From assembly GCF_004378255.1 (NCBI RefSeq), contig NZ_SNQG01000001.1, positions 124,001-188,000 of the forward strand: 64,000 nt of DNA, given 5' to 3'. Below the pieces are notes generated by a model. The model did not search any database and was not told where the DNA came from. It saw only the letters and a list, made by a program, of their open reading frames with translations. Made by a program: the position numbers and the translations under genes. Source of the DNA: Mucilaginibacter phyllosphaerae (GTDB lineage: Bacteria; Bacteroidota; Bacteroidia; Sphingobacteriales; Sphingobacteriaceae). Shown one piece after another: positions 1-64,000 of the stretch (the first letter of the stretch is position 1; every line of letters begins with the position of its first letter).

Positions 1-2218
1 CCCTTACCGAAATTTTGGCCCAGTTCCCCTTTTTCGCTATATTAAAAAAAATTTGTTTTGAATTTGGCGCATATTTCACAGCGTTGTTAACCATATTTAC
101 TACCACCTGGTCTATCCGGTGCTCATCGGCATATATCTGCAGCTTTTTATCGCCCTGCAACACCAATTCGTGCTTGCCGGTAACACGCACATGATTACAG
201 CATTCGTTTAGCATATCTGCTACAGTAAACGTTGTTTTCTCAAGCTTTAGCTGGCCTTCGTTCATCCGGCTAAGGTTAAGCAAATCCTCTATCAGGGTGC
301 TTATCTTATCCATACTTCGGTTGCTCTGGTCAATCAGCTTTGATAGTATGTTTGGCGGCGGGTTATCCTTCATTCTATCAAGCAATTGCAGAGCTGCCTT
401 TAAACTGGTTATCGGTGTTTTCAGTTCATGGCTGGCAATACTTATAAAATCATCTCTTTGCTGGTCATAAGCTTTACTTTCGGTTATATCTATCATAGTC
501 CCTGCAATACTTTCGGCGTTGTTATCATCATCATAATATGCTTTGCCGGTAGCCTTAAGCCACTTTTGCTTGCTGTTATCAAACGGGGTTATAATATATT
601 CAACATCAAAACTTTGTTTGGTATCAATAGCATGCTGTATGGCGTTCTGTACTTTCTCTATATGTTGTGGCAGTACCATTTTTAATGATTGCCTGAGTGT
701 AAAGTTTGAATCGGCCGCCAAGCCATGAATCTTCCTGGCCTGATCAGACAACACTAACTCATCTGTAGCAATATTTACCGACCATGTACCAATTTCTGCC
801 GAATCTATCGCTTGCTTTAAAATATCTTTGGCCTTTTGCAACTCATTTCTTGCACTAATCTGCTCGGTAATATTTATTACAGTAGCTAATATAGCCTCTA
901 CATTACCATTTAAATCAAATAATGGATCATAAGCAAAATCTACAATATAGTTAAGCTCGCCTAAAGGTGTGTTGATTTTTACAGGTATCTCTGGTACGGC
1001 AACACGGTTGCCACTATCAAAAACCTGCTGCAACATTTTTGGAAAAGGTTGATCATGCAACTCGGGGAAAACTTTTAAAAGCTTTTTACCCAAGGCCTGC
1101 TGCGGCGAGCGCCCCCAAATCTCATACATGGGCTGGTTGGCCATTTCTATCATCAAATCGCGGCTTTTTAAAACCGTCATCCCTATTGGTGCCGTCATCA
1201 CCATGCTTTTAAGCCTGTTTTCGCTTTGCTCTATCCTTTGGCGGGTTAAAACCTGTTCGGTTACATCAATAGCAATAATCATCACCGCACTAATGGTGCC
1301 ATCTGCAAAACGTAAAGGCTCGTACACAAAATTTACAAAAGCCTGCTCGGTAACACCATGGCGCATCACTTTTAGTTCGGCTTCGTTAGCGTAAAAGGGT
1401 ATGCCCGTATCAATTACATCATTCATTATTGGTGCATACGCTGCAGCAGCTTCGGGTATGGCTTGCCATATGGTGCGGTTTTCTACCTCGCCCATTTGTT
1501 TACCTGTCAGTTCTAAATAAGCATTATTAACCTCCTGTATCACATGATCATGAGCGCTTACAATACAGATCCCCACAGGCGCCTGCGTTACCACACTTCT
1601 AAAACGCGCTTCGCTTTCGGTAAGCGAATAATTAAGCGATTGTAATATATCTTTAGATTCGGCAAGCTCCTCGTTGGTAACTGTAAGTTCTTCTATAGTT
1701 GATGCCAGTTCCTCATTGGAAGCACCTAACTCTTCATTGGCGGCTGCCAGTTCTTCATTGGTAGAAGCTAATTCTTCATTTGTGGCTTGCAGTTCAGATT
1801 CAAGCTCTAACTCGCGCTGGCGGCTCAAATAACGTTCGGTAACATCGGTAGCCGTATGCAATACACAAATTACATCGCCGGCATTATTTTTTATAGCACG
1901 ATACTCAAAATCAAAGTAAAACTGCTGCTTTATGCCATCAACTATAAGTTCGGCCATGGTATCGCTGCCAGATATCGTTTCGCCGGTATGCAGTACGCTT
2001 TGCAGCATACCTAAAAACGGCTGACCTTTTAATTCGGGCAAAGCATCCTCGATAGGTTTACCAATAACATCACGATCTTTACCCCAAATAGATATCATGG
2101 CATCATTTGCAGTTTCGATGATCATTTCATCTGTACTATGGATAGCGGTGGCGGTTTTGGTCTGGGCTAATATTTCCAGTAACTGGGCATTGCTAAAGTG
2201 ACTCGGGTAATTGCTCAT
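1..2218 (-). CDS. Multi-PAS sensor histidine kinase, 3' end cut by the window edge
   Basis: An open frame begins with ATG at 2218 (MSNYPSHFSNAQLLEIL) and runs without a stop off the left edge, about 739 codons. Several PAS/PAC modules are visible, with PAC-like ends such as LHTATDVTERYL and IAGTMIDITESK. A Glu-rich heptad linker follows the first PAS. The HisKA H-box FISIASHELKTP places the phospho-acceptor at His597, and the N-box RIDQVVVNMVNNAVKYAP follows. The frame ends at AKISV, just before the expected DNGPG ATP-lid motif, so the catalytic domain is split by the window and not by mutation. No transmembrane segment or signal peptide is apparent, so it is probably a soluble sensor. It lies 119 bp downstream of a closely related kinase on the same strand. 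No response regulator is present in the window, and the input signal is unknown. Confidence 0.88.
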   Translation of the reverse strand, partial: MSNYPSHFSNAQLLEILAQTKTATAIHSTDEMIIETANDAMISIWGKDRDVIGKPIEDALPELKGQPFLGMLQSVLHTGETISGSDTMAELIVDGIKQQFYFDFEYRAIKNNAGDVICVLHTATDVTERYLSRQRELELESELQATNEELASTNEELAAANEELGASNEELASTIEELTVTNEELAESKDILQSLNYSLTESEARFRSVVTQAPVGICIVSAHDHVIQEVNNAYLELTGKQMGEVENRTIWQAIPEAAAAYAPIMNDVIDTGIPFYANEAELKVMRHGVTEQAFVNFVYEPLRFADGTISAVMIIAIDVTEQVLTRQRIEQSENRLKSMVMTAPIGMTVLKSRDLMIEMANQPMYEIWGRSPQQALGKKLLKVFPELHDQPFPKMLQQVFDSGNRVAVPEIPVKINTPLGELNYIVDFAYDPLFDLNGNVEAILATVINITEQISARNELQKAKDILKQAIDSAEIGTWSVNIATDELVLSDQARKIHGLAADSNFTLRQSLKMVLPQHIEKVQNAIQHAIDTKQSFDVEYIITPFDNSKQKWLKATGKAYYDDDNNAESIAGTMIDITESKAYDQQRDDFISIASHELKTPITSLKAALQLLDRMKDNPPPNILSKLIDQSNRSMDKISTLIEDLLNLSRMNEGQLKLEKTTFTVADMLNECCNHVRVTGKHELVLQGDKKLQIYADEHRIDQVVVNMVNNAVKYAPNSKQIFFNIAKKGNWAKISVR
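1661..1786 (-). repeat. Six tandem 21-bp repeats encoding a NEEL heptad linker
   Basis: Six consecutive seven-residue units read ATNEELA, STNEELA, AANEELG, ASNEELA, STIEELT and VTNEELA inside the histidine kinase. They lie between the first PAS domain and the next. The regular spacing and Glu/Leu pattern fit a parallel coiled-coil signalling helix joining sensor domains. At DNA level the units are similar but not identical, so slippage could change the repeat number. Confidence 0.85.
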
Positions 2219-2337
2219 TTAATAGTTGCCGGGTAATAATTTTACTTATAATATGATAACTTTTACTGGTAAAGAAAAGCGTTCGCTGAAAATACCGAAC
2301 AATTTTCAGTCCAAACTACAGAGCTACAGGTTGTAAT

Positions 2338-4257
2338 TTATAATGGAAGCGTAAACCAGAAAGTACTCCCTTTACCTACTTCACTATCGGCCCCTATTTT
2401 ACCGCCATGTTTACGCACAATTTCTGAACTGATGTACAAACCAAGCCCCAAACCGGAGTATTGAATACCCGAATAATCTGCCCGGTAATACCTATTAAAC
2501 AAATGCGGAAGTTTCTCAGGTAATATACCAGGCCCATTGTCTGTTACTGATATTTTAGCCGTATCGCCTTCCATTGCAACCGACAAATATATCCGGGGCG
2601 AGTTTGGCGCATATTTAACCGCATTATTTACAAGGTTTACAACTACCTGATCTATTCGATCTTCGTCTGCAAGTACTTCTAACGCTGTATCGCCATCAAA
2701 AATCAGATCGTATTTATCTGACGCCCTGATATGGCTGCAGCACTGAATAAGCAACTGTGAAATATTAAACCTTGATTTATTGAGATGTAACTGTCCTTCG
2801 TTCATACGGCTTACGTTAAGCAGGTCATTTATCAGGCTGCTTATTTTTTCCATACTGCGGTTACTTTGCTCAATTAATTTTGGCAACATTTCTGGCGATG
2901 GGTCATCCTTCATTCGGTTAAGAAGTTGCAGGGATGATTTTAGTGTGGTAACAGGCGTTTTTAGTTCATGGCTGGCAATGCTTATAAAATCATCCTTACG
3001 CTGTTCATTCATTTTACTTTCGGTAATATCGTAAGTTACGCCAACCATACGTATGGCTTTCCCCTGTTCGTTATAACGCGGCTTGCCTGCTGCTCTTATC
3101 CAGTGCCTTGATTCATCCGGCCACCGTATCTGGTACTCGGCATTGTAAACTGTATTATGCTTTACAGCGTTTTTTATCTGCTTGTCAATAAATTTATGAT
3201 ACTCGGGCAATATCACATCCATCAGATCCGGAAAGTTGAACGGTTTATCTAACGGCCGGCCAAAGTTTAACTTGCACTGTTCGGTACATAGCATCTCGCC
3301 GGTTTCCAGGTCCAGGTCATAAGAGCCAAACTTACCGGCATCAAGCGCTAATTGTAAGCGTTGGTTAGTTTCGGTAAGTTCTTCACGTGCTTTACGTTCT
3401 TCGGTTATATCTTGTAAGGTACCACTAAAACGTATCGCCTCATTATCAATATTAAACAGTGCTTTACCGCGTGCCTTTACAATGCGTGGTATTTGGCTTT
3501 TGGGGTTTATAATGGTGTATTCCACATCATAATCACCGCCCGATGCAAACTGCATTGCATGCTGTATAGCAGCTATAACACGCATCTTATCGCTTTCGGC
3601 AATCACATCAGTAGCCTTTGTTAATTCGATCTCTTCCTCAGGCTCAAGCCCAAACCATAATTTCAACCTGTCGTTACCAGAAAACTTATTGGTAACTGGG
3701 TTCAAATCCCAGGTACCCAGGCTGGCAGCATCAATAGCAAATTGGAGTTGAGCTTCACTTTGGGCCAGGTTGCTGTTCATTAGCAACAGATTTTCCTGAG
3801 ACCGGTTAAGCTGGCGGTTGGTAATTATTAATTCATCATTTAGTAATTTTTCTCTGGCCTTGCTTAAATACCTTTCGGTAACATCTGTTGCGGTATGTAA
3901 GATACAACGCGTGCTGCCATCGGGGTTTTTAATGCCGCGATAACTAAAATCATAATAAAAAGTTTGCAAAAGGCCATCTACCTCTAACACCGCTTCGGCA
4001 TCAACCCCCTCTATAGTATTGCCCGTATGCCAAACTTTTTTTAACATATCTATAAAAGGCTGGCCCTTTAACGACGGAACGGCTTGTATTAATGGTAACC
4101 CGATAATGCTTTTACCTTTGTCCCAAAACTTGAGCATAGCATCATTAGCGCTTTGTACAATAATATCATCACCGGTATAAATAGCTGTGGCATTATGAGA
4201 TAATAACAGGATATCTAAAAGGTCTTCACTGCTTAAATGGTTTATATGAGTACTCAT
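2338..4257 (-). CDS. Multi-PAS sensor histidine kinase
   Basis: This 639-residue cytosolic sensor kinase has three PAS/PAC modules, at about residues 8-130, 165-287 and 295-415. The last two end in TLQDITEERK and VTYDITESK. The HisKA domain carries the phospho-acceptor His430 in SIASHELKTP. The HATPase part shows the N-box VVVNLVNNAVKYAP (534-551), the G1 box DNGPG (573-577) and the G2 box GLGLGL (602-607), so it looks catalytically complete. There is no membrane span or receiver domain. It shares its N-terminal PAS style (LHTATDVTERYLS) and kinase core with the gene at 1-2218, which points to tandem duplication. The two genes share a strand but are separated by 119 bp, so one transcript is possible but not shown. 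The ligand is unknown. Confidence 0.92.
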   Translation of the reverse strand: MSTHINHLSSEDLLDILLLSHNATAIYTGDDIIVQSANDAMLKFWDKGKSIIGLPLIQAVPSLKGQPFIDMLKKVWHTGNTIEGVDAEAVLEVDGLLQTFYYDFSYRGIKNPDGSTRCILHTATDVTERYLSKAREKLLNDELIITNRQLNRSQENLLLMNSNLAQSEAQLQFAIDAASLGTWDLNPVTNKFSGNDRLKLWFGLEPEEEIELTKATDVIAESDKMRVIAAIQHAMQFASGGDYDVEYTIINPKSQIPRIVKARGKALFNIDNEAIRFSGTLQDITEERKAREELTETNQRLQLALDAGKFGSYDLDLETGEMLCTEQCKLNFGRPLDKPFNFPDLMDVILPEYHKFIDKQIKNAVKHNTVYNAEYQIRWPDESRHWIRAAGKPRYNEQGKAIRMVGVTYDITESKMNEQRKDDFISIASHELKTPVTTLKSSLQLLNRMKDDPSPEMLPKLIEQSNRSMEKISSLINDLLNVSRMNEGQLHLNKSRFNISQLLIQCCSHIRASDKYDLIFDGDTALEVLADEDRIDQVVVNLVNNAVKYAPNSPRIYLSVAMEGDTAKISVTDNGPGILPEKLPHLFNRYYRADYSGIQYSGLGLGLYISSEIVRKHGGKIGADSEVGKGSTFWFTLPL

Positions 4258-4308
4258 TAAAATAGTAAAGGCTAAAATTAATAAACTTTACATGTTTAGT
4301 TACAATTT

Positions 4309-6483
4309 TTAAAGTTTAATCTTAACACCTGCATTTACAACTATACCATCCAAAGGCGCATAAATATCCCTAAAAACCGGGTTGCTGATACTGCCGGTAT
4401 AAATAGTATCAAACCGGGTTTGGCGTGTATCGGTAATGTTTTCGAAATTTATGAATACCGAAAAACGCTCCCATAATTTTTCGGCCATCAGCCCGGTTGT
4501 CCAATAAGCTTTCCCGGTAGCACCGTCGTTAAGTTTTTGCGGACTAAAATAGTAAGCCTCGGCCCCTATTTTCCATTTATCTTCTATTTCGTACATCAGC
4601 ACATTGTTAAGGCGATGTTTAGATACCAGCGTATATTTGCTTATGGTATTACCAATATGTTGCGTTACATCTGCAAGGGTGTAGCCTATAAATAACTTAA
4701 AATTACTGTAAGTTACTTTCACATTTGTTTCGATGCCTTTTGTATTCAGATCGCCGGAAGGCTGCTGATATTGCAGATTGCCGTTGGGCAGCAACGTAAG
4801 TAAAATAGGATGCTCTATCCTGGTATAAAAAAACAACTGGTTAACACTAAAACTACCCGCTCCGTTAAAAATCGGTGTGCGGTAATTAATATCGTAATTG
4901 GCACCGTATGAACGCTCGGCGCGGGTATTGGCTACATCCAGCGGCAGCACGTTACGAAACTGGATGCGCTCGGCATCTTCTGTAAATACATTCGGGCCTT
5001 TATAACCTAACCCACCGCCCAAACGGGTAGACCATTGCGGGCTTATCCTCCACAAGGCTGATATGCGTGGCAAAAACATAAAGCCATATTGGTTATGATA
5101 ATCGCCACGGATACCGCTCTCCAGCGTAAGAGCTTTATTAACGTTCCATGTGTTTTGTATAAAACCGCCAATGGTATTATTTTGATAACTTCTTAACGGA
5201 AAATTGCTGTTACGGCCCTCGTTAAATTTATCTGTCAAAAAATTCAGCCCAAAAACCCAGTCGGATTTCACTGTATTTTTAATATAGTTTGCCTCGCTGT
5301 AAGTAGATAACTGTTCGCCCGAGAAAACATAGCCCGGAAGGTTAATAGTACGATCATAAAAACTAACGCTGTTTTTTAGAACAAACTTTTCATTATCGTT
5401 TAATTTATGCACCAGCTCTGCCTGGCTACTGTAACGGCCGGTTTTATTTTTCTCAAAATAGGAATGAGTGGCATCGCCATTCCCTTTAATATAATGTAAG
5501 TCGCCACCAATCCTGTTCTCTGCTGTGGCATTAATACCTGCGGTTAATGTAGTTTTAGCATTAAAATACAAAAACAGTTTTGGGTTTAAGGTATATCTGT
5601 CAAATTCTGGTATGGCGGTAAGATCTGTACCCGATGGGTCATATGCTGTGCCGTGGTTATAAGCCGCATAAATTGTTGCCCCCATTTCTTTAAACTTTTG
5701 CGCATAAAAGATACTTGCATCAAGCCCCAGGGCCGATGTACCGTTTAATAACAAATTTAACTGCCGCTGTTCTGTTGGGGTTTTTGATACGAGGTTAACA
5801 AGGCCGGCAATTGCACCGCCACCATACAATGTAGAGGATGACCCTTTGATCACCTCAACCTGTTTAAGATCAAGCGGGGCTACCTGTAACAAACCTAATC
5901 CACCCGAAAACCCGGAGTACAGCGGGAACCCGTCGCGGATGATTTGAGTGTACTTACCATCCAACCCCTGGATACGGATACTGGAGTTGCCGCTGGTAGC
6001 TGATGTTTGCTGCGTTTGGATACCTGTGGTTTCGGCTAACACCATCCGGATATCGCCGGGTTTCATATTGCTTTTTTCATCGAGCTCCTCGCCAGATATT
6101 ACCTCTACCCGTGTTGGGATATTGGCAATTGTACGGCTGCTGCGTGTAGCCGAAACTACTACCTCGTTCAGCTCATTCTGGTCGGGTTGTAATACAATCA
6201 GTATTGGTTGCTGTATATTTAGCGGGAAGGTAATCGTATCTGCCCGGGTAACATAACCTACCGAACGGAATACTACAATATATTTACCGTCGGGGATATT
6301 TTTCAATATGATTAATCCGGCTGTATCTGTTGTTGCGGCAATAGTTGTACCTTGTAATAAGGCTGTTGCGCCTATTAATGGCTGGTTTGTTTCAGCATCT
6401 TTTAATAAGGCCGAAAATGTATTTTGGGAATAAGTTATAGTAGTGCAAAACAGTGCTGTAAAAAGCACAATAATTTTTTTCAT
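4309..6483 (-). CDS. TonB-dependent outer-membrane receptor with carboxypeptidase-like N-domain
   Basis: The 724-residue protein imports an unidentified ligand across the outer membrane using TonB energy. Residues 1-19 form a signal peptide (MKKIIVLFTALF...YSQ). A CarboxypepD_reg-like Ig fold covers about 22-105 and ends in ELNEVVVSATR. A plug domain covers about 110-230, with IRIQGLDGKYTQIIRDGFP and LYGGGAIAGLVNLVSK. The remainder is a beta-barrel ending in an aromatic/hydrophobic strand (VNAGVKIKL). Size and plug motifs resemble siderophore, vitamin or metal receptors more than SusC proteins, which are about 1000 residues. A small Cys-rich secreted protein lies 56 bp upstream on the same strand, a pairing that suggests metal-related uptake. 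No SusD partner is present. Confidence 0.9.
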   Translation of the reverse strand: MKKIIVLFTALFCTTITYSQNTFSALLKDAETNQPLIGATALLQGTTIAATTDTAGLIILKNIPDGKYIVVFRSVGYVTRADTITFPLNIQQPILIVLQPDQNELNEVVVSATRSSRTIANIPTRVEVISGEELDEKSNMKPGDIRMVLAETTGIQTQQTSATSGNSSIRIQGLDGKYTQIIRDGFPLYSGFSGGLGLLQVAPLDLKQVEVIKGSSSTLYGGGAIAGLVNLVSKTPTEQRQLNLLLNGTSALGLDASIFYAQKFKEMGATIYAAYNHGTAYDPSGTDLTAIPEFDRYTLNPKLFLYFNAKTTLTAGINATAENRIGGDLHYIKGNGDATHSYFEKNKTGRYSSQAELVHKLNDNEKFVLKNSVSFYDRTINLPGYVFSGEQLSTYSEANYIKNTVKSDWVFGLNFLTDKFNEGRNSNFPLRSYQNNTIGGFIQNTWNVNKALTLESGIRGDYHNQYGFMFLPRISALWRISPQWSTRLGGGLGYKGPNVFTEDAERIQFRNVLPLDVANTRAERSYGANYDINYRTPIFNGAGSFSVNQLFFYTRIEHPILLTLLPNGNLQYQQPSGDLNTKGIETNVKVTYSNFKLFIGYTLADVTQHIGNTISKYTLVSKHRLNNVLMYEIEDKWKIGAEAYYFSPQKLNDGATGKAYWTTGLMAEKLWERFSVFINFENITDTRQTRFDTIYTGSISNPVFRDIYAPLDGIVVNAGVKIKL

Positions 6484-6539
6484 GTTTTTTGATTAGTGTT
6501 AATACCATAATTTGGCCCTGTAAGGCCATTGTAAGGGTA

Positions 6540-6845
6540 TTAACCTAATTGTGGCGGTTGCCAAATAGAAAGCACTACATCTTTAACATCCGGTTGTTGA
6601 TAGGCAGGGTACATTGTGCCTGTTTTGACTGGGCTTAACAGTAATGTTATGATAACAGTTTTGGTAATTGTGAACCCGGCGCAGGCCCCGCATGAAAAGA
6701 AAGGCGAACACCCGGCGCAATCCTGCTTTTTTGCTTTGCCTGCCTGCCCGGTTCTTACCACCGCATCGCAATCGCTATCAGTACAGCATGGCTTAACCGA
6801 TAGGAAGATCACGATAAACGAAAACAGGATGCAAAGCAGTTTCAC
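6540..6845 (-). CDS. Small Cys-rich secreted protein, DUF6660-like
   Basis: This 101-residue protein starts with GTG at 6845 (reads MKLLCILFSF). An N-terminal hydrophobic segment is followed by clustered cysteines (KPCCTDSDCDA, DCAGCSPFFSCGACAG), then a second hydrophobic stretch and a soluble tail. Size, N-terminus and Cys pattern resemble the DUF6660 family, recalled as small Bacteroidota proteins often encoded beside TonB receptors. The function is unknown; the cysteines suggest metal or redox handling in the envelope. It lies 56 bp before the TonB receptor gene, and the two are probably co-transcribed. A perfect TAnnTTTG promoter element ends only 5 bp before the GTG. The choice of GTG rests on the conserved-looking MKLLC start. 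Confidence 0.65.
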   Translation of the reverse strand: MKLLCILFSFIVIFLSVKPCCTDSDCDAVVRTGQAGKAKKQDCAGCSPFFSCGACAGFTITKTVIITLLLSPVKTGTMYPAYQQPDVKDVVLSIWQPPQLG

Positions 6846-6849
6846 GGGG

Positions 6850-6857
6850 CAAAAGTA
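6850..6857 (-). promoter_or_regulatory. Promoter -7 element (TACTTTTG) of the DUF6660-like/TonB receptor unit
   Basis: On the minus strand TACTTTTG matches the Bacteroidota -7 consensus TAnnTTTG. A TTTG that could act as the -33 element lies 23 bp upstream, slightly long spacing. The predicted transcription start falls on or next to the GTG at 6845. The mRNA may therefore be leaderless, or a start further inside the gene is used. Confidence 0.4.
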
Positions 6858-6904
6858 TCAATTAAATAAGTATGTTGCCGCAAATTATATCAGTTACAGG
6901 CATA

Positions 6905-9280
6905 TTAAAAAGCAATAACTGTAGATTCCTGCAATAATTCCGTATAACTAAAAAATTTACGCACAGGTAAACTGGTGTTGTAACGAATTTTCGCCCGGAT
7001 CGCTTTTAAACCTGACACCCCCTGCAGATCTTCTACCGTCAGCATCTCTATATCGCTCTCCAGCATGTTTTTTGATTGCAGGAAACCGATATATCTAAGG
7101 TATTCAACCTCTTCGTCGTGGTTAGAATATACGATGGTAATTTTACCAATAGCCGTTAAACGTTCGGTAGTACCTTTTATAAAAGCTTTATCTATGCGCT
7201 TTTTAACAATTTCGAAACGCGCATTATAACTGCCATCTACATCAAAGCGTTTTTCATCCATCCGGAAACGGATGGACATCGGTAAACTAAATGCCAATAT
7301 CAGCGAGGTTACATCAAGCGGATAAGGTAAGGTGTTCTTAAGATAATAATGCTCCAGCTCCATTTCGCAAAGCATTTGCAACTGCCATAAACGCAGGTTA
7401 TACAAATTAGTAATATCAAACTTTTTTGCAGGGGCTATAGACTGGCCTATATACAAATTATGCTCTATACCATCGGTTTTAAAGCGTTCGTAATAATGCG
7501 GGTAAGCGGCTTGCGCATCAATTTGTGCCCTATCAAGCAGCAAAGCCATTTTTTCGTTGATCAAAGCAACTGTAGTTTCGTACTTACGCCGGTGTTGATG
7601 AAAATCGCCTTGTTTATCGGCCTGTGAAAAATACTGATCAATATCAGCCCGATAGCTGGCCGTAAGGCCACGTGCTTCTTTTAACAATGGGTGAATGTAA
7701 AGCTCTAAATAATTTTGTATTTGCTGCTCTGTATCGGCACGTAGCAGGGTTTGTACATCCATTACCATTTCCTGCAGGTTTTGCACATGCTGCTGTATAT
7801 CACCGTCATCAGCACTACTCTGCAACTTCTCTATCAGCGGTATCAAGGCCGAGAGCTGATCGTGAAGATCCAGTTGCACACTATGATTGCGGGTTTCGGA
7901 AGAGCCTTTTATATCTATTTGGCCGTAAAGCGGATAAACCTCTTCAAACGTTACTTCTTTTAAAATATAATCTTCACTCCCACGGCGGTTGGTTATAAAC
8001 TTTACCGCCTCTTTTCTAAACTTCCAATAAACGCTGGGATGTATAGTTGTGTATTCATTTTGTATAATTGCCCGTATCTGGTTTTGTATATAACTGAATT
8101 GCCTGTCGATAGTATCGGTTATGTAAGGCATCACAATTTCTAATTGGTTGGCGTTAATACTGTTAAGCACACCAACCTGGTTAGATACCAGCTCTATTAT
8201 ACCAAGCAGATGTTCGTTTTTTACTACCGGCGCCAATATGGCGCTTTTTACGCCCTGTTCTAAAAAGCGCCGGGCCATAATGTTCCCGGGGTCGCTGCGT
8301 AAAAAGCCTTCTACATCAGATATGGCAAAATAGGTTTGCTCCTGTACAAGTTTTACCAGCGAACGTACACACAGCGTATCAAAACATTCTTCTTCTGTAT
8401 CTTTTGGTAGCAGATAACTTTTAAGCTGCGGGTTAAATGCGGCGGTGGTAAATTTACTTTCATTATCGTCAAATGAAGTAAAACCGATCTCCATATCCGG
8501 GATCTTATATATCGAACGGAAAACTTCCAGGATGTTCTCTTTTACTTTACTACCATATGATGCACCTAACAAAGTCCCTTTTAAAGAAGATACTGCGTTT
8601 TCCAAGGTAGCATCAAACAAGTTGATTATGGCAAAACCTTTTAATATCCAGCTGCATGCCGGGAAATATTTTTTCCATAAATCCAGGTCATTGTAATTAT
8701 CGCGTAGCAATTCAATATCTTCTGGAGTAAGGGTTGGTGCTTCCGGCCCCGGCATCAGGTCCATAAAATCGGCATTATATAAAATACGATAATGCTTCAT
8801 TATCCCTTTAGCATCCGGGATATCATAAAACCAGGGTTTAGAAAAGTTAAAGTTTGTACCGTAAAACTCATTCAGGATGAGGCAGCAGGTACTCACATAT
8901 AATTGGTGTTCGGTAAAATCCCTTATAGTGATATCAAATGCAGAACCTGCTTCGGCAAGTATTTTTTGCAGGCGCTGTGTTTGATTAAAAAGCACATCCT
9001 GAAATGGAACGGTTATAGCTTTTATCTCGTTAGGCGAAAGTACTTCCGGAAAAATGTCGGCTGTTAAACGTTTAATGATCCCGGCGTGCTTAATTAACTG
9101 ATCGGTATCTGTTATACCTTCTCTAAGCTCGGGATAGGGCGCTATCTCATCCAAAATTTCTTGCGCCATAGCAGCCCGCGTGCCGCTTTTTGATGCGGCC
9201 TGTTCCTCCAGTTTTGCTATCAGCACATGGAATGATATATGGATCTGGAACGGACTGTCTGTAAATGGTTTAAGATTCAT
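6905..9280 (-). CDS. Large GAF-domain protein of unknown function
   Basis: The likely start is ATG at 9280 (MNLKPFTDSPFQIHISFHVLI), giving 791 residues; an in-frame start at 9298 would add six. No signal peptide or membrane span is apparent, so it is likely cytoplasmic. A GAF-like sensor domain lies roughly at residues 280-400, recognisable by CVRSLVKLVQEQTYFAISDVE and the later KSAILAPVVKNEHLLGIIELVSN. The long C-terminal half is mostly helical and has no catalytic motif I recognise. Similar GAF proteins are, from memory, common in Sphingobacteriaceae with no assigned role. The gene stands alone, with its own promoter-like element at 9324-9352. A ligand-sensing or scaffolding role is inference only. 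Confidence 0.75.
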   Translation of the reverse strand: MNLKPFTDSPFQIHISFHVLIAKLEEQAASKSGTRAAMAQEILDEIAPYPELREGITDTDQLIKHAGIIKRLTADIFPEVLSPNEIKAITVPFQDVLFNQTQRLQKILAEAGSAFDITIRDFTEHQLYVSTCCLILNEFYGTNFNFSKPWFYDIPDAKGIMKHYRILYNADFMDLMPGPEAPTLTPEDIELLRDNYNDLDLWKKYFPACSWILKGFAIINLFDATLENAVSSLKGTLLGASYGSKVKENILEVFRSIYKIPDMEIGFTSFDDNESKFTTAAFNPQLKSYLLPKDTEEECFDTLCVRSLVKLVQEQTYFAISDVEGFLRSDPGNIMARRFLEQGVKSAILAPVVKNEHLLGIIELVSNQVGVLNSINANQLEIVMPYITDTIDRQFSYIQNQIRAIIQNEYTTIHPSVYWKFRKEAVKFITNRRGSEDYILKEVTFEEVYPLYGQIDIKGSSETRNHSVQLDLHDQLSALIPLIEKLQSSADDGDIQQHVQNLQEMVMDVQTLLRADTEQQIQNYLELYIHPLLKEARGLTASYRADIDQYFSQADKQGDFHQHRRKYETTVALINEKMALLLDRAQIDAQAAYPHYYERFKTDGIEHNLYIGQSIAPAKKFDITNLYNLRLWQLQMLCEMELEHYYLKNTLPYPLDVTSLILAFSLPMSIRFRMDEKRFDVDGSYNARFEIVKKRIDKAFIKGTTERLTAIGKITIVYSNHDEEVEYLRYIGFLQSKNMLESDIEMLTVEDLQGVSGLKAIRAKIRYNTSLPVRKFFSYTELLQESTVIAF

Positions 9281-9323
9281 TTTTCGCTTTAAAAGCACTT
9301 ATGTACCAATTAAAAAATCAATA

Positions 9324-9352
9324 CAAATTTAATATTAATTCAAAATGTACAA
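9324..9352 (-). promoter_or_regulatory. Candidate promoter of the GAF-domain gene
   Basis: Reading the minus strand, TTG (9352-9350) acts as a -33 candidate. An 18-bp spacer and TAAATTTG (9331-9324) follow, matching the Bacteroidota -7 consensus TAnnTTTG. Transcription would start near 9317, leaving a short leader before ATG 9280. The region is AT-rich, so chance matches are possible. Confidence 0.45.
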
Positions 9353-9416
9353 TGCAACCTGCAATTGTTTATGACTTAAATTACAAACAAAGCCGCCAAG
9401 TTTACTTTAAAATGGA

Positions 9417-10127
9417 TTATCTTTTTAATGGCAGCAGCAACGCAGTCCCGGTACCTAAGGCAGCACCTGCTAAAACATCCGACGGGTAATGCACGCCCAG
9501 ATACATCCGCGAGTAACTAACCGAACCTGCCCATAAAAAAGCAGGCGCAATAACATACCACTTAGGGTAAGCATTTGATACAGCCATAGCAGTAGAAAAA
9601 GTAGTAGCCGCATGGCCGGATGGGAACGATGTACTGCCTGCACGGTACACCGGCACAATATTTATATTTTGTACAAAGGGCCTGCGGCGTTTTACCAAGT
9701 GTTTTATCAGTAACATGGCGCCGTAAGATATAGCTGTGCTGCTGGCTACATATAATGAGTTTTCGCGCATTTTCCAATCGTTACGGATAATGCCGCCTGC
9801 CAGTAAAGCCGCAGGTACGCCTATATCCCCATACTTATAGGTTCTTGATAAAAAAAGCATTACATCGGTTTGGGCCGGTGTACGGCTTGCCTGTAAATCA
9901 AGCATTATTCTGTCATCAAACTGTTGAATTTGTGGCTGGGCAAATACCCGCCCTATTCCGGAAAGCACCGTAAGTACCTGTATTGCAATTAAAAACAACC
10001 AAAAGTATTTATTACAGGCTAACTTAATATAATACACAGCTAAATATTTAATTTTACTTTTATACCAAAGTAAGTAATATTTAGCGGTTACGAGGGTCAG
10101 CCATGCGTAATAATTGGCACCCGGCAC
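9417..10127 (-). CDS. PAP2-family membrane phosphatase
   Basis: The protein carries the three motifs of the PAP2/acid phosphatase superfamily: KHLVKRRRP (KX6RP), PSGHAA, and SRMYLGVHYPSDVLAG (SRX5HX3D). It probably dephosphorylates a lipid phosphate or pyrophosphate, such as undecaprenyl pyrophosphate or phosphatidate, on the periplasmic side. One hydrophobic N-terminal segment (YFWLFLIAIQVLTVLSGIGRVFAQ) looks like a signal peptide or anchor. The 236-residue frame begins at an ATG only 22 bp from the divergent operon start. The first 30 or so residues look unlike coding sequence, and a GTG at 10037 is a plausible real start. The neighbouring ppk1 operon points to phosphate metabolism, but substrate and linkage are not shown. 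Confidence 0.82.
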   Translation of the reverse strand: MPGANYYAWLTLVTAKYYLLWYKSKIKYLAVYYIKLACNKYFWLFLIAIQVLTVLSGIGRVFAQPQIQQFDDRIMLDLQASRTPAQTDVMLFLSRTYKYGDIGVPAALLAGGIIRNDWKMRENSLYVASSTAISYGAMLLIKHLVKRRRPFVQNINIVPVYRAGSTSFPSGHAATTFSTAMAVSNAYPKWYVIAPAFLWAGSVSYSRMYLGVHYPSDVLAGAALGTGTALLLPLKR

Positions 10128-10149
10128 TGTTTACATCTAAACACACAAC

Positions 10150-11406
10150 ATGAACTACCCCGAATTGCTTCAAAAAGTTAGGGACTACGCCTTGCAGTAT
10201 TATAAAAAACATGCCGATGACAGGTTGGTGTACCACGATAAGGAACATACGGAAGGGATGGTAACAGCTGCTGCGCAAATAGGCAACCACTACCAACTTA
10301 ACGACCGCGACTTTTTTATTATACAAACGGCAGCCTGGTTTCATGACTTGGGTTACATGGTAGATCTGGAACATCACGAAGCCCAAAGCGCTGTACTTGC
10401 ACAAAACTTTTTACAAAAGTACAATGCTGCAGATGAAGATATCGAAGCTGTAAAAAGCTGCATCATGGCTACCAAAATGCCGCAAAAACCTGCATCGCTT
10501 TTAGATATGATAGTTTGTGATGCCGACCTTTTTCACTTAGGCACTGATGATTTTTTTAAAAATGACAAAAAGCTTTTTAAAGAGATGAAAGCCCTTTATG
10601 CTACTGATATGAGCAAACTGGAGTGGCGGCAAAAATCAATAAAATTTCTAGAAGGCCATCATTATCATACAGATTACTGCCAGGTATTACTTAACAGCGG
10701 CAAACAGGAAAACCTTAATATCCTTAAAAATAAAGTAGCCAAAGCAGAAAAAGAAGTGGAACAAAAAAATGAAACAGCATCTGAAAAATATATACAAACC
10801 ATGCAGTTAAATGATACACCGGCAACTATTGACGATTCTGAAAAAAAGAAAAAAAAAGACCGGCCGGAAAAAGGCATCGAAACAATGTTCAGGATAAGTT
10901 CTGCCAATCATCAGCGCTTAAGCGATATGGCTGATAACAAAGCCCATATCATGATCACGGTTAATTCCATCATTCTATCAGCCATTATTAGTTTACTGCT
11001 GCGTAAACTTACCGAGTATGAATACCTAAGCATCCCAACTTTCATCCTTTTATCAATTAGTTTACTGGCCATGACTTTTTCTATACTGGCCACACGCCCG
11101 TCTATCCCATCGGGGATATTTCAAAAATCTGATGTTGATGAAAAGCGTGTTAACCTGCTTTTTTTTGGTAATTTTTATAAAATGCCTTTGGAGGATTACA
11201 CCTACGGCATGGTAAAAATGATGGAGGATAAAGAATTTTTATACGGCAGCCTGATAAAGGACGTATATGCCCAGGGTGTTGTATTAGGTAAAAAATACCG
11301 CCTATTACGCGTTGCCTATAACATATTTATGTTTGGGCTAATTGCATCGGTAATTGCTTTTATCATTGCATCCGTAATTTATAACAATAGCAAAGGCCAC
11401 AAATAA
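10150..11406 (+). CDS. HD-domain phosphohydrolase fused to a PycTM-like transmembrane module
   Basis: This 418-residue protein has two parts. Residues 1-190 form an HD domain with metal ligands spread as expected: His33 (YHDKEHTEG), His65-Asp66 (AAWFHDLGY) and Asp124 (CDADLFHLG). HD enzymes hydrolyse phosphate esters or nucleotides. A charged Lys/Glu linker (195-242) leads to a membrane module at 245-411. That module has the pattern RISSANHQRLSDMADNKAH, two close transmembrane helices (about 270-313), ATRPSIP, LLFFGNFY and a C-terminal helix (388-411). I recognise it as the Pycsar effector type (PycTM), which in phage defence is opened by a cyclic pyrimidine nucleotide. No cyclase gene is present in the window. 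It is the first gene of an operon, 2 bp before ppk1. Nucleotide sensing and a tie to polyphosphate are inferred. Confidence 0.85.
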   Translation: MNYPELLQKVRDYALQYYKKHADDRLVYHDKEHTEGMVTAAAQIGNHYQLNDRDFFIIQTAAWFHDLGYMVDLEHHEAQSAVLAQNFLQKYNAADEDIEAVKSCIMATKMPQKPASLLDMIVCDADLFHLGTDDFFKNDKKLFKEMKALYATDMSKLEWRQKSIKFLEGHHYHTDYCQVLLNSGKQENLNILKNKVAKAEKEVEQKNETASEKYIQTMQLNDTPATIDDSEKKKKKDRPEKGIETMFRISSANHQRLSDMADNKAHIMITVNSIILSAIISLLLRKLTEYEYLSIPTFILLSISLLAMTFSILATRPSIPSGIFQKSDVDEKRVNLLFFGNFYKMPLEDYTYGMVKMMEDKEFLYGSLIKDVYAQGVVLGKKYRLLRVAYNIFMFGLIASVIAFIIASVIYNNSKGHK

Positions 11407-11408
11407 GC

Positions 11409-13445
11409 ATGCCAAAAACTACCTATTTTAACAGGGATATCAGTTGGTTAAGCTTTAACGGCCGTGTGCTGGAAGAAGCTGCAGCTACAACCGTGCCTGT
11501 TATTGAACGCATCCGTTTCCTATCAATCTACTCATCCAACCTGGATGAATTTTACCGTGTACGTGTACCTGTTATTAAAGCCTTAAAAAAAATAGGTAAA
11601 AAAAATGATGATATAGACGCTGATGAGCAGGAAAGTATTTTGCAGCAGGCATCTGATATTGTTTTGTTGCAACAAAAACGCTTTGGAGAAATTTTAACGC
11701 AACAGCTTATTCCACAGCTTAAAACAAACGGAATAAACCTGTTGTACAACGGCAAATTGCCCCAAAGCCTGGAGAAGGAAATAACAGATTATTTTTTGTC
11801 AGAAGTATTGGCTTTTTTACAGCCGGTTACTTTAGATGCAAATACCACCTTCTTCCCGGAAAATAATAAGCTGTACTTTGTTATTCAGCTTCGCGATGCC
11901 GCCGGTGATGAAAAACTAACGCTGCTAAATATTCCATCAGATAATTTGCCACGTTTTTTTGTTACCAAATGTGATGACGAGCAGTTTATTTGCTTTTTAG
12001 ATGATATTGTACGCTTTAACCTGAGCAAGCTTTTTAAGGACGAACAACTTGGCTGCTACAGTATTAAAATAACCCGGGATGCAGAACTTGATCTGAAAGA
12101 TGAGTATCCCGGTGAGCTATCTGAGCAGATTGAAAAACAACTATTAAAGCGCGATAATGGCCTGGCTACTCGTTTTTTATATCAGGCGGATATGCCCTTA
12201 AGCATGCTGCAATTGGTAGTACAACACCTGGGCCTGCAAAATGCCGGCAGCATAGAAGGCGGCCGGTACCACAACCTTAAAGATCTTTCGGGCTTCCCGG
12301 TAAATAATCCGGGGCTTGTGTACGACAGATGGCCCGCTATTGCCCTGCCGGTAACGAATGATGAGCCTTTGGTAAATACCATGGCACGGCAGGACCTGCT
12401 GGTGAACACGCCCTATCAATCTTACCACACCATATTGCGTTTTTTTAACGAAGCTGCCAATAACCCGGATGTTGAAGAGATAAATGTTACCCTTTACCGT
12501 GTAGCCAGCGATTCGAGGATAGTAAATGCACTCATCAGTGCAGCCCGGAATGGTAAGAAAGTAAACGTTGTAGTTGAGTTAAAAGCACGTTTTGACGAGG
12601 CCAATAACTTAAAATGGGCCAAAAAAATGAAGAACGCCGGTGTAAGTATTATTTACAGCGTAACCGCTTTAAAAGTGCATGCAAAAGTGGCTTTAGTTAA
12701 AACCCGTAAGGGCGATAGAATTATATATTCGGGTTTGCTGGCAACCGGCAACTTTAATGAAGGTACTGCTAAATTTTATACCGACCACATACTGCTAACC
12801 ACCAATCACAAGCTATTACGCGAAGTGGAATTGCTGTTTATTTTTTTAGCCAAACGTGATAAGCCAGATAAAAATAACCAGATAAAATTCAACCATCTGC
12901 TGGTAGCAGGCTTTAACCTGCAAACCCGTTTCCTGGAATTAATTGATCGCGAGATGAAACTTGCCAAGCAGGGCCTTGCTGCTTCTATTATTATTAAATT
13001 GAATAACCTGGAAGAACAGGTACTGATAGATAAATTGTATAAGGCATCACAGGCGGGGGTAAAAATACAACTGATCGTACGCAGCATATGCTGTTTGGTG
13101 CCCGGCATACAAGGCCTTAGCGAAAATATCACTATCAAACGAATTGTTGACCGCTACCTGGAGCATGGGCGTATTTTCATTTTTAATAACAACAATAAAC
13201 CCGAAATTTTTATGGGATCGGCCGACTGGATGAATCGCAATATCTATCACCGTATTGAGGTTTGTTTCCCGGTTTATGATGATGCGATAAAACAACAGAT
13301 AACCACACTGGTTAATTTGCAACTGAATGATAATGTACAGGCAGTAGTAATTGATTCAAAATTGAACCACATTAAGCCCGCTATAAACGGCGATGCCGTG
13401 CAATCGCAAAAAGCTATTTATCAATATTTAACATCTATCAAGTAA
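11409..13445 (+). CDS. ppk1: Polyphosphate kinase 1
   Basis: Ppk1 reversibly polymerises the gamma-phosphate of ATP into inorganic polyphosphate. The 678-residue length matches the family (about 690). The N-terminal signature FNRDISWLSFNGRVLEEA and YSSNLDEFYRVRVP are present. In the phospholipase-D-like catalytic half, His424 (LKVHAKVAL) corresponds to the autophosphorylated His435 of the E. coli enzyme. His586 (IVDRYLEHGRIFIF) corresponds to His592. The motifs ATGNFNEGTAKFYTD and MGSADWMNRN are also intact, so the enzyme should be active. It starts 2 bp after the HD-PycTM stop and ends 2 bp before the next gene, showing tight translational coupling. No exopolyphosphatase (ppx) lies in this operon. 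Confidence 0.97.
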   Translation: MPKTTYFNRDISWLSFNGRVLEEAAATTVPVIERIRFLSIYSSNLDEFYRVRVPVIKALKKIGKKNDDIDADEQESILQQASDIVLLQQKRFGEILTQQLIPQLKTNGINLLYNGKLPQSLEKEITDYFLSEVLAFLQPVTLDANTTFFPENNKLYFVIQLRDAAGDEKLTLLNIPSDNLPRFFVTKCDDEQFICFLDDIVRFNLSKLFKDEQLGCYSIKITRDAELDLKDEYPGELSEQIEKQLLKRDNGLATRFLYQADMPLSMLQLVVQHLGLQNAGSIEGGRYHNLKDLSGFPVNNPGLVYDRWPAIALPVTNDEPLVNTMARQDLLVNTPYQSYHTILRFFNEAANNPDVEEINVTLYRVASDSRIVNALISAARNGKKVNVVVELKARFDEANNLKWAKKMKNAGVSIIYSVTALKVHAKVALVKTRKGDRIIYSGLLATGNFNEGTAKFYTDHILLTTNHKLLREVELLFIFLAKRDKPDKNNQIKFNHLLVAGFNLQTRFLELIDREMKLAKQGLAASIIIKLNNLEEQVLIDKLYKASQAGVKIQLIVRSICCLVPGIQGLSENITIKRIVDRYLEHGRIFIFNNNNKPEIFMGSADWMNRNIYHRIEVCFPVYDDAIKQQITTLVNLQLNDNVQAVVIDSKLNHIKPAINGDAVQSQKAIYQYLTSIK

Positions 13446-13447
13446 TT

Positions 13448-14335
13448 ATGAAAACAGCAGCCATTATTTCTATTTTAGTGATAGGCATTATCGGTTCATC
13501 CTGCAGCCAGGGTAAAAAAAAGAAAGGGCATAATAAGGATAAAAACAGCAAAGAAGCGCCTGCGGCAAGTACCCCTGCTGCCTACGATCTAAGCAATCCG
13601 GTAAAATATAACATGCCTGCAGACCTGCTGGAGATTTCGGGCATTGCCTTTAATAACGGTGATGCAGGCACCATTTATGCCGAACAAGATGAAGATGGAA
13701 AAATATTTTACTTTCGCCCCGGCGACAGCAAAGTGAACCAGGTAACGTTTGGCAAACCAGGCGATTACGAGGATGTGGCCGTTATTAATAACCAGACCGT
13801 AATACTGCGCAGCGATGGCAGCCTGTTTAGTTTCCCGCTTAAAGAGGTTAAAGCAGGGCAAGTAAATACTGTAAAAGAATTTAAAAAAATGCTGCCACCG
13901 GGTGAATATGAAGGACTGCATGCAGACGGCGGCAAACTTTATGCGCTTTGCAAACAATGCGCAGGTACCGATCATAATAAAGAAGACAAAGGTTACATAC
14001 TAAACCTGGCTGCCGATGGCAATATTAACCAAAGCGGTACCTTTACTATCGACGTAGAGAAAATTGCTGCTTTAACCGGTAAAACAAAATTAAAATTTCA
14101 CCCATCTGCATTAGCTAAAAACCCGGTAACCAAACAATGGTATGTTTTATCATCGGTAAATAAGCTGATTGTAGTGCTGGATGAACAATGGAACGTGTTG
14201 GAAGCCTACCCTATCAGCAGCAAAATATTTTTACAACCCGAAGGTATTGCTTTTGATAAACAAGGCAACTTATACGTATCTAACGAGGGTGATAAAGCAA
14301 ATGCAGGCAATATATTGCTGTTTAAATATAAATAA
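13448..14335 (+). CDS. SdiA-regulated-like beta-propeller lipoprotein
   Basis: This 295-residue exported lipoprotein has a lipobox GSSC with Cys19 as the predicted lipidated residue. A Lys-rich and then Ala/Pro-rich linker follows. From about residue 45 to the end it resembles the SdiA-regulated family of beta-propellers, with LLEISGIAFNNGDAGTIYAEQDEDGKIFYF, DYEDVAVINN, EYEGLHADGGKLYALCK and LQPEGIAFDKQGNLYVSNEG. These proteins are thought to bind or hydrolyse a small molecule, but no activity is established for this type. It lies 2 bp after ppk1 and 33 bp before the beta-barrel gene, so it belongs to the ppk1 operon. Membrane attachment facing the periplasm or surface is expected. Confidence 0.8.
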   Translation: MKTAAIISILVIGIIGSSCSQGKKKKGHNKDKNSKEAPAASTPAAYDLSNPVKYNMPADLLEISGIAFNNGDAGTIYAEQDEDGKIFYFRPGDSKVNQVTFGKPGDYEDVAVINNQTVILRSDGSLFSFPLKEVKAGQVNTVKEFKKMLPPGEYEGLHADGGKLYALCKQCAGTDHNKEDKGYILNLAADGNINQSGTFTIDVEKIAALTGKTKLKFHPSALAKNPVTKQWYVLSSVNKLIVVLDEQWNVLEAYPISSKIFLQPEGIAFDKQGNLYVSNEGDKANAGNILLFKYK

Positions 14336-14368
14336 AGCAAAGCCGGTTCATACTTAATAATTATCCAG

Positions 14369-16942
14369 ATGCTAAAAAAACTACTTATTACTACTTTTAT
14401 ATTACCGTTAGCCATAACATGGGTGCATGCGCAAAAAGTATTATCATCAAAAGCAGTTTTACGCGATAGCGTGGTAGTAGCCGTGCATCCGGCATATAAT
14501 AAGGTTGGTAGCGTACACCGCTGGTTTTTTGGCACTAATTACCGCAAGGAATGGGCAACACCTGTAAACTTACCGGTGATACGTATATCTGAGATCTTCG
14601 GTGGCCTAACGCCCGAAAAAGAAGGCGGCGGTATGCAGTCAAAATCATTAAGGTTAAAAGATAAAACCGGCAAGGAATGGGTTTTACGAAGCGTTGAAAA
14701 AACGCCTGATAAACTTTTGCCACCCGCCCTGCGCGAAACCTTTGCAGTAGACTGGCTGGATGACGCACTAAGCGGACAGCACCCGTTTTCGGCATTGGTA
14801 GTGCCACCATTGGCTGCAGCAGCACGTGTACCCTATGCCAACCCAATTATTGGAGTAGTTGCAGCTGATAAAGCACTTGGCGAATACAGCAAGATATTTG
14901 CCAACCTGGTTTGCCTGCTGGAAGAGCGCGAACCGATAGGAGAATCAGACAATACGATTAAAATGATGGCCAATCTCATCAAGGATAATGATAATACCTT
15001 TGATGGCGAAGGTTTTTTACGTGCCCGTATGCTGGATTTGATGATTGGCGACTGGGACCGCCACGAAGACCAATGGCGCTGGGCCGAAACAAAAAAAGAT
15101 AAAGGTAAGGCCTATATTGGCGTTCCGCGAGACCGGGATCAGGTGTTTCACCTGGAAGAAGGTCTGTTTCCGGATATTGCAGCACAGCCGTATATAAGCC
15201 CTTTACTGGGCGATTTTACTTATAAACCAAATTACAAATACGGCCCTTACAAAACGCGTTTTTTAAACCCTTATCCTAATGCGCAAATGACGCATAAACA
15301 GTGGATGCGGGTTGTTGATGATTTTGTAGCTGCAGAAACCGATGACGTGCTGGAAGCAGCATTACGCCGCCTGCCCGGTGATACTTATAAAATGGGGCAT
15401 GATGTTTTGTTGGTCAAACTTAAAGCCCGCCGCGCTGCAATGCCCGCAACAATGGATAAATATTATCGCCTTATTTACCGCATTGCAGATATACGCCTGA
15501 GTAACAAAAACGAAAAGGTGACAATAACCGGCCTGCCCGATAGTAGCCTGCAAATAATGGTAAATAAAATAAATAAAGAGGGCAAGGTAAAAGATACTAT
15601 TATGAATGTGGCTTATAGTCCCGATATCACAAAAGAGATCAGGCTGTATGTTTCTGAGGGTGATGATAATATTGTTATTAACAATACTACATCACCTATA
15701 AGCTTAAGACTAATTGGCGGTAAAGCCGGCAATAAGGTGTACAATATGGTACAATCTACTGCTAATGTGCGTGTTTATGATACCCAAAATGCAACATTTG
15801 AGGGTTTTACAAATAAAGTAAGCAAGCATTTAAGCACCGATACCCTGAATACTCTTTTTGTACAAACCAACCCGTACAATGTGTGGATGCCGCTTGCTAC
15901 AGGGGCTATTAATGCTGATGATGGTTTGCTGATTGGCGCCGGCTTTAAATACACTAAAAATGATGGTTTTCGCAAATTACCTTATACCAGTTCGCAGCAG
16001 TTTACGCTTACACATGCTTTTGCCACAGACGCCTTCCGTATAAAATATGTAGGCGAATGGATGCAGGCGATCGGTAAGGCCGATTTAGTGGTACAATCTG
16101 CCATACAAGCGCCGGATAATACCGTAAACTTTTTTGGCCTGGGCAACGGCACGGTACTTAATAAACAAATTCCTAACTACCGCAGGTATTATCGCACTCG
16201 TTTTGATACTTATGAGGTAGATGCTGCGCTTCGCTGGCATATCAGCAAAAGCAGCACCATTAGTGCAGGCCCTTCTTTTCAATTTTATCATTTAGATAAA
16301 GGAGATAATGCAGGCAGGTTTATTAATAATGCGCCATTAATAGGTTCATACGATAGTTTGATTGTGGATAGGGATAAAGCGCATTTAGGCCTGTCTGTAA
16401 ACTTCAACAGCAATAAACGTAAAGGTGGAATTTTAGTAACCGGGGGTTACTTTATCAACGTAAATATACAGGGATACACAGGCCTCAACAGCTATTCAGA
16501 AAATTTTTTACAAATCCGCCCCGAATTTACCTTTTATCAAAAGCTAACTGCTAATGGGTCTGTTGTGCTATCAGATCGTGTTGGCGGCGGGGTTAGCTTT
16601 GGCAAACCGGCGTTTTACCAATCAATGTTTTTAGGCGGCCAGGGTAACCTGCTTGGGTATCTGCAATATCGTTTTGCGGGCAGGCATATGGTTTTCAATA
16701 ACCTGCAGGGCCGTGTAAAATTATTTAATATTGCCAGCTATATCATCCCGGGGCAACTGGGCTTAACCGGCTTTTACGATACCGGCAGGGTTTGGGCCGA
16801 TGAAGAAAAATCTGATAAATGGCACCATGGCGTTGGCGGCGGTTTATATTTCTCGCCGGCGAGTTTAACCGTTCTGCAGATTTTAGCAGGCCATTCTGAG
16901 GAAGGCTGGTACCCCTATGTATCTTTAAACTTCAGGCTTTAA
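14369..16942 (+). CDS. Outer-membrane beta-barrel protein with a kinase-like central motif
   Basis: This 857-residue protein has a signal peptide (residues 1-21, ending WVHAQ) and a C-terminal barrel. The barrel is of the BamA/TamA surface-antigen type, with GGGVSFGKPAFYQSMFLGGQGNLLGY, LTGFYDTGRVW and a final strand PYVSLNFRL. The N-terminal 380 residues lack the POTRA repeats of true BamA. They contain MLDLMIGDWDRHEDQW (Asp228, Asp230, His232) followed by GVPRDRDQVF (Asp255, Asp257). This arrangement resembles the catalytic loop and metal-binding site of atypical kinases such as FAM20C, CotH or HipA. The kinase reading is my inference from motifs alone. As last gene of the ppk1 operon, it could act on phosphorylated surface material. 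Longer relatives with an added metallophosphoesterase domain are recalled but not checked. Confidence 0.75.
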   Translation: MLKKLLITTFILPLAITWVHAQKVLSSKAVLRDSVVVAVHPAYNKVGSVHRWFFGTNYRKEWATPVNLPVIRISEIFGGLTPEKEGGGMQSKSLRLKDKTGKEWVLRSVEKTPDKLLPPALRETFAVDWLDDALSGQHPFSALVVPPLAAAARVPYANPIIGVVAADKALGEYSKIFANLVCLLEEREPIGESDNTIKMMANLIKDNDNTFDGEGFLRARMLDLMIGDWDRHEDQWRWAETKKDKGKAYIGVPRDRDQVFHLEEGLFPDIAAQPYISPLLGDFTYKPNYKYGPYKTRFLNPYPNAQMTHKQWMRVVDDFVAAETDDVLEAALRRLPGDTYKMGHDVLLVKLKARRAAMPATMDKYYRLIYRIADIRLSNKNEKVTITGLPDSSLQIMVNKINKEGKVKDTIMNVAYSPDITKEIRLYVSEGDDNIVINNTTSPISLRLIGGKAGNKVYNMVQSTANVRVYDTQNATFEGFTNKVSKHLSTDTLNTLFVQTNPYNVWMPLATGAINADDGLLIGAGFKYTKNDGFRKLPYTSSQQFTLTHAFATDAFRIKYVGEWMQAIGKADLVVQSAIQAPDNTVNFFGLGNGTVLNKQIPNYRRYYRTRFDTYEVDAALRWHISKSSTISAGPSFQFYHLDKGDNAGRFINNAPLIGSYDSLIVDRDKAHLGLSVNFNSNKRKGGILVTGGYFINVNIQGYTGLNSYSENFLQIRPEFTFYQKLTANGSVVLSDRVGGGVSFGKPAFYQSMFLGGQGNLLGYLQYRFAGRHMVFNNLQGRVKLFNIASYIIPGQLGLTGFYDTGRVWADEEKSDKWHHGVGGGLYFSPASLTVLQILAGHSEEGWYPYVSLNFRL

Positions 16943-17121
16943 AAGCTTATCATAAATATTCTTATTTTTAAAGGATGGCTTATTTGTGTATTTAATACAC
17001 TATAATCCATGCTTCTTTATTTTTAAAAAATCACTGTATAAAACCAGTGTTTGTCATAGCAACATCTCTTAGCCTGACTATTGTCATCAAAAAGTTAAAT
17101 ATTGTTAAATTAGTAAATTTG
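16943..17121. other. Intergenic region with weak hairpins after the ppk1 operon
   Basis: This AT-rich stretch holds no supported gene. GTGTAT-TTA-ATACAC (16986-17000) is a short perfect inverted repeat. CACTG and CAGTG (17032-17049) form a 5-bp stem followed by TTTG. Either might help end transcription of the ppk1 operon, but neither has a convincing T-run. Confidence 0.3.
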
Positions 17122-17154
17122 GTTGACTATATTAGTCAACTTGGTTTACATTTG
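17122..17154 (+). promoter_or_regulatory. Promoter overlapped by a perfect 19-bp palindrome (MarR-type operator candidate)
   Basis: GTTGACTATATTAGTCAAC (17122-17140) has perfect 8-bp arms around TAT. It covers the space between a -33 candidate TTG (17123-17125) and the -7 element TACATTTG (17147-17154), which fit the Bacteroidota promoter with a 21-bp spacer. The TTGAC/GTCAA arms are typical of MarR-family operators, and a marR gene ends this transcription unit. A bound dimer would block RNA polymerase. Autoregulation is inferred. Confidence 0.65.
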
Positions 17155-17174
17155 TAGTGTTATTAAGCATTACA

Positions 17175-17471
17175 ATGAAATCGTTAACTATACCTCAGCC
17201 CAATATTAACTCTTTTTTTAAAAGGACAACTCATCATACAGCTGTTCCACAACAAGAGGCTGCCAGTTCAACTTCAATATCAAAGCCCAAGCACACCACA
17301 ACTCCAAGTGAATATATCATCAATGTTTTAGGCGAAGGATTCAAACAAAATTTTTTGGGTGCTGATATTGATATGGAGTTTTTAACCCTTACTGTGCGCA
17401 GCTATGCAACAGCAACCGTTAATGCCATTCGCAAAATAGTAGTTAAACCTGCAGCAAATAACAATTTATAA
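17175..17471 (+). CDS. Small protein of unknown function before the DUF5686 gene
   Basis: The likely start is ATG at 17175 (MKSLTIPQPNINSFFKRTT), giving 98 residues. An in-frame GTG at 17157 lies too close to the predicted transcription start. A polar Thr/Ser/Gln-rich N-terminal half is followed by a more ordered part, SEYIINVLGEGFKQNFLGADIDMEFLTLTVR, and the protein ends KPAANNNL. There is no signal peptide, membrane helix or known motif. The frame lies directly behind a strong promoter/operator and 38 bp before the DUF5686 gene, which supports it being real. It might be a short regulatory or leader protein, but I do not recognise the family. Confidence 0.55.
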   Translation: MKSLTIPQPNINSFFKRTTHHTAVPQQEAASSTSISKPKHTTTPSEYIINVLGEGFKQNFLGADIDMEFLTLTVRSYATATVNAIRKIVVKPAANNNL

Positions 17472-17509
17472 TTCATTAAACTTTTGCCTTTACCCAATCA
17501 CACCATATA

Positions 17510-20080
17510 ATGAAACATTTCTTTACAACAATATTTAACAAAGCAATATTTACGGTGTTTGTGCTGCTTACATCATTTACTGCACTACATGCACAAACAG
17601 TTGTACACGGTGTAGTAACCGATGCTAAAACAAAGCAGCCAATGGCTTATGTAACGGTAACCTTTAGCGGCACAACCCAGGGCGCAGGTACTAACGGGCA
17701 AGGGCGCTACAGCATCGCCACAACCGACAACAGCCTAAATCAGGTAAAGGTATCATTTGTAGGGTATCGCAGCGCGGTACGTAATATTACACCCGGCCAG
17801 GATCAAACCATCAACATTGCCCTGGTAGAAGACAATCACTCTTTAAGCGAAGTAGTAGTAAAATCGGGTAAGAAGAAAAAATACACTAATAAAAATAATC
17901 CCGCTGTTGAATTGATCAGGCAGGTGATTGCCCACAAAGCACAAAATCAGGTAGAAAATTACAATTATGCCGAGTACAAGCAGTACGAGCGTATGAATTT
18001 CTCACTAAGCAACCTAAGCGATAAATTCCGTAATAAAAAGATCTTTAAAAATTACCAGTTTCTGTTTCGCGAGCAGGATTCTACAGCTATAGGCGGTAAA
18101 ACCTTGCTGCCAATGTACCAGGAAGAGAAAACATCTGATAACTATTTTCGTAAATCGCCTTACGCCAAAAAGCAAATAATTACGGCCAATAAGCAGGTGA
18201 AATATGATGAGAACTTTGTAGACAACCAGGGCCTCACCGCTTATTTTAACCGGATGTATCAGGATATCAATATTTATGATAATAACGTATCACTGTTAAG
18301 CAACCAGTTATTAAGCCCTATTGCTAATAGTTCGCCAGAATTTTATAAATTTTTTATTACCGATACACTTAAAGATGTACAGCCAAACTTAATTGAGTTG
18401 AGCTTTACCCCACGTAATACCAATAACCTTTTATTTGAGGGAAAAATATATATTACGATGGATGGCAACTATGCTGTTCAAAATGCCCTGTTAACGGTTA
18501 ACAAAAACATTAATCTTAACTTTGTGCGCCAGATGCAGGCAGCGTTATCATTTGAGAAAAATAACGACGGCCGTTATCACCTTAGTCAAAGCGACCTGAA
18601 AATTGAGTTTGGTATCAACAAAAATAAAGGTGGCGGCATGTATGGCGAGCGCCTGGTTACCATCAACAACTTTGTAATAAACAATGCCCGTACAGATGAT
18701 ACCTATAAAGGCCCTGCCCAGGTTGTAGCCCTTAATGCCGAGGATAAAGACGATACTTACTGGCAAATGACCCGCCCCGATACGCTGGACGCTGCATCTG
18801 CAAGTATTTATAAAAATATTGACAGCTTGCAAACTATTCCTTCGTTTAAAAAAACAATGGATATTGCAACGCTTGTATTAGCCGGTTACAAAAACTATGG
18901 CGCTTTTGAGGTTGGCCCTGCTAATACTTTTTATAGTTTTAACCCGGTAGAAGGCTTCCGTTTACGTTTAGGCGGGCGCAGCACGCCTGCCTTAAGCAAA
19001 CGTTATTATTTTGAAACCTACGGAGCTTATGGTACACGAGATGAAAAGTTTAAATACTTTTTAAGCAGCACCTACTCTCTTAATAATAAATCTATCTATT
19101 CATTTCCGCAAAATTACATCAGGGCCAGCTTTCAGCACGATACAAAAATACCCGGACAGGAATTGCAGTTTGTGCAGGAGAGTAACTTCCTGTTATCATT
19201 TAAGCGTGGCGCAAACGATATCTGGTTGTATAACGATATCTTCCGTTTAGATTATGTTAAAGAGTTTACCAACCACCTTTCCTATTCATTAGGCTTCAAA
19301 AAATGGAACCAAACGCCTGCCGGTGCCTTGCTATACCAAAATGTTTTACCTAACGGATCATTAAACAACATCGATCTGGTAAAAACAACCGAACTTTCTG
19401 CACAGATCCGCTGGGCTCCGCACGAAAAGTTTTATCAGGGCAAACTGTATCGTACACCTATACCTGATAAATACCCAATATTTACACTAAATTACACCCA
19501 GGGCATTAAAGGCTTATTAGGCGGCGAATACAACTATCAGAATGTGGTAGGTAACATTAGCAAACGTTTTTACCTTTCGCAATTAGGTTTTACAGATGTA
19601 AGCACCGAAGGTGGTTACCTGTTTGGTAAAGTGCCCTTCCCCTTAATGGATATACACCACGCCAACCAAACCTATGCATTCCAGTTGCAATCATATAATT
19701 TAATGAACTTTCAGGAATTCGTAAGCGACCATTACGCCAGCATTGCTATCGATCATAATTTTAACGGCTTTATATTTAATCGCATACCGTTGTTAAAAAA
19801 GCTTAAACTACGCGAGATCATCGATGTTAAAAGCCTTTGGGGTGGTGTACGCAGTGAAAACAACCCGGCTAACGATCCATCGTTATTCCGTTTCCCGGGT
19901 GCAGCCGGTGGTGGTGCAGGCACTTATGCTTTAGGCAGCACACCTTATGTAGAGGGCAGCATTGGTATAGGTAATATATTTAAATTACTGCGTGTAGATT
20001 TTGTTAAGCGGTTTACTTACCTGGATAACCCTGGTGCACCCAAATATGGTGTAAGGTTTTTTGTGAAATTTGATTTTTAA
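17510..20080 (+). CDS. DUF5686 outer-membrane protein with carboxypeptidase-like regulatory domain
   Basis: This 856-residue exported protein has a signal peptide at about residues 1-28 (ending ALHAQ). A CarboxypepD_reg-like domain (about 30-115) follows, with VVHGVVTDAKTKQPMAYVTVTF and HSLSEVVVKSG. A long C-terminal region ends in beta-barrel-like strands (KYGVRFFVKFDF). The linker NNPAVELIRQVIAHKAQNQ and YNYAEYKQYERMNFSL is characteristic of DUF5686 proteins, which are common in Bacteroidota and whose role is unresolved. It is the second gene of a probable three-gene unit and is followed 48 bp later by marR, so it may answer to the signal sensed by MarR. Transport or envelope remodelling is a guess. 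Confidence 0.85.
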   Translation: MKHFFTTIFNKAIFTVFVLLTSFTALHAQTVVHGVVTDAKTKQPMAYVTVTFSGTTQGAGTNGQGRYSIATTDNSLNQVKVSFVGYRSAVRNITPGQDQTINIALVEDNHSLSEVVVKSGKKKKYTNKNNPAVELIRQVIAHKAQNQVENYNYAEYKQYERMNFSLSNLSDKFRNKKIFKNYQFLFREQDSTAIGGKTLLPMYQEEKTSDNYFRKSPYAKKQIITANKQVKYDENFVDNQGLTAYFNRMYQDINIYDNNVSLLSNQLLSPIANSSPEFYKFFITDTLKDVQPNLIELSFTPRNTNNLLFEGKIYITMDGNYAVQNALLTVNKNINLNFVRQMQAALSFEKNNDGRYHLSQSDLKIEFGINKNKGGGMYGERLVTINNFVINNARTDDTYKGPAQVVALNAEDKDDTYWQMTRPDTLDAASASIYKNIDSLQTIPSFKKTMDIATLVLAGYKNYGAFEVGPANTFYSFNPVEGFRLRLGGRSTPALSKRYYFETYGAYGTRDEKFKYFLSSTYSLNNKSIYSFPQNYIRASFQHDTKIPGQELQFVQESNFLLSFKRGANDIWLYNDIFRLDYVKEFTNHLSYSLGFKKWNQTPAGALLYQNVLPNGSLNNIDLVKTTELSAQIRWAPHEKFYQGKLYRTPIPDKYPIFTLNYTQGIKGLLGGEYNYQNVVGNISKRFYLSQLGFTDVSTEGGYLFGKVPFPLMDIHHANQTYAFQLQSYNLMNFQEFVSDHYASIAIDHNFNGFIFNRIPLLKKLKLREIIDVKSLWGGVRSENNPANDPSLFRFPGAAGGGAGTYALGSTPYVEGSIGIGNIFKLLRVDFVKRFTYLDNPGAPKYGVRFFVKFDF

Positions 20081-20128
20081 TATATATTCGTAAACCGGGT
20101 TGACTTTTACTTGTTATAGATACTGATC

Positions 20129-20605
20129 ATGCAACAAAATTGTACATTAACGGAAGAAAACCAAAGGGTTGCCCCAAAGCTGGTTTACGTGCTTAAGCGC
20201 CTGCTGGATGAGTGGATGGGTAAAAAACTTTGCCGTATAGATCAGCCCGGTTTTAACAGTGCCCACCTGCCATTATTTATGAGCATAGGTAAAACCGGCA
20301 TCTCTAATAACGAACTGGCCGCCAAAATGAACGTAAGCAAACAGGCAACCAGTAAAATAATAAAAGAGCTGGAAGCCATAAATATGGTAAAAAGCGAAAA
20401 AAGCCCTGATGATGCACGTGTTGTGATGCTGTATTTCACAACAGAGGGCGAGGCTTTTTACCATAACCTTAAAAACCAGGTTATGGATCTGGAAGCGCAG
20501 TACAAAAAAGTTGCAGGTAGTAAAAATTATGAAATTGCTATTGAAGTAATGCTGAAACTGGTAAAGTTTCATGAAGAATATAACTGCAGCGAAGAAAAAC
20601 CATAA
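20129..20605 (+). CDS. MarR-family transcriptional regulator
   Basis: The 158-residue protein is a winged-helix DNA-binding protein. The recognition region is GKTGISNNELAAKMNVSKQATSKIIKELEAINMV, followed by a wing with the family-typical SPDDARVVMLYFTTEGEAFY. Flanking helices would form the dimer interface. MarR proteins bind palindromes and release them on binding phenols, drugs or oxidants. Here a perfect palindrome lies upstream of the gene group (17122-17140), and a GTTGACTT half-site occurs just before this gene, near 20100. The last position in the operon suggests autorepression. The effector is unknown. The tetR gene behind it has its own promoter, so the two circuits are probably separate. 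Confidence 0.9.
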   Translation: MQQNCTLTEENQRVAPKLVYVLKRLLDEWMGKKLCRIDQPGFNSAHLPLFMSIGKTGISNNELAAKMNVSKQATSKIIKELEAINMVKSEKSPDDARVVMLYFTTEGEAFYHNLKNQVMDLEAQYKKVAGSKNYEIAIEVMLKLVKFHEEYNCSEEKP

Positions 20606-20665
20606 AAATATTTTTTTTAATTAAGCAAATGACAATAAGATGAAACGGTTTATAATTTACCCTTG

Positions 20666-20687
20666 TACATTTGCTTAACAGTGTTAA
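20666..20687 (+). promoter_or_regulatory. tetR promoter -7 element and 13-bp operator palindrome
   Basis: TACATTTG (20666-20673) matches the Bacteroidota -7 consensus TAnnTTTG. Immediately after it, at the expected transcription start, lies TTAACA-G-TGTTAA (20675-20687), a perfect inverted repeat. The same palindrome recurs at 21408-21420 before the efflux genes. A shared site on both sides of tetR is typical of a local repressor's operator. Confidence 0.65.
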
Positions 20688-20708
20688 ATAATCTAATAAG
20701 AATAAATA

Positions 20709-21311
20709 ATGGCCAGCAAGGATAGGATATTACGTTTGAAAGAAGAAACCAGGACTAACATTCTGGAGGCTGCTTTACAAATTGTAAAAGAAGAAGGATG
20801 GCAGGCGTTAAGTATGCGTAAAATAGCTGATGTAATTGAATATACTGCCCCTATTATTTACGAATACTTTGCCAACAAAGAGGCTATTTTATTAGAATTG
20901 ACGCGCCAGGGTTACCTAAAACTATCTAAGCAACTACAAGAGGCTAAAGATCAGCACGCTTCACCGGCAGATCAGTTGGAAGAAATGTGGTTAACCTACT
21001 GGAATTTTGCTTTTGCTAATAAAGAACTTTACCAGATTATGTTTGGTGTTACAACCAGTTGCAGCTGCGAAATGGTGAATAAGCTGCCGGAAGCGGAATG
21101 CCCATGGAATATTTTTTCTGCCTCTATCGGGCAATTAATGGGCATTAGCGATATGGATTCTGATATTATATGTACTAAGTATTATACCTTTTGGTCGATA
21201 GTACATGGTTTGGTTTCTATTAATCTTTTAGATCGTGGCGACTCTGATAAAATTAACAGGCAGGTTTTAAGAGATGCTATTACAGGTATTATTAAGTCTA
21301 TCACCCCTTAA
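20709..21311 (+). CDS. TetR/AcrR-family regulator with WHG-type C-domain
   Basis: This 200-residue repressor has the TetR DNA-binding domain at residues 10-60 (TRTNILEAALQIVKEEGWQALSMRKIADVIEYTAPIIYEYFANKEAIL). A helical ligand-binding domain follows, with the hallmark FWSIVHGLVSI near residue 160, typical of the WHG (TetR_C) group. Two cysteines (SCSC, near 117) in the ligand domain might respond to thiol-reactive compounds, but this is speculative. It sits directly upstream of a complete RND efflux operon in the same orientation. Identical palindromes before tetR and before the pump support repression of both, released when the pump's substrate binds. Confidence 0.9.
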   Translation: MASKDRILRLKEETRTNILEAALQIVKEEGWQALSMRKIADVIEYTAPIIYEYFANKEAILLELTRQGYLKLSKQLQEAKDQHASPADQLEEMWLTYWNFAFANKELYQIMFGVTTSCSCEMVNKLPEAECPWNIFSASIGQLMGISDMDSDIICTKYYTFWSIVHGLVSINLLDRGDSDKINRQVLRDAITGIIKSITP

Positions 21312-21616
21312 GCTTTTTATACTCCATAATACAACCTAATAATTTATTATAAATATTATTCTAAACATAAACTCATGGAAAACAAAATAAATTCTGCGTT
21401 TAAATACTTAACACTGTTAAATAGTTTACCGTTGTTAATAACAAATATATGTTACCGTTAGCTGCAGTAATCATCATCCCTAAAAACTTATATTATTAGC
21501 ATACAATAATACTTACAGCAATGTACAATACAACTAAAACAAACGACAACACTATATATATCAATAGCTTACGCGCTGCTTTAACGCCCATCAACTCACC
21601 TTCAAAATTAATCATC
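21312..21616 (+). other. Regulatory region between tetR and the efflux adaptor gene
   Basis: About 300 bp without a supported gene. It contains the two palindromes at 21408-21444 and a long leader. An in-frame ATG at 21521 would extend the adaptor by 32 residues, but those residues do not look like coding sequence and would bury the lipoprotein signal. No clear TAnnTTTG element was found. Confidence 0.5.
21408..21444 (+). promoter_or_regulatory. Efflux operon operators: repeated 13-bp palindrome plus a second palindrome
   Basis: TTAACA-C-TGTTAA (21408-21420) repeats the tetR-promoter palindrome, with only the central base changed. Twelve bases further on, TTGTTA-A-TAACAA (21432-21444) is another perfect 13-bp inverted repeat. 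Both lie 170-210 bp before the adaptor gene start, in an otherwise gene-free stretch. I infer TetR binding to the first site; the second could be an extra site or a different factor's target. Confidence 0.55.
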
Positions 21617-22753
21617 ATGAAAATCATCCTTATTGCAATCATTGCATTAGCTATATTTAGCTGTTCGCCCAAGCCCCAATCGGCACAGGCTCCCCCTCCA
21701 CCGGCATTACCTGTTGCAACCGTATCAGCGGGTAACGAAACAACTTACCAGGAATATCCTGCGTCTATAGAAGGCACTGTAAATGTGGAAGTACGCCCGC
21801 AGGTAAGCGGCGCTTTAGACAAAGTATTTGTAGACGAAGGTGCCTTTGTTAGCAAAGGGCAATCGATATTTAAAATAAATGAGCAGCCCTACCGCGCCGC
21901 ATTAAATAATGCAGTAGCAAGTTTACACGCAGCAGAAGCAGCACAAGGCAATGCACAGATAGAAATTGATAAATTAACCCCGCTTGTTGCCAATAAAGTA
22001 GTGTCCGACTATCAGTTAAAAACAGCTAAAGCAACATACCAGGTAGCAAAAGCCAATATCGAGTCTGCCAGAGCTAATGTTGCAAGCGCACAGATCAACT
22101 TAGGTTATACTTTAATTAAAGCACCGGTGAGCGGGTATATTGGCCGCTTATTAAAAAAACAAGGCAGCCTGGTATCTCCGCAGGATGTGGAGGCTTTAAC
22201 GCAATTATCCGATGTGCATGATGTGCATGTTTACTTTGCACTTGGCGAAAAAGATTTTGTGGGGTTCAAAGACCAATATGCAGGCGCTACACTTAAAGAT
22301 AAACTGAAACACCTGCCTTCAGTAGCCCTATTATTAGCTGATGGCAGCGAATACGCCAAATTAGGTAAGATAGATGTAATTGACGGCCAGTTTGATAAAA
22401 CTACAGGCGCTATTACAGTAAGGGCAACTTTTGCTAATCCGCAAGGTTTATTAAGATCTGGCAATACAGGGAAAGTAAGATTAAGCCTGCCACACCCTGA
22501 TGCCTTAATTGTACCGCAATCGGCTACGATAGAAATGCAGGACAAGGTATTTGTTTTTGCTTTGGCCGATAGTAACAAGGTTAAAAAAGCACCTATAACT
22601 ATTATTGGCACAAGCGGCACCAATTATCTGGTTAAAGATGGTGTTAAAGCCGGCGACCAGATCGTATTAAGCGGCGTAGACCGCCTGCAGGAAGGAACCG
22701 TTATAGCTCCTCAAAAATCTGTTGATAAAGCAGCTGCTGTAGCAAAAAACTAA
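21617..22753 (+). CDS. RND efflux periplasmic adaptor (membrane fusion lipoprotein)
   Basis: The start chosen is ATG 21617 because it gives a proper lipoprotein signal (MKIILIAIIALAIFSC, Cys16); the 378-residue product is then normal for this family. Next come a biotinyl-lipoyl half (YQEYPASIEGTVNVEVRPQVSGALDKVFVDEGAFVSKGQ), a helical hairpin (about 90-160), the second lipoyl half (LIKAPVSGYIGRL) and a beta-barrel domain with LRSGNTGKVRLSLP. This is the AcrA/MexA plan. The protein bridges the inner-membrane pump and the outer-membrane channel encoded next. A Pro-rich stretch (QAPPPPALP) forms the tether. Substrates cannot be read from the sequence. Confidence 0.94.
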   Translation: MKIILIAIIALAIFSCSPKPQSAQAPPPPALPVATVSAGNETTYQEYPASIEGTVNVEVRPQVSGALDKVFVDEGAFVSKGQSIFKINEQPYRAALNNAVASLHAAEAAQGNAQIEIDKLTPLVANKVVSDYQLKTAKATYQVAKANIESARANVASAQINLGYTLIKAPVSGYIGRLLKKQGSLVSPQDVEALTQLSDVHDVHVYFALGEKDFVGFKDQYAGATLKDKLKHLPSVALLLADGSEYAKLGKIDVIDGQFDKTTGAITVRATFANPQGLLRSGNTGKVRLSLPHPDALIVPQSATIEMQDKVFVFALADSNKVKKAPITIIGTSGTNYLVKDGVKAGDQIVLSGVDRLQEGTVIAPQKSVDKAAAVAKN

Positions 22754-22871
22754 TTCAGGGAATAGACACAAGAATTCAAGAATCAACAATAAAGATAGGA
22801 GGAAAAAGGGTGATACCGAATGGTGTCTTGTCTCCTGCTTCCTTATATCCTGGCTCTCTAACTAAAAGATC

Positions 22872-25800
22872 ATGTTTCAAAAATTTATAGAAAGGCCTGT
22901 ACTATCAACCGTTATCTCCATATTGCTGGTGATACTGGGTGTACTGGGTTTAACAAAACTCCCCTTACAGCAATTCCCTGATATTGCCCCGCCGGCAGTA
23001 TTGGTAACCGCTGTTTACCCCGGCGCAAATGCCGAGACCGTATTACGTTCTGTAGCGCCATCGCTGGAAGAATCTATTAACGGTGTAGAAAATATGAGCT
23101 ACATGAGCTCCACCGCAAGTAATGATGGTTCATTAGCTATTACCATTTATTTTAAACAAGGCACCAATCCTGATCAGGCTGCGGTTAACGTTCAAAATCG
23201 TGTAACACAGGCTACCAGCCAGTTACCTGCCGAAGTTGTACAACAAGGGATCACCACCACCAAACAGCAAAACAGCTTAATTGGTGCTGTTGGTATTTAT
23301 ACAACCGATCCTAAAAAATATGACCAGACATTTGTTGCCAACTACGCGCAGATCAACATCATTCCGGAAATCAAACGGATCCCGGGCATTGGTTCGGCCA
23401 TAATATTTGGCGGTGTTAAAGATTATAGCATGCGCGTTTGGTTAAACCCTAACCAAATGGCCGCCTACAAAATAACGCCTGCCGAAGTAATGGCTGCTAT
23501 TCAGGATAAAAACCTGGAAGCTGCCCCCGGTAAGCTGGGCGAACGTAGTAAAGAAGTTTTTGAATATGTTATCAAATACAAAGGTAAGCTTACTAAACCC
23601 GAAGAATATCAGAATATTGCCATCCGCGCCAACGCAGATGGATCCATATTGCATTTAAAAGATGTTGCCCGTGTTGAACTTGGCGCATATTCATATAGTA
23701 GCTTCACTCACCTAAATGGCAAGGATGGTATTGGTTTCGGTTTGATACAGCTTGCCGGTTCAAATGCAAACGAGATCCAGTTAGCGGTAGATAAAGTAAT
23801 GGAAAAGGCCGCCAAAGATTTCCCCAAAGGCATAGAGTGGAACCAGTTTTACCGCACTAAAACCGCATTAGATGAATCTATATCACAGGTGCAGCACACA
23901 CTGATAGAAGCCTTTATACTGGTATTCATCGTGGTTTATATCTTCCTGCAGGATTTCAGATCGACATTGATCCCGGCAATAGCCGTTCCGGTTGCTATCT
24001 TGGGTACGTTTTTCTTTATGCAATTGTTTGGTTTCTCTATCAACCTGTTAACCATGTTTGCGCTGGTGCTTGCTATAGGTATTGTAGTGGATGATGCCAT
24101 AGTGGTAGTAGAGGCTGTGCACGCCAAAATGGAGAACAGCCATCTTGCACCTAAAGCTGCCACTACAGAAGCCATGCATGAAATTACAGGCGCTATCATT
24201 TCTATTACATTGGTAATGGCGGCGGTATTTTTACCGGTGGGCTTTATGGATGGTTCTACCGGAATATTCTACAGGCAGTTTGCCTTTACCATGTCTATCG
24301 CTATTGTTATATCTGCAATCAATGCGTTAACCTTAAGCCCTGCTTTGGCAGCTTTGTTCTTAAAAGATAACCATTCTGTAAAAGCAGATGGTACACTAAA
24401 CCGAAAACGCAGCTTTAAACAAAAATTCTTTGATGGTTTTAATACCAGCTTTACGGCGGTTACCAACCGTTATGTAGGTGGCCTTAAATTTCTCATCAAC
24501 CACAAATGGTTAAGTATGGGCGGTTTGGCATTAATCACTTTGGTTACTATTTATTTGGTAAATACAACCAAATCGGGCTTTATCCCAACAGAAGATCAGG
24601 GCTTTGTGGCTATTTCGGTATCTACCCCATCGGGCACATCATTAGATGGCACTACCAAAATCCTGAATGAAGCTGAAGCTAAATTGAGGGCATTGCCTTC
24701 TGCAAGATTTGTTACGGCAATTTCGGGCTTTAACCTGTTAACCAACTCTAACAGCCCATCGGCAGCGGTAGTGTTTGTACTGCTGAAACCTAATGAAGAG
24801 CGTGGCGAAATGAAAGACATTAACGCCATACAAGATGCCATACGTGGCCAGTTAGCAGCTGTAACAGGCGGTACATTCTTTGTGTTTAGCTTCCCTACTG
24901 TACCGGGCTTTAGTAACGTAGAAGCGCTTGACCTGGTATTACAAGATAAAACCGGTGGCAAGCTGGATAAATTTAGCGGTGTAGCCAACAACTTTATTGG
25001 TAAACTGATGGCTAAACCTGCTGTAGCTTATGCATTTACCACCTTTAAAGCAGACTACCCACAATTACAATTAGAAGTTAATGATGATAAAGCTAACCAG
25101 CTTGGCGTAAATGTTAAGGATATTTTGCAAACCATGCAAGCCTACTTTGGTAGTGCCCAGGCATCAGATTTTAACCGCTTTGGTAAATATTATCGTGTAG
25201 TTATACAGGCTGATATTGCCGACCGCACTGATCCTGCATCTATCGACCGTGTATTCGTAAAAAACAAAACCGGCGAAATGGTGCCTATCAACACCTTGGT
25301 AAAATTAACGCGTGTATATGGTTCAGAAACTGCTTCGCGTTATAACCTGTTCAACTCCATCCAGGTAAACGCCATTCCTAAACCGGGTTACAGTTCTGGT
25401 GATGCAATTAAGGCAATACAGGAAACCGCTAAAGAGGAATTACCGCAAGGTTTTGATTACCAATTCTCTGGCCAAACCCGCGAAGAGATCTCATCGGGCG
25501 GGCAGTCGGCCATTGTATTTGCGCTGTGTTTAGTGTTTGTTTACTTCCTGCTATCGGCACAGTATGAAAGTTATATCCTGCCGCTGGCGGTTATCCTATC
25601 TATCCCTACAGGTATCTTTGGTGTGTTTGTAGTATTGGGCTTAACCGGCATCGAAAACAACATTTATGTACAGGTAGCGCTGATCATGCTGATTGGTTTG
25701 CTGGCTAAAAATGCCATCCTGATCATTGAGTTTGCAGTACAACGCCGCAAGGCAGGTTATGGACTGGTTGAATCAGCTATCGAGGCATCCAAATCAAGGC

Positions 25801-26084
25801 TCCGCCCTATCATCATGACGTCTATGGCATTTGTATTCGGTTTATTCCCGATGAGTATTGCAACCGGCCCTTCCGCACAGGGTAACCACTCCATTAGTAT
25901 TGGTGCCGCAGGCGGAATGGTATCAGGCGTAATTATCGGTTTATTCCTGATACCGGTATTATTTGTGGTATTCCAGCATCTGCAGGAAAAAATCACCGGT
26001 GCACCACTATCAAGGCATCTTGATAAAAATTACAATCCGGATGCTAAAGATGATAAATACGTGGAAGAACTGGAATTGAAATAA
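22872..26084 (+). CDS. RND multidrug efflux transporter (HAE1 type)
   Basis: This 1070-residue inner-membrane pump of the AcrB/MexB class uses the proton gradient to expel hydrophobic or amphiphilic compounds. It starts typically (MFQKFIERPVLSTVISILLVILG) and shows the first porter-domain signature VYPGANAETVLRSVAPSLEESINGVENMSYMSS. Transmembrane helix 4 carries the proton-relay pair Asp407-Asp408 (GIVVDDAIVVVEAV), the same numbering as AcrB. The C-terminal half has GLLAKNAILIIEFAVQRR and SRLRPIIMTSMAFVFGLFPM. The length is normal. It lies 118 bp after the adaptor gene and belongs with the adaptor and channel genes. The specific drug class is not predictable here. Confidence 0.97.
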   Translation: MFQKFIERPVLSTVISILLVILGVLGLTKLPLQQFPDIAPPAVLVTAVYPGANAETVLRSVAPSLEESINGVENMSYMSSTASNDGSLAITIYFKQGTNPDQAAVNVQNRVTQATSQLPAEVVQQGITTTKQQNSLIGAVGIYTTDPKKYDQTFVANYAQINIIPEIKRIPGIGSAIIFGGVKDYSMRVWLNPNQMAAYKITPAEVMAAIQDKNLEAAPGKLGERSKEVFEYVIKYKGKLTKPEEYQNIAIRANADGSILHLKDVARVELGAYSYSSFTHLNGKDGIGFGLIQLAGSNANEIQLAVDKVMEKAAKDFPKGIEWNQFYRTKTALDESISQVQHTLIEAFILVFIVVYIFLQDFRSTLIPAIAVPVAILGTFFFMQLFGFSINLLTMFALVLAIGIVVDDAIVVVEAVHAKMENSHLAPKAATTEAMHEITGAIISITLVMAAVFLPVGFMDGSTGIFYRQFAFTMSIAIVISAINALTLSPALAALFLKDNHSVKADGTLNRKRSFKQKFFDGFNTSFTAVTNRYVGGLKFLINHKWLSMGGLALITLVTIYLVNTTKSGFIPTEDQGFVAISVSTPSGTSLDGTTKILNEAEAKLRALPSARFVTAISGFNLLTNSNSPSAAVVFVLLKPNEERGEMKDINAIQDAIRGQLAAVTGGTFFVFSFPTVPGFSNVEALDLVLQDKTGGKLDKFSGVANNFIGKLMAKPAVAYAFTTFKADYPQLQLEVNDDKANQLGVNVKDILQTMQAYFGSAQASDFNRFGKYYRVVIQADIADRTDPASIDRVFVKNKTGEMVPINTLVKLTRVYGSETASRYNLFNSIQVNAIPKPGYSSGDAIKAIQETAKEELPQGFDYQFSGQTREEISSGGQSAIVFALCLVFVYFLLSAQYESYILPLAVILSIPTGIFGVFVVLGLTGIENNIYVQVALIMLIGLLAKNAILIIEFAVQRRKAGYGLVESAIEASKSRLRPIIMTSMAFVFGLFPMSIATGPSAQGNHSISIGAAGGMVSGVIIGLFLIPVLFVVFQHLQEKITGAPLSRHLDKNYNPDAKDDKYVEELELK

Positions 26085-26095
26085 GAACCTTTTCC

Positions 26096-26166
26096 CCTCT
26101 CTTTTTGAGAGAGGTATATAAAATTTGCTTCTGCCACTTCGCTTCATGAAAGGGTTGCGCAGAAGC
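26096..26166 (+). other. Two hairpins between the pump and channel genes
   Basis: CCTCTCT-TTTTG-AGAGAGG (26096-26114) and GCTTCTGC (26127-26134) paired with GCAGAAGC (26159-26166) form perfect 7- and 8-bp stems in the 104-bp gap. Neither is followed by a T-run, so they are not obvious terminators. They may stabilise or process the operon mRNA. Confidence 0.4.
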
Positions 26167-26188
26167 TACATATTAATCATACAACACA

Positions 26189-27604
26189 ATGAAAAATATA
26201 ATTAATACAACCGCTGTTATACTGCTTACAATATTAAGCGCTTGTAATGTTTCTAAAAATGTAGAAACACCTAAACCTGCTTTACCTGTAGCATTTAGAA
26301 ATGCTGTTGAAAGCAGTGATACAACCAGCATTGCCGATATACAATGGAAAAACTTTTTTACAGAAGCCACACTGCAAAAACTGATAGACAGCGCTATTGT
26401 AAACAATTATGATATGCAGATAGCTGTTAAAAACATCGAGGCATCGCAGCTTTTATTTAAACAGGTAAAATGGAATTATACCCCACAGGTAAACCTGAAT
26501 GTTACGGCCAGCACCAGTCGCCCGTCTGACAATAGTTTGAACGGTTTAAGCCTGAGCACTTTTGGTGTACCCACCAAACATATCGAAGATTACTCGGCCA
26601 ATCTTGCGCTTTCCTGGGAGGCTGATATCTGGGGTAAGATCCGCAACCAAAATAAAGCAGCCCTGGCTGCTTACCTGCAAACCACCGAGGCCAAGAAGGC
26701 TATCCAAACCAATATTGTAGCAAGTGTATCCCAGGGATATTATAATCTGCTGATGCTGGATGAACAATTGACCATCGCCCAAAAGAATGTTAAGTTAAAT
26801 GATAGTACCCTGCGTATTATTCGCTTACAGTTTGATGCCGGGCAGGTAACTTCTTTAGCTGTACAACAAGCCGAAGCACAACGCCTGGCAGCTTCACAAC
26901 TGGTGCCACAATTTGAGCAGAATATTACTATACAAGAAAACGCTCTGCGCATCCTCACGGGTGCATTACCTAACCGGATTGAACGAAGCAGCACGTTATC
27001 TGATCTACAGATCGCAGAGAACTTACCTGCCGGCTTACCATCGGCCATTGTTAGCCGCAGGCCCGATGTTAAAAGCGCCGAACTGGCCCTTAATATTGCT
27101 AATGCACAGGTAGGTATTGCTAAAGCGAATATGTATCCCGCTTTAACCATCACCGCATCGGGTGGTGTAAATTCTTTCAAATCAAGCAACTGGTTTAACA
27201 TCCCTGCTTCGTTATTTGGTACGGTTGCAGGTGGTATAACACAGCCTTTGTTTAATCGCAAAAAACTGAAAACCCAATATGAAGTAGCTAAAGTAGATCG
27301 TGAAAAAAACGTATTACAGTTTCGCCAATCGGTATTAAATGCAGTTGGCGAAGTATCTGATGCCTTGGTAGCTATCGAAAAATTAAAATCGCAGCAAGCA
27401 ATAGCAGCCAACAGGGTAACTACCCTGCAGCAGGCAACCGGTAATGCCAACCTGCTATTTAAAAATGGTATGGCCACCTACCTGGAGGTAATAACCGCGC
27501 AAGGTAACGTACTGCAAAGCGAATTGGAACTGGCTTCTTTAAAACGTGCACAGTTAAGCGCAATATCTAACCTATACCGCTCATTAGGCGGAGGTTGGAA
27601 ATAA
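26189..27604 (+). CDS. Outer-membrane efflux channel lipoprotein (TolC/OprM family)
   Basis: This 471-residue protein of the NodT/OprM type supplies the outer-membrane exit duct of the tripartite pump. It has a lipoprotein signal with Cys19 (LLTILSACNVSK). Two OEP repeats follow, with WKNFFTEATLQKLIDSAIVNNYDMQIA, LSWEADIWGKIRNQNKAAL, LPSAIVSRRPDVKSAELALNIANAQVGIAKANMYPALTIT and GGITQPLFNRKKLKTQYEVAK. These are standard family landmarks. It is the last gene of the efflux unit and is followed 27 bp later by a strong terminator. Nothing suggests damage. Confidence 0.95.
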   Translation: MKNIINTTAVILLTILSACNVSKNVETPKPALPVAFRNAVESSDTTSIADIQWKNFFTEATLQKLIDSAIVNNYDMQIAVKNIEASQLLFKQVKWNYTPQVNLNVTASTSRPSDNSLNGLSLSTFGVPTKHIEDYSANLALSWEADIWGKIRNQNKAALAAYLQTTEAKKAIQTNIVASVSQGYYNLLMLDEQLTIAQKNVKLNDSTLRIIRLQFDAGQVTSLAVQQAEAQRLAASQLVPQFEQNITIQENALRILTGALPNRIERSSTLSDLQIAENLPAGLPSAIVSRRPDVKSAELALNIANAQVGIAKANMYPALTITASGGVNSFKSSNWFNIPASLFGTVAGGITQPLFNRKKLKTQYEVAKVDREKNVLQFRQSVLNAVGEVSDALVAIEKLKSQQAIAANRVTTLQQATGNANLLFKNGMATYLEVITAQGNVLQSELELASLKRAQLSAISNLYRSLGGGWK

Positions 27605-27631
27605 GAACGTCAGGATGAGTGATGAGTGATA

Positions 27632-27664
27632 GCCGCCGCCCTGTTTTAGGGTGGTGGCTTTTTT
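27632..27664 (+). terminator. Rho-independent terminator of the efflux operon
   Basis: GCCGCCGCCCT and AGGGTGGTGGC pair over 11 bp, with two G-T wobbles, around the loop GTTTT. A TTTTTTAT tail follows. It lies just after the channel gene stop at 27604 and closes the efflux unit. Confidence 0.85.
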
Positions 27665-27963
27665 ATGGCAAATTATCGCCAAAGGCTGTAATTAAAAGGA
27701 AAAGAAATAAAACGTTGACTGCCAAACTTATTAAATGCTATCTCATCATCCAAAGAAAATGTAAAGGAACGCTGGTAAACGGCTATGGCACCTCCGCAGA
27801 TGCTGCATTGGTACAAAGTTAAACACGCGCTGCTAACTTGTACTTATTTAGTCGCAAAACATCAATAGCACAATTGGCTTTTGTGTTATTATTATTCGTT
27901 CTAAATTACTAAAAATGTGCGATTTATGTGCGTAAACATTTGTATAGTACTTAAACTTGCAGC
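27665..27963 (+). other. Gene-free region upstream of cydAB
   Basis: About 300 bp, with the part nearest cydA very AT-rich. I see no supported gene; a 67-residue frame here runs through the terminator and is rejected. The cydAB promoter must lie here. AACATTTG near 27936 is only an imperfect -7 element, and no convincing Fnr-type palindrome was found. Confidence 0.4.
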
Positions 27964-29289
27964 ATGGATAATTTTATGGCCGCCAGGTCGCAAATGGCAT
28001 TGTCCCTGGGCTTTCACATCATCTTTTCGTGCATAGGCATGGTGATGCCATTCTTCATGGCAGTATCGCATTTTTTGTGGCTGCGCACAGGCAACCCGAT
28101 TTACCAGAATGTAACAAAAGCCTGGAGCAAAGGCGTGGCTATCTTTTTTGCTACCGGCGCGGTGTCAGGCACGGTACTCTCTTTTGAGCTTGGGCTGCTT
28201 TGGCCAACTTTTATGAAACATGCAGGACCCATCTTTGGCATGCCCTTTTCTTTGGAAGGAACAGCCTTTTTTATTGAAGCGATAGCCCTTGGCTTTTTCC
28301 TGTACGGGTGGAAGAGGTTTAACCGCTGGTTCCACTGGTTTACGGGTGTTGTGGTGGGTATCAGCGGCTTATTATCTGGCATACTGGTAGTTGCAGCTAA
28401 TGCGTGGATGAATAGCCCGACAGGTTTCGATCTTATAAATGGCAAATACACCAACATCGACCCTGTAAAAGCGATGTTTAACCCGGCCTGGTTTTCTCAG
28501 GCGCTGCATATGTGCGTTGCTGCCTTTGCGGCAACTGGATTTGCCGTAGCAGGTGTACATGCGTTAATGGTGATGCGTAAACAAAACATTAACTTTCATA
28601 CCAAAGCCTTTAAAATTGCAGCTATATTTGGCGTGATAGCCGCCATACTACAGCCTTTAAGCGGCGATATATCGGCTAAAATGGTTGCCAAAAGGCAGCC
28701 TGCCAAGCTTGCCGCGATGGAAGCTCATTTCGAAACCAAGCCCTATTCCCCGCTCATTATTGGCGGGATACCGGATGTAAAAAACAAAAAGGTAGATTAC
28801 GCCATTGAGCTGCCCGGCATGCTCAGTTTTATGGTTCACGACGACTTTAAAACGCCCGTAAAAGGCCTCGATACGATTCCAAAACGCGATCAGCCGCCCA
28901 TTGCAGTAACACATTACGCTTTTCAGATCATGGTAGCCCTGGGGATGCTGATGATGGGCTTGGGAGTGCTATATCTCATCGCCCTCTGGAAAAAGAAAAG
29001 CTGGTTTGATAAGCGCTGGTTTTTGCGGCTGTTTGTATGGGCAACGCCGGTTGGCTTTATTGCCGTAGAAGCCGGCTGGACAGTGACCGAGGTTGGCCGC
29101 CAGCCCTGGATCATACAGGGTGTAATGCGTACTGCCGATGCCGTAACGCCGATGCCTGGTATCCATTATTCTTTTTACCTGTTCACAGCCGTTTATTTTA
29201 CGTTGAGCCTTGCGGTTATATTCCTGTTATACAGGCAAATAAAAATGGTACCCGAAATTTATGATAACCCTAAACCGGTAAAAGCATGA
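27964..29289 (+). CDS. cydA: Cytochrome bd quinol oxidase subunit I
   Basis: CydA oxidises quinol and carries the three hemes of cytochrome bd, a high-affinity terminal oxidase of the inner membrane. The 441-residue protein has the expected heme ligands: His18 (SLGFHIIFS), His182 (SQALHMCVAA) and Met323 (FQIMVALGM). The conserved quinol/heme motifs GPIFGMPFSLEGTAFFIEAIALGFFLYGW and VGRQPWIIQGVMRT are present. The region between transmembrane helices 6 and 7 is short, placing it in the short-Q-loop (CioA-like) group. It overlaps cydB by 4 bp. Expression at low oxygen is expected from the family, but no operator was found. Small CydX-type subunits were not seen. Confidence 0.96.
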   Translation: MDNFMAARSQMALSLGFHIIFSCIGMVMPFFMAVSHFLWLRTGNPIYQNVTKAWSKGVAIFFATGAVSGTVLSFELGLLWPTFMKHAGPIFGMPFSLEGTAFFIEAIALGFFLYGWKRFNRWFHWFTGVVVGISGLLSGILVVAANAWMNSPTGFDLINGKYTNIDPVKAMFNPAWFSQALHMCVAAFAATGFAVAGVHALMVMRKQNINFHTKAFKIAAIFGVIAAILQPLSGDISAKMVAKRQPAKLAAMEAHFETKPYSPLIIGGIPDVKNKKVDYAIELPGMLSFMVHDDFKTPVKGLDTIPKRDQPPIAVTHYAFQIMVALGMLMMGLGVLYLIALWKKKSWFDKRWFLRLFVWATPVGFIAVEAGWTVTEVGRQPWIIQGVMRTADAVTPMPGIHYSFYLFTAVYFTLSLAVIFLLYRQIKMVPEIYDNPKPVKA

Positions 29290-30317
29290 TATACGTTGTA
29301 ATTGTTTTTTTATGGGTTGCACTACTGCTTTACTTAGTGATGGGTGGCGCAGATTTTGGCGCGGGCATTATCGAGCTGTTTACATCAACCAAAAACAAAT
29401 CGCGCACACGGCGCATTATGTACAACGCCATTGGCCCCATCTGGGAGGCTAACCACATGTGGCTTATCATCGCTATTGTAATATTGTTTGTAGGTTTCCC
29501 AGTGATCTACGCCACCATGTCTACCTATCTGCATATCCCGCTTACCGTGATGCTGATGGGGATCATTGCACGGGGTACGGCCCTCACCTTCCGTAATTAT
29601 GATGCGGTGCATGATAACATGCAGAAAGTTTATAACAAGATCTTTGTTTACTCCAGTTTTATAACGCCACTGTTTTTGGGCATCATTGCAGGTAGCGCCG
29701 TATCCGGGCGGGTAGACCCGCAGGCCACTAATTTTTTGGATGCCTACATTTACAGCTGGCTTAACTGGTTTTCGGTAGCTATTGGCTTTTTTACGGTTGC
29801 GCTGTGCGGATTCCTGGCAGCTATTTACCTTATCGGCGAAACGGATGACGATGCCGAACGAAAAGGTTTTATCCGTAAAGCCCGTATCATGAACGTGGCT
29901 GCGGTTGTAGCCGGCTCGGTGGTTTTTATCGCATCCGTTAAAGAGAAAATACCCTTGGTGCAATGGGTGTTCGGTAATATTATCGGTGTAGCGGCCGTAA
30001 GTGCGGCTACGATTTCGCTCATCGTTTTATGGTATCTGATAGGCAAGGGTAAGCGCTATATCATCCGTGTGCTGGCCGGTTTCCAGATGACGATGATCCT
30101 GCTGACCACAACCTACAGGCACTACCCCAATATCATCATCCTGAAAAATGGCGGGCATCTGTCGCTCTTAGCAGATCAGGGGACCGAAAAAACCATTCAG
30201 GCATTAGGGATAGCTTTACTGGCCGGGAGCATTTTCATCCTACCTGCGCTGATCTACCTGGTTTGGAGCTTTCAACAAAAGCCAGAGCAGGCAGATGGTG
30301 ATGTGCATGGGCATTAG
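29286..30317 (+). CDS. cydB: Cytochrome bd quinol oxidase subunit II
   Basis: CydB is the 343-residue, multi-spanning partner of CydA. Its N-terminal signature VMGGADFGAGIIELF, the helix-2 motif AIGPIWEANHMWLIIAIVILFVGFP and the later AIYLIGETDDDAERKGFIRKA are typical. It starts within the cydA stop (ATGA overlap), so the two are translationally coupled. It ends in a His/Asp-rich tail (EQADGDVHGH). The gene is convergent with the phytase operon; the 88-bp gap holds nested inverted repeats that probably end both transcripts. The cydCD exporter genes, needed for assembly in other bacteria, are not in the window. Confidence 0.95.
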   Translation: MIYVVIVFLWVALLLYLVMGGADFGAGIIELFTSTKNKSRTRRIMYNAIGPIWEANHMWLIIAIVILFVGFPVIYATMSTYLHIPLTVMLMGIIARGTALTFRNYDAVHDNMQKVYNKIFVYSSFITPLFLGIIAGSAVSGRVDPQATNFLDAYIYSWLNWFSVAIGFFTVALCGFLAAIYLIGETDDDAERKGFIRKARIMNVAAVVAGSVVFIASVKEKIPLVQWVFGNIIGVAAVSAATISLIVLWYLIGKGKRYIIRVLAGFQMTMILLTTTYRHYPNIIILKNGGHLSLLADQGTEKTIQALGIALLAGSIFILPALIYLVWSFQQKPEQADGDVHGH

Positions 30318-30336
30318 ATGCCCCGAGGTCGGAAAA

Positions 30337-30400
30337 GTCTGCAAGTCCGAAAGATAAAACGAAGCATCTTCCAGACTTGCAGACATGAAACTTTCGGACT
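30337..30400. terminator. Nested inverted repeats between convergent cydB and phytase genes
   Basis: GTCTGCAAGTC (30337-30347) pairs with GACTTGCAGAC (30374-30384), with an inner AAGAT/ATCTT stem. AGTCCGAAAG (30344-30353) pairs with CTTTCGGACT (30391-30400). The two stems share four bases and exclude one another. T-rich sequence follows on the plus strand, so this is probably a bidirectional terminator. The overlapping arrangement is unusual. Confidence 0.55.
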
Positions 30401-30405
30401 GAAAT

Positions 30406-31467
30406 TTATTTTACTTTTAATTCCTTACCGGCTATATCTTCCCAGCGGTAATAATGGAATGTTCTATCGTCGCTCATCACCACAAATAAGCCATGCTTAA
30501 AGGTATTGTTCAACGGCACATTCACTACGTCAGATCCATCGCTTTGGGTGGCCTGTACATCGGCTATCTTTAATAGCTTATGCTCAAAAGGGTTTTGCTT
30601 GGTACCCTCGCGGCTAAAGATCTGGAAACGGTTTGCGCCCTGGTCTGACACCAGGATATAACCGGTGCTATCCGTTAGCTTGTAGATCGAGATCCCTTCG
30701 TGATCGGCCTTAAAGCCGGTGGTACCAAACATGAATAATTGCTTGTTACCCTTTTCAGGGTCGGCATAGTATTGGCGAACGCCCGTTTGCTCATCAGAAT
30801 AATAGATGTAGCCCAGTTCGTTATCAACCGCTATAGATTCTATCTCCTTTTTACCGCTATATTCGCCAAATTTGCGTACCAGAGTAGCTTTTACATTACC
30901 CTTGCCATCATCACCCAGCAGATACTGCCAGATATAGCCGCCGGTTTTGGGGCCGTTCTTACGGCCAACAATGGCATACATTTTACCATTTTTGGCTGTG
31001 TAGATAGAAATACCCATCAGGTCGCGATACTCCATACCTGTTTCGCCTACAAACATATCAATACCGCCATTATCAACCGGTTTCATATCCGGCAGCGAAT
31101 AAATTCGCAGCTTGCGGCTCATGCGTTCGGTTGTAATTGCAATATCAGTTGGTTTACCGTTCAGCATCAGGCCATAAGCCAGGTCAACATTGTTTGGGCG
31201 CTTCAGTCCCCTTACCACTTTATCAGCAATGATCTTCCCCTGCAGGTCAAACACGTACAAAGCGCCATCGGCATCTTTGTCTGTACCTATTACCAGGCTT
31301 TTGGCCGGGTCAGCCTTATTTATCCAGATGGCAGGGTCATCACTGTCATGCGCCACAGCTTCGGTAATAATTGCCGGTTTAACGGCGTTGGTATCAACCA
31401 CAGGCTTGCAAGACATTAACGACAGTAATGCCAACGGTGCCAAATAATATATATTTTTCCCTATCAT
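30406..31467 (-). CDS. Beta-propeller phytase, lipoprotein
   Basis: Phytases of this type remove phosphate from inositol hexakisphosphate using Ca2+. ATG 31467 was chosen because it gives a lipoprotein signal (MIGKNIYYLAPLALLSLMSC, Cys20) and a 353-residue product; it lies 4 bp after the upstream stop. An ATG at 31536 would add 23 unlikely residues. Family motifs include AHDSDDPAIWINKADPAKSLVIGTDKDADGALYVFDLQGK, MEYRDLMGISIY, KKEIESIAVDNELGYIYYSDEQTGV, FKADHEGISIY and VSDQGANRFQIF, which carry the Ca2+ and phosphate ligands. The gene ends the TonB receptor/beta-helix operon, so a surface phytate-harvesting role is likely. The regulator may be the TPR/LuxR-like protein encoded upstream. Confidence 0.93.
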   Translation of the reverse strand: MIGKNIYYLAPLALLSLMSCKPVVDTNAVKPAIITEAVAHDSDDPAIWINKADPAKSLVIGTDKDADGALYVFDLQGKIIADKVVRGLKRPNNVDLAYGLMLNGKPTDIAITTERMSRKLRIYSLPDMKPVDNGGIDMFVGETGMEYRDLMGISIYTAKNGKMYAIVGRKNGPKTGGYIWQYLLGDDGKGNVKATLVRKFGEYSGKKEIESIAVDNELGYIYYSDEQTGVRQYYADPEKGNKQLFMFGTTGFKADHEGISIYKLTDSTGYILVSDQGANRFQIFSREGTKQNPFEHKLLKIADVQATQSDGSDVVNVPLNNTFKHGLFVVMSDDRTFHYYRWEDIAGKELKVK

Positions 31468-31471
31468 CCAT

Positions 31472-32734
31472 TTACAATTTAGTACCGTAAGCACCAACAT
31501 AAACAGCAGGCTCCGGCGAAACGTAAGTAATACCATTTGCAGTAGTGATACCTGCTTTGTGGTTACGTGTAAAGGTAGTGATGCCTTTACCCAAAGCCGG
31601 TGAGTTACCCTGCAGGTGAAAATCCCAGGCGGTGTTAAAATCTGCGCTTAATACCGGGTTATCCAACGGAAAGTTAACAAATTTAGGATCGTTTTGGCCT
31701 GCAGTTGTACCGCGTACATCATCTGTACCGGCAACAATATCATTTTTACCCACCTGGAACTGATTTACCGTTGTTTGGTCGAAACCATAATACCAGTTGT
31801 TGCTATAAACAGATCTTTTATCTTCCGGCTTCTTTGGATCGCGCTTAACACCAAAACGGGTATTGGCAAACAGGTTGTTATACAAGTCGGCACGCACAGT
31901 AGCCTCTAACCAAACAGAACCACCTTTAGCAGTTGGCCTTCTCCAACCGGTATTAACCATAGTATTGTTATAGGCTATAATATAAGCCTGTGGCGTGCGG
32001 TCGCCACTGTTTGATAATTTAAGGGCATTGGTATTTGTGCTGTAAACCAGGTTGTAAGCCACATCTGCCAAACAGCCCGATTTAAAGTTCATGGCCTCAC
32101 CACCTGTAACACCGGTTGTGTAAAATACATTATTGGCAAAAATGCTTTTACCACCTTCTATATAGGTACAATCTTCCTGAAAGTTACGGATGATGCTGTT
32201 TTGAACAATGAGTTTACCGTTAATGTTAGAGAACCATAGGGCCGGCAGGTTTTCGCCGGCTACTGCTTTATATAAACCCATTTTTACAGATGTTGATGCA
32301 TCTGAAGTGGTTGCACCGCCATACTCTAATATAGTATGGTCAAGCACCAGTTCGGCACAGGTTGGGCCGGCTAAAATACCACCCCATAGTTTACCAAATT
32401 TATTTTCAGTTGTTCTGTAAGCATCACTTACGGTAAACTTTACAGGGTTTTCTATAGTACCTAACGAGTATAGGTTGCCCATTACCACAACTTCGGGCTT
32501 TGCGGTTACATCCATTAAAACGGTTACCCCTTCTTCTATAGTGAGGCTTTGCCCTGCCGGGATGATGATATCTCCCTTGATTTCGTGCACACTGCCTTTT
32601 GACCAGATACCGGATACTTCACCTATTGCCGAACCATTGGTAGGCGTTGTATCCACGCCTTTATTCGCTTTTTCGCAACCTGTAAAAGCTACAGTGCTGA
32701 TAGCTAATACTGCTAAAACTTGTTTTAATTTCAT
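31472..32734 (-). CDS. Beta-helix surface lipoprotein of the phytase operon
   Basis: This 420-residue lipoprotein has its lipobox at TGC (Cys20, MKLKQVLAVLAISTVAFTGC). The body shows short repeating strands typical of a right-handed parallel beta-helix: DIIIPAGQSLTIEEGVTVLMDVTAKPEVVVMGNL, LDHTILEYGG, VQNSIIRNFQED, FANNVFYTTG and IAYNNTMVNTGWRRP. No catalytic residues of pectate lyases or other helix enzymes are obvious. It lies between the TonB receptor (28-bp gap) and the phytase (4-bp gap). It could be the surface binding partner of the receptor, in the place SusD has in sugar loci. That role is inferred from context only. Confidence 0.8.
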   Translation of the reverse strand: MKLKQVLAVLAISTVAFTGCEKANKGVDTTPTNGSAIGEVSGIWSKGSVHEIKGDIIIPAGQSLTIEEGVTVLMDVTAKPEVVVMGNLYSLGTIENPVKFTVSDAYRTTENKFGKLWGGILAGPTCAELVLDHTILEYGGATTSDASTSVKMGLYKAVAGENLPALWFSNINGKLIVQNSIIRNFQEDCTYIEGGKSIFANNVFYTTGVTGGEAMNFKSGCLADVAYNLVYSTNTNALKLSNSGDRTPQAYIIAYNNTMVNTGWRRPTAKGGSVWLEATVRADLYNNLFANTRFGVKRDPKKPEDKRSVYSNNWYYGFDQTTVNQFQVGKNDIVAGTDDVRGTTAGQNDPKFVNFPLDNPVLSADFNTAWDFHLQGNSPALGKGITTFTRNHKAGITTANGITYVSPEPAVYVGAYGTKL

Positions 32735-32762
32735 CTTGATTATGTTTGAATGCTTATATCAG

Positions 32763-35576
32763 TTAATTGAATTTATACCTTACACCTAATAAATAGCTTT
32801 GGCCATAGTAATCGGCACGTATTAAAGTTTGGCCGTTTGAAACCAGCTTTTCTTTAATAGTTTCATTAGCGGGATTGGTACCTTTAATGTACAATTTGGT
32901 TGGCGTGTTTACAATGTTACCGGCCTTTACAAATACGCTTATGTTGTTTTTAAATCGTTTTTCTGCCGATGCATCTACCTGGATGAAACCTTTTTGCCAA
33001 AGATCATTATTCAGAAACTGTGATACGGTATTGATACGCGGACCGGTGTAAGCACCCGCCAGTTGCAGGTCCCAACCTTTTTTGGTGTCTTTATATAATA
33101 AAGATACGTTGGCAATATGCTCTGACTGGCCGTAAAGCGGGCGGCTTTGATTAACCAAAAACGCTTCCTGGTCGCCGGTGGTTTCGTTTATCCTACGCGA
33201 TTTTTTAGGCGTGGTAATGCGTGAATGGGTATAAGTATAGTTGGCTTTGATGCCTATTTTGTTAAAAAATTTAATGTAGTCTATCTCGGCACCATAGTTA
33301 TTGGCTGTACCAAAGTTGCCGGGGGTATAAAAAATATCCTGCGGGCGGGTAGCATCCGACTGGAAGGTAAATTCAATTGGGTCTTTTATCCTTTTATAAA
33401 ATGCACCTACTAATAACTGCTCTGATGCACCCGGGAATAATTCGTAACGCAAATCGTAGTTATCGGCAAGGGCACGTTTCAAGTCGGGGTTACCGCGTTC
33501 CTCATACTCTTCATTCACGATTTTGCTTGGTACAATTTCATAAAAACCCGGGCGGTTCAATGCTTTGTAATACGATGCATGTAACTGGGCTTTATCTGTT
33601 AAGTGATATTTTAAGGTTGCACTTGGCAATACATCTGTATAAACCTGGCTGCCAGTAGGCCTTGTTTCACCCTGTGGGAACAGCATGTTATAACCCTGGT
33701 CGGTATGTTCTACCCTGGCACCGGCAATAATCTCTAATTTATTGGATGTGTATTTAAACATACCATAACCTGCACCGGTTTTTTCGTGTGCATCATAGGT
33801 AAGCGAATTGTTTACACCTCCCTGTTGGTTACTTACCTCCAGATTCAGGTCTGTATAGTTTTGGAAATCAACCCCATATAACGGAGATCTTGTTTCACCT
33901 GTAGTTGAACCCGGAACAGGAACCTGCGGAGCATAAAGATTATATTTGTTAAGATAGCTGCTTCTTTGTTTATCGCGGTATAAACCACCGGCCATAAAAT
34001 CTATCTTGTTATCTCCTGCTGTTTTAACGGTATAGGTAAGGTCTAAATAGCCGGCCTTATCTTCATCGGTATTGCGCTCCCAGCGCCTTTCTATGGGGTT
34101 GGTGTTCACTAAAGATAATTTGGCTATTTGATCACCTGTTTTTAAAGCATTCAGGTTTACGGTTGCATTATCAGGCACATCATTTTTAGCTGTTGAATAC
34201 ACGCCAGACCATTGTACTTTAAATTTGCCGTCAAAAAACTTATGATCGCCATGTAAGGTACTGTTGTAGATCTGCTGCTCGGTTAAACGGCTGCGGGTGC
34301 TGTAAACCAATTCGGCATTGTTTCCATTGCTTTCGCTGTAAACGCTGTTGTTGTAATTTGTAGTAACCTGATCACGCAATTGCTGATTTTTTAAGTTTAC
34401 GTACACATTGTATAGGCTAATTTTGTTATTACTGTTGAAAACATAATCCAGCTTACCGTGTAAGCCTAAACGCTTTTGCTGTTCAGAATACTGGCGATAG
34501 CTTTGGCTGGTAATTTTAGCATAAGCATCGGTACCCACAACATCCGAGTTATAGAAGGTACTGTTGCTACCGCGATAGGTATTTTGGTAACTACCTGCTA
34601 AAACCACGCCCAATTTGCTATCCAAAAAACGCTGACCGATTGACATACTGCCCACCATATTTGGTGCCGGTTTTTTAGAGGTATAATCTAAAGTACCTTT
34701 AGAGAAATCGGCCTGGGTTGCTTTGTATTGACTACCGTTTAAATCATAAGGAGATTTATGATTAATGCCCGAGGCATCGTAGCTGGTAAAGTTACGGTCG
34801 AAGAATAGCTGGCTGTAACCGGTAGCAATGTTGGCGTTGATCTGGAAATGATCGGGCGCATTCTTCATCACCATGTTTACGGCACCACCAATAGCATCAC
34901 CCTCTAAATTTGGGGTAAGTGTTTTATAAACCTCTAACCTGTCTAACAAGTCGGCAGGGAAAAGATCCAGCGGTACATAGCGGTATTTATTATCCGGGCT
35001 GGGGATTTTTACGCCGTTAACCAGCGTGTAGTTATAGCGTTTATCCATACCGCGCAAAATAGCATACTGGCCATCGCCGTTGCTGTTACGCTCGATAGAT
35101 ACGCCGGATACACGCTGCATTACGTTGGCAACTGTCAAATCGGGCGACACCTCAATGGCGCGGCCAGAAACGATGTTCATTACCTGTGTGGCGTTCTGCT
35201 CTATCCGGCGGGCATCACGTTCATTAGAGCCGCTTGCTGTGGCACGTACGGTAACTTCACCCAGATCTTTAGACGCCGATTCCATGTAGATCTTTACGTG
35301 CGGGTTATCCTTACGCAAAACGGTTATAGCCTGCACAACGGTTTTATAGGTAAGGTAGCTAATGCGAATAGTAGCAGGCCCTTCTGCCACGCCTTTTATT
35401 TCGAAAGAACCATCCAGCCCGGTGCTGGTGGCTTTGCCCGTGTTATCTAAAACAACGGTTGCACCTACCAGTGCTTCGCCGGATTTTTTATCGTACACGT
35501 GGCCTTTAATTTTTTGGGCACTGGCTATTGAGGCACAAAATAGCAGGGCTAACAGGATCTGTAAAGTTTTATTCAT
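32763..35576 (-). CDS. TonB-dependent receptor of the phytase operon
   Basis: ATG 35576 gives a clear signal peptide (MNKTLQILLALLFCASIASAQ) and 937 residues; the longer frame from 35639 adds 21 implausible residues. A CarboxypepD_reg-like domain (about 22-110) precedes the plug, with VANVMQRVSGVSIERNSNGDGQYAILRGMDKRYNYTLVNG and LEVYKTLTPNLEGDAIGGAVNMVMKNAP. The large barrel ends in SYLLGVRYKFN. The plug style is that of larger non-SusC receptors, and the operon has no SusD. Operon context (beta-helix lipoprotein, phytase) suggests uptake of phytate, inositol phosphates or another organophosphate. Upstream palindromes at 35715-35799 may control it. Confidence 0.92.
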   Translation of the reverse strand: MNKTLQILLALLFCASIASAQKIKGHVYDKKSGEALVGATVVLDNTGKATSTGLDGSFEIKGVAEGPATIRISYLTYKTVVQAITVLRKDNPHVKIYMESASKDLGEVTVRATASGSNERDARRIEQNATQVMNIVSGRAIEVSPDLTVANVMQRVSGVSIERNSNGDGQYAILRGMDKRYNYTLVNGVKIPSPDNKYRYVPLDLFPADLLDRLEVYKTLTPNLEGDAIGGAVNMVMKNAPDHFQINANIATGYSQLFFDRNFTSYDASGINHKSPYDLNGSQYKATQADFSKGTLDYTSKKPAPNMVGSMSIGQRFLDSKLGVVLAGSYQNTYRGSNSTFYNSDVVGTDAYAKITSQSYRQYSEQQKRLGLHGKLDYVFNSNNKISLYNVYVNLKNQQLRDQVTTNYNNSVYSESNGNNAELVYSTRSRLTEQQIYNSTLHGDHKFFDGKFKVQWSGVYSTAKNDVPDNATVNLNALKTGDQIAKLSLVNTNPIERRWERNTDEDKAGYLDLTYTVKTAGDNKIDFMAGGLYRDKQRSSYLNKYNLYAPQVPVPGSTTGETRSPLYGVDFQNYTDLNLEVSNQQGGVNNSLTYDAHEKTGAGYGMFKYTSNKLEIIAGARVEHTDQGYNMLFPQGETRPTGSQVYTDVLPSATLKYHLTDKAQLHASYYKALNRPGFYEIVPSKIVNEEYEERGNPDLKRALADNYDLRYELFPGASEQLLVGAFYKRIKDPIEFTFQSDATRPQDIFYTPGNFGTANNYGAEIDYIKFFNKIGIKANYTYTHSRITTPKKSRRINETTGDQEAFLVNQSRPLYGQSEHIANVSLLYKDTKKGWDLQLAGAYTGPRINTVSQFLNNDLWQKGFIQVDASAEKRFKNNISVFVKAGNIVNTPTKLYIKGTNPANETIKEKLVSNGQTLIRADYYGQSYLLGVRYKFN

Positions 35577-35844
35577 TGCTGTGTGATAATATTCATTTTT
35601 AAAATGACACTGCAAAGGTGTGTACACATCAGGTAACAAATGAAATTTAAAGGGTTACCAAAAGGCAACACCGTTACAATGCTTGTATATCAAAAAGCAA
35701 CAACAATAAATAAATTATTGATTATCAATAACTTATAATTATAAAAAACCTCCATTACCATTTTATTACCGTTACATTAACTTAATGTTAACACATTAAA
35801 ATTGACGGTGAAGCACATTATTTAAAGGCTGCCTGTAACGGTGG
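35577..35844 (-). promoter_or_regulatory. Upstream region of the phytase operon with strong palindromes
   Basis: This AT-rich region contains TTATTGAT-T-ATCAATAA (35715-35731), a perfect 17-bp palindrome. It also has three alternating 7-mers: ACATTAA (35774-35780), TTAATGT (35782-35788) and ACATTAA (35793-35799). They lie 140-225 bp before the receptor start. They could be operators for the phytase operon or partly terminate the upstream gene. No clean TAnnTTTG was found; CACCTTTG near 35617 is a near match. Confidence 0.45.
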
Positions 35845-37458
35845 CTATAAGGTTTGGATAAACGCGGTAAGGTTATCACCTTGCGGAATATTCAGTTTTT
35901 TGCGCAGCCTGTAACGCGAAACCCGCAGGCTATCGGTAGAGATACCCAGCAGGGTTGCAATATCAGCCGAATCGAGATTAATGCGCAACAGGGCTATCAG
36001 GCGCATATCCGCCGAGGTCAATTCGCTGCTGTATTTTTTGATATTATTAAAAAACTGCTGGTGCACCTGTTCAAAGGCGGTGGTAAATTCCTTCCAGTGC
36101 TGTTCGTGGTTAAAGCTTTCGTTTATCTGCAGTATCAGTTGCTGCATCTGCTTTTTCTGGTCGCGCTTATCTTCTTTCACCATCGCCTGCAGGGTGCTGC
36201 GTAAATGCTCTAAAAACTGATTGTTTTTAATGAGGTTGAGCGTGTGGGCAGATAATTCGCGACTTTTTATTTCCAACTGCTGTTTAAGGCTTTCCTCTTC
36301 CAGCTGCTGGTTTTTCAGCTGCAGCTGCATCAGGTTGTGCTGTGCCTCTTTTTGCCTGGCAAGTGCGTTCTGATCTTTAATTTTAAGGCGCTGCCGGCTA
36401 AATACCACTATACCCAGCGCAATTAAAAGCACAGCAACTACTACAACCGCCACCCCAATTATCCGGTTTATTTTGCGGATGTTATTAAGGCGGCTGATCT
36501 CATCGCTTTTTTTATTCATATCATATAGCACCTGTAAAAAAGCCGTTTGGCTTACCCCATCCTTTGAATATACATCAAGCGAATATTTGCGGCTTAGTTC
36601 GGCGTAGTGATAGGCGCTGTCCATGCGGTTCATTAATTCGTAAGCCCTTCCCAGGTCCTTGCTGCAGGTAGCCAACTGGTAAATGTTACCGGTTTCCTGC
36701 GCCATGGCCATCGCCCTGCGGGTTTGCACTATACTTTGAGCATACCGGCCTGTTTTACGCAAAATATCACCCAAATTATTTACTACTTCTATGGCGCCTA
36801 TCTCGTTATGGTCCTCTTTATACAGTTGTAACGAGCGGTTAAAACTGGTATAAGCCGAATCATACTTAGCCAGATCCTCGTAGATGCTGCCCAGGTTTTC
36901 GTAAATTTTGGCGGCCCCCTGCTTATAGTTTACCTGGGTGTAGTAGTTTAGCGCCAGGCGCTGATAATAAAAGGCACTATCGTACCGGTGGCTTTTCTCG
37001 TACAAGTGGCCTATGTTACCAAATACTTCGGCCTGCCCTTTAAGATTGCGGTTTTGCTTGTATATAATTAAGGCTTTATTATAGCTGGCGCGGGCTTTGT
37101 TAAACTGCTTATTGTAATAATATAGCACCCCCATTTCGCTCATATTAGCGGCCAAAAGGTTGGTATTGTTCAGGCTGGTAAATACTTTATCGGCATGCAG
37201 ATAAAATTCAAGTGCCTGGGCATAATGGCCCTGGTTATAACATATTTTACCCATTTGCTGCAGGCATACCCCTTCTGTCAGGGCATCCTTTTTATCAATA
37301 GCATCCGCATAAAACTTTTTGAGGATAAGCAATGCCGAATCCGGATGTTTTTGGCTAAGTGAACGGATAGCGATTAATTGCTTATCCTGCGCCCTAACAT
37401 TCAAGCTACCAAGCATGATCAGGGTAATAAAAAAAGAGTAAAAGATCTGTTTAAGCAT
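35845..37458 (-). CDS. TPR sensor with transmembrane helix and LuxR-like DNA-binding C-terminus
   Basis: The 537-residue protein starts with a signal peptide (MLKQIFYSFFITLIMLGSLNVRAQ). About seven tetratricopeptide repeats follow (residues 60-310; e.g. GNIGHLYEKSHRYDSAFYYQRLALNYY). Next are one membrane helix (IIGVAVVVVAVLLIALGIVVF, about 330-350), a coiled coil (355-420) and a C-terminal helix-turn-helix, ADMRLIALLRINLDSADIATLLGISTDSLRVSRYRLRKKL. This is a one-component membrane regulator layout known in Bacteroidota: periplasmic TPRs sense, the cytoplasmic HTH acts on DNA. It lies directly upstream of the phytase operon on the same strand, so control of that operon is the simplest guess. 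The ligand is unknown. Confidence 0.88.
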   Translation of the reverse strand: MLKQIFYSFFITLIMLGSLNVRAQDKQLIAIRSLSQKHPDSALLILKKFYADAIDKKDALTEGVCLQQMGKICYNQGHYAQALEFYLHADKVFTSLNNTNLLAANMSEMGVLYYYNKQFNKARASYNKALIIYKQNRNLKGQAEVFGNIGHLYEKSHRYDSAFYYQRLALNYYTQVNYKQGAAKIYENLGSIYEDLAKYDSAYTSFNRSLQLYKEDHNEIGAIEVVNNLGDILRKTGRYAQSIVQTRRAMAMAQETGNIYQLATCSKDLGRAYELMNRMDSAYHYAELSRKYSLDVYSKDGVSQTAFLQVLYDMNKKSDEISRLNNIRKINRIIGVAVVVVAVLLIALGIVVFSRQRLKIKDQNALARQKEAQHNLMQLQLKNQQLEEESLKQQLEIKSRELSAHTLNLIKNNQFLEHLRSTLQAMVKEDKRDQKKQMQQLILQINESFNHEQHWKEFTTAFEQVHQQFFNNIKKYSSELTSADMRLIALLRINLDSADIATLLGISTDSLRVSRYRLRKKLNIPQGDNLTAFIQTL

Positions 37459-37549
37459 TTGTCAGTATCGCGTTAGCAAAAAACATTAACAAATGAACAG
37501 GTTTTATATGAATTTAATGTTAAGTACCTGATGATATATTTAACACACC

Positions 37550-38725
37550 TTATGCCATCACTAATTCTTGCGGCTGTTTTACGGCCAGGCTACATATCTC
37601 TTCAAAATAAACCTGGGTAAGCTGTTCCCAACTTATCTGGCGGGTTATTTTTAAGCCCTCGGCAGATAGCTGGATGCTCAGGAGCTTATTATTTAAGATC
37701 AATCGGATCTTCTCTACATAATCGGCGGCATTGTACGGGCTGCATTTAAATCCGTTTACGCCCTGCTCAATAAAATCTTTAGAACCGCCTCCGTCGGCAA
37801 TTACGCAGGGCAGGCCACTTGCCATCGCCTCCACAACTACATTTCCGTACGTTTCAGAAACCGAAGGGAACAAAAAAACATCTGCCGAAGCGTACAATAG
37901 CGAGAGGTAGGCATGCTCTATTTTACCGGTAAATACAGCCCCTGGCATGCGCTCTTTACAGGCCTGTTTTGCAATACCATCGCCAATTATTAAAAAATTC
38001 ACCGGCGAGGTATGTTTTTGCATCAGATCGTAAATGGCAAAAAGGGTTTCCAGGTTTTTCTCCCAAACTAAACGGCTGGCAAATATAATCGTAGGGTTAC
38101 GGTTACCGGTAAGCCGCTCCAGAATGCTCTTACTGCGTTTATACGGCGAAAATAAAAGCGTATCTATACCGCGTTTCCAGATCTTTAATTTGAAGGGATT
38201 GATACCCATATCGCATAACTCGGCCTTGATACTTTCTGATGGTACGTACACTTTATTACAGCGGTTGTAAAAGCTTTTGTGGCCTTTGGCTATCTTATGC
38301 TTTAAACCATTGATCAGCACCGGGGTGTGCTTAAAATAATAATCAACGTAAGATATAAAGTGCGTATGATAAATACTGATAACGGGCAACCCGTTCCGCG
38401 TGGCGTAATCCAGCCCAAAGTTACCCAAAAAAGATGGTGTGGCCAGGTGTACTACATCGGGGCTAAAAGCTTGCAGGCGGGAATTTATGGTTTTATGGGC
38501 GAGTACCGGCAGGGCTATGGCGTAGTTTGTATTGATAGGCAGCGGTATAGCAGGGATTTTTAAGCTTTCAAAATCCAGGATCTTATCAGGCCCCGAGCCG
38601 TAGATAAACAGGTACTGAAACTTTTGCGTATCAATATGCTTTATCAGCTGATACATGGTGCGTACTGCACCGTCAAAGTCTTCCACCAATATATCGGCAA
38701 AAAACGCGACCTTAATTTTTCTCAA
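37550..38725 (-). CDS. Glycosyltransferase family 4 (GT-B fold)
   Basis: The 391-residue protein has the GT-B layout. The N-terminal Rossmann domain begins KVAFFADILVEDFDGAVRTMYQLIKHI, with DVVHLATPSFLGNFGLDYA and ISIYHTHFISYVDYYF. The C-terminal donor-binding domain has PTIIFASRLVWEKNLETL and the retaining E-x7-E region SVSETYGNVVVEAMASGLPCV. Closest in style are MgtA/SqdX-like enzymes that add mannose or sulfoquinovose to lipids, but donor and acceptor cannot be fixed. No membrane helix is present, so it is likely peripheral on the cytoplasmic face. Neighbours (a tiny membrane protein and a phosphoesterase) do not define a pathway. Confidence 0.9.
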   Translation of the reverse strand: MRKIKVAFFADILVEDFDGAVRTMYQLIKHIDTQKFQYLFIYGSGPDKILDFESLKIPAIPLPINTNYAIALPVLAHKTINSRLQAFSPDVVHLATPSFLGNFGLDYATRNGLPVISIYHTHFISYVDYYFKHTPVLINGLKHKIAKGHKSFYNRCNKVYVPSESIKAELCDMGINPFKLKIWKRGIDTLLFSPYKRSKSILERLTGNRNPTIIFASRLVWEKNLETLFAIYDLMQKHTSPVNFLIIGDGIAKQACKERMPGAVFTGKIEHAYLSLLYASADVFLFPSVSETYGNVVVEAMASGLPCVIADGGGSKDFIEQGVNGFKCSPYNAADYVEKIRLILNNKLLSIQLSAEGLKITRQISWEQLTQVYFEEICSLAVKQPQELVMA

Positions 38726-38762
38726 GCCTACCCCCTTTCGCCGTAAAACAATACCCCTGTGT

Positions 38763-38924
38763 TTACGATACCGAATGTGAATGTTCCCTGCCGCCTTTAA
38801 GGCCCGGGCCCATCAATCTTTTAGATGTACCATTGTTTTTTACCGGGGTGCGCGATGCGGCCCATATTACAAATGCTGCAATCAGAAGCATTGCCAGATC
38901 AAGTGATGAATATCCCATTTCCAT
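38763..38924 (-). CDS. Small single-span membrane protein, 53 residues
   Basis: The frame starts at ATG 38924 (MEMGYSSLDLAMLLIAAF) and stops at TAA 38763. A hydrophobic helix at about residues 9-23 (LDLAMLLIAAFVIWAAS) is followed by a basic, Gly-rich tail ending HSHSVS. It fills an otherwise empty 276-bp gap before the glycosyltransferase on the same strand, 37 bp upstream of that gene. No homologue is recognised. A clean Met start, an N-terminal helix and a positive segment after it argue for a real small protein, but chance cannot be excluded. Confidence 0.45.
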   Translation of the reverse strand: MEMGYSSLDLAMLLIAAFVIWAASRTPVKNNGTSKRLMGPGLKGGREHSHSVS

Positions 38925-39001
38925 TTGTTTTATGTTATAACGTAAAGTTAAGGCCTTAGTTTTACAGAAATGTTAACTATAAGTTATCAGATGAACAAAT
39001 A

Positions 39002-39847
39002 TTACAGCCTATTTGCGTTAAGCCTGGGGTTTTGACTGGCATTTACCTGGTAGGTATAGATCTGGTTAAGGTGGTTTACTTCTACCACCCTGTAACCGCG
39101 GTAATCAGTCCCCCAGTCGCCCCCGATATGCGAGTCGAAAAAATGTGGGAATTTGTTGCCCGTATATCGTACCCCATCCAGCAAATGATCGTGCCCGTGG
39201 AAAGCGGCCTTCACGTTCGGGTAAGTATGCAGCAGGTCTACCGTTTCGGAGCAATCCAAAAAGCCTTCGTCCTGCAGCCATTTAACCGGTGGGATGTGCA
39301 GTATCACAAATACGATCTTCTTATCTGCAAACTTATCAAGCGATGCTTTGATAAAGGCATTATCCGGGCATACATATTTGCCTTTTGTATTGGCTGTATT
39401 TGCTAATACAAAAGCAATATCGCCATGTTCTATGGTGTAGTGGTCCTCATAATTAAAAACACTTTTCCATAATGCCGTGTCAGCATAATCGTGGTTACCG
39501 GGTATAGTTTGATAAGGTACGTTCAGCTTATCCAGGTATCTGGTTTTGATCTCGGGCAATAAGTCGGGGCGGTTATGCACCAGGTCCCCGTTAATGATCA
39601 CCATATCCAGATGGTTTTGGGCATGGTCGTCATTCAGCCATTTAACCATATTAGCCGTATTTTCTTCAAAACGGGTACCCGGCTGCCCGTAATGAATATC
39701 AGAAGCCAGCGCGAAGCGCAATTTTAGCTTTTCGGGTTCATTTGTATAGCTATTACCGGCATTAGCAAAACTATTAATAGCAGGAAGCAGAAAAACGCCC
39801 GCTAAACCTGCAGCACTTGTATGGAGAAATTTACGGCGGTTAAACAT
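39002..39847 (-). CDS. Exported calcineurin-like metallophosphoesterase
   Basis: The 281-residue protein starts with a twin-arginine-type signal (NRRKFLHTSAAGLAGVFLLPA), so it may be exported folded. The metallophosphoesterase motifs are complete and in order: Asp50-x-His52 (ASDIHYG), GDLVHNR, GNHDY, VILHIPP and GHDHLLDG. This gives the usual two-metal site. Family members cleave phosphomonoesters, diesters or UDP-sugar-like pyrophosphates; the substrate here is not evident. It is read on the minus strand and separated from the arabinose locus upstream by a terminator at 39866-39896, so it has its own promoter. A phosphate-scavenging role beside the phytase unit is possible. Confidence 0.88.
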   Translation of the reverse strand: MFNRRKFLHTSAAGLAGVFLLPAINSFANAGNSYTNEPEKLKLRFALASDIHYGQPGTRFEENTANMVKWLNDDHAQNHLDMVIINGDLVHNRPDLLPEIKTRYLDKLNVPYQTIPGNHDYADTALWKSVFNYEDHYTIEHGDIAFVLANTANTKGKYVCPDNAFIKASLDKFADKKIVFVILHIPPVKWLQDEGFLDCSETVDLLHTYPNVKAAFHGHDHLLDGVRYTGNKFPHFFDSHIGGDWGTDYRGYRVVEVNHLNQIYTYQVNASQNPRLNANRL

Positions 39848-39865
39848 ATAGCTGAATGATAATAA

Positions 39866-39896
39866 AACAGGCGTACCTTATTAAGATACGCCTGTT
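39866..39896 (-). terminator. Terminator at the end of the arabinose locus
   Basis: AACAGGCGTA and TACGCCTGTT form a perfect 10-bp stem with an 11-base loop. On the minus strand a T-rich tract (TTTTATTATC) follows. It lies 55 bp after the GH51 stop and closes the symporter-epimerase-GH51 transcript. Confidence 0.8.
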
Positions 39897-39950
39897 ACAA
39901 AATTATATAGTAATATGCTAAAGCAAGTTAAGCTATTGTTACGTTATTAT

Positions 39951-41918
39951 TTAAAGCGTTTTTAATTTTATCACTTTAAAAGTATTGGGCGCAACACTAA
40001 GCTTTACGGCTTTGCCATTAACCACCATTGTGCTGGTAATGGGGCTTATTGCCATCGGTTTATCCAAAGAGTTCATAATGGTTTTATCTGTATTCCCCAA
40101 TGATATCATTGTAGCCCTGCCGCTGATGTTTATCCCGCTGATGTTAAATTCTACCGATTGGCTTTTGTCTGTACTATTTACAAACTTTATGATCAGTTCT
40201 TTCTTGCTTTTATCCAAACAGGCGGTGGCATAACTACCATCCTGGCCGCTAACTGCTTTATCACCATCTAAAAGCGGTATTACATCCGTGCCTTTATTTA
40301 ATGAATATAGTTGCTGCACGTAATAATTCGGCGTACCGTATGATCGCAGATTGTCAAACCAAATCAAATCGGGTGTCCATTGCCAGGCATCCACATGGGC
40401 AAATAAAGGTGCATAGGATGCCATTACAACCACATCTGCATTACGCTCCAGGCCGGTCATAAAAGCAGCTTCGGCTAATGCACATTCCAGCGTATTCTTG
40501 TTATCAGGGCTGCCTGTGGTTTTGCTTTGGGCAGCATACTCGCCTGCAAAGATCTTAGGCCCCTTACGGTCATAATTATCATACCGGTTGGCATGATCTA
40601 AAAACCACTTTGGCGAATTGTAATAATGCTCATCTAAAATATCGGCATTAAGCCCCCTGAAGGTGGTATTAAGCAGATCAAATTCCTTACCCGATGCATA
40701 GGGGCCTACGCTTGATATGATCTGGATATAGGGGTACTTATCTTTAATAGCCTTGGTAAACACCTTCCACCTGTCGATATACTGCTCGCCCCATTGCTCA
40801 TTACCTACCCCCATCATTTTTAAATTAAATGGTTTAGGGTGGCCCAGATCTGCCCGCAATTTACCCCACTTCGTATTTAAGCCGCCATTGGCAAACTCTA
40901 TCAAATCAAGTGCATCCTGCACATAAGGGTCTAACTTATCCAGGGCTACCAACTGGCCGGTATTAAACTGGCAGGCCATACCGCAATTAAGAATAGGTAA
41001 AGGCGATGCGCCAATATCCTCGGCAGTTAAAAAATATTCCATAAAACCCAGCCCAAATGTTTGGTAATAATCAGGCGTAGGGCGATGGGCAAATTCGGTA
41101 TTCCAGCGGTTAATGATATTTTCGCGTTTATCAATATCGCCTATACTTTTCTTCCACTGATAACGGTTAGCCAGATCGCGGCCCTCAACAATACAACCAC
41201 CCGGGAAGCGCAGGAAGCCGGGTTTCAGATCTGCCAGTTTTTGTACCAGATCTGCCCGTAAGCCTGCAGGCCGGTTCTTCCAGGTATGTGCCGGGAATAA
41301 TGATATCATATCCAGGTCTACACTGCCTTTGCCCTTTAACCATACAAATAACGATGCCTTGCTATCAGTAGCGGTAGCCACAAATTGTACATGGTACTTT
41401 TGCCAGTTGGTTGATACCGGCGCCAGTTGCGCCTTACCAATTACCAGGCCCTTTGCGCTATGCAATTCAACCTGTATAGCCGTACTGTTTTTTGACGGTT
41501 TGCGCGCCATTACTGTAAAGTTATAGGTTTCGCCTTTTTTAATACCCATACCCCGGAATCCCTCGTTTGATAACCCAAAGTAACCAGCCGGCGAGGTAAC
41601 ATCCACCGTTATTACATGCGGGTTCTCGGGCCTGTCGTCGGCCCTGTTCACTACCGTTACTTTACCGGCACCACCGTTCTTTTGCTGTTCTTTCCAGCCG
41701 GTTAATGCCGTGTTAAATTCAAAAGAGCGGTTTTTAACCAGTTCGGCATAAACACCACCGTCGGCAGCCATATTAATATCTTCAAAAAATATCCCATACA
41801 TATATGGGGATACCTTTGCCTTTACCTGGTTTGCAGCAATGGTGTAAACTTTTGTTTGCTGGCAAATACCCGCAAAGCAAACAAAGGTTAAGGCAAAAAG
41901 TATAATAACTCTTTTCAT
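39951..41918 (-). CDS. Alpha-L-arabinofuranosidase, GH51
   Basis: The secreted 655-residue enzyme releases terminal arabinofuranose from arabinan, arabinoxylan or arabinogalactan. It has a signal peptide (residues 1-19), the GH51 start YMYGIFFEDINMAADGGVYAELVKNRSFE, and an N-terminal carbohydrate-binding-like insert (about 70-215). The TIM barrel with LRFPGGCIVEGRD follows, then a C-terminal beta domain. The acid/base is Glu374 (GVGNEQWGEQY) and the nucleophile Glu460 (IFAGEYAAQ). It is the last gene of a unit with the symporter and epimerase, 38 bp after the latter, so freed arabinose can be epimerised and imported. The N-terminal insert and signal fit an extracellular or periplasmic enzyme. 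Confidence 0.95.
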   Translation of the reverse strand: MKRVIILFALTFVCFAGICQQTKVYTIAANQVKAKVSPYMYGIFFEDINMAADGGVYAELVKNRSFEFNTALTGWKEQQKNGGAGKVTVVNRADDRPENPHVITVDVTSPAGYFGLSNEGFRGMGIKKGETYNFTVMARKPSKNSTAIQVELHSAKGLVIGKAQLAPVSTNWQKYHVQFVATATDSKASLFVWLKGKGSVDLDMISLFPAHTWKNRPAGLRADLVQKLADLKPGFLRFPGGCIVEGRDLANRYQWKKSIGDIDKRENIINRWNTEFAHRPTPDYYQTFGLGFMEYFLTAEDIGASPLPILNCGMACQFNTGQLVALDKLDPYVQDALDLIEFANGGLNTKWGKLRADLGHPKPFNLKMMGVGNEQWGEQYIDRWKVFTKAIKDKYPYIQIISSVGPYASGKEFDLLNTTFRGLNADILDEHYYNSPKWFLDHANRYDNYDRKGPKIFAGEYAAQSKTTGSPDNKNTLECALAEAAFMTGLERNADVVVMASYAPLFAHVDAWQWTPDLIWFDNLRSYGTPNYYVQQLYSLNKGTDVIPLLDGDKAVSGQDGSYATACLDKSKKELIIKFVNSTDKSQSVEFNISGINISGRATMISLGNTDKTIMNSLDKPMAISPITSTMVVNGKAVKLSVAPNTFKVIKLKTL

Positions 41919-41956
41919 ATCAGATCTTTTTTGGGGTTGATACCGGTTCTGGTAAA

Positions 41957-43150
41957 CTATTTTTCAACGCTGAATTTATAGGTACTTACAGTATGATAAG
42001 CCTGCCCCGGCAGTAATGTAGTGGACGGAAACGCCGGCTGATTTGGAGAATCAGGAAAATGCTGGGTCTCCACACATAAGGCCGAACGATATGCATAGGC
42101 AATACCGCCTTTACCCTTCTTTTCTCCATCCTTAACAAAATCACTATCCTTTATAAAATTACCGCTGTAAAACTGCAGGCCCGGCTCGCCGGTATATATT
42201 TCCATTTTAATGCCGGTTACAGGGCTTGTTAAAGTTGCCACCGGCTCGCCGCCTTTATGCTTGTTCAATACAAAGTTATGGTCATACCCTTTGCCATATT
42301 CCAGCTGTTTATCTTTAATGGCAATATCCCGCCCAATAGTTTTAGCGGTAGTAAAATCAAAAACCCCACCTTTTACCGGTTGTATTTTGCCGGTTGGTAT
42401 CAACGTACTGTCTACAGGCGTGTAGGCATCCGCATTTATTTGTAGCAGGTGATTAGTAATTCCTTCTGTACTTACTGCGCCATTTAAATTAAAATAGGCG
42501 TGGTTGGTAAGGTTAACCACCGTTGCCTTATCGGTTGTGGCGTTATAGGCTATCTCTAACGAATTATCGTCTTTAAGCGTATAAGATACAACTACCTTAA
42601 GATTACCGGGATATCCTTCCTCCCCATCTTTAGACAGGTAGGATAACTCCAGCGTTTGTCCGTTTACTTTGGTAACATCCCAAACCTGTTTAAAAAATCC
42701 TTTGGCCCCGCCATGTAAGGAATTCGGCCCGTCATTTATGCTTAACTGATAAGCCTTACCATCAAGCGTAAATTTGCCTTTGGCAATGCGGTTACCATAT
42801 CTGCCTATTAATGCGCCGAAGAAATTCTCCTTCATTTCGCGGTAGTTCGTTAAATTATCATAGCCTAAAACCACATCTACCGGTTTACCATCTTTATCCG
42901 GTACAAGCAAGCTTACCAGGCGGCCGCCGTAATTGGTAATGGCAGCCTCTGCACCGCTTTTATTTTTCAGCGTATATAGTTTCACCTGCTTATCATCAAC
43001 TTTCCCGTTAAAAGCCGTGCTATCCGGAATGGTATAGGCAACACTATCGGCTGGGGTTGCAGTCTGTTTTTGTTTGGATGCATTATTACAGGCCACGGTC
43101 AATAAAATACCTGCTGCAAATAGGGTGCTGTTAAAAAAAATCTTACGCAT
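41957..43150 (-). CDS. Aldose 1-epimerase lipoprotein (mutarotase)
   Basis: This 397-residue galactose-mutarotase-like protein has a lipoprotein signal (MRKIFFNSTLFAAGILLTVAC, Cys21), so it acts outside the cytoplasm. It interconverts alpha and beta anomers of free aldoses. Family motifs are present: NYGGRLVSLLVPDKDGKPVDVVLGYDNL, ALIGRYGNRIAKGKFTLDG, NDGPNSLHGGAKGFFKQVWDV (general acid His) and NLTNHAYFNLNG. The C-terminal CVETQHFPDSPNQPAFPSTTLLPGQ carries the catalytic Glu region. Encoded between the symporter and GH51 genes, it probably equilibrates arabinose or galactose before uptake. Confidence 0.94.
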   Translation of the reverse strand: MRKIFFNSTLFAAGILLTVACNNASKQKQTATPADSVAYTIPDSTAFNGKVDDKQVKLYTLKNKSGAEAAITNYGGRLVSLLVPDKDGKPVDVVLGYDNLTNYREMKENFFGALIGRYGNRIAKGKFTLDGKAYQLSINDGPNSLHGGAKGFFKQVWDVTKVNGQTLELSYLSKDGEEGYPGNLKVVVSYTLKDDNSLEIAYNATTDKATVVNLTNHAYFNLNGAVSTEGITNHLLQINADAYTPVDSTLIPTGKIQPVKGGVFDFTTAKTIGRDIAIKDKQLEYGKGYDHNFVLNKHKGGEPVATLTSPVTGIKMEIYTGEPGLQFYSGNFIKDSDFVKDGEKKGKGGIAYAYRSALCVETQHFPDSPNQPAFPSTTLLPGQAYHTVSTYKFSVEK

Positions 43151-43223
43151 AATTTTTTTATTTTTTAATAGCGGGCTTATAACCCGTATTTGATGTTTAT
43201 AATTAGATCGCTACTCTCTTCCC

Positions 43224-44930
43224 TTACCAGAATTTTACATAAAGCATAGCAACTAAAAATAAGGTTACTACGATCAACGCAAGGGTTGATTTATCGACCT
43301 TAAACATTTGTTTAGGTATCTCCAGTGCTTTAGGGTTTATTTTAGGGCCGGCAAAACTTACAATAACCATTACCAAAACCGTAAAGAAGAACGATAAGCC
43401 CATACAGATGAGGAATGGAATTTGCCAGGTGCCTTTAGCATCACCGGTTGGGAATGCGGTGTATAACAGTGTTTCGTGGCCGAATATGGCCGGTGCAAAA
43501 TTGTTAAACAATACCGACATGGCGAAGCTGGTTAAGATCCCCACTATGGCAGCCGTACCTGTGGTACGTTTCCAAAAGAAACCTAATATGAATATGGCAA
43601 AGATACCCGGACTAATATAACCGGTGTACTTTTGAATGTAAGTAAAACCTCCCTCTCCGCTGATGCCCAAAAGATCTTTCCAGGTGAGTAAGATAGAGAA
43701 GAACAGCGCCGCCACAATTACCAGTTTGCCTACAACAACCATCTTTTTTTCGCTGGCCTCTTTTGCGATATGCTTTTTATAAATATCAAGCGTAAAAATA
43801 GTACTGATGCTGTTTGCCTTACCCGCAAGCGATGCCACAATAGCGGCAGTAAGCGCTGCTACCGAAAGCCCCTTTAAGCCGGTTGGTAAAAATCCCAACA
43901 CCGCCGAATAAGCGTTATCAGAATTAAAATGCCCGCCGGAATTCATCTCTTGCTGTAAACCGCCATTTTTATAGATAACATAGGCTGCAATGCCAGGCAA
44001 CACCACGATGATGGGCATAGCCAGTTTCATTAAACCGGCAAACAGGATACCTGTACGCGCAGTTTTAAGATCGGCACCCAAGGCTCTTTGCGTAATGTAT
44101 TGGTTACAGCCCCAGTAGTTCAGGTTCACTATCCACTGGCCGGCAAAATACATGGCTATACCCGGCAAAGCCAGGTATTTGTTGATCTCGGCCTGTGGTG
44201 CACCCGGTTTGGGTTTTTCCATTATCATCTTAAAGTGATCCGGCGCGGCCTTAAACATGGCACTTAAACCTTTCAGGGCGCTATCGCCAAAACCAAAATG
44301 CTGGCTTACCAGTGTCAAAGCAATATATGTGGTGGCCAGGCCGCCAACAACTAAAACCAACACTTGTATCACATCGGTATAACCAATAACTTTCATCCCG
44401 CCAAGGGTGATAAATAAGGCAAATATGGCCAGTGCGATAATGATCTCGTGGAGATACCCGCCACCAGCAAGGCTGTTGATAGCCAGTGCGCCCAGGTAAA
44501 GTATTGATGTTAAGTTTACCAGTACATACAGCAGCAGCCAAAAAATGGCCATAATAAAGCTCACCGTTTCGTTATAACGGGTGTGCAAAAACTGCGGCAT
44601 GGTAAATATTTTGTTTTTGAGGAAGATGGGGATAAACCAAACTGCCACGATGATCAACGCAATAGCGGCTATCCACTCGTATGCGGCAACGGCCAAACCA
44701 ACGGCAAAGCCCTGCCCGCTGGTACCAATAAACTGCTCTGCAGAGATATTTGAAGCGATAAGTGATGCGCCGATGGCCCACCAGGTTAAAGAGCCTTCTG
44801 CAAGAAAGAAATCCTTACTATCTGATACCCCTTTATTTTTTTTGCGGCTGTAAACCCAGTACCCGTAGCCGGATACTACGATAAAATAGATCACAAAAAT
44901 GGTGTAATCTATGCCTGTAAACTTGTTCAT
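43224..44930 (-). CDS. Sodium/sugar symporter (SSS family, SGLT type)
   Basis: The 568-residue inner-membrane protein has about 14 transmembrane helices and the SGLT-like start DSKDFFLAEGSLTWWAIGASLIASNISAEQFIGTSGQGFA. It also shows VWFIPIFLKNKIFTMPQFLHTRYN, GGMKVIGYTDVIQVLVLVVGG and LSVAALTAAIVASLAGKANSISTIFTLDIYKK. It imports a monosaccharide with Na+. Its place between araA and the epimerase/arabinofuranosidase genes makes L-arabinose the likely substrate, though galactose is possible. A strong terminator sits between araA and this gene, so separate regulation from araBDA is likely. Confidence 0.92.
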   Translation of the reverse strand: MNKFTGIDYTIFVIYFIVVSGYGYWVYSRKKNKGVSDSKDFFLAEGSLTWWAIGASLIASNISAEQFIGTSGQGFAVGLAVAAYEWIAAIALIIVAVWFIPIFLKNKIFTMPQFLHTRYNETVSFIMAIFWLLLYVLVNLTSILYLGALAINSLAGGGYLHEIIIALAIFALFITLGGMKVIGYTDVIQVLVLVVGGLATTYIALTLVSQHFGFGDSALKGLSAMFKAAPDHFKMIMEKPKPGAPQAEINKYLALPGIAMYFAGQWIVNLNYWGCNQYITQRALGADLKTARTGILFAGLMKLAMPIIVVLPGIAAYVIYKNGGLQQEMNSGGHFNSDNAYSAVLGFLPTGLKGLSVAALTAAIVASLAGKANSISTIFTLDIYKKHIAKEASEKKMVVVGKLVIVAALFFSILLTWKDLLGISGEGGFTYIQKYTGYISPGIFAIFILGFFWKRTTGTAAIVGILTSFAMSVLFNNFAPAIFGHETLLYTAFPTGDAKGTWQIPFLICMGLSFFFTVLVMVIVSFAGPKINPKALEIPKQMFKVDKSTLALIVVTLFLVAMLYVKFW

Positions 44931-44960
44931 ATTTTAATTTAATTAGGTTTAATTGGTAAA

Positions 44961-44999
44961 CAAAACAGGCAGCCATCTCCCATCCGGCTGCCTGTTTTG
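44961..44999 (-). terminator. Terminator between araA and the symporter gene
   Basis: CAAAACAGGCAGCC (44961-44974) and GGCTGCCTGTTTTG (44986-44999) form a perfect 14-bp stem with an 11-base loop. On the minus strand the stem ends in TTTTG and TTT follows. It lies 8 bp after the araA stop. Confidence 0.8.
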
Positions 45000-45007
45000 A
45001 TGAATTT

Positions 45008-46498
45008 CTATTTATACGCTATCTCGTTCCAACGCAATTCATTTCTAAACTGCTCTATCGTAGTGCCTTTGCCTATACGTAAAAATTCGATTCCTGCCAT
45101 ATCTGCAAAATCCTGCAAATGCTCGGCAGTTAAATTTTGGCTGTAAGCGGTATGGTGCGCGCCACCTGCATAGATCCAGGCTGCACAGCCGGTTTTCATA
45201 TCGGGCAGTGGTTTCCAAAGCACCCTTGCCACCGGCAATTTAGGTAAATCATTTTGTGGTTCAACAGCTTCTACTTCATTTATTAATAAGCGGAAACGGT
45301 TACCCATATCTATTAACGATGCATTCAAGGCATTACCCGATGCTACATTGAACACTAAACGGGCCGGATCAGCTTTGCCGCCAATACCTAACGGATGCAC
45401 CTCTAATGCGGCTTTACCATTAGCCAAAGATCCATCAATCTCCAGCATGTGCGATCCTAACACCAGTTGGTTATCAGGGTCAAAATGGTAAGTATAATCT
45501 TCCATAAAGGCGTTGCCGCCGGCAAGGCCGCTGCCCATTACTTTAAAGGCACGTACCAGCGCGGTTGTCTTCCAATCGCCCTCGCCGGCAAAACCGTAGC
45601 CATCGGCCATCAGGCGCTGTGCGGCTATACCAGGCAGTTGTACCATTCCGTGCAGGTCTTCAAACGTATCTGTAAAACCTTTAAAGCCACCATCCTGTAA
45701 AAACTTACGCAGGCCAAGCTCAATTTTAGCAGCCTCGAAAACAGATGCATGTTTATCCCCGCCGCTTTTAAGTGAGGCATCCATCGTATAAGTATTTTCA
45801 TACTCATCGGTCAAAGTTTTTACTTCTGCTTCGCTAATGCTGTCTATTACCGCAACCAGGTCACCAATGCCATAAGTATTTACCGAAAAGCCAAATTTGG
45901 TTTCGGCTTCTACCTTATCACCATCTGTTACGGCTACAAAGCGCATATTATCGCCAAAGCGGGCAAATTTGGCACCCTGCCAATCATACCAGCCAGCGGC
46001 GGCACGTGCCCAGCTTTCTACCTGGCCCAATAATTCAGGGTCTTGCCAGTGGCCAACCACCACCTTGCGGTTTTTGCGCAGGCGCGATACCATAAACCCA
46101 AACTCACGGTCGCCATGCGCACTTTGGTTCAGGTTCATAAAATCCATATCTATCGAACTCCACGGAATATCGCGGTTATACTGGGTATGCAGGTGCAGCA
46201 TAGGTTTCTGCAGGATATTCAATCCCCTGATCCACATTTTGGCTGGAGAAAAGGTATGCATCCAGGTGATGATACCGATACAGTTTGGCGCCACGTTAGC
46301 CTCCTGCAGGGTATTGTAAATTTCGTCGGTTGATTTTACTACCGGCTTATATACCACACGCACCGGGATATTACCCGCGTTGTTTAGTCCATCTGCAATG
46401 TGTTGTGAGTGTATAGCTACCTGCTTAAGGGTTTCCTCGCCATATAAGTTTTGACTGCCGGTAATAAACCATACTTCAAACGTTTTTAAATCTATCAT
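45008..46498 (-). CDS. araA: L-arabinose isomerase
   Basis: AraA converts L-arabinose to L-ribulose in the cytoplasm, using Mn2+. The 496-residue length equals the family norm. It starts [33 protein letters not shown], and the characteristic [17 protein letters not shown] and [30 protein letters not shown] are present. Metal-site residues fall within [38 protein letters not shown] and GGAHHTAYS. It is transcribed after the GH27 gene in the araB-araD-GH27-araA unit and is followed by a terminator. All expected residues are in place. Confidence 0.98.
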
Positions 46499-46541
46499 TA
46501 TAATATTTAGTGATTGAGTGAATTATTGATTTAGTGATTTT

Positions 46542-47906
46542 TTATTGTGGTGATAGTTTCAACAAGGCCGATCCGTGCAGATTAATATCCTCGCTGTAGC
46601 CTTTTTTAAACCGGCCGGCGTCCTGCTTTTTCCATAGGTTGCGCACTTTCACGTTGCCTTTTAGGCCAAGTGCAGCAAAATCTACCGATACCTTTTGGTT
46701 GCTATCGCCGATATTGAACAGGGCTACATACACATCTTTGCTTCCCTGCACATGCGAGTACCACACCATTGCACCATTCTTTTTATAAAGCTGCTTGGGG
46801 TTTTCTCCCTGCTGGTTTACGGCAAGCACTTCTGCATTGGTAAATAGCTTCAATTCCAGTTCGCGGTTCTCGGGCAGGTTGCCACCTATCATTAGGGGCG
46901 AACGGTAAATGCTCCAAAAGGTCATGTGGGTGTATTGCTCATCTTCGGTAAAGCGGCTGTAGCGCTCCTGGCCAACCGGGCCGCGTTTAGATAGCTTCCC
47001 TATTTGTATCATATCACAATCAGGCCAGTGGCCGGGGCCACCCACGCCCTCCCAGTTTTTAGCGTAATCAAACATGTGCAGTATCTCTTTCCAGTTATCC
47101 CAAAAATCATCGGCCATGCGCCACATGTTGGCATATTTGGTAGCGTGTGCAGCCTGTGCAACGGGTGTTTCGCCGGGCGACAGGCTCAGTACCATCGGCC
47201 TGCCGCAATTGGCTATAGCCTTTTTATAACCTTCTACTTCAGCAGCGCTGTATGGGCGCGACAGATCATCAACTTTAATGAAATCAACTCCCCAAGAGGC
47301 ATACAGTTCCAATATTGAATTTAAGTATTCCTGTGCGCCGGGTTTGCTCATGTTTAAACCATACATGTGGTTCATCCAGGGGCATTTGGAGTTTGTATCG
47401 GCAACCATATCGGCAGTAATGCCATTAGTACCTTTAACCGGCGACTTTGACCATACCGCCTGCCTTGGGATGCCGCGCATTACGTGGATACCAAACTTTA
47501 AGCCTTTGCTATGCACATAATCTGACAGTGGTTTAAAACCATCCCCCTTAAAAGCAGATGGAAATTTGTTGGGCTGTGGCAATAGCCTTCCCCATTTATC
47601 CATCGTAAGCCAGGGCACGTAAGAGCCATCTCCCAGCCTTAGCTGAAACGGGTTACCAATGTTGCTGCCCGGCGGATTATCGTACGACCATAAGAAGTCA
47701 ACCACGATATACTCCCATCCATAGGTCTTTAGGTTTTGGGCCATGTAATCGGTATTGGCCTTCACCTCATCCTCGTGCACGGCGGAACCAAAGCAGTTAT
47801 AGCTATTCCAGCCCATAGGCGGTTTTGCTGCAATTAAGCTTTGTGCCGATGTATTCTGGCTAAACCATGCGCAGGCTATCAATATAAACAGGTAACGAAA
47901 CTTCAT
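46542..47906 (-). CDS. GH27 alpha-galactosidase / beta-L-arabinopyranosidase
   Basis: This 454-residue exported enzyme has a signal peptide at residues 1-21 (ending NTSAQ). The GH27 barrel begins AKPPMGWNSYNCFGSAVHEDEV. The nucleophile is Asp213 (VDFIKVDDLS), and the acid/base lies in RMADDFWDNW (Asp266/267). A C-terminal beta-sandwich ends LHGSALLKLSPQ. GH27 enzymes remove terminal alpha-D-galactose, and some act on beta-L-arabinopyranose, which has the same ring configuration. Being encoded between araD and araA, inside the arabinose catabolic genes, the arabinopyranosidase activity is the better guess for this protein. Sequence alone does not decide. Confidence 0.9.
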   Translation of the reverse strand: MKFRYLFILIACAWFSQNTSAQSLIAAKPPMGWNSYNCFGSAVHEDEVKANTDYMAQNLKTYGWEYIVVDFLWSYDNPPGSNIGNPFQLRLGDGSYVPWLTMDKWGRLLPQPNKFPSAFKGDGFKPLSDYVHSKGLKFGIHVMRGIPRQAVWSKSPVKGTNGITADMVADTNSKCPWMNHMYGLNMSKPGAQEYLNSILELYASWGVDFIKVDDLSRPYSAAEVEGYKKAIANCGRPMVLSLSPGETPVAQAAHATKYANMWRMADDFWDNWKEILHMFDYAKNWEGVGGPGHWPDCDMIQIGKLSKRGPVGQERYSRFTEDEQYTHMTFWSIYRSPLMIGGNLPENRELELKLFTNAEVLAVNQQGENPKQLYKKNGAMVWYSHVQGSKDVYVALFNIGDSNQKVSVDFAALGLKGNVKVRNLWKKQDAGRFKKGYSEDINLHGSALLKLSPQ

Positions 47907-47968
47907 ATATGATTTAAATTCTAAAACTTTAAACGTTATTAAATTTACTACTCACTATTCACCATTCT

Positions 47969-48670
47969 CTAACTCTGCCCATAATAAGAAGCCGGGCCGT
48001 GTTTACGTTCAAAGTGCTTTTTTATTAGTGCGTCTTTAAGGCGGGGGGCATTGGCGTTTATCTGCTGGGTAAGATAGGCCATGTGGGCAACGTTCTCTAA
48101 CACCGCGCTGTTGTAAACAGCTTTTTCAGCTGTTTTACCCCAGGTAAAGGGCGCGTGATTACCAACCAGTATCATCTCCACTTCTTCGTAACTTAAGCCA
48201 AGTTCCTTAAAATGATCCATGATCTGAAAACCGGTTTGGTATTCATAATCGCCCTGTATCATGTCATCGCTCATCGGCGGTGCACAGGGAATATCAGCCG
48301 TAAGGTGATCGGCATGCGTGGTACCAAATATGGGTATGCAGCGCTGCGATTGCGCCCAGGCCGTAGCAAAAGTAGAATGGGTATGCACTATCCCGCCGAT
48401 TTTTGGCCAGTGCTTATACAATACCGCATGTGTTTTGGTATCTGATGATGGGCGCATCTCGCCCTCAATGGTATTACCATCAAAATCTACGATCACCATT
48501 TTATCCGGCGATAATTCATCGTAAGGCACGCCGCTTGGTTTAATGGCAAATACGCCGGCTTCCCTATCTGCAGCGCTTACATTGCCAAAAGTAAAAAGTA
48601 CAAGTCCCAATTTTGGCAACTGCATATTAGCCTCAAAGGCTTTTTGTTTAAGTTGTGTGTAAAGGCTCAT
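47969..48670 (-). CDS. araD: L-ribulose-5-phosphate 4-epimerase
   Basis: AraD converts L-ribulose 5-phosphate to D-xylulose 5-phosphate, feeding the pentose phosphate pathway. The 233-residue class II aldolase-fold protein has the Zn2+-binding histidines in GGIVHTHSTFATAWAQ and GTTHADHLTADIPC. The substrate region LVLFTFGNVSAADREAGVFAIKPSGVPYDEL and the catalytic-loop motif NHAPFTWGKTAEKAVYNSAVLE are also present. It begins 1 bp after the araB stop, so the two are translationally coupled. Length and motifs are normal. Fuculose aldolases share the fold, but the neighbours fix the assignment. Confidence 0.97.
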   Translation of the reverse strand: MSLYTQLKQKAFEANMQLPKLGLVLFTFGNVSAADREAGVFAIKPSGVPYDELSPDKMVIVDFDGNTIEGEMRPSSDTKTHAVLYKHWPKIGGIVHTHSTFATAWAQSQRCIPIFGTTHADHLTADIPCAPPMSDDMIQGDYEYQTGFQIMDHFKELGLSYEEVEMILVGNHAPFTWGKTAEKAVYNSAVLENVAHMAYLTQQINANAPRLKDALIKKHFERKHGPASYYGQS

Positions 48671-48671
48671 T

Positions 48672-50375
48672 TTAGGCGTTTTGCAGCTGTTTTTGTGCTT
48701 TTAAAGACGTTTGCTGGGCGATATATGCGCCAAAAGTTTTGTATTGTTCGTAACGTTTTTGGTAAACCGCGTGCAATTGTTCATTAGGTTCATAGCTTTC
48801 TTCAAAGCCGCGCCCCATGGCTTTCATGGCGGTTTCTACATCAGGATAAACACCGGCTACTACGGCTGCAAACATGGCAGCACCCAAGGCACAGGTATGT
48901 GTAAACTGATGAATGCGAATAGGCATACCTAATACATCAGCCATCATTTGCATTACGTAGGGCGATTTTTTGGCCACCCCGCCAATACCGATAATACCTT
49001 TAACCGGGATACCTTCGCTGATGAAACGGTCTACAATGCTCTTGGCCCCAAAGCAGGTAGCCTCGGCTAAAGCACGGAATACCCGCGGGGCATCGCTGCC
49101 TAAATTCAATCCGCTGATGGCCCCCTTTAACTCCTGGTTGGCATCCGGTGTGCGGCGGCCGTTAAACCAGTCAATCGCCAGTTCATTATCCTCATCCACA
49201 GGCAACAAAGCCGCCTGCCTGCTCAGTTCAGGTATTATCAAAGCTGAAAGTTCTTCTTTCAGCGCATTTGCAGTAGCAGCATCAATAACGGTAGCTTTAT
49301 CCAGCAGGTTATTAATAGGCCATGACAGCAAACTTTTAAACCAGGCGTAAGTATCGCCAAAAGCAGATTGCCCTGCTTCTAAACCTGCCATACCCGGTAT
49401 AACAGAACCATTTACCTGCCCGCAAATACCTTTAACAAGCGTCCCTTCAATTTCATCTGATGGCGCAACCAAAATATCGCACGTTGATGTACCCATCACC
49501 TTACTTAAAAAATAAGGTTCTATCTGCCCGCCAACTGCGCCCATGTGCGCATCAAAAGCACCTGTACCTACTACTACATCCGTACTAAGGCCCAGGCGTT
49601 CTGCCCATTCTGCGCTTAAGTTTCCGGCGGCTTTATCTGCTGTAAAAGTTTCTTTATAAAGCTTTTGGGTGATGCCCGTCAGCAACGGATCAAGTGAGCT
49701 AAAGAATTCATCCGGCGGAAGGCCGCCAAATTCCTCTGCCCAAAGGGCTTTGTGCCCTGCCGAGCAACGGCCGCGTTTAATATCGGATGCTTTAGTACCG
49801 CCTGTTAGCAGAAACGGTACCCAGTCGCAATGTTCTACCCAGGAATACAAGGCAGATGCCACATTATTATCAACCCTTAAAACGTGTAAAAGCTTCGCCC
49901 AAAACCACTCAGACGAATAAATACCACCTACATATTTCAAATAGTTGGTATCAAAGTTTTCGGCATGAGCATTTATTTCGGCTGCTTCTTTTATAGATGT
50001 ATGATCTTTCCATAAAACAAACATGGCATTAGGGTTAGTTTTAAACTGGGGCAACAATGCAAGCGGTGTGCCTGTGGCATCAACCGCTACCGGGGTTGAC
50101 CCGGTGGTATCTACCGATATGCCTTTTATATATTTGGCTATGGCTTTACCCCCGGCTTTTTCTATACAATCTTTTATGGTGTTTTCCAACCCCTCAATAT
50201 AATCTAAAGGGTGCTGCCTGAATTGGTTTACAGACGGATTGCAATATAAACCATCGCGCCAGCGGGGATAATAAAATACAGATGATGCAAGTTCTTCGCC
50301 GTTTTGGCCGTTAACAATTACTGAGCGTACAGAATCTGACCCATAGTCGACCCCGAGCAAATAAGCGGTTTCCAT
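48672..50375 (-). CDS. araB: Ribulokinase
   Basis: AraB phosphorylates L-ribulose with ATP. The 567-residue FGGY-family kinase starts with the phosphate-1 motif LLGVDYGSDSVRSVIVN. It has the ribulokinase-specific ALLPQFKTNPNAMFVLWKDHTS and a catalytic Asp region VVGTGAFDAHMGAVGGQ. The C-terminal ATPase motif is GIIGIGGVAKKSPYVMQMMADVLGMPI, followed by CALGAAMFAAVVAGVYPDVETAM. It is the first gene of the araB-araD-GH27-araA unit. The promoter should lie in the AT-rich stretch at 50376-50479, downstream of the terminator of the HAD gene. No AraR gene is in the window. Confidence 0.97.
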   Translation of the reverse strand: METAYLLGVDYGSDSVRSVIVNGQNGEELASSVFYYPRWRDGLYCNPSVNQFRQHPLDYIEGLENTIKDCIEKAGGKAIAKYIKGISVDTTGSTPVAVDATGTPLALLPQFKTNPNAMFVLWKDHTSIKEAAEINAHAENFDTNYLKYVGGIYSSEWFWAKLLHVLRVDNNVASALYSWVEHCDWVPFLLTGGTKASDIKRGRCSAGHKALWAEEFGGLPPDEFFSSLDPLLTGITQKLYKETFTADKAAGNLSAEWAERLGLSTDVVVGTGAFDAHMGAVGGQIEPYFLSKVMGTSTCDILVAPSDEIEGTLVKGICGQVNGSVIPGMAGLEAGQSAFGDTYAWFKSLLSWPINNLLDKATVIDAATANALKEELSALIIPELSRQAALLPVDEDNELAIDWFNGRRTPDANQELKGAISGLNLGSDAPRVFRALAEATCFGAKSIVDRFISEGIPVKGIIGIGGVAKKSPYVMQMMADVLGMPIRIHQFTHTCALGAAMFAAVVAGVYPDVETAMKAMGRGFEESYEPNEQLHAVYQKRYEQYKTFGAYIAQQTSLKAQKQLQNA

Positions 50376-50479
50376 AAATTGGTTTATAATTATTGTCTAA
50401 TTAACACTTATTATTTCTTTTTTTCAAATAAAACCTTAAAATATATTTTATAATCAGGCTAAAGTCCTTTATTTTCAGC
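50376..50479 (-). promoter_or_regulatory. Probable araB promoter region
   Basis: This very AT-rich 104 bp separates the terminator of the preceding operon from araB. On the minus strand TTTATTTG (near 50424-50431) approaches the -7 consensus TAnnTTTG but differs in the second base. TAAAATATATTTTA (50437-50450) is a perfect palindrome but of low complexity. The promoter is inferred from position only. Confidence 0.35.
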
Positions 50480-50512
50480 AAAAAAAGCCTGCGGCTATTA
50501 AGGCCTGCAGGG
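50480..50512 (-). terminator. Terminator after the HAD gene
   Basis: CCTGC-GGC pairs with GCC-T-GCAGG, leaving one bulged T, around the loop TATTAAG. On the minus strand a run of seven T follows. It ends the long polysaccharide-enzyme operon and separates it from araB. Confidence 0.75.
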
Positions 50513-50610
50513 AGAAGGACGAAAACATAAAGAGCTTAAAGGAAGTTATTGCACTTAACTTGCAGCGTCAGCAAATCAAGCGTACGCTTTACCAATAGCA
50601 TTCCGGCAAA

Positions 50611-51264
50611 TTATTTCAGCAAGCCCTGCAGATAAGCACTGGTGTAATCTGACGAAAAGTTTAAAATATTAGGCAGATGAGCAAACTCGTCGGGCTGATG
50701 TGTTGTGGTTAATATTACACATTGCATTTGCGCATTAAAGGCCGCCTCCGCCCCTTTTGGCACATCCTCAAAAACAAGGCAGTCGGCAGATGATACGCCA
50801 AGCAATCCTGCGGCCTTTAAAAAGGTTTCGGGATGGGGCTTGCTGATCTTTACATGATCAGCGCTTACAATAGCCGAAAAATATTTACGGATATTCAGGT
50901 TATCCAGCACAAAATCAATATTAAACGGTATTGCCGCCGAAGCTATAGCCATCGGGATGTTATTCCGGTAAGCCTTTTCTATAAATCCGGTTAAACCCGG
51001 CAACAGCTTCAACTCCGGTAAAAATGCTTGCTGATACAGCCGTTCTTTTTCAAAAGAAAGTTCTGTTATCTGCTCGTCGGTAAAATAACCTTCACCAAAC
51101 ATTCTTATCAAAACTTCGCTATTTTTACCATACATATTCTGTTTAACCTGTTCAAAGGTAAAGTTACCTCCAAGTTGGTTGTTCATTATATCCTTCCATG
51201 CATTGGTGTGATACAGCATATCATCTATCATGGTTCCGTTAAGATCGAATATCAAGGCTTTCAT
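50611..51264 (-). CDS. HAD-superfamily hydrolase, beta-phosphoglucomutase-like, with Asn in motif I
   Basis: This 217-residue cytoplasmic HAD protein has a helical cap (about 15-85). Motif I is FDLNGTMIDD, motif II the Ser in AIASAAIPFN, the motif III Lys KISKPHPETFLKAA, and motif IV FEDVPKGAEAA. The first Asp (nucleophile) is present, but the second Asp of DxDx(T/V), which normally acts as acid/base, is Asn10. Such a change can slow phosphoryl turnover or mark a subfamily with other chemistry. It is the last gene of the CAZyme operon, so a sugar phosphate is a likely substrate. Mutase versus phosphatase cannot be told apart here. Confidence 0.88.
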   Translation of the reverse strand: MKALIFDLNGTMIDDMLYHTNAWKDIMNNQLGGNFTFEQVKQNMYGKNSEVLIRMFGEGYFTDEQITELSFEKERLYQQAFLPELKLLPGLTGFIEKAYRNNIPMAIASAAIPFNIDFVLDNLNIRKYFSAIVSADHVKISKPHPETFLKAAGLLGVSSADCLVFEDVPKGAEAAFNAQMQCVILTTTHQPDEFAHLPNILNFSSDYTSAYLQGLLK

Positions 51265-51358
51265 ACGGCGCCAAACTTACAAAGCCACATTGGTGATTAA
51301 AATTTTTATTCTGATTTTAAAAGATCTATTTATAAAATACTGCCGCAAACTATCTGTT

Positions 51359-53533
51359 TTACTTTAGTTTAACCGGACTAATACCTACATGTGTGGGAAT
51401 AACCTGCTGGATAGCGCCGTTGCTATTAAAAGTAAGTTTATTTATACATACCTCGCGGTTATAACCTGCCGCATCGCCCATGGTAATTCCTTTAGGGTAA
51501 GTAAAGCGATGATAAACGATGTACCACTCATCCCTGCCGGGAATTTGGATCACCGAGTTATGGCCTGTTCCATAAATACCGGCTGCCGGGTTTTTAGCTA
51601 TCACTACATTATTTTTCGGCACTTTTATAGGGCCCAACGGCGAATCTGAAGTACCGTAATGCACACTATAATCCGGGCTGCGGGTGTCATTTTCAGACCA
51701 CATAAAGTAGTAAATACCCTTGCGGTAAATAACATAGGTACCCTCATTGTAATTTTTATGCGGCGTTAATATTTTAGTGGTGTTAGGCTTTAACGATACC
51801 ATATCGTCGTTCAGTTCGGCGCCGGCCATATAGCCGTTGCCCCAATACAAGTAGTTCTTGCCTGTTTTGGGGTCGTTAAAAACATCTGCATCTATTTGCT
51901 GGCCGCCCTTAACGCCTGCCGGCAGACTATCAATTAAAGGCTTGCCCAAATCAACAAACGGGCCTTTCGGGCTATCGGATGTAGCCACGCCAATTTTTTG
52001 CCCGGCTGCAAAATAGTAGAAGTATTTGTAAGCCCCATTTACCTTTCTTTCGATGATGCACGGGGCCCAGGCGTTCTTCTTTGTCCAGCTTACATCTGTT
52101 TGCAGATCCAGTATCTTGCCCTCATCTTTCCAGTTAACCAAGTCGGCAGAAGAAAAGGCTTTAAAGTACGTGCCCGACCAACCGTCGAATCCATCGCTGG
52201 TAGGATACAAATAAAACTTACCGTCTTTTTCAGCATACAATATCTCGGGGTCGGCATAGTAACCGTTACCTATAGGATTATGAGTTTCGGTTGCGCTAAC
52301 CGCATAAACCTGTGGCTTTTTATTACCGATAGTTACCGTATAATTTACAGCACCTTTGGTAAAATCCTGTGTTGATGATGGCCTTACTTTTATACCGGGG
52401 AAGATATTGAACGCCGGATCAAATTTCTTCAAATTTGTACCGGGGTTTACCATCAGCATAAGTTTACGGTTAATGGTATCTATCGCAATATTATTTTTTT
52501 TGATCTGCTTGTTTGTGGCTGATAACAACACATCGCCGGCATTTGCCCATTTTTGGGTTAAAGCTGCTGCCTCTTTAACGGTAACGGGCATCACTGTACC
52601 ATGGCGCGGATGAAAATCCATCGTTACATCGTCATCAATAGTTTTAAAATTCTCCAGGTCGCTGCTGCGGGTAAACTGATATTTACCTTCTGTATAACGG
52701 TCATACATCAGGATGTAATCCGGGCCGTTGTTCAGCTTAAAAACGCCCGCCCCTTCTACCGGCGAAGTGGTTTGCTGCACGTATTTATCAATCATCATAT
52801 AGCCTTCTGTCAGTTTATCAGATACGGCTATCTTTATTCCTTTACCTTTATCTTCGGTTTTAAAAAACAGGTGGTACTTGCCGTCTTTATATATAATGTC
52901 ACCATCTATACAAGCGCCTCCGTCTGGTTTAAAAAATAATTGTTTCGGCACGGTTTCCAGCCCGGTAAAATCCTTTTTGGCATACGCGTAATAGATCTTA
53001 TCCGCATCGTTACCAAACCGCATCGACCAATAGATCATATATTTATTAAGCTTCGGATCATAGATAGTCTGCGGTGCCCAAACGCGGTTTACCGCTGCAA
53101 ATTCTTTAAAAGTTTCGGGTACATTCACTACATGCGATTGCCAGTGGATCAAGTCGGTAGATTTTAAAAGCACCATGCCATAATCCGGCCCCCAGCCAAA
53201 CTTATCGGTATTCATATCTGTAGCCAACATGTAAAACGTCTTTCCATCCGCACCACGTAAAATATGCGGATCGCGCACGCCACCTGTAGCGCTGATAGTG
53301 GCCGAGTTTAGCACAGGCTTATTGTGGTTAAGCGCCCTAAAGTTATAACCATCGTTACTTAAGGCAAAGCGGATGGCTTCCCCTGCCTTGTCACCTGTAA
53401 AATAAGTAAACAGGTAAGCACTATATGGCCCCTTAGCCGTGTGCTTTTTTGACTGAGCATTGACACTTAATGGACTTAAAACAGCAATAGAAATTATTGT
53501 TAAAAAGGATTTCACTGTTAACCAGTTATTCAT
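51359..53533 (-). CDS. Secreted protein with two tandem GH43 modules
   Basis: The 724-residue protein has a signal peptide (about 1-27, ending VNAQ) and two five-bladed GH43-like domains. Module 1 (about 35-330) shows TGGVRDPHILRGADGKTFYMLATD, GACIDGDIIYKDGKYHLFF and SPVEGAGVFKLNNG. Module 2 (about 425-724) shows GNGYYADPEILYAEKDGKFYLYPTSDGF, GGQQIDADVFNDPKTGKNYLYWGNGY and YNEGTYVIYRKGIYYFMWSEND. Both keep the Asp/Asp/Glu pattern, so both may be active. A linker with a conserved VNPGTNLKKFDPAF lies between them. GH43 enzymes cut arabinan, arabinoxylan or galactan. Two modules in one chain could act on neighbouring linkages of one polymer. Confidence 0.9.
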   Translation of the reverse strand: MNNWLTVKSFLTIISIAVLSPLSVNAQSKKHTAKGPYSAYLFTYFTGDKAGEAIRFALSNDGYNFRALNHNKPVLNSATISATGGVRDPHILRGADGKTFYMLATDMNTDKFGWGPDYGMVLLKSTDLIHWQSHVVNVPETFKEFAAVNRVWAPQTIYDPKLNKYMIYWSMRFGNDADKIYYAYAKKDFTGLETVPKQLFFKPDGGACIDGDIIYKDGKYHLFFKTEDKGKGIKIAVSDKLTEGYMMIDKYVQQTTSPVEGAGVFKLNNGPDYILMYDRYTEGKYQFTRSSDLENFKTIDDDVTMDFHPRHGTVMPVTVKEAAALTQKWANAGDVLLSATNKQIKKNNIAIDTINRKLMLMVNPGTNLKKFDPAFNIFPGIKVRPSSTQDFTKGAVNYTVTIGNKKPQVYAVSATETHNPIGNGYYADPEILYAEKDGKFYLYPTSDGFDGWSGTYFKAFSSADLVNWKDEGKILDLQTDVSWTKKNAWAPCIIERKVNGAYKYFYYFAAGQKIGVATSDSPKGPFVDLGKPLIDSLPAGVKGGQQIDADVFNDPKTGKNYLYWGNGYMAGAELNDDMVSLKPNTTKILTPHKNYNEGTYVIYRKGIYYFMWSENDTRSPDYSVHYGTSDSPLGPIKVPKNNVVIAKNPAAGIYGTGHNSVIQIPGRDEWYIVYHRFTYPKGITMGDAAGYNREVCINKLTFNSNGAIQQVIPTHVGISPVKLK

Positions 53534-53556
53534 GTTTGGATATATATATTATGTAT

Positions 53557-54870
53557 TTAATTTATTTTCTGCAGCACCCAGACCCCTACCTTATTACCCT
53601 GTATCAAACCATTTTCAATAGCATCTTTAAAGTGTATACCACCTAAAAAGCGCGAATTTGCCGCCTCATTTGCCGCCTGCCCGAACGAGCTGAACTTGCG
53701 GGATGGGATGCCGTAATTAACCTCGATATTGTCTGTATAACTAAATTTGGGGCCAAAATAATGTGCAAGTATAGCCGCCGAAGTTGCCGAAACTACAGAA
53801 TGCCCGCTGCTATATTCCGGGAACGGCGGGGTTTGTAAAAAAGGTTTCCAATGCGGGTCGATATATTTACGGATAGCAGTTTCTGGCCGGATACGGTTGG
53901 TTCTATATTTATCGGCCCAGCAGCTGATAAAGCCATCCATCAGCCCTATAGATACCATGGTGGTAACCTGCGCCGTTTTGTTAAAAGAAGCTTTTGACTG
54001 TTTACATGCAATACCGGTAATGCCCAACCAATGTGCCCCCGGCGAGATTTTTTTTAAACCCATAACCATATGCCCGTCATTCTGTACGGCAAATGGGTTG
54101 CAATCCCAAAAGTTGGCTACATCTTTCTCTCCCCTTGTTAATCCATTTTCCCCTTTGGCATAATTTAAAAGCATAAATTTATAAAACCGACTGTTTTTAT
54201 CTTTAGAAAACGGAACCGGGGAAACCGAAATAAATTGAAAAGAAGAATCGAGCGTTAAGGGCCTTACGGTATAAAAATAAGGCTCTACCGGGGCCATATA
54301 AGATGGAGGTGTGGGATCCCAGGTGCCCAGATCATTCTTTGGGGTATAACGCGGATAATTGCTTATCTTCCTGTACCCATCAGCCTTGGCATATTTTAAT
54401 ATTTGCTTACTGATAGCTGTTGCATAATTTAATGAGCTATCTATCATAGCATCATCAAAACCCAATGCCCTGCACGAATCCAAAAATGCCTTTTCATCCT
54501 TTTTAAGTAAAACGCCGGATGGTTGCAGCATCTGTGCTGTTTTGTACATAGCAAGCACCGCGCTAAGCTGATAGTTAGCTGCTATAGAAGCAGATACAAG
54601 CTTTATATCCGGATAGCTGTTTAATACGCCATGCATGTTTTTCAAGCTTGCATCGTTTTGCGCAACCACCTCATAACCAGCCAGGCAAGTATAGGCAAAA
54701 AACCGTGCAGCCAGGGGCGGGTTGGTTACATCATGCACCATTATATCAGTCATCTGGGTTACTACCTTACTGATATCTGCCCCATTTAGTTGCGGTGCCT
54801 TAGCCGGTTTACAACCACATAGCAACAGCAAAAAACTAAACAACAACGCTATAAATAAGTGGATCCTCAT
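53557..54870 (-). CDS. Vanadium-dependent haloperoxidase-family lipoprotein
   Basis: The 437-residue lipoprotein (MRIHLFIALLFSFLLLLCGC, Cys20) belongs to the vanadium haloperoxidase/PAP2-like group. The oxyanion-site motifs are recognisable: TNRIRPETAIRKYIDPHW, PPFPEYSSGHSVVSATSAAIL and SRFLGGIHFKDAIENG. Members either use vanadate to oxidise halides or act as phosphatases; this sequence alone does not show which. It starts 6 bp after the end of the FG-GAP/VCBS gene, and the pair probably works together. This pairing is recalled from other Bacteroidota carbohydrate loci. Its role in polysaccharide use is unclear. Confidence 0.87.
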   Translation of the reverse strand: MRIHLFIALLFSFLLLLCGCKPAKAPQLNGADISKVVTQMTDIMVHDVTNPPLAARFFAYTCLAGYEVVAQNDASLKNMHGVLNSYPDIKLVSASIAANYQLSAVLAMYKTAQMLQPSGVLLKKDEKAFLDSCRALGFDDAMIDSSLNYATAISKQILKYAKADGYRKISNYPRYTPKNDLGTWDPTPPSYMAPVEPYFYTVRPLTLDSSFQFISVSPVPFSKDKNSRFYKFMLLNYAKGENGLTRGEKDVANFWDCNPFAVQNDGHMVMGLKKISPGAHWLGITGIACKQSKASFNKTAQVTTMVSIGLMDGFISCWADKYRTNRIRPETAIRKYIDPHWKPFLQTPPFPEYSSGHSVVSATSAAILAHYFGPKFSYTDNIEVNYGIPSRKFSSFGQAANEAANSRFLGGIHFKDAIENGLIQGNKVGVWVLQKIN

Positions 54871-54876
54871 GATAAT

Positions 54877-57800
54877 TTATTGCCGGTATGCTTTAATCCC
54901 TTTGCCATTAACCCCAAACAGATATGCACCATTTACCTCCATTACAGATCGCACATCCCCCGTTAATTTAAACCCGGATGTTTGCTGCGGAATGTAGCTA
55001 AACTTACCTTTGCCATCGCCTTTTAAAAGCACGCCGTAATTTGCATCATATTTGCCAAACCTTACGCGGGTATGATCCATATTGCCGCAAAGCAGCAGGT
55101 CGGTATTGCCGTCTTTATCATAATCTAAAGTGGTTGTGGTAAAAACAGGTGCATACTGTGCTTGCGGCGGAAGTGTTGCGTTTAATAAACGATTATTTTT
55201 ACCATTGCTGATAAAACAGGCCGTGGCCAGATAATTAGCCGTTAAGCGCCCTGCACCTTTCATTTCTTCGGGTGTAAAAACTACGTTTATGGGTGCGTCT
55301 GCATAGCTGTTATAATCAGGGAAACGCGGGCGCATGGTGCTCATCTGGTCCAGCAGTTCATCGCGCGTAATGTAGGGGTAACTTTTATGCTGAATGTAAA
55401 AACACAATATCGGGTCTATAGATCCATTATCATCAAAGTCCTTGTAATACATTTCCGCAGGCTCTTTATCAGTAACATTGCATTGGGTATTCAGGCCCAT
55501 ATTTCCTGCTAAAATATCCGGTTTACCGTCTTTATTTACATCCGTAACGGTTAAGCAATTCCACCAGCCCGAGTAGGTTTTATCAAAGTATTTATTGGTC
55601 GCGTTTATAGTTTTCCGCCTTTATTCTCAAAGATCATAATAGGCATCCATTCCCCTGCAATAATTAAGTCGGGCGTCTTGTCGCCGTTCATGTCGGCCCA
55701 TTCGGCACAGCTAACCATACCTATATGTTTTAATGAGGGATTGATCGCCTCCGTTTTATCAGTAAAATGCCCCTTTCCATCGTTTATCAAAATATAACTT
55801 TCGGGGGGTTGCGGATAATTGCCCGGTACCACCCTGCCGCCAACAAACAGATCGGCAAAGCCATCGCCATTAATATCTGCTGCCTTTACACAACCTTTAC
55901 TGCTCAGCATTTTAGGCAATGTATTTAAACTTTTTATAAAGTTGCCCTTCCCGTTATTAAGGTAAAGCCTGTCCTGCAGCATGGGGTCTGTAGCCGTATA
56001 ATCGTTATATCCTCCGGAGCATACGTAAAGGTCCGGTTTGCCATCGTTATTGGCATCAAAAAACAGGGCCGCCGTATTGGTACATTTACTATCTGCCGTA
56101 AAAGCAGGTTGTGATGTTAAGGTAAACCCACCGCCTTTTTGTTGCAAGTATAAACTACCCGCTTTACCACTGTCGCCGCCAACATAAATATCGTCCAGGC
56201 CATCACCATTTACATCGGCCTTTGCCAGGCAAGGCCCCGAAAACGATAACGGGTTAACCATCAATGGCTGGCGTTTAAAATCGTTCACACTGCTTTTTGC
56301 ACTTGTATATTTAAAGGGCGCGGGTATTTCTTTAAACAAGGCTTTTTGTACCGATGGCTTTTTACTAATCACTAATGCATTTCTTTCGCTGAGGGTGAGT
56401 AACTGATCTGCCTTTAGGTTAACCAATGTTTGCACTTTACCGCTTTGCCATATTACCCTTATAGAATCTGCCCTGGTATCTGCACCCAAACCAAAGTGCA
56501 AAACCGTAGTAACGGTAGACTGGTAGCCGCGCGTAGGCATCTGCTCCAGGTATTGTTTCTTATTTTTAGCGTAGATGATAAGCTTTGCGCCTATCCCCTG
56601 TGTATTTTTAGCTTCCCCGGCCAGCTTTACCGACAGATAACGATTTTTACTTTGCGCCTGCGAATTATTTTGATAGATGAAGGCAGGCTTGTTAACATTA
56701 TTTACCACCAGATCAAGGTCGCCATCATTATCCAGATCGGCATAGGCTGCCCCATTGCTATTGGCCGGCTGGTTAATACCCCAAACCGTACTTACATCTG
56801 TAAAAGCCGAGTTGCCCGCGTTTCTGAAAAAGTAGCTTTTTACATCAGATGAAGGCATTTTTTCTACCAGGTTCAGCAAATCCTGCCGCATAGCCTGCCT
56901 GTTTCGCAGGTTATCGCCCACATATTTAAGGAAATCCATATTGGTGTAATCGCGGGTGTAGCCGTTGCTTACAAACATATCCTTCCAGCCGTCATTATCG
57001 TAATCGGCAAAAAGGGGCGCCCAGCTCCAGTCGGTATTTGATACGCCGGCAAGCTGGCCAATTTCGCTAAAAGTATTGTTACCATTATTTTGTTGCAACA
57101 TATTGCGCATATACTGGTAATAAAAGCCTACCCGCAGGCTTAGGTTAAAAGCCTCGTAATTATCAGATGCAAAGAGCATTTTCTGGCGGCGGTTATCTGC
57201 AGGCAGCATATCCAGCGAATAAATATCGGGCAGCAGATCATTATTAAAATCGGCTACATCGTTACCCATTGATGAAAAAGAAGTATGGCCTATCTGCATT
57301 TGCAATTCATCAGTAAATTTACCTTTACCGTTGCTGATATATAATCTGTCGGGTATATTATAATCATTGGAGATGTAAATATCAGGGTTACCGTCGCCGT
57401 TTATATCAGCTATGCCTGCAGCCAGGCCGTAAGACAAAGAAGTATTGACAATGCCTGCCGCCGCTGTTACATCTGCAAAGAAACCGTTGTTGTTTTTCAG
57501 CAGCCTGATGCCCGATTCCGGGTCGGTTTTGCTCATCAGATCTGCCACAGATACTTCGTCCAGTATATTCTCGCGTTTAGGGTTATGGTTTATCAGCAAC
57601 AGATCAAGGTCGCCGTCTTTATCATAATCAAAAAAATAGCCCTGTGTACTAAACGATGAAAAGTTGAGGCCGTAATTTGCAGCCATTTCTTTAAACACAG
57701 GCACACCATTAGCATCATTGCCCTGGTTAATGAATAGCTGGTTGCCCCGCTTCTGGGCCCTTAACTTACCCGAGTAACATACATAGATATCTAATTTACC

Positions 57801-58232
57801 ATCGCCGTTTACATCGGCAAAACTAACACCTGTTTTCCACGGCCCCGGCCTGCCGGCAACACCTGCGGCAGCGGTAACTTCTGCAAACTGAAGCTCGCCT
57901 TTGTTTAGATAAAGCTTATTATCTGTCATGTTACCGGTAAAGTACAGGTCCTGCAGGCCATCACCGTTCAGGTCGCCAACGGCTACCCCGCCACCGTTAT
58001 AAAAATATTCGTACATCAGTACGTTGGTGTTTAATCCCTCGGTTAGCGTGTTGCTAAAATCAACATGGGTTTTATCTGCCGGTAAAAGCGTAAAAAGCGT
58101 ATTTGTTGTTTCGCTTTCGCCGGGCGGAGCAGATTTTTTACAGCCAAATAAAACAGCCAAACAAAGCATAACAGCTACCAGACGCTTTGCCTGCATCAAT
58201 CCCATTACATTACCCGCAAACCTTTTAAACAT
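54877..58232 (-). pseudogene. FG-GAP/VCBS repeat lipoprotein (ASPIC/UnbV type), split by a -1 frameshift
   Basis: One gene is read in two frames. The first frame (58232 to 55605, 875 residues; a start at 58196 is also plausible) has a lipoprotein signal ending LAVLFGC, many FG-GAP repeats (VAVGDLNGDGLQDLYFTGN, FADVNGDGKLDIYV) and an ASPIC/UnbV segment (RYLSVKLAGEAKNTQGIGAKL). It stops at ENKGGKL. The second frame continues the homology at once: NATNKYFDKTYSGWWN, then LTVTDVNKDGKPDILAGN, running to the stop at 54877. Losing one A from a five-A run at 55611-55614 explains the shift, since an extra A would give GGKTINATNKYFDK. The full product would be about 1118 residues, the size usual for this family. 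Either a true mutation or a sequencing error is possible. Confidence 0.85.
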
Positions 58233-58238
58233 CGTACG

Positions 58239-60059
58239 CTATTGTAATTTATCAAGAATGGGTTTGTCCAATCCGTTCAACTCCTTTATTCCGGGTTTTA
58301 TCAGTTCAAGCACTACCACATCGTTAGTTGTTTTAAGCCACTCCTGCGGTACATAAACGGTTTGCTGCGGCCCTACCTGCCAGTAACGGCCCAGGTTGTG
58401 CCCGTTAACCCATACTACCCCTTTGCCCCATTTACTCATGTCCAGGTAGGTATCAGCAACTTCTTTTAGGTTAAAGCTGCCTTTTGTTATAACCGGCGAT
58501 GTTACAGCGGCATTATTGCCATTAACTTTAATACTGTTGATATTATTCATAGGTAAGCTATACATTTTCCAGTTGCTAACCTCTTGTTTGTTAAAACTTA
58601 CCTGGCCGGTTATACCTTTTTTGTTTTGCAGCAGGTATTTACCAAAGTTTATGCGGCCTAAATTTTCTACCAAAATATCAACCGTTACCTTGCCTTTAGG
58701 CAGGTTAATAGCCAGACTATCCTGTTTTAAGCGACGGTCTAATATACCAACAGTTTTGCCATTCAGCATAATGATGGCATAATCGCGCAGGCCATCTATT
58801 TTTAAAATTCCGTTTTGGCCACCTTTTAACACAGTACGATATAAAACAAAACCATAGTCTTGCGACAGGTCTTCAAAAGTTAGCGGTTTACTATTGGTTT
58901 TTGGTGCCGGTAATACCTGCAATAAATTAACGCTTTGTGTTAGTTTAATAGCCGGGATATTGATGGATTTTTTTGCTGCAGGCACTGGCGGCAATGTTTG
59001 CCCGGCAGGCATGCTTTTTTGTATCACCTGCCTAAACGCCATAAATTTGGGTGTTGCATTACCGGCCTCATCTAAGGGCGCATCGTAATCATAACTGCTT
59101 ATCTGTGGTTCAAAAGGGTCTTTATCATTATAGTTTGCCCCATTCATAAAGCCACGGGTAGTACCGCCATGAAACATATACATGTTGATAGATATACCCG
59201 CTGCCAAAACAGAATCCAGCCTGCCTACGTATTGCGATGCCGGTACGGTGTGGTGTTTAGTTCCCCACCAGTCAAACCAGGCCGGGTACCATTCTGCTAT
59301 AAAGAAAGGGCCTTTACCATTATGGTTCTCCCTGATCAATCTCTTCACTTTATCAACCTGGTCTACGCCGTTAATGGCAGGCAGAAGCCCCGGTAAATGG
59401 CCATCTTTTATGGCAGCTTCGGGGTCGCAGGTATATAGCAGGCCATCAAAACCGGCGTCAATAAACATTTTGCGGTTCAAGTCCAGGTATTCTTTATCAT
59501 TGCCATAAGATCCGTACTCGTTCTCTATCTGCACCATTAAAATATTACCGCCGTGGTTAACCTGCAATGGTGCCAGTTGTTTGCCCACCTGGTTAATATA
59601 TTCGCGGTATTCTTTCAGGTATTGCTGCTCTTTACCCCTTACTTCTAAACCTCGCTCGTTTTGCAGCCAATATGGGTAGCCACCGAACTCCCACTCGGCG
59701 CAAACGTATGGGCTTGGCCTTAAAATAACCCAAAGGCCTTCCTCCCGGGCATCATTTACAAAGGCGGCAATATCATTATTGCCTTTAAAATCATAGATCC
59801 CTTTTTGCGGCTCGTGTACATTCCAAAACACATAAGTGCCTATGGTATTTAGCCCCATAGCCTTAGCCATTTTCATACGCTGGCGCCAGGCTTCGCGCGG
59901 AACGCGGGTATAATGAATCTCGCCGGAAATGATCTGTAATGGTTTACCATCCAGCAAAAAGGTACTATCGCCTAAAGCAAAACTGTGCTTATTATTTTGG
60001 GCTTTAACGTTAACACCCGTTAATAAGGTAAATAAGATGAGTATTTTAAAAAGCTTCAT
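58239..60059 (-). CDS. GH35 beta-galactosidase
   Basis: This 606-residue exported enzyme has a signal peptide (1-20, ending VKAQ) and the GH35 start FLLDGKPLQIISGEIHYTRVPREAWRQRMKMAKAMGLNTIGTYVFWNVHEP. The acid/base is Glu181 (MVQIENEYGSYG) and the nucleophile Glu256 (FFIAEWYPAWFDWWG). C-terminal beta domains with a galactose-binding-like fold end in WVNGHNLGRYWQVGPQQTVYVPQEWL. It removes terminal beta-D-galactose, probably from galactan or arabinogalactan side chains. It ends 6 bp before the VCBS gene and belongs to the same operon. Its size is normal for bacterial GH35. Confidence 0.95.
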   Translation of the reverse strand: MKLFKILILFTLLTGVNVKAQNNKHSFALGDSTFLLDGKPLQIISGEIHYTRVPREAWRQRMKMAKAMGLNTIGTYVFWNVHEPQKGIYDFKGNNDIAAFVNDAREEGLWVILRPSPYVCAEWEFGGYPYWLQNERGLEVRGKEQQYLKEYREYINQVGKQLAPLQVNHGGNILMVQIENEYGSYGNDKEYLDLNRKMFIDAGFDGLLYTCDPEAAIKDGHLPGLLPAINGVDQVDKVKRLIRENHNGKGPFFIAEWYPAWFDWWGTKHHTVPASQYVGRLDSVLAAGISINMYMFHGGTTRGFMNGANYNDKDPFEPQISSYDYDAPLDEAGNATPKFMAFRQVIQKSMPAGQTLPPVPAAKKSINIPAIKLTQSVNLLQVLPAPKTNSKPLTFEDLSQDYGFVLYRTVLKGGQNGILKIDGLRDYAIIMLNGKTVGILDRRLKQDSLAINLPKGKVTVDILVENLGRINFGKYLLQNKKGITGQVSFNKQEVSNWKMYSLPMNNINSIKVNGNNAAVTSPVITKGSFNLKEVADTYLDMSKWGKGVVWVNGHNLGRYWQVGPQQTVYVPQEWLKTTNDVVVLELIKPGIKELNGLDKPILDKLQ

Positions 60060-60102
60060 AAAAATTAAACTGTAACAAGATTTGTATTTGAAAGACAGGT
60101 GC

Positions 60103-62535
60103 TTATTTTACTGTTAAAATTACGGTTGATGTTTGCAGCCCTGCCGAACTTAGCTGTACCGTAACTTTACCCGGTTTGCCGCTAGTTTGTATATAGGCCA
60201 GTAACCTACCGTGTAACGCTGCCCTTACCGGCGACTGATAACCTTCGTGGCTGCTTGTGCTACCGCTTTCCAGTCCCAATAATTTTGCCGGACCGCTAAC
60301 ACTTACTTTAACCTGATTTTCTGCCTCAAATACCGGGTTGCCGTTTTTATCGGTTATCTGTATCTCTACCTGGCTAAGGCCTGTAGTGTTTTTAGCAAAT
60401 ATGGTAGCATCTGCTAATGCTTTGATGTTGGATGCCCCGGCACTCGTTTTAATGGTATAAGCGCCTGCCTGGATGCCGTTGTTATAACCCTTTACCATTA
60501 ATTCGCCCGGCTCATAGTCAACCTCCCATGAAGGTATTTTGCCTTTTGCTGTGCTGCGTGATTGTTTACCTAACGATTTGCCATTTAAGAAGAGTTCTGC
60601 TTCCTGGCAATTGGTGAAACAATCTACACGCATTTTACTGTTTGCAGGCCAGTTCCAAACCGGCTGAATAGATTTATGGCTCCAGATGCCTCTGTCTTCC
60701 GCTTTTTTAACCTCGCGGGCTCCTATATAAACCATAGGCTTTGCAGCCCAAATGCTTTGCCTGTAATAATACTCGGGCTTTTTAAAAGCTGCCAGATCTA
60801 ATAACCCAGCACCGTTGCTGCGTTGCGGCCATTTACCGGCCTCGCCTAAGTAATCTATGCCTGTCCACAGGTATTGTGCCGAGATGTATTCATTGCTGTC
60901 TACCGCTGCCCATGCCTGTGTTGCCATGCCGTTCTCGCTGCCATAAATAATACGGTTAGGATATTTTTTGTGATCTTCGGGATAACGGTACTCCTGGTAA
61001 TTATAGCCTACTACATCAAGCTCCTCGGGGAAACCAACCTCGTTAGACATTACCACACCGGCCAGCGCAGCAGTAACCGGGCGTGTTTTATCAATAGCTT
61101 TTACCGCCTTAACCAGTTGCCGGGCAATTACAGTAAGCTGGCTTGCGGCAGGATGATCGGCCAGATAGCCTTTGCCATAGATCTGCGGGTTTCTTCCGGT
61201 GTTTAATATCTCGTGTGTGTAAGGATCGTTAGGGTAATCAATTTCGTTACCGATGCTCCACATGATGATGGAGGGATGGTTACGTGTACGCAGTACCATA
61301 TCCTGCACATCACGGTCTGCCCATTCTTTAAAGTAAGTATGGTAACCGTCTTTTGAGGGTGTGCCTACATTCCAGCCCTTTACCCATTTATTTTTACCCA
61401 GTTCCCATTCATCAAAGGCCTCATCCATCACTAAAAAGCCCATGCGGTCGCTCAGGTCATACAAGTAATCGGCGTGGGGGTTATGGCTAAGGCGTAAAGA
61501 ATTCACACCGGCTTCTTTTAATATTTTAAGACGACGCACCCATACTTCCTGCGGTACCGCAACGCCCAACGCCCCTGCATCATCATGGATACAAACACCT
61601 TTTAGCTTGGTGCTTTTACCGTTTAAAAAGAACCCTTTATCTTTATCAAACTCAATGCTGCGGATACCTACCTGCTGGTTTATTTCGTCTATTGCTTTAC
61701 CATTACGGGTTAATTGCACCTGCAATTTGTATAATGACGGATTTTCTGCATCCCATAAACGTGGCGATATAATATTACCATCAAATTCCATCTCTTTACT
61801 GCCTGATTTTAAATTAAGCTGCTTTTGTAGGGTAGCAGCAGTTTTACCGGTGTTATCAACCAGGTTTACCTTAACGGTTACCGCCGCAGTTGTTTTAGTG
61901 CTATTGGTTACCTTAACCTTTATATTTATATCCGCTTTTTGTGCAGAAACTTTAGGGGTAGCAAAAGCAACATCCCACAAACCGATGTGCACAGGGTTCT
62001 TGACAACTAAGTAAACATTCCGATAAATACCCGAGCCGGTGTACCACCTGGAATCGGCAAAGTCGCTGTGGTCAGCCTTTACAGTTAAAGTATTTTTGCC
62101 TTTATAATTCAGGTATTTAGAAAGATCATACTGAAAAGCGATGAATCCGTTTGGCCTTTTGCCAAGATAATGGCCATTTATCCAAACCTCGCTGTTTTTG
62201 TAAACGCCATCAAAATAAATATCAACCTGTTTGCCCCGCCACTCGGCATCGGCAGTAAATGTTTTTTTGTACCAGCCTATACCACCAGGTAAATAACCGG
62301 TGGCACTGGCCCATTCATCGCTAAAGGGTTGTTGTATGCTCCAGTCATGCGGCAGATCAACCGTTTGCCATTGGGTACTGTTAATTGCACTTTGGCCGCC
62401 GGGTATATCCCCCTGGTGAAAGCCCCAGCCCTGGTTAAACAGTACCGGTTTACCTAAATTTTGCGCCTGTAATAAAACCGGGAATAAGATGCCCGCTAAT
62501 AAGTAAAAATAATGATAAGTTATTTTTTTCATCAT
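60103..62535 (-). CDS. GH2 beta-galactosidase with DUF4982 domain
   Basis: The 810-residue exported glycosidase has a signal peptide (1-25). A jelly-roll domain (WQTVDLPHDWSIQQPFSDEWASATGYLPGGIGWYKKTF) and an Ig-like domain precede the TIM barrel. The barrel carries GVCIHDDAGALGVAVP, acid/base Glu431 (MWSIGNEIDYP) and nucleophile Glu534 (IIYGSENGMATQA). The C-terminal part has the DUF4982 region SIQPVWNWPANSKMRVDCFTNCQEAELFLNGKSLG and a final Ig-like domain. This is the usual plan of Bacteroidota GH2 beta-galactosidases. It lies between the GH5-lectin and GH35 genes, giving two different beta-galactosidases in one operon. Specificity could also be galacturonate or fucose. Confidence 0.94.
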   Translation of the reverse strand: MMKKITYHYFYLLAGILFPVLLQAQNLGKPVLFNQGWGFHQGDIPGGQSAINSTQWQTVDLPHDWSIQQPFSDEWASATGYLPGGIGWYKKTFTADAEWRGKQVDIYFDGVYKNSEVWINGHYLGKRPNGFIAFQYDLSKYLNYKGKNTLTVKADHSDFADSRWYTGSGIYRNVYLVVKNPVHIGLWDVAFATPKVSAQKADINIKVKVTNSTKTTAAVTVKVNLVDNTGKTAATLQKQLNLKSGSKEMEFDGNIISPRLWDAENPSLYKLQVQLTRNGKAIDEINQQVGIRSIEFDKDKGFFLNGKSTKLKGVCIHDDAGALGVAVPQEVWVRRLKILKEAGVNSLRLSHNPHADYLYDLSDRMGFLVMDEAFDEWELGKNKWVKGWNVGTPSKDGYHTYFKEWADRDVQDMVLRTRNHPSIIMWSIGNEIDYPNDPYTHEILNTGRNPQIYGKGYLADHPAASQLTVIARQLVKAVKAIDKTRPVTAALAGVVMSNEVGFPEELDVVGYNYQEYRYPEDHKKYPNRIIYGSENGMATQAWAAVDSNEYISAQYLWTGIDYLGEAGKWPQRSNGAGLLDLAAFKKPEYYYRQSIWAAKPMVYIGAREVKKAEDRGIWSHKSIQPVWNWPANSKMRVDCFTNCQEAELFLNGKSLGKQSRSTAKGKIPSWEVDYEPGELMVKGYNNGIQAGAYTIKTSAGASNIKALADATIFAKNTTGLSQVEIQITDKNGNPVFEAENQVKVSVSGPAKLLGLESGSTSSHEGYQSPVRAALHGRLLAYIQTSGKPGKVTVQLSSAGLQTSTVILTVK

Positions 62536-62553
62536 GTAAATTATTGCGATGTG

Positions 62554-64000
62554 CTATTGCTGCACAATTTGCCATTGTTGATTATTACCGCCGTTTGCCG
62601 GCCATTGAATAATTGATGCACCTGCCGTTGTTACGGCGCCGTTAACATCAAGCATAAGCGTGCTGTTACGATTAGTGGCTTTGTATATACCCGGGGTAAC
62701 CGCATCAAGCTGCCATTGCTGGCTATTGCCGCCGGTTAACTAATACTGGATGATACCAGTACCATTTGAAGTTGATGCCCCGCTTACATCAAGTGCCAGG
62801 CTGCTGTTACGATTGGTTATTTTATAAAAGCCGTTACTGCCTGCTGTTATAATCCATTGCTGGTTATTGCCGCCGTTGGGGTACCACTGTAATACGCCTT
62901 CGCCACTATTTGTTGAAGATGAGTTAACATCAAGCGCCAGGCCGCTGTTAACATTTATAAAACGATAATAAGCAGCCGGATAAAAAACATCTGTACCGCC
63001 TGTACCAACACCCCAGGCATATTTAAGCCTGCTAAGGCCGGTAGCATTGGTGTTTGAAACCGTAAGATTAATACCTGTACCATTTAATTGCTGCATGCTG
63101 TAACTATCGCCATTGCGGATGCCCGGCCAGTAAACACTGCCCATACCAAATGCTCTTACCTGGTTGGTAAGCCCCTGCATGTAAGCAATCTCCTGGTCGG
63201 CGGTTATTGCACCGGTGTAATTTTTACCCCCCGTCATGGGTACGCCAAATTCTGTTAAAACAGCCCGGCTGCTATAAGCACCTATATTTGATTTAAACCT
63301 GCTCTCCCACTGGGCAGCGGTTTTGTTGTTTCCGTCGCTAAAAAAAGTATAATCATGTATGGATAAAAGGCAGTTTGCAAACCTGCTATCGGCCCCTACA
63401 CCTGTAATATCCTGCGAGTATGATGTACCGCTGATTAAAATGCGCCCCTTAGGTACAGATGGATATCTACTTAACCATTCGGCGCAAATTGTTGTCCAGT
63501 CGGTTAAGGTATAACCGTGCGGTTCGTTAAAAATTTCGAAATATACCCTGGAGTTGTTACCATATTTGGTAACTATGGTTTGCCACATCGACCAAAACTC
63601 GGCAACGTTATCAATTTTACCATCTTTAGATGACTCGCCTTCCCAGTAACCCAATATCACATTCATGTTTTTGCTTACAGCTTTATCTATAACGCCGGTA
63701 TAAGCATTCCACCATTGCTGCGATGTGGTAGTGTAGTTTACAGGCAGCCTTAGCGTGTTGGCCCCGGTGTTTGCCTGTATGCCGGTAAGCACCGCATCTG
63801 CCTTAGCAGCTACCGTTGTATAAATGTCTGACGCCTCAAGACCGCTTAATACTAAAATGCCATCACTAAAATTATCACCATCGGCAGCCCAGTTCACCCC
63901 TTTAATAGCACTTGCCGGATCAGGTGTGCCTGTTGCAAGATCAGGCGTTTTAACCGGCTCTGTGGCTACAGTAACAGGATCAACCTCCATAGCATCTTTT
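62554..64000 (-). pseudogene. GH5 glycosidase with ricin-type lectin domain, interrupted by an in-frame amber codon; 5' end outside the window
   Basis: The frame enters from the right edge and the codons before Met at 63990 stay open (KDAMEVDP), so the true start and signal peptide lie beyond 64000. A GH5 barrel covers most of the visible part. The acid/base is Glu156 (FEIFNEPHG) and the nucleophile Glu247 (AVLTEFGVP), both counted from 63990. A ricin-type beta-trefoil follows, with FINVNSGLALDVNSSS and the QxW motif NNQQW. At 62740-62742 a TAG stops the protein at GTGIIQY. Beyond it the same frame reads LTGGNSQQWQLDAV, NRNSTLMLDVNGA and NNQQWQIVQQ, then TAG at 62554. One C-to-T change (CAG to TAG) explains it. 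The catalytic part is intact and may still work; lectin function is probably lost. Confidence 0.85.

What the first reader, a model, noticed from the sequence alone, without database searches (positions are those of the whole stretch)
30406..35576. TonB receptor, beta-helix lipoprotein and phytase form a phytate-harvesting operon without SusD
Three genes with 4- and 28-bp gaps encode a receptor, a surface-type beta-helix lipoprotein and a beta-propeller phytase. The beta-helix lipoprotein occupies the SusD-like place and may be a new class of inositol-phosphate-binding partner.
Basis: partly seen in the sequence, partly recalled or inferred. Interest (0 to 1): 0.55.

Follow-up and report, generated by a model that had tools for sequence, protein, structure and literature searches.

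The report
Phosphate-regulated phytate uptake operon
A soil bacterium related to Mucilaginibacter carries what looks like a phosphate-starvation operon that brings plant phytate through its outer membrane with a receptor plus a spiral-shaped surface lipoprotein, and the same pair is found beside two unrelated kinds of phytate-degrading enzyme in other bacteria.

Summary
On the minus strand lie a TonB-dependent receptor (35576-32763), a beta-helix lipoprotein "BHX" (32734-31472) and a beta-propeller phytase lipoprotein (31467-30406), with gaps of 28 and 4 bp and no SusD.

Receptor and BHX form an obligate pair: 72 of 72 receptors and 72 of 73 BHX in 201 family genomes. Named relatives keep receptor-BHX-phytase in 79 of 80 loci. 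BHX paralogs keep the pair but swap the enzyme, most often for a MINPP-type phytase (16 of 19 MINPP genes lie beside the pair). No genome has both phytase types. An 18-bp direct repeat upstream recurs at Pit/PhoU-like promoters (30 of 30) and PhoB-like promoters (29 of 30).

BHX is not a wholly new class. It is a separate branch of the phosphate-starvation beta-helix lipoproteins next to TonB receptors (FI/FII of Flavobacterium; ElpS/Cc0171 of Caulobacter, by literature).

Most likely this is PhoB-controlled outer-membrane uptake of inositol phosphates, with BHX as the receptor's surface partner. Binding and transport are untested.

The parts
32763..35576 (-). TonB-dependent receptor (TBDT-A), 937 aa, not SusC-type
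   Evidence: Pfam; TIGR01782 at 300.9 bits (cut-off 310), no SusC model; adjacent to BHX in 72 of 72 homologs
31472..32734 (-). BHX: right-handed beta-helix lipoprotein, proposed surface partner of the receptor
   Evidence: lipobox Cys20; model pLDDT 84.2, pTM 0.85; beta-helix matches up to Z 22.5; invariant D188, N216, K218, K239, R265 in 28 family members
30406..31467 (-). beta-propeller phytase, lipoprotein; likely start is the ATG at 31467, not the ORF start 31536
   Evidence: PF02333 E=5.5e-45; aligns to Bacillus phytase 1cvm, E=5.1e-30; catalytic-site residues (identities recalled) invariant in 12 homologs
35845..37458 (-). TPR protein with C-terminal LuxR-like HTH (weak), probable operon regulator, upstream in 76 of 80 named loci
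   Evidence: TPR_12 E=6.6e-24; GerE E=0.023
35774..35791 (-). Pho-box-like direct repeat TTAACAT-N4-TTAATGT upstream of the receptor
   Evidence: score at least 13 of 14 in 60 of 80 named loci against 1.3% in Markov controls
37506..37523 (-). Pho-box-like repeat (1 mismatch) 65 bp upstream of the TPR gene
   Evidence: score at least 13 of 14 in 56 of 75 named loci against 0.4% in controls

Best explanation
The operon is a phosphate-starvation (PhoB-type) outer-membrane uptake system for phytate and other inositol phosphates. The TonB receptor and the beta-helix lipoprotein form a two-part transporter: the lipoprotein, on the cell surface, captures or hands over the inositol phosphate, and the receptor imports it. 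The phytase, an outer-membrane lipoprotein proposed to face the periplasm, removes phosphates, which then enter through a Pit-type carrier. Shown here: gene content, obligate pairing, enzyme swapping, a shared regulatory repeat, predicted fold and conserved phytase site. Inferred: surface exposure, complex formation, ligand, direction of transport, and which protein binds the repeat.
For: 1) Receptor-BHX pairing: 72 of 72 receptors, 72 of 73 BHX. A further 61 of 61 BHX genes chosen from paralog and phylum-wide loci have a TBDT-A directly upstream (these loci were picked because they hold BHX, and part of them overlaps the 201-genome survey). 2) Two non-homologous phytase types use the pair: 30 of 82 beta-propeller phytases are directly beside BHX (29 intact, 1 BHX remnant) and 16 of 19 MINPP genes lie within 6 kb. 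MINPP identity: PDB 4fdt, E=2.6e-43. Both enzyme types occur together in 0 of 201 genomes (7.3 expected, P=4.5e-5; within the genus 5.3 expected, P=7.6e-5, not corrected for phylogeny). 3) A phosphatase homolog lies within 3 genes of BHX in 39 of 61 loci, against 0 of 22 and 0 of 111 in two controls. 4) The repeat TTAACAT-N4-TTAAYRT lies about 52 bp upstream of the PhoU_div gene in 30 of 30 genomes, about 73 bp upstream of a PhoB-like regulator in 29 of 30 (score 12 or more), and upstream of receptor and TPR gene here and in relatives. 5) 79 of 80 named loci keep the order.
Against: 52 of 82 phytase genes lack BHX beside them; in the fetched loci most use another receptor, TBDT-B (48 of 78), so BHX is not required for phytate use. 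27 of 73 BHX genes are beside neither phytase type. Two loci keep receptor and BHX with no phytase (L092, L093), and so does F. algicola L327. The regulatory pattern is not enriched over the whole genome (35 hits against 28 in the reversed control, at most 1 mismatch), and it is weak in the Flavobacterium PhoB loci. No binding, transport or expression data. BHX shares its fold with polysaccharide lyases, so it could be an enzyme.
Confidence: 0.6

Rival explanations
1. The receptor-BHX pair is a general organic-phosphate importer; phytase is only one of several interchangeable periplasmic phosphatases, and the ligand is a phosphorylated compound other than phytate in many genomes.
For: Pair loci also hold calcineurin-like phosphoesterases, acid-phosphatase-like enzymes, a PhoA-type alkaline phosphatase and short histidine phosphatases. 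27 of 73 are beside neither phytase type. The related FI/FII lipoproteins lie in phosphate clusters where no phytase is named (PMC8115612, section 16 read).
Against: The two most frequent partner enzymes in the family survey are both inositol-phosphate phosphatases (46 of 73 BHX genes), of unrelated families, and mutually exclusive.
Confidence: 0.22
2. BHX is an enzyme or glycan-binding protein (pectate-lyase-like) that frees phytate or phosphate bound to plant cell walls, as suggested in print for FI/FII.
For: The predicted fold matches PL6, Pel9A, AlgG and polygalacturonases at Z about 20-22. Invariant D188, K218, K239 and R265 could form an active site. Suggested for FI/FII in PMC8115612.
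Against: No carbohydrate enzyme is in the operon. Partner genes are phosphatases. Strict one-to-one pairing with the receptor fits a transporter subunit better. A shared fold shows no function.
Confidence: 0.1
3. The phytase acts at the cell surface and the receptor imports a product (lower inositol phosphate or inositol) or a released metal, not phytate itself.
For: The phytase has a lipobox (sequence). TonB receptors commonly import metals (recalled).
Against: Acidic residues after the lipobox cysteine, a usual surface signal in Bacteroidota (recalled), are fewer in phytases (mean 0.30) than in BHX (1.36), by a crude text match. In the MINPP set the same match found a lipobox in only 2 of 17.
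Confidence: 0.15

Closest known systems
FI/FII phosphate-starvation lipoproteins with TonB receptors (PUSIII, PUSIV) of Flavobacterium johnsoniae (Fjoh_3856/3857, Fjoh_0546/0545; PMC8115612)
   Same: beta-helix/pectin-lyase-fold lipoprotein beside a TonB receptor, phosphate-responsive; the PhoB-adjacent Flavobacterium lipoproteins I took as FII type are homologous to BHX (hhalign 99.5%, E=8e-23)
   Different: A separate branch: only about 276 mostly N-terminal columns align, and the receptor is about 21-29% identical. BHX is tied to phytases and phosphatases, whereas 0 of 22 such loci had one of them
ElpS and Cc0171 of Caulobacter crescentus (PMC2996285)
   Same: Phosphate-starvation lipoprotein next to a TonB receptor; the authors proposed functional interaction from co-occurrence (passages read). 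The window receptor matches TIGR01782 TonB-Xanth-Caul just below cut-off
   Different: ElpS lies beside type II secretion genes and is released from the cell; the word phytase does not occur in that text. Sequence not compared directly
Phytase with TonB receptor Fjoh_1367/1368 (PMC8115612)
   Same: beta-propeller phytase co-located with a low-phosphate-induced TonB receptor
   Different: No lipoprotein partner listed; the TBDT-B arrangement of 48 of 78 loci here may correspond, but this was not compared directly
SusCD / PusCD
   Same: Receptor plus surface lipoprotein encoded as a pair with degrading enzymes
   Different: Receptor is not SusC-type; lipoprotein is a beta-helix with no SusD match
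MINPP (BtMinpp, PDB 4fdt)
   Same: Close homolog is the partner enzyme of BHX paralogs
   Different: Not present in this genome

Membership tests
SusCD transporter | SusC-type receptor model | tested here: not met
   no SusC model at E up to 0.1; best TIGR01782
SusCD transporter | SusD-family lipoprotein | tested here: not met
   no SusD family among the proteins scanned; BHX predicted as beta-helix
SusCD transporter | obligate receptor-lipoprotein gene pair (works like) | tested here: met
   72 of 72 and 72 of 73
beta-propeller phytase | PF02333 above cut-off | tested here: met
   154.4 bits, cut-off 21
beta-propeller phytase | calcium and phosphate site residues (identities recalled) | tested here: met
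   K64, R115, Y156, K170, E210, E226, D255, E257, Q276, D310 invariant in 12 homologs
beta-propeller phytase | phytate hydrolysis | not testable with these tools
   needs assay
ElpS/FI/FII lipoproteins | sequence homology | tested here: inconclusive
   homologous to PhoB-adjacent Flavobacterium lipoproteins over the N-terminal part; ElpS and Fjoh sequences themselves not in hand
ElpS/FI/FII lipoproteins | TonB receptor next to it | tested here: met
ElpS/FI/FII lipoproteins | induced by phosphate starvation | not testable with these tools
   only the promoter repeat is shown
Pho regulon | direct repeat of period 11 upstream, shared with other phosphate genes | tested here: met
   binding by PhoB not tested

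The most novel reading that the evidence does not exclude
TBDT-A plus BHX is a phylum-wide, SusD-independent two-part outer-membrane importer dedicated to inositol polyphosphates, with a beta-helix cap whose stacked invariant Lys/Arg ladder (K218, K239, R265) grips phosphates, and it recruits either of two unrelated phytases.
Probability: 0.4. Interest if true: 0.75.

Novelty: new variant of a known kind. Interest (0 to 1): 0.57.

Why it matters
Phytate is a major organic phosphorus store in soil (recalled), and how Gram-negative soil bacteria get it through the outer membrane is, to my knowledge, not established. Two unrelated phytases sharing one receptor-lipoprotein pair gives a concrete, testable candidate for such a transporter. 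It also suggests a substrate class for the poorly understood ElpS/FI/FII lipoproteins and supplies a candidate Pho box for Sphingobacteriaceae.

Tried and rejected
SusD membership of BHX: rejected (no Pfam or NCBIfam match, beta-helix fold). A solved relative of BHX or of the receptor by sequence: none at the thresholds used. An uncharacterised recurrent lipoprotein ("LIP9", 19 of 61 BHX loci) as a second phytase-like propeller: only 1 of 14 members reached PF13449, at E=0.042, and the profile comparison with the phytase was weak, so left open. Whole-genome enrichment of the regulatory repeat: not seen (35 against 28 reversed), so I relied on position and conservation. PstB in this genome: not found at E up to 1e-60. 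BHX on plasmids: no match with one paralog. ElpS could not be compared directly because I found no route to its sequence. Literature: ten searches; none listed a paper describing a phytate-binding beta-helix partner, but the library lacks most subscription papers. Papers seen: PMC8115612 (passages and section 16), PMC2996285 (passages), PMC3547664 (passages; no Pho-box sequence in those passages), others as search listings only.

In one search I used 73 BHX rows (down to E=3.5e-17) and dropped the weaker rows and the second pieces of the same genes; all 72 receptor rows, 19 MINPP rows and 82 phytase rows were used. One search scored only 4 candidates per genome, so more distant receptors may be missing. 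Of 82 phytase places 78 were fetched (G097, G039, G198 and G036 were not). The lipobox text match sometimes picked a wrong cysteine, including for the window's own phytase; the first table was spoiled by a naming slip and redone. The BHX alignment given to the folding job held only close orthologs (70-88%), so the stretch of about 260-370 (pLDDT 55-95 by block) is less certain.
Full report
WHAT IS THERE. The three genes of the finding exist on the minus strand with the gaps stated. The receptor (35576-32763) has the plug, barrel and carboxypeptidase-like N-terminal domains of a TonB-dependent receptor and matches NCBIfam TIGR01782 just below its cut-off, but no SusC model. The phytase most likely starts at the ATG at 31467 and has a lipobox; it is a PF02333 member and aligns with the Bacillus phytase structures (1cvm, E=5.1e-30), keeping the residues I recall as the calcium and phosphate site. 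The middle protein, called BHX here, has no confident family and no sequence relative in the PDB. Its model (pLDDT 84.2, pTM 0.85, 38-sequence alignment of close orthologs) is a right-handed parallel beta-helix; the best structural matches are alginate lyase, AlgG and Pel9A at Z about 22.

CO-CONSERVATION. In 201 genomes of the same family the receptor type (E up to 1e-100) occurs 72 times and has BHX on the same strand within 1 kb 72 times. BHX occurs 73 times and has the receptor 72 times; the exception is a truncated remnant beside a phytase. Among 80 named loci found with the window's BHX (Mucilaginibacter, Pedobacter, Sphingobacterium, Flavobacterium), 79 have receptor-BHX-phytase and 76 also the TPR gene upstream. 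The exception, F. algicola, has receptor and BHX without phytase.

ENZYME SWAPPING. Paralogous pairs (BHX about 30% identical, receptor 35-46%) lie beside other enzymes. The commonest is a 445-aa histidine phosphatase whose best PDB match is BtMinpp, a multiple inositol polyphosphate phosphatase (4fdt, E=2.6e-43). Searched in the other direction, 16 of 19 MINPP genes in the 201 genomes lie within 6 kb of the pair. Beta-propeller phytase (82 genomes) and MINPP (18 genomes) never occur in the same genome, where 7.3 are expected (P=4.5e-5); within the genus 0 against 5.3 expected (P=7.6e-5). These P values ignore shared ancestry. Profile search over 395 genomes of the phylum found full-length BHX in many other families. 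In 61 BHX genes examined outside the main ortholog group, all 61 have the receptor upstream, 39 have a phosphatase homolog within three genes, and 50 a phosphatase or an uncharacterised lipoprotein LIP9. Controls gave 0 of 22 (FII-type loci) and 0 of 111 (distant genes).

NOT ALL PHYTASES USE IT. Of 78 phytase loci fetched (of 82), 29 have this receptor with BHX, 48 have a different receptor (TBDT-B, about 25% identical) without BHX, and 1 has none. So a receptor is nearly universal beside the phytase in this family, and BHX marks one of two solutions.

PHOSPHATE CONTROL. A direct repeat of period 11, TTAACAT-N4-TTAAYRT, lies at 35774-35791, and a one-mismatch copy at 37506-37523 before the TPR gene. 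Only four exact copies exist in the genome. One is 52 bp upstream of a PhoU_div (Pit-associated) gene. One-mismatch copies precede an OmpR/PhoB-type response regulator, a type I phosphodiesterase and the genome's FII-type receptor. The pattern is not enriched overall (35 against 28 reversed). However, the copy before the PhoU_div gene is conserved at about -52 in 30 of 30 genomes examined (24 with a perfect score; controls 0.2% at 13 or more), and the copy before the regulator at about -73 in 29 of 30 (score 12 or more; controls 6.9%) (30 of the matches of each search were read). In the named loci the receptor promoter scores 13 or more in 60 of 80 (controls 1.3%) and the TPR promoter in 56 of 75 (controls 0.4%). 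TBDT-B phytase operons score 13 or more in 14 of 44 (controls 0.9%). In Flavobacterium PhoB loci the signal is weak. I read this as a family-level Pho box; binding by PhoB is inferred.

RELATION TO KNOWN SYSTEMS. F. johnsoniae induces, under phosphate depletion, lipoproteins FI and FII next to TonB receptors, and separately a phytase with a TonB receptor; FI-FIII resemble Caulobacter ElpS (PMC8115612, passages and section 16). ElpS lies next to receptor Cc0171, and its authors proposed interaction from co-occurrence (PMC2996285, passages). In my loci, Flavobacterium-genus lipoproteins beside a PhoB-like gene and a receptor fit the FII description, and their profile aligns with BHX at 99.5% probability, E=8e-23, over about 276 mostly N-terminal columns. 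BHX is therefore a distinct branch of a known kind, not a new class. The link of this branch to inositol-phosphate enzymes appears in none of the papers that I read, and no listed title or abstract described it.

MECHANISM. I favour uptake of intact inositol phosphates through the receptor with BHX as surface partner, followed by periplasmic dephosphorylation. BHX proteins carry more acidic residues after the lipobox cysteine than the phytases (1.36 against 0.30, crude match), which would fit a surface position for BHX and a periplasmic one for phytase. K218, K239, R265 and D188 are invariant in 28 diverged BHX proteins. By the strand pattern of the model, K218 and K239 would lie on stacked coils of one sheet, a candidate anion site; this is inference without coordinates.

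Noticed in passing
L091 6738-7733 and 18 further BHX loci: Recurrent uncharacterised lipoprotein LIP9 (about 330 aa, many invariant acidic residues) beside the receptor-BHX pair across the phylum; no confident Pfam or PDB match.
   Followed up: partly
L103 5097-6128, L111, L118, L127, L131, L132: A very acidic lipoprotein lies between TBDT-B and phytase in 6 of 78 phytase loci; one member had no Pfam match.
   Followed up: partly
window 39002-39847: Calcineurin-like metallophosphoesterase with possible Tat signal 1.5 kb beyond the TPR gene; link to the operon unknown.
   Followed up: no
window 11409-13445: Protein that looks like polyphosphate kinase by eye; not tested.
   Followed up: no
G000:C10, L161 3819-8151: The same genome has an FII-type receptor plus 482-aa lipoprotein with a Pho-box-like repeat 97 bp upstream.
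   Followed up: partly
G174 C1:1737585-1738833 (L090): Phytase beside a truncated BHX remnant whose match contains a stop, apparently a decaying copy of the operon.
   Followed up: no
window 39951-50375: Looks by eye like an L-arabinose utilisation cluster (arabinofuranosidase, transporter, isomerase, ribulokinase); not tested.
   Followed up: no
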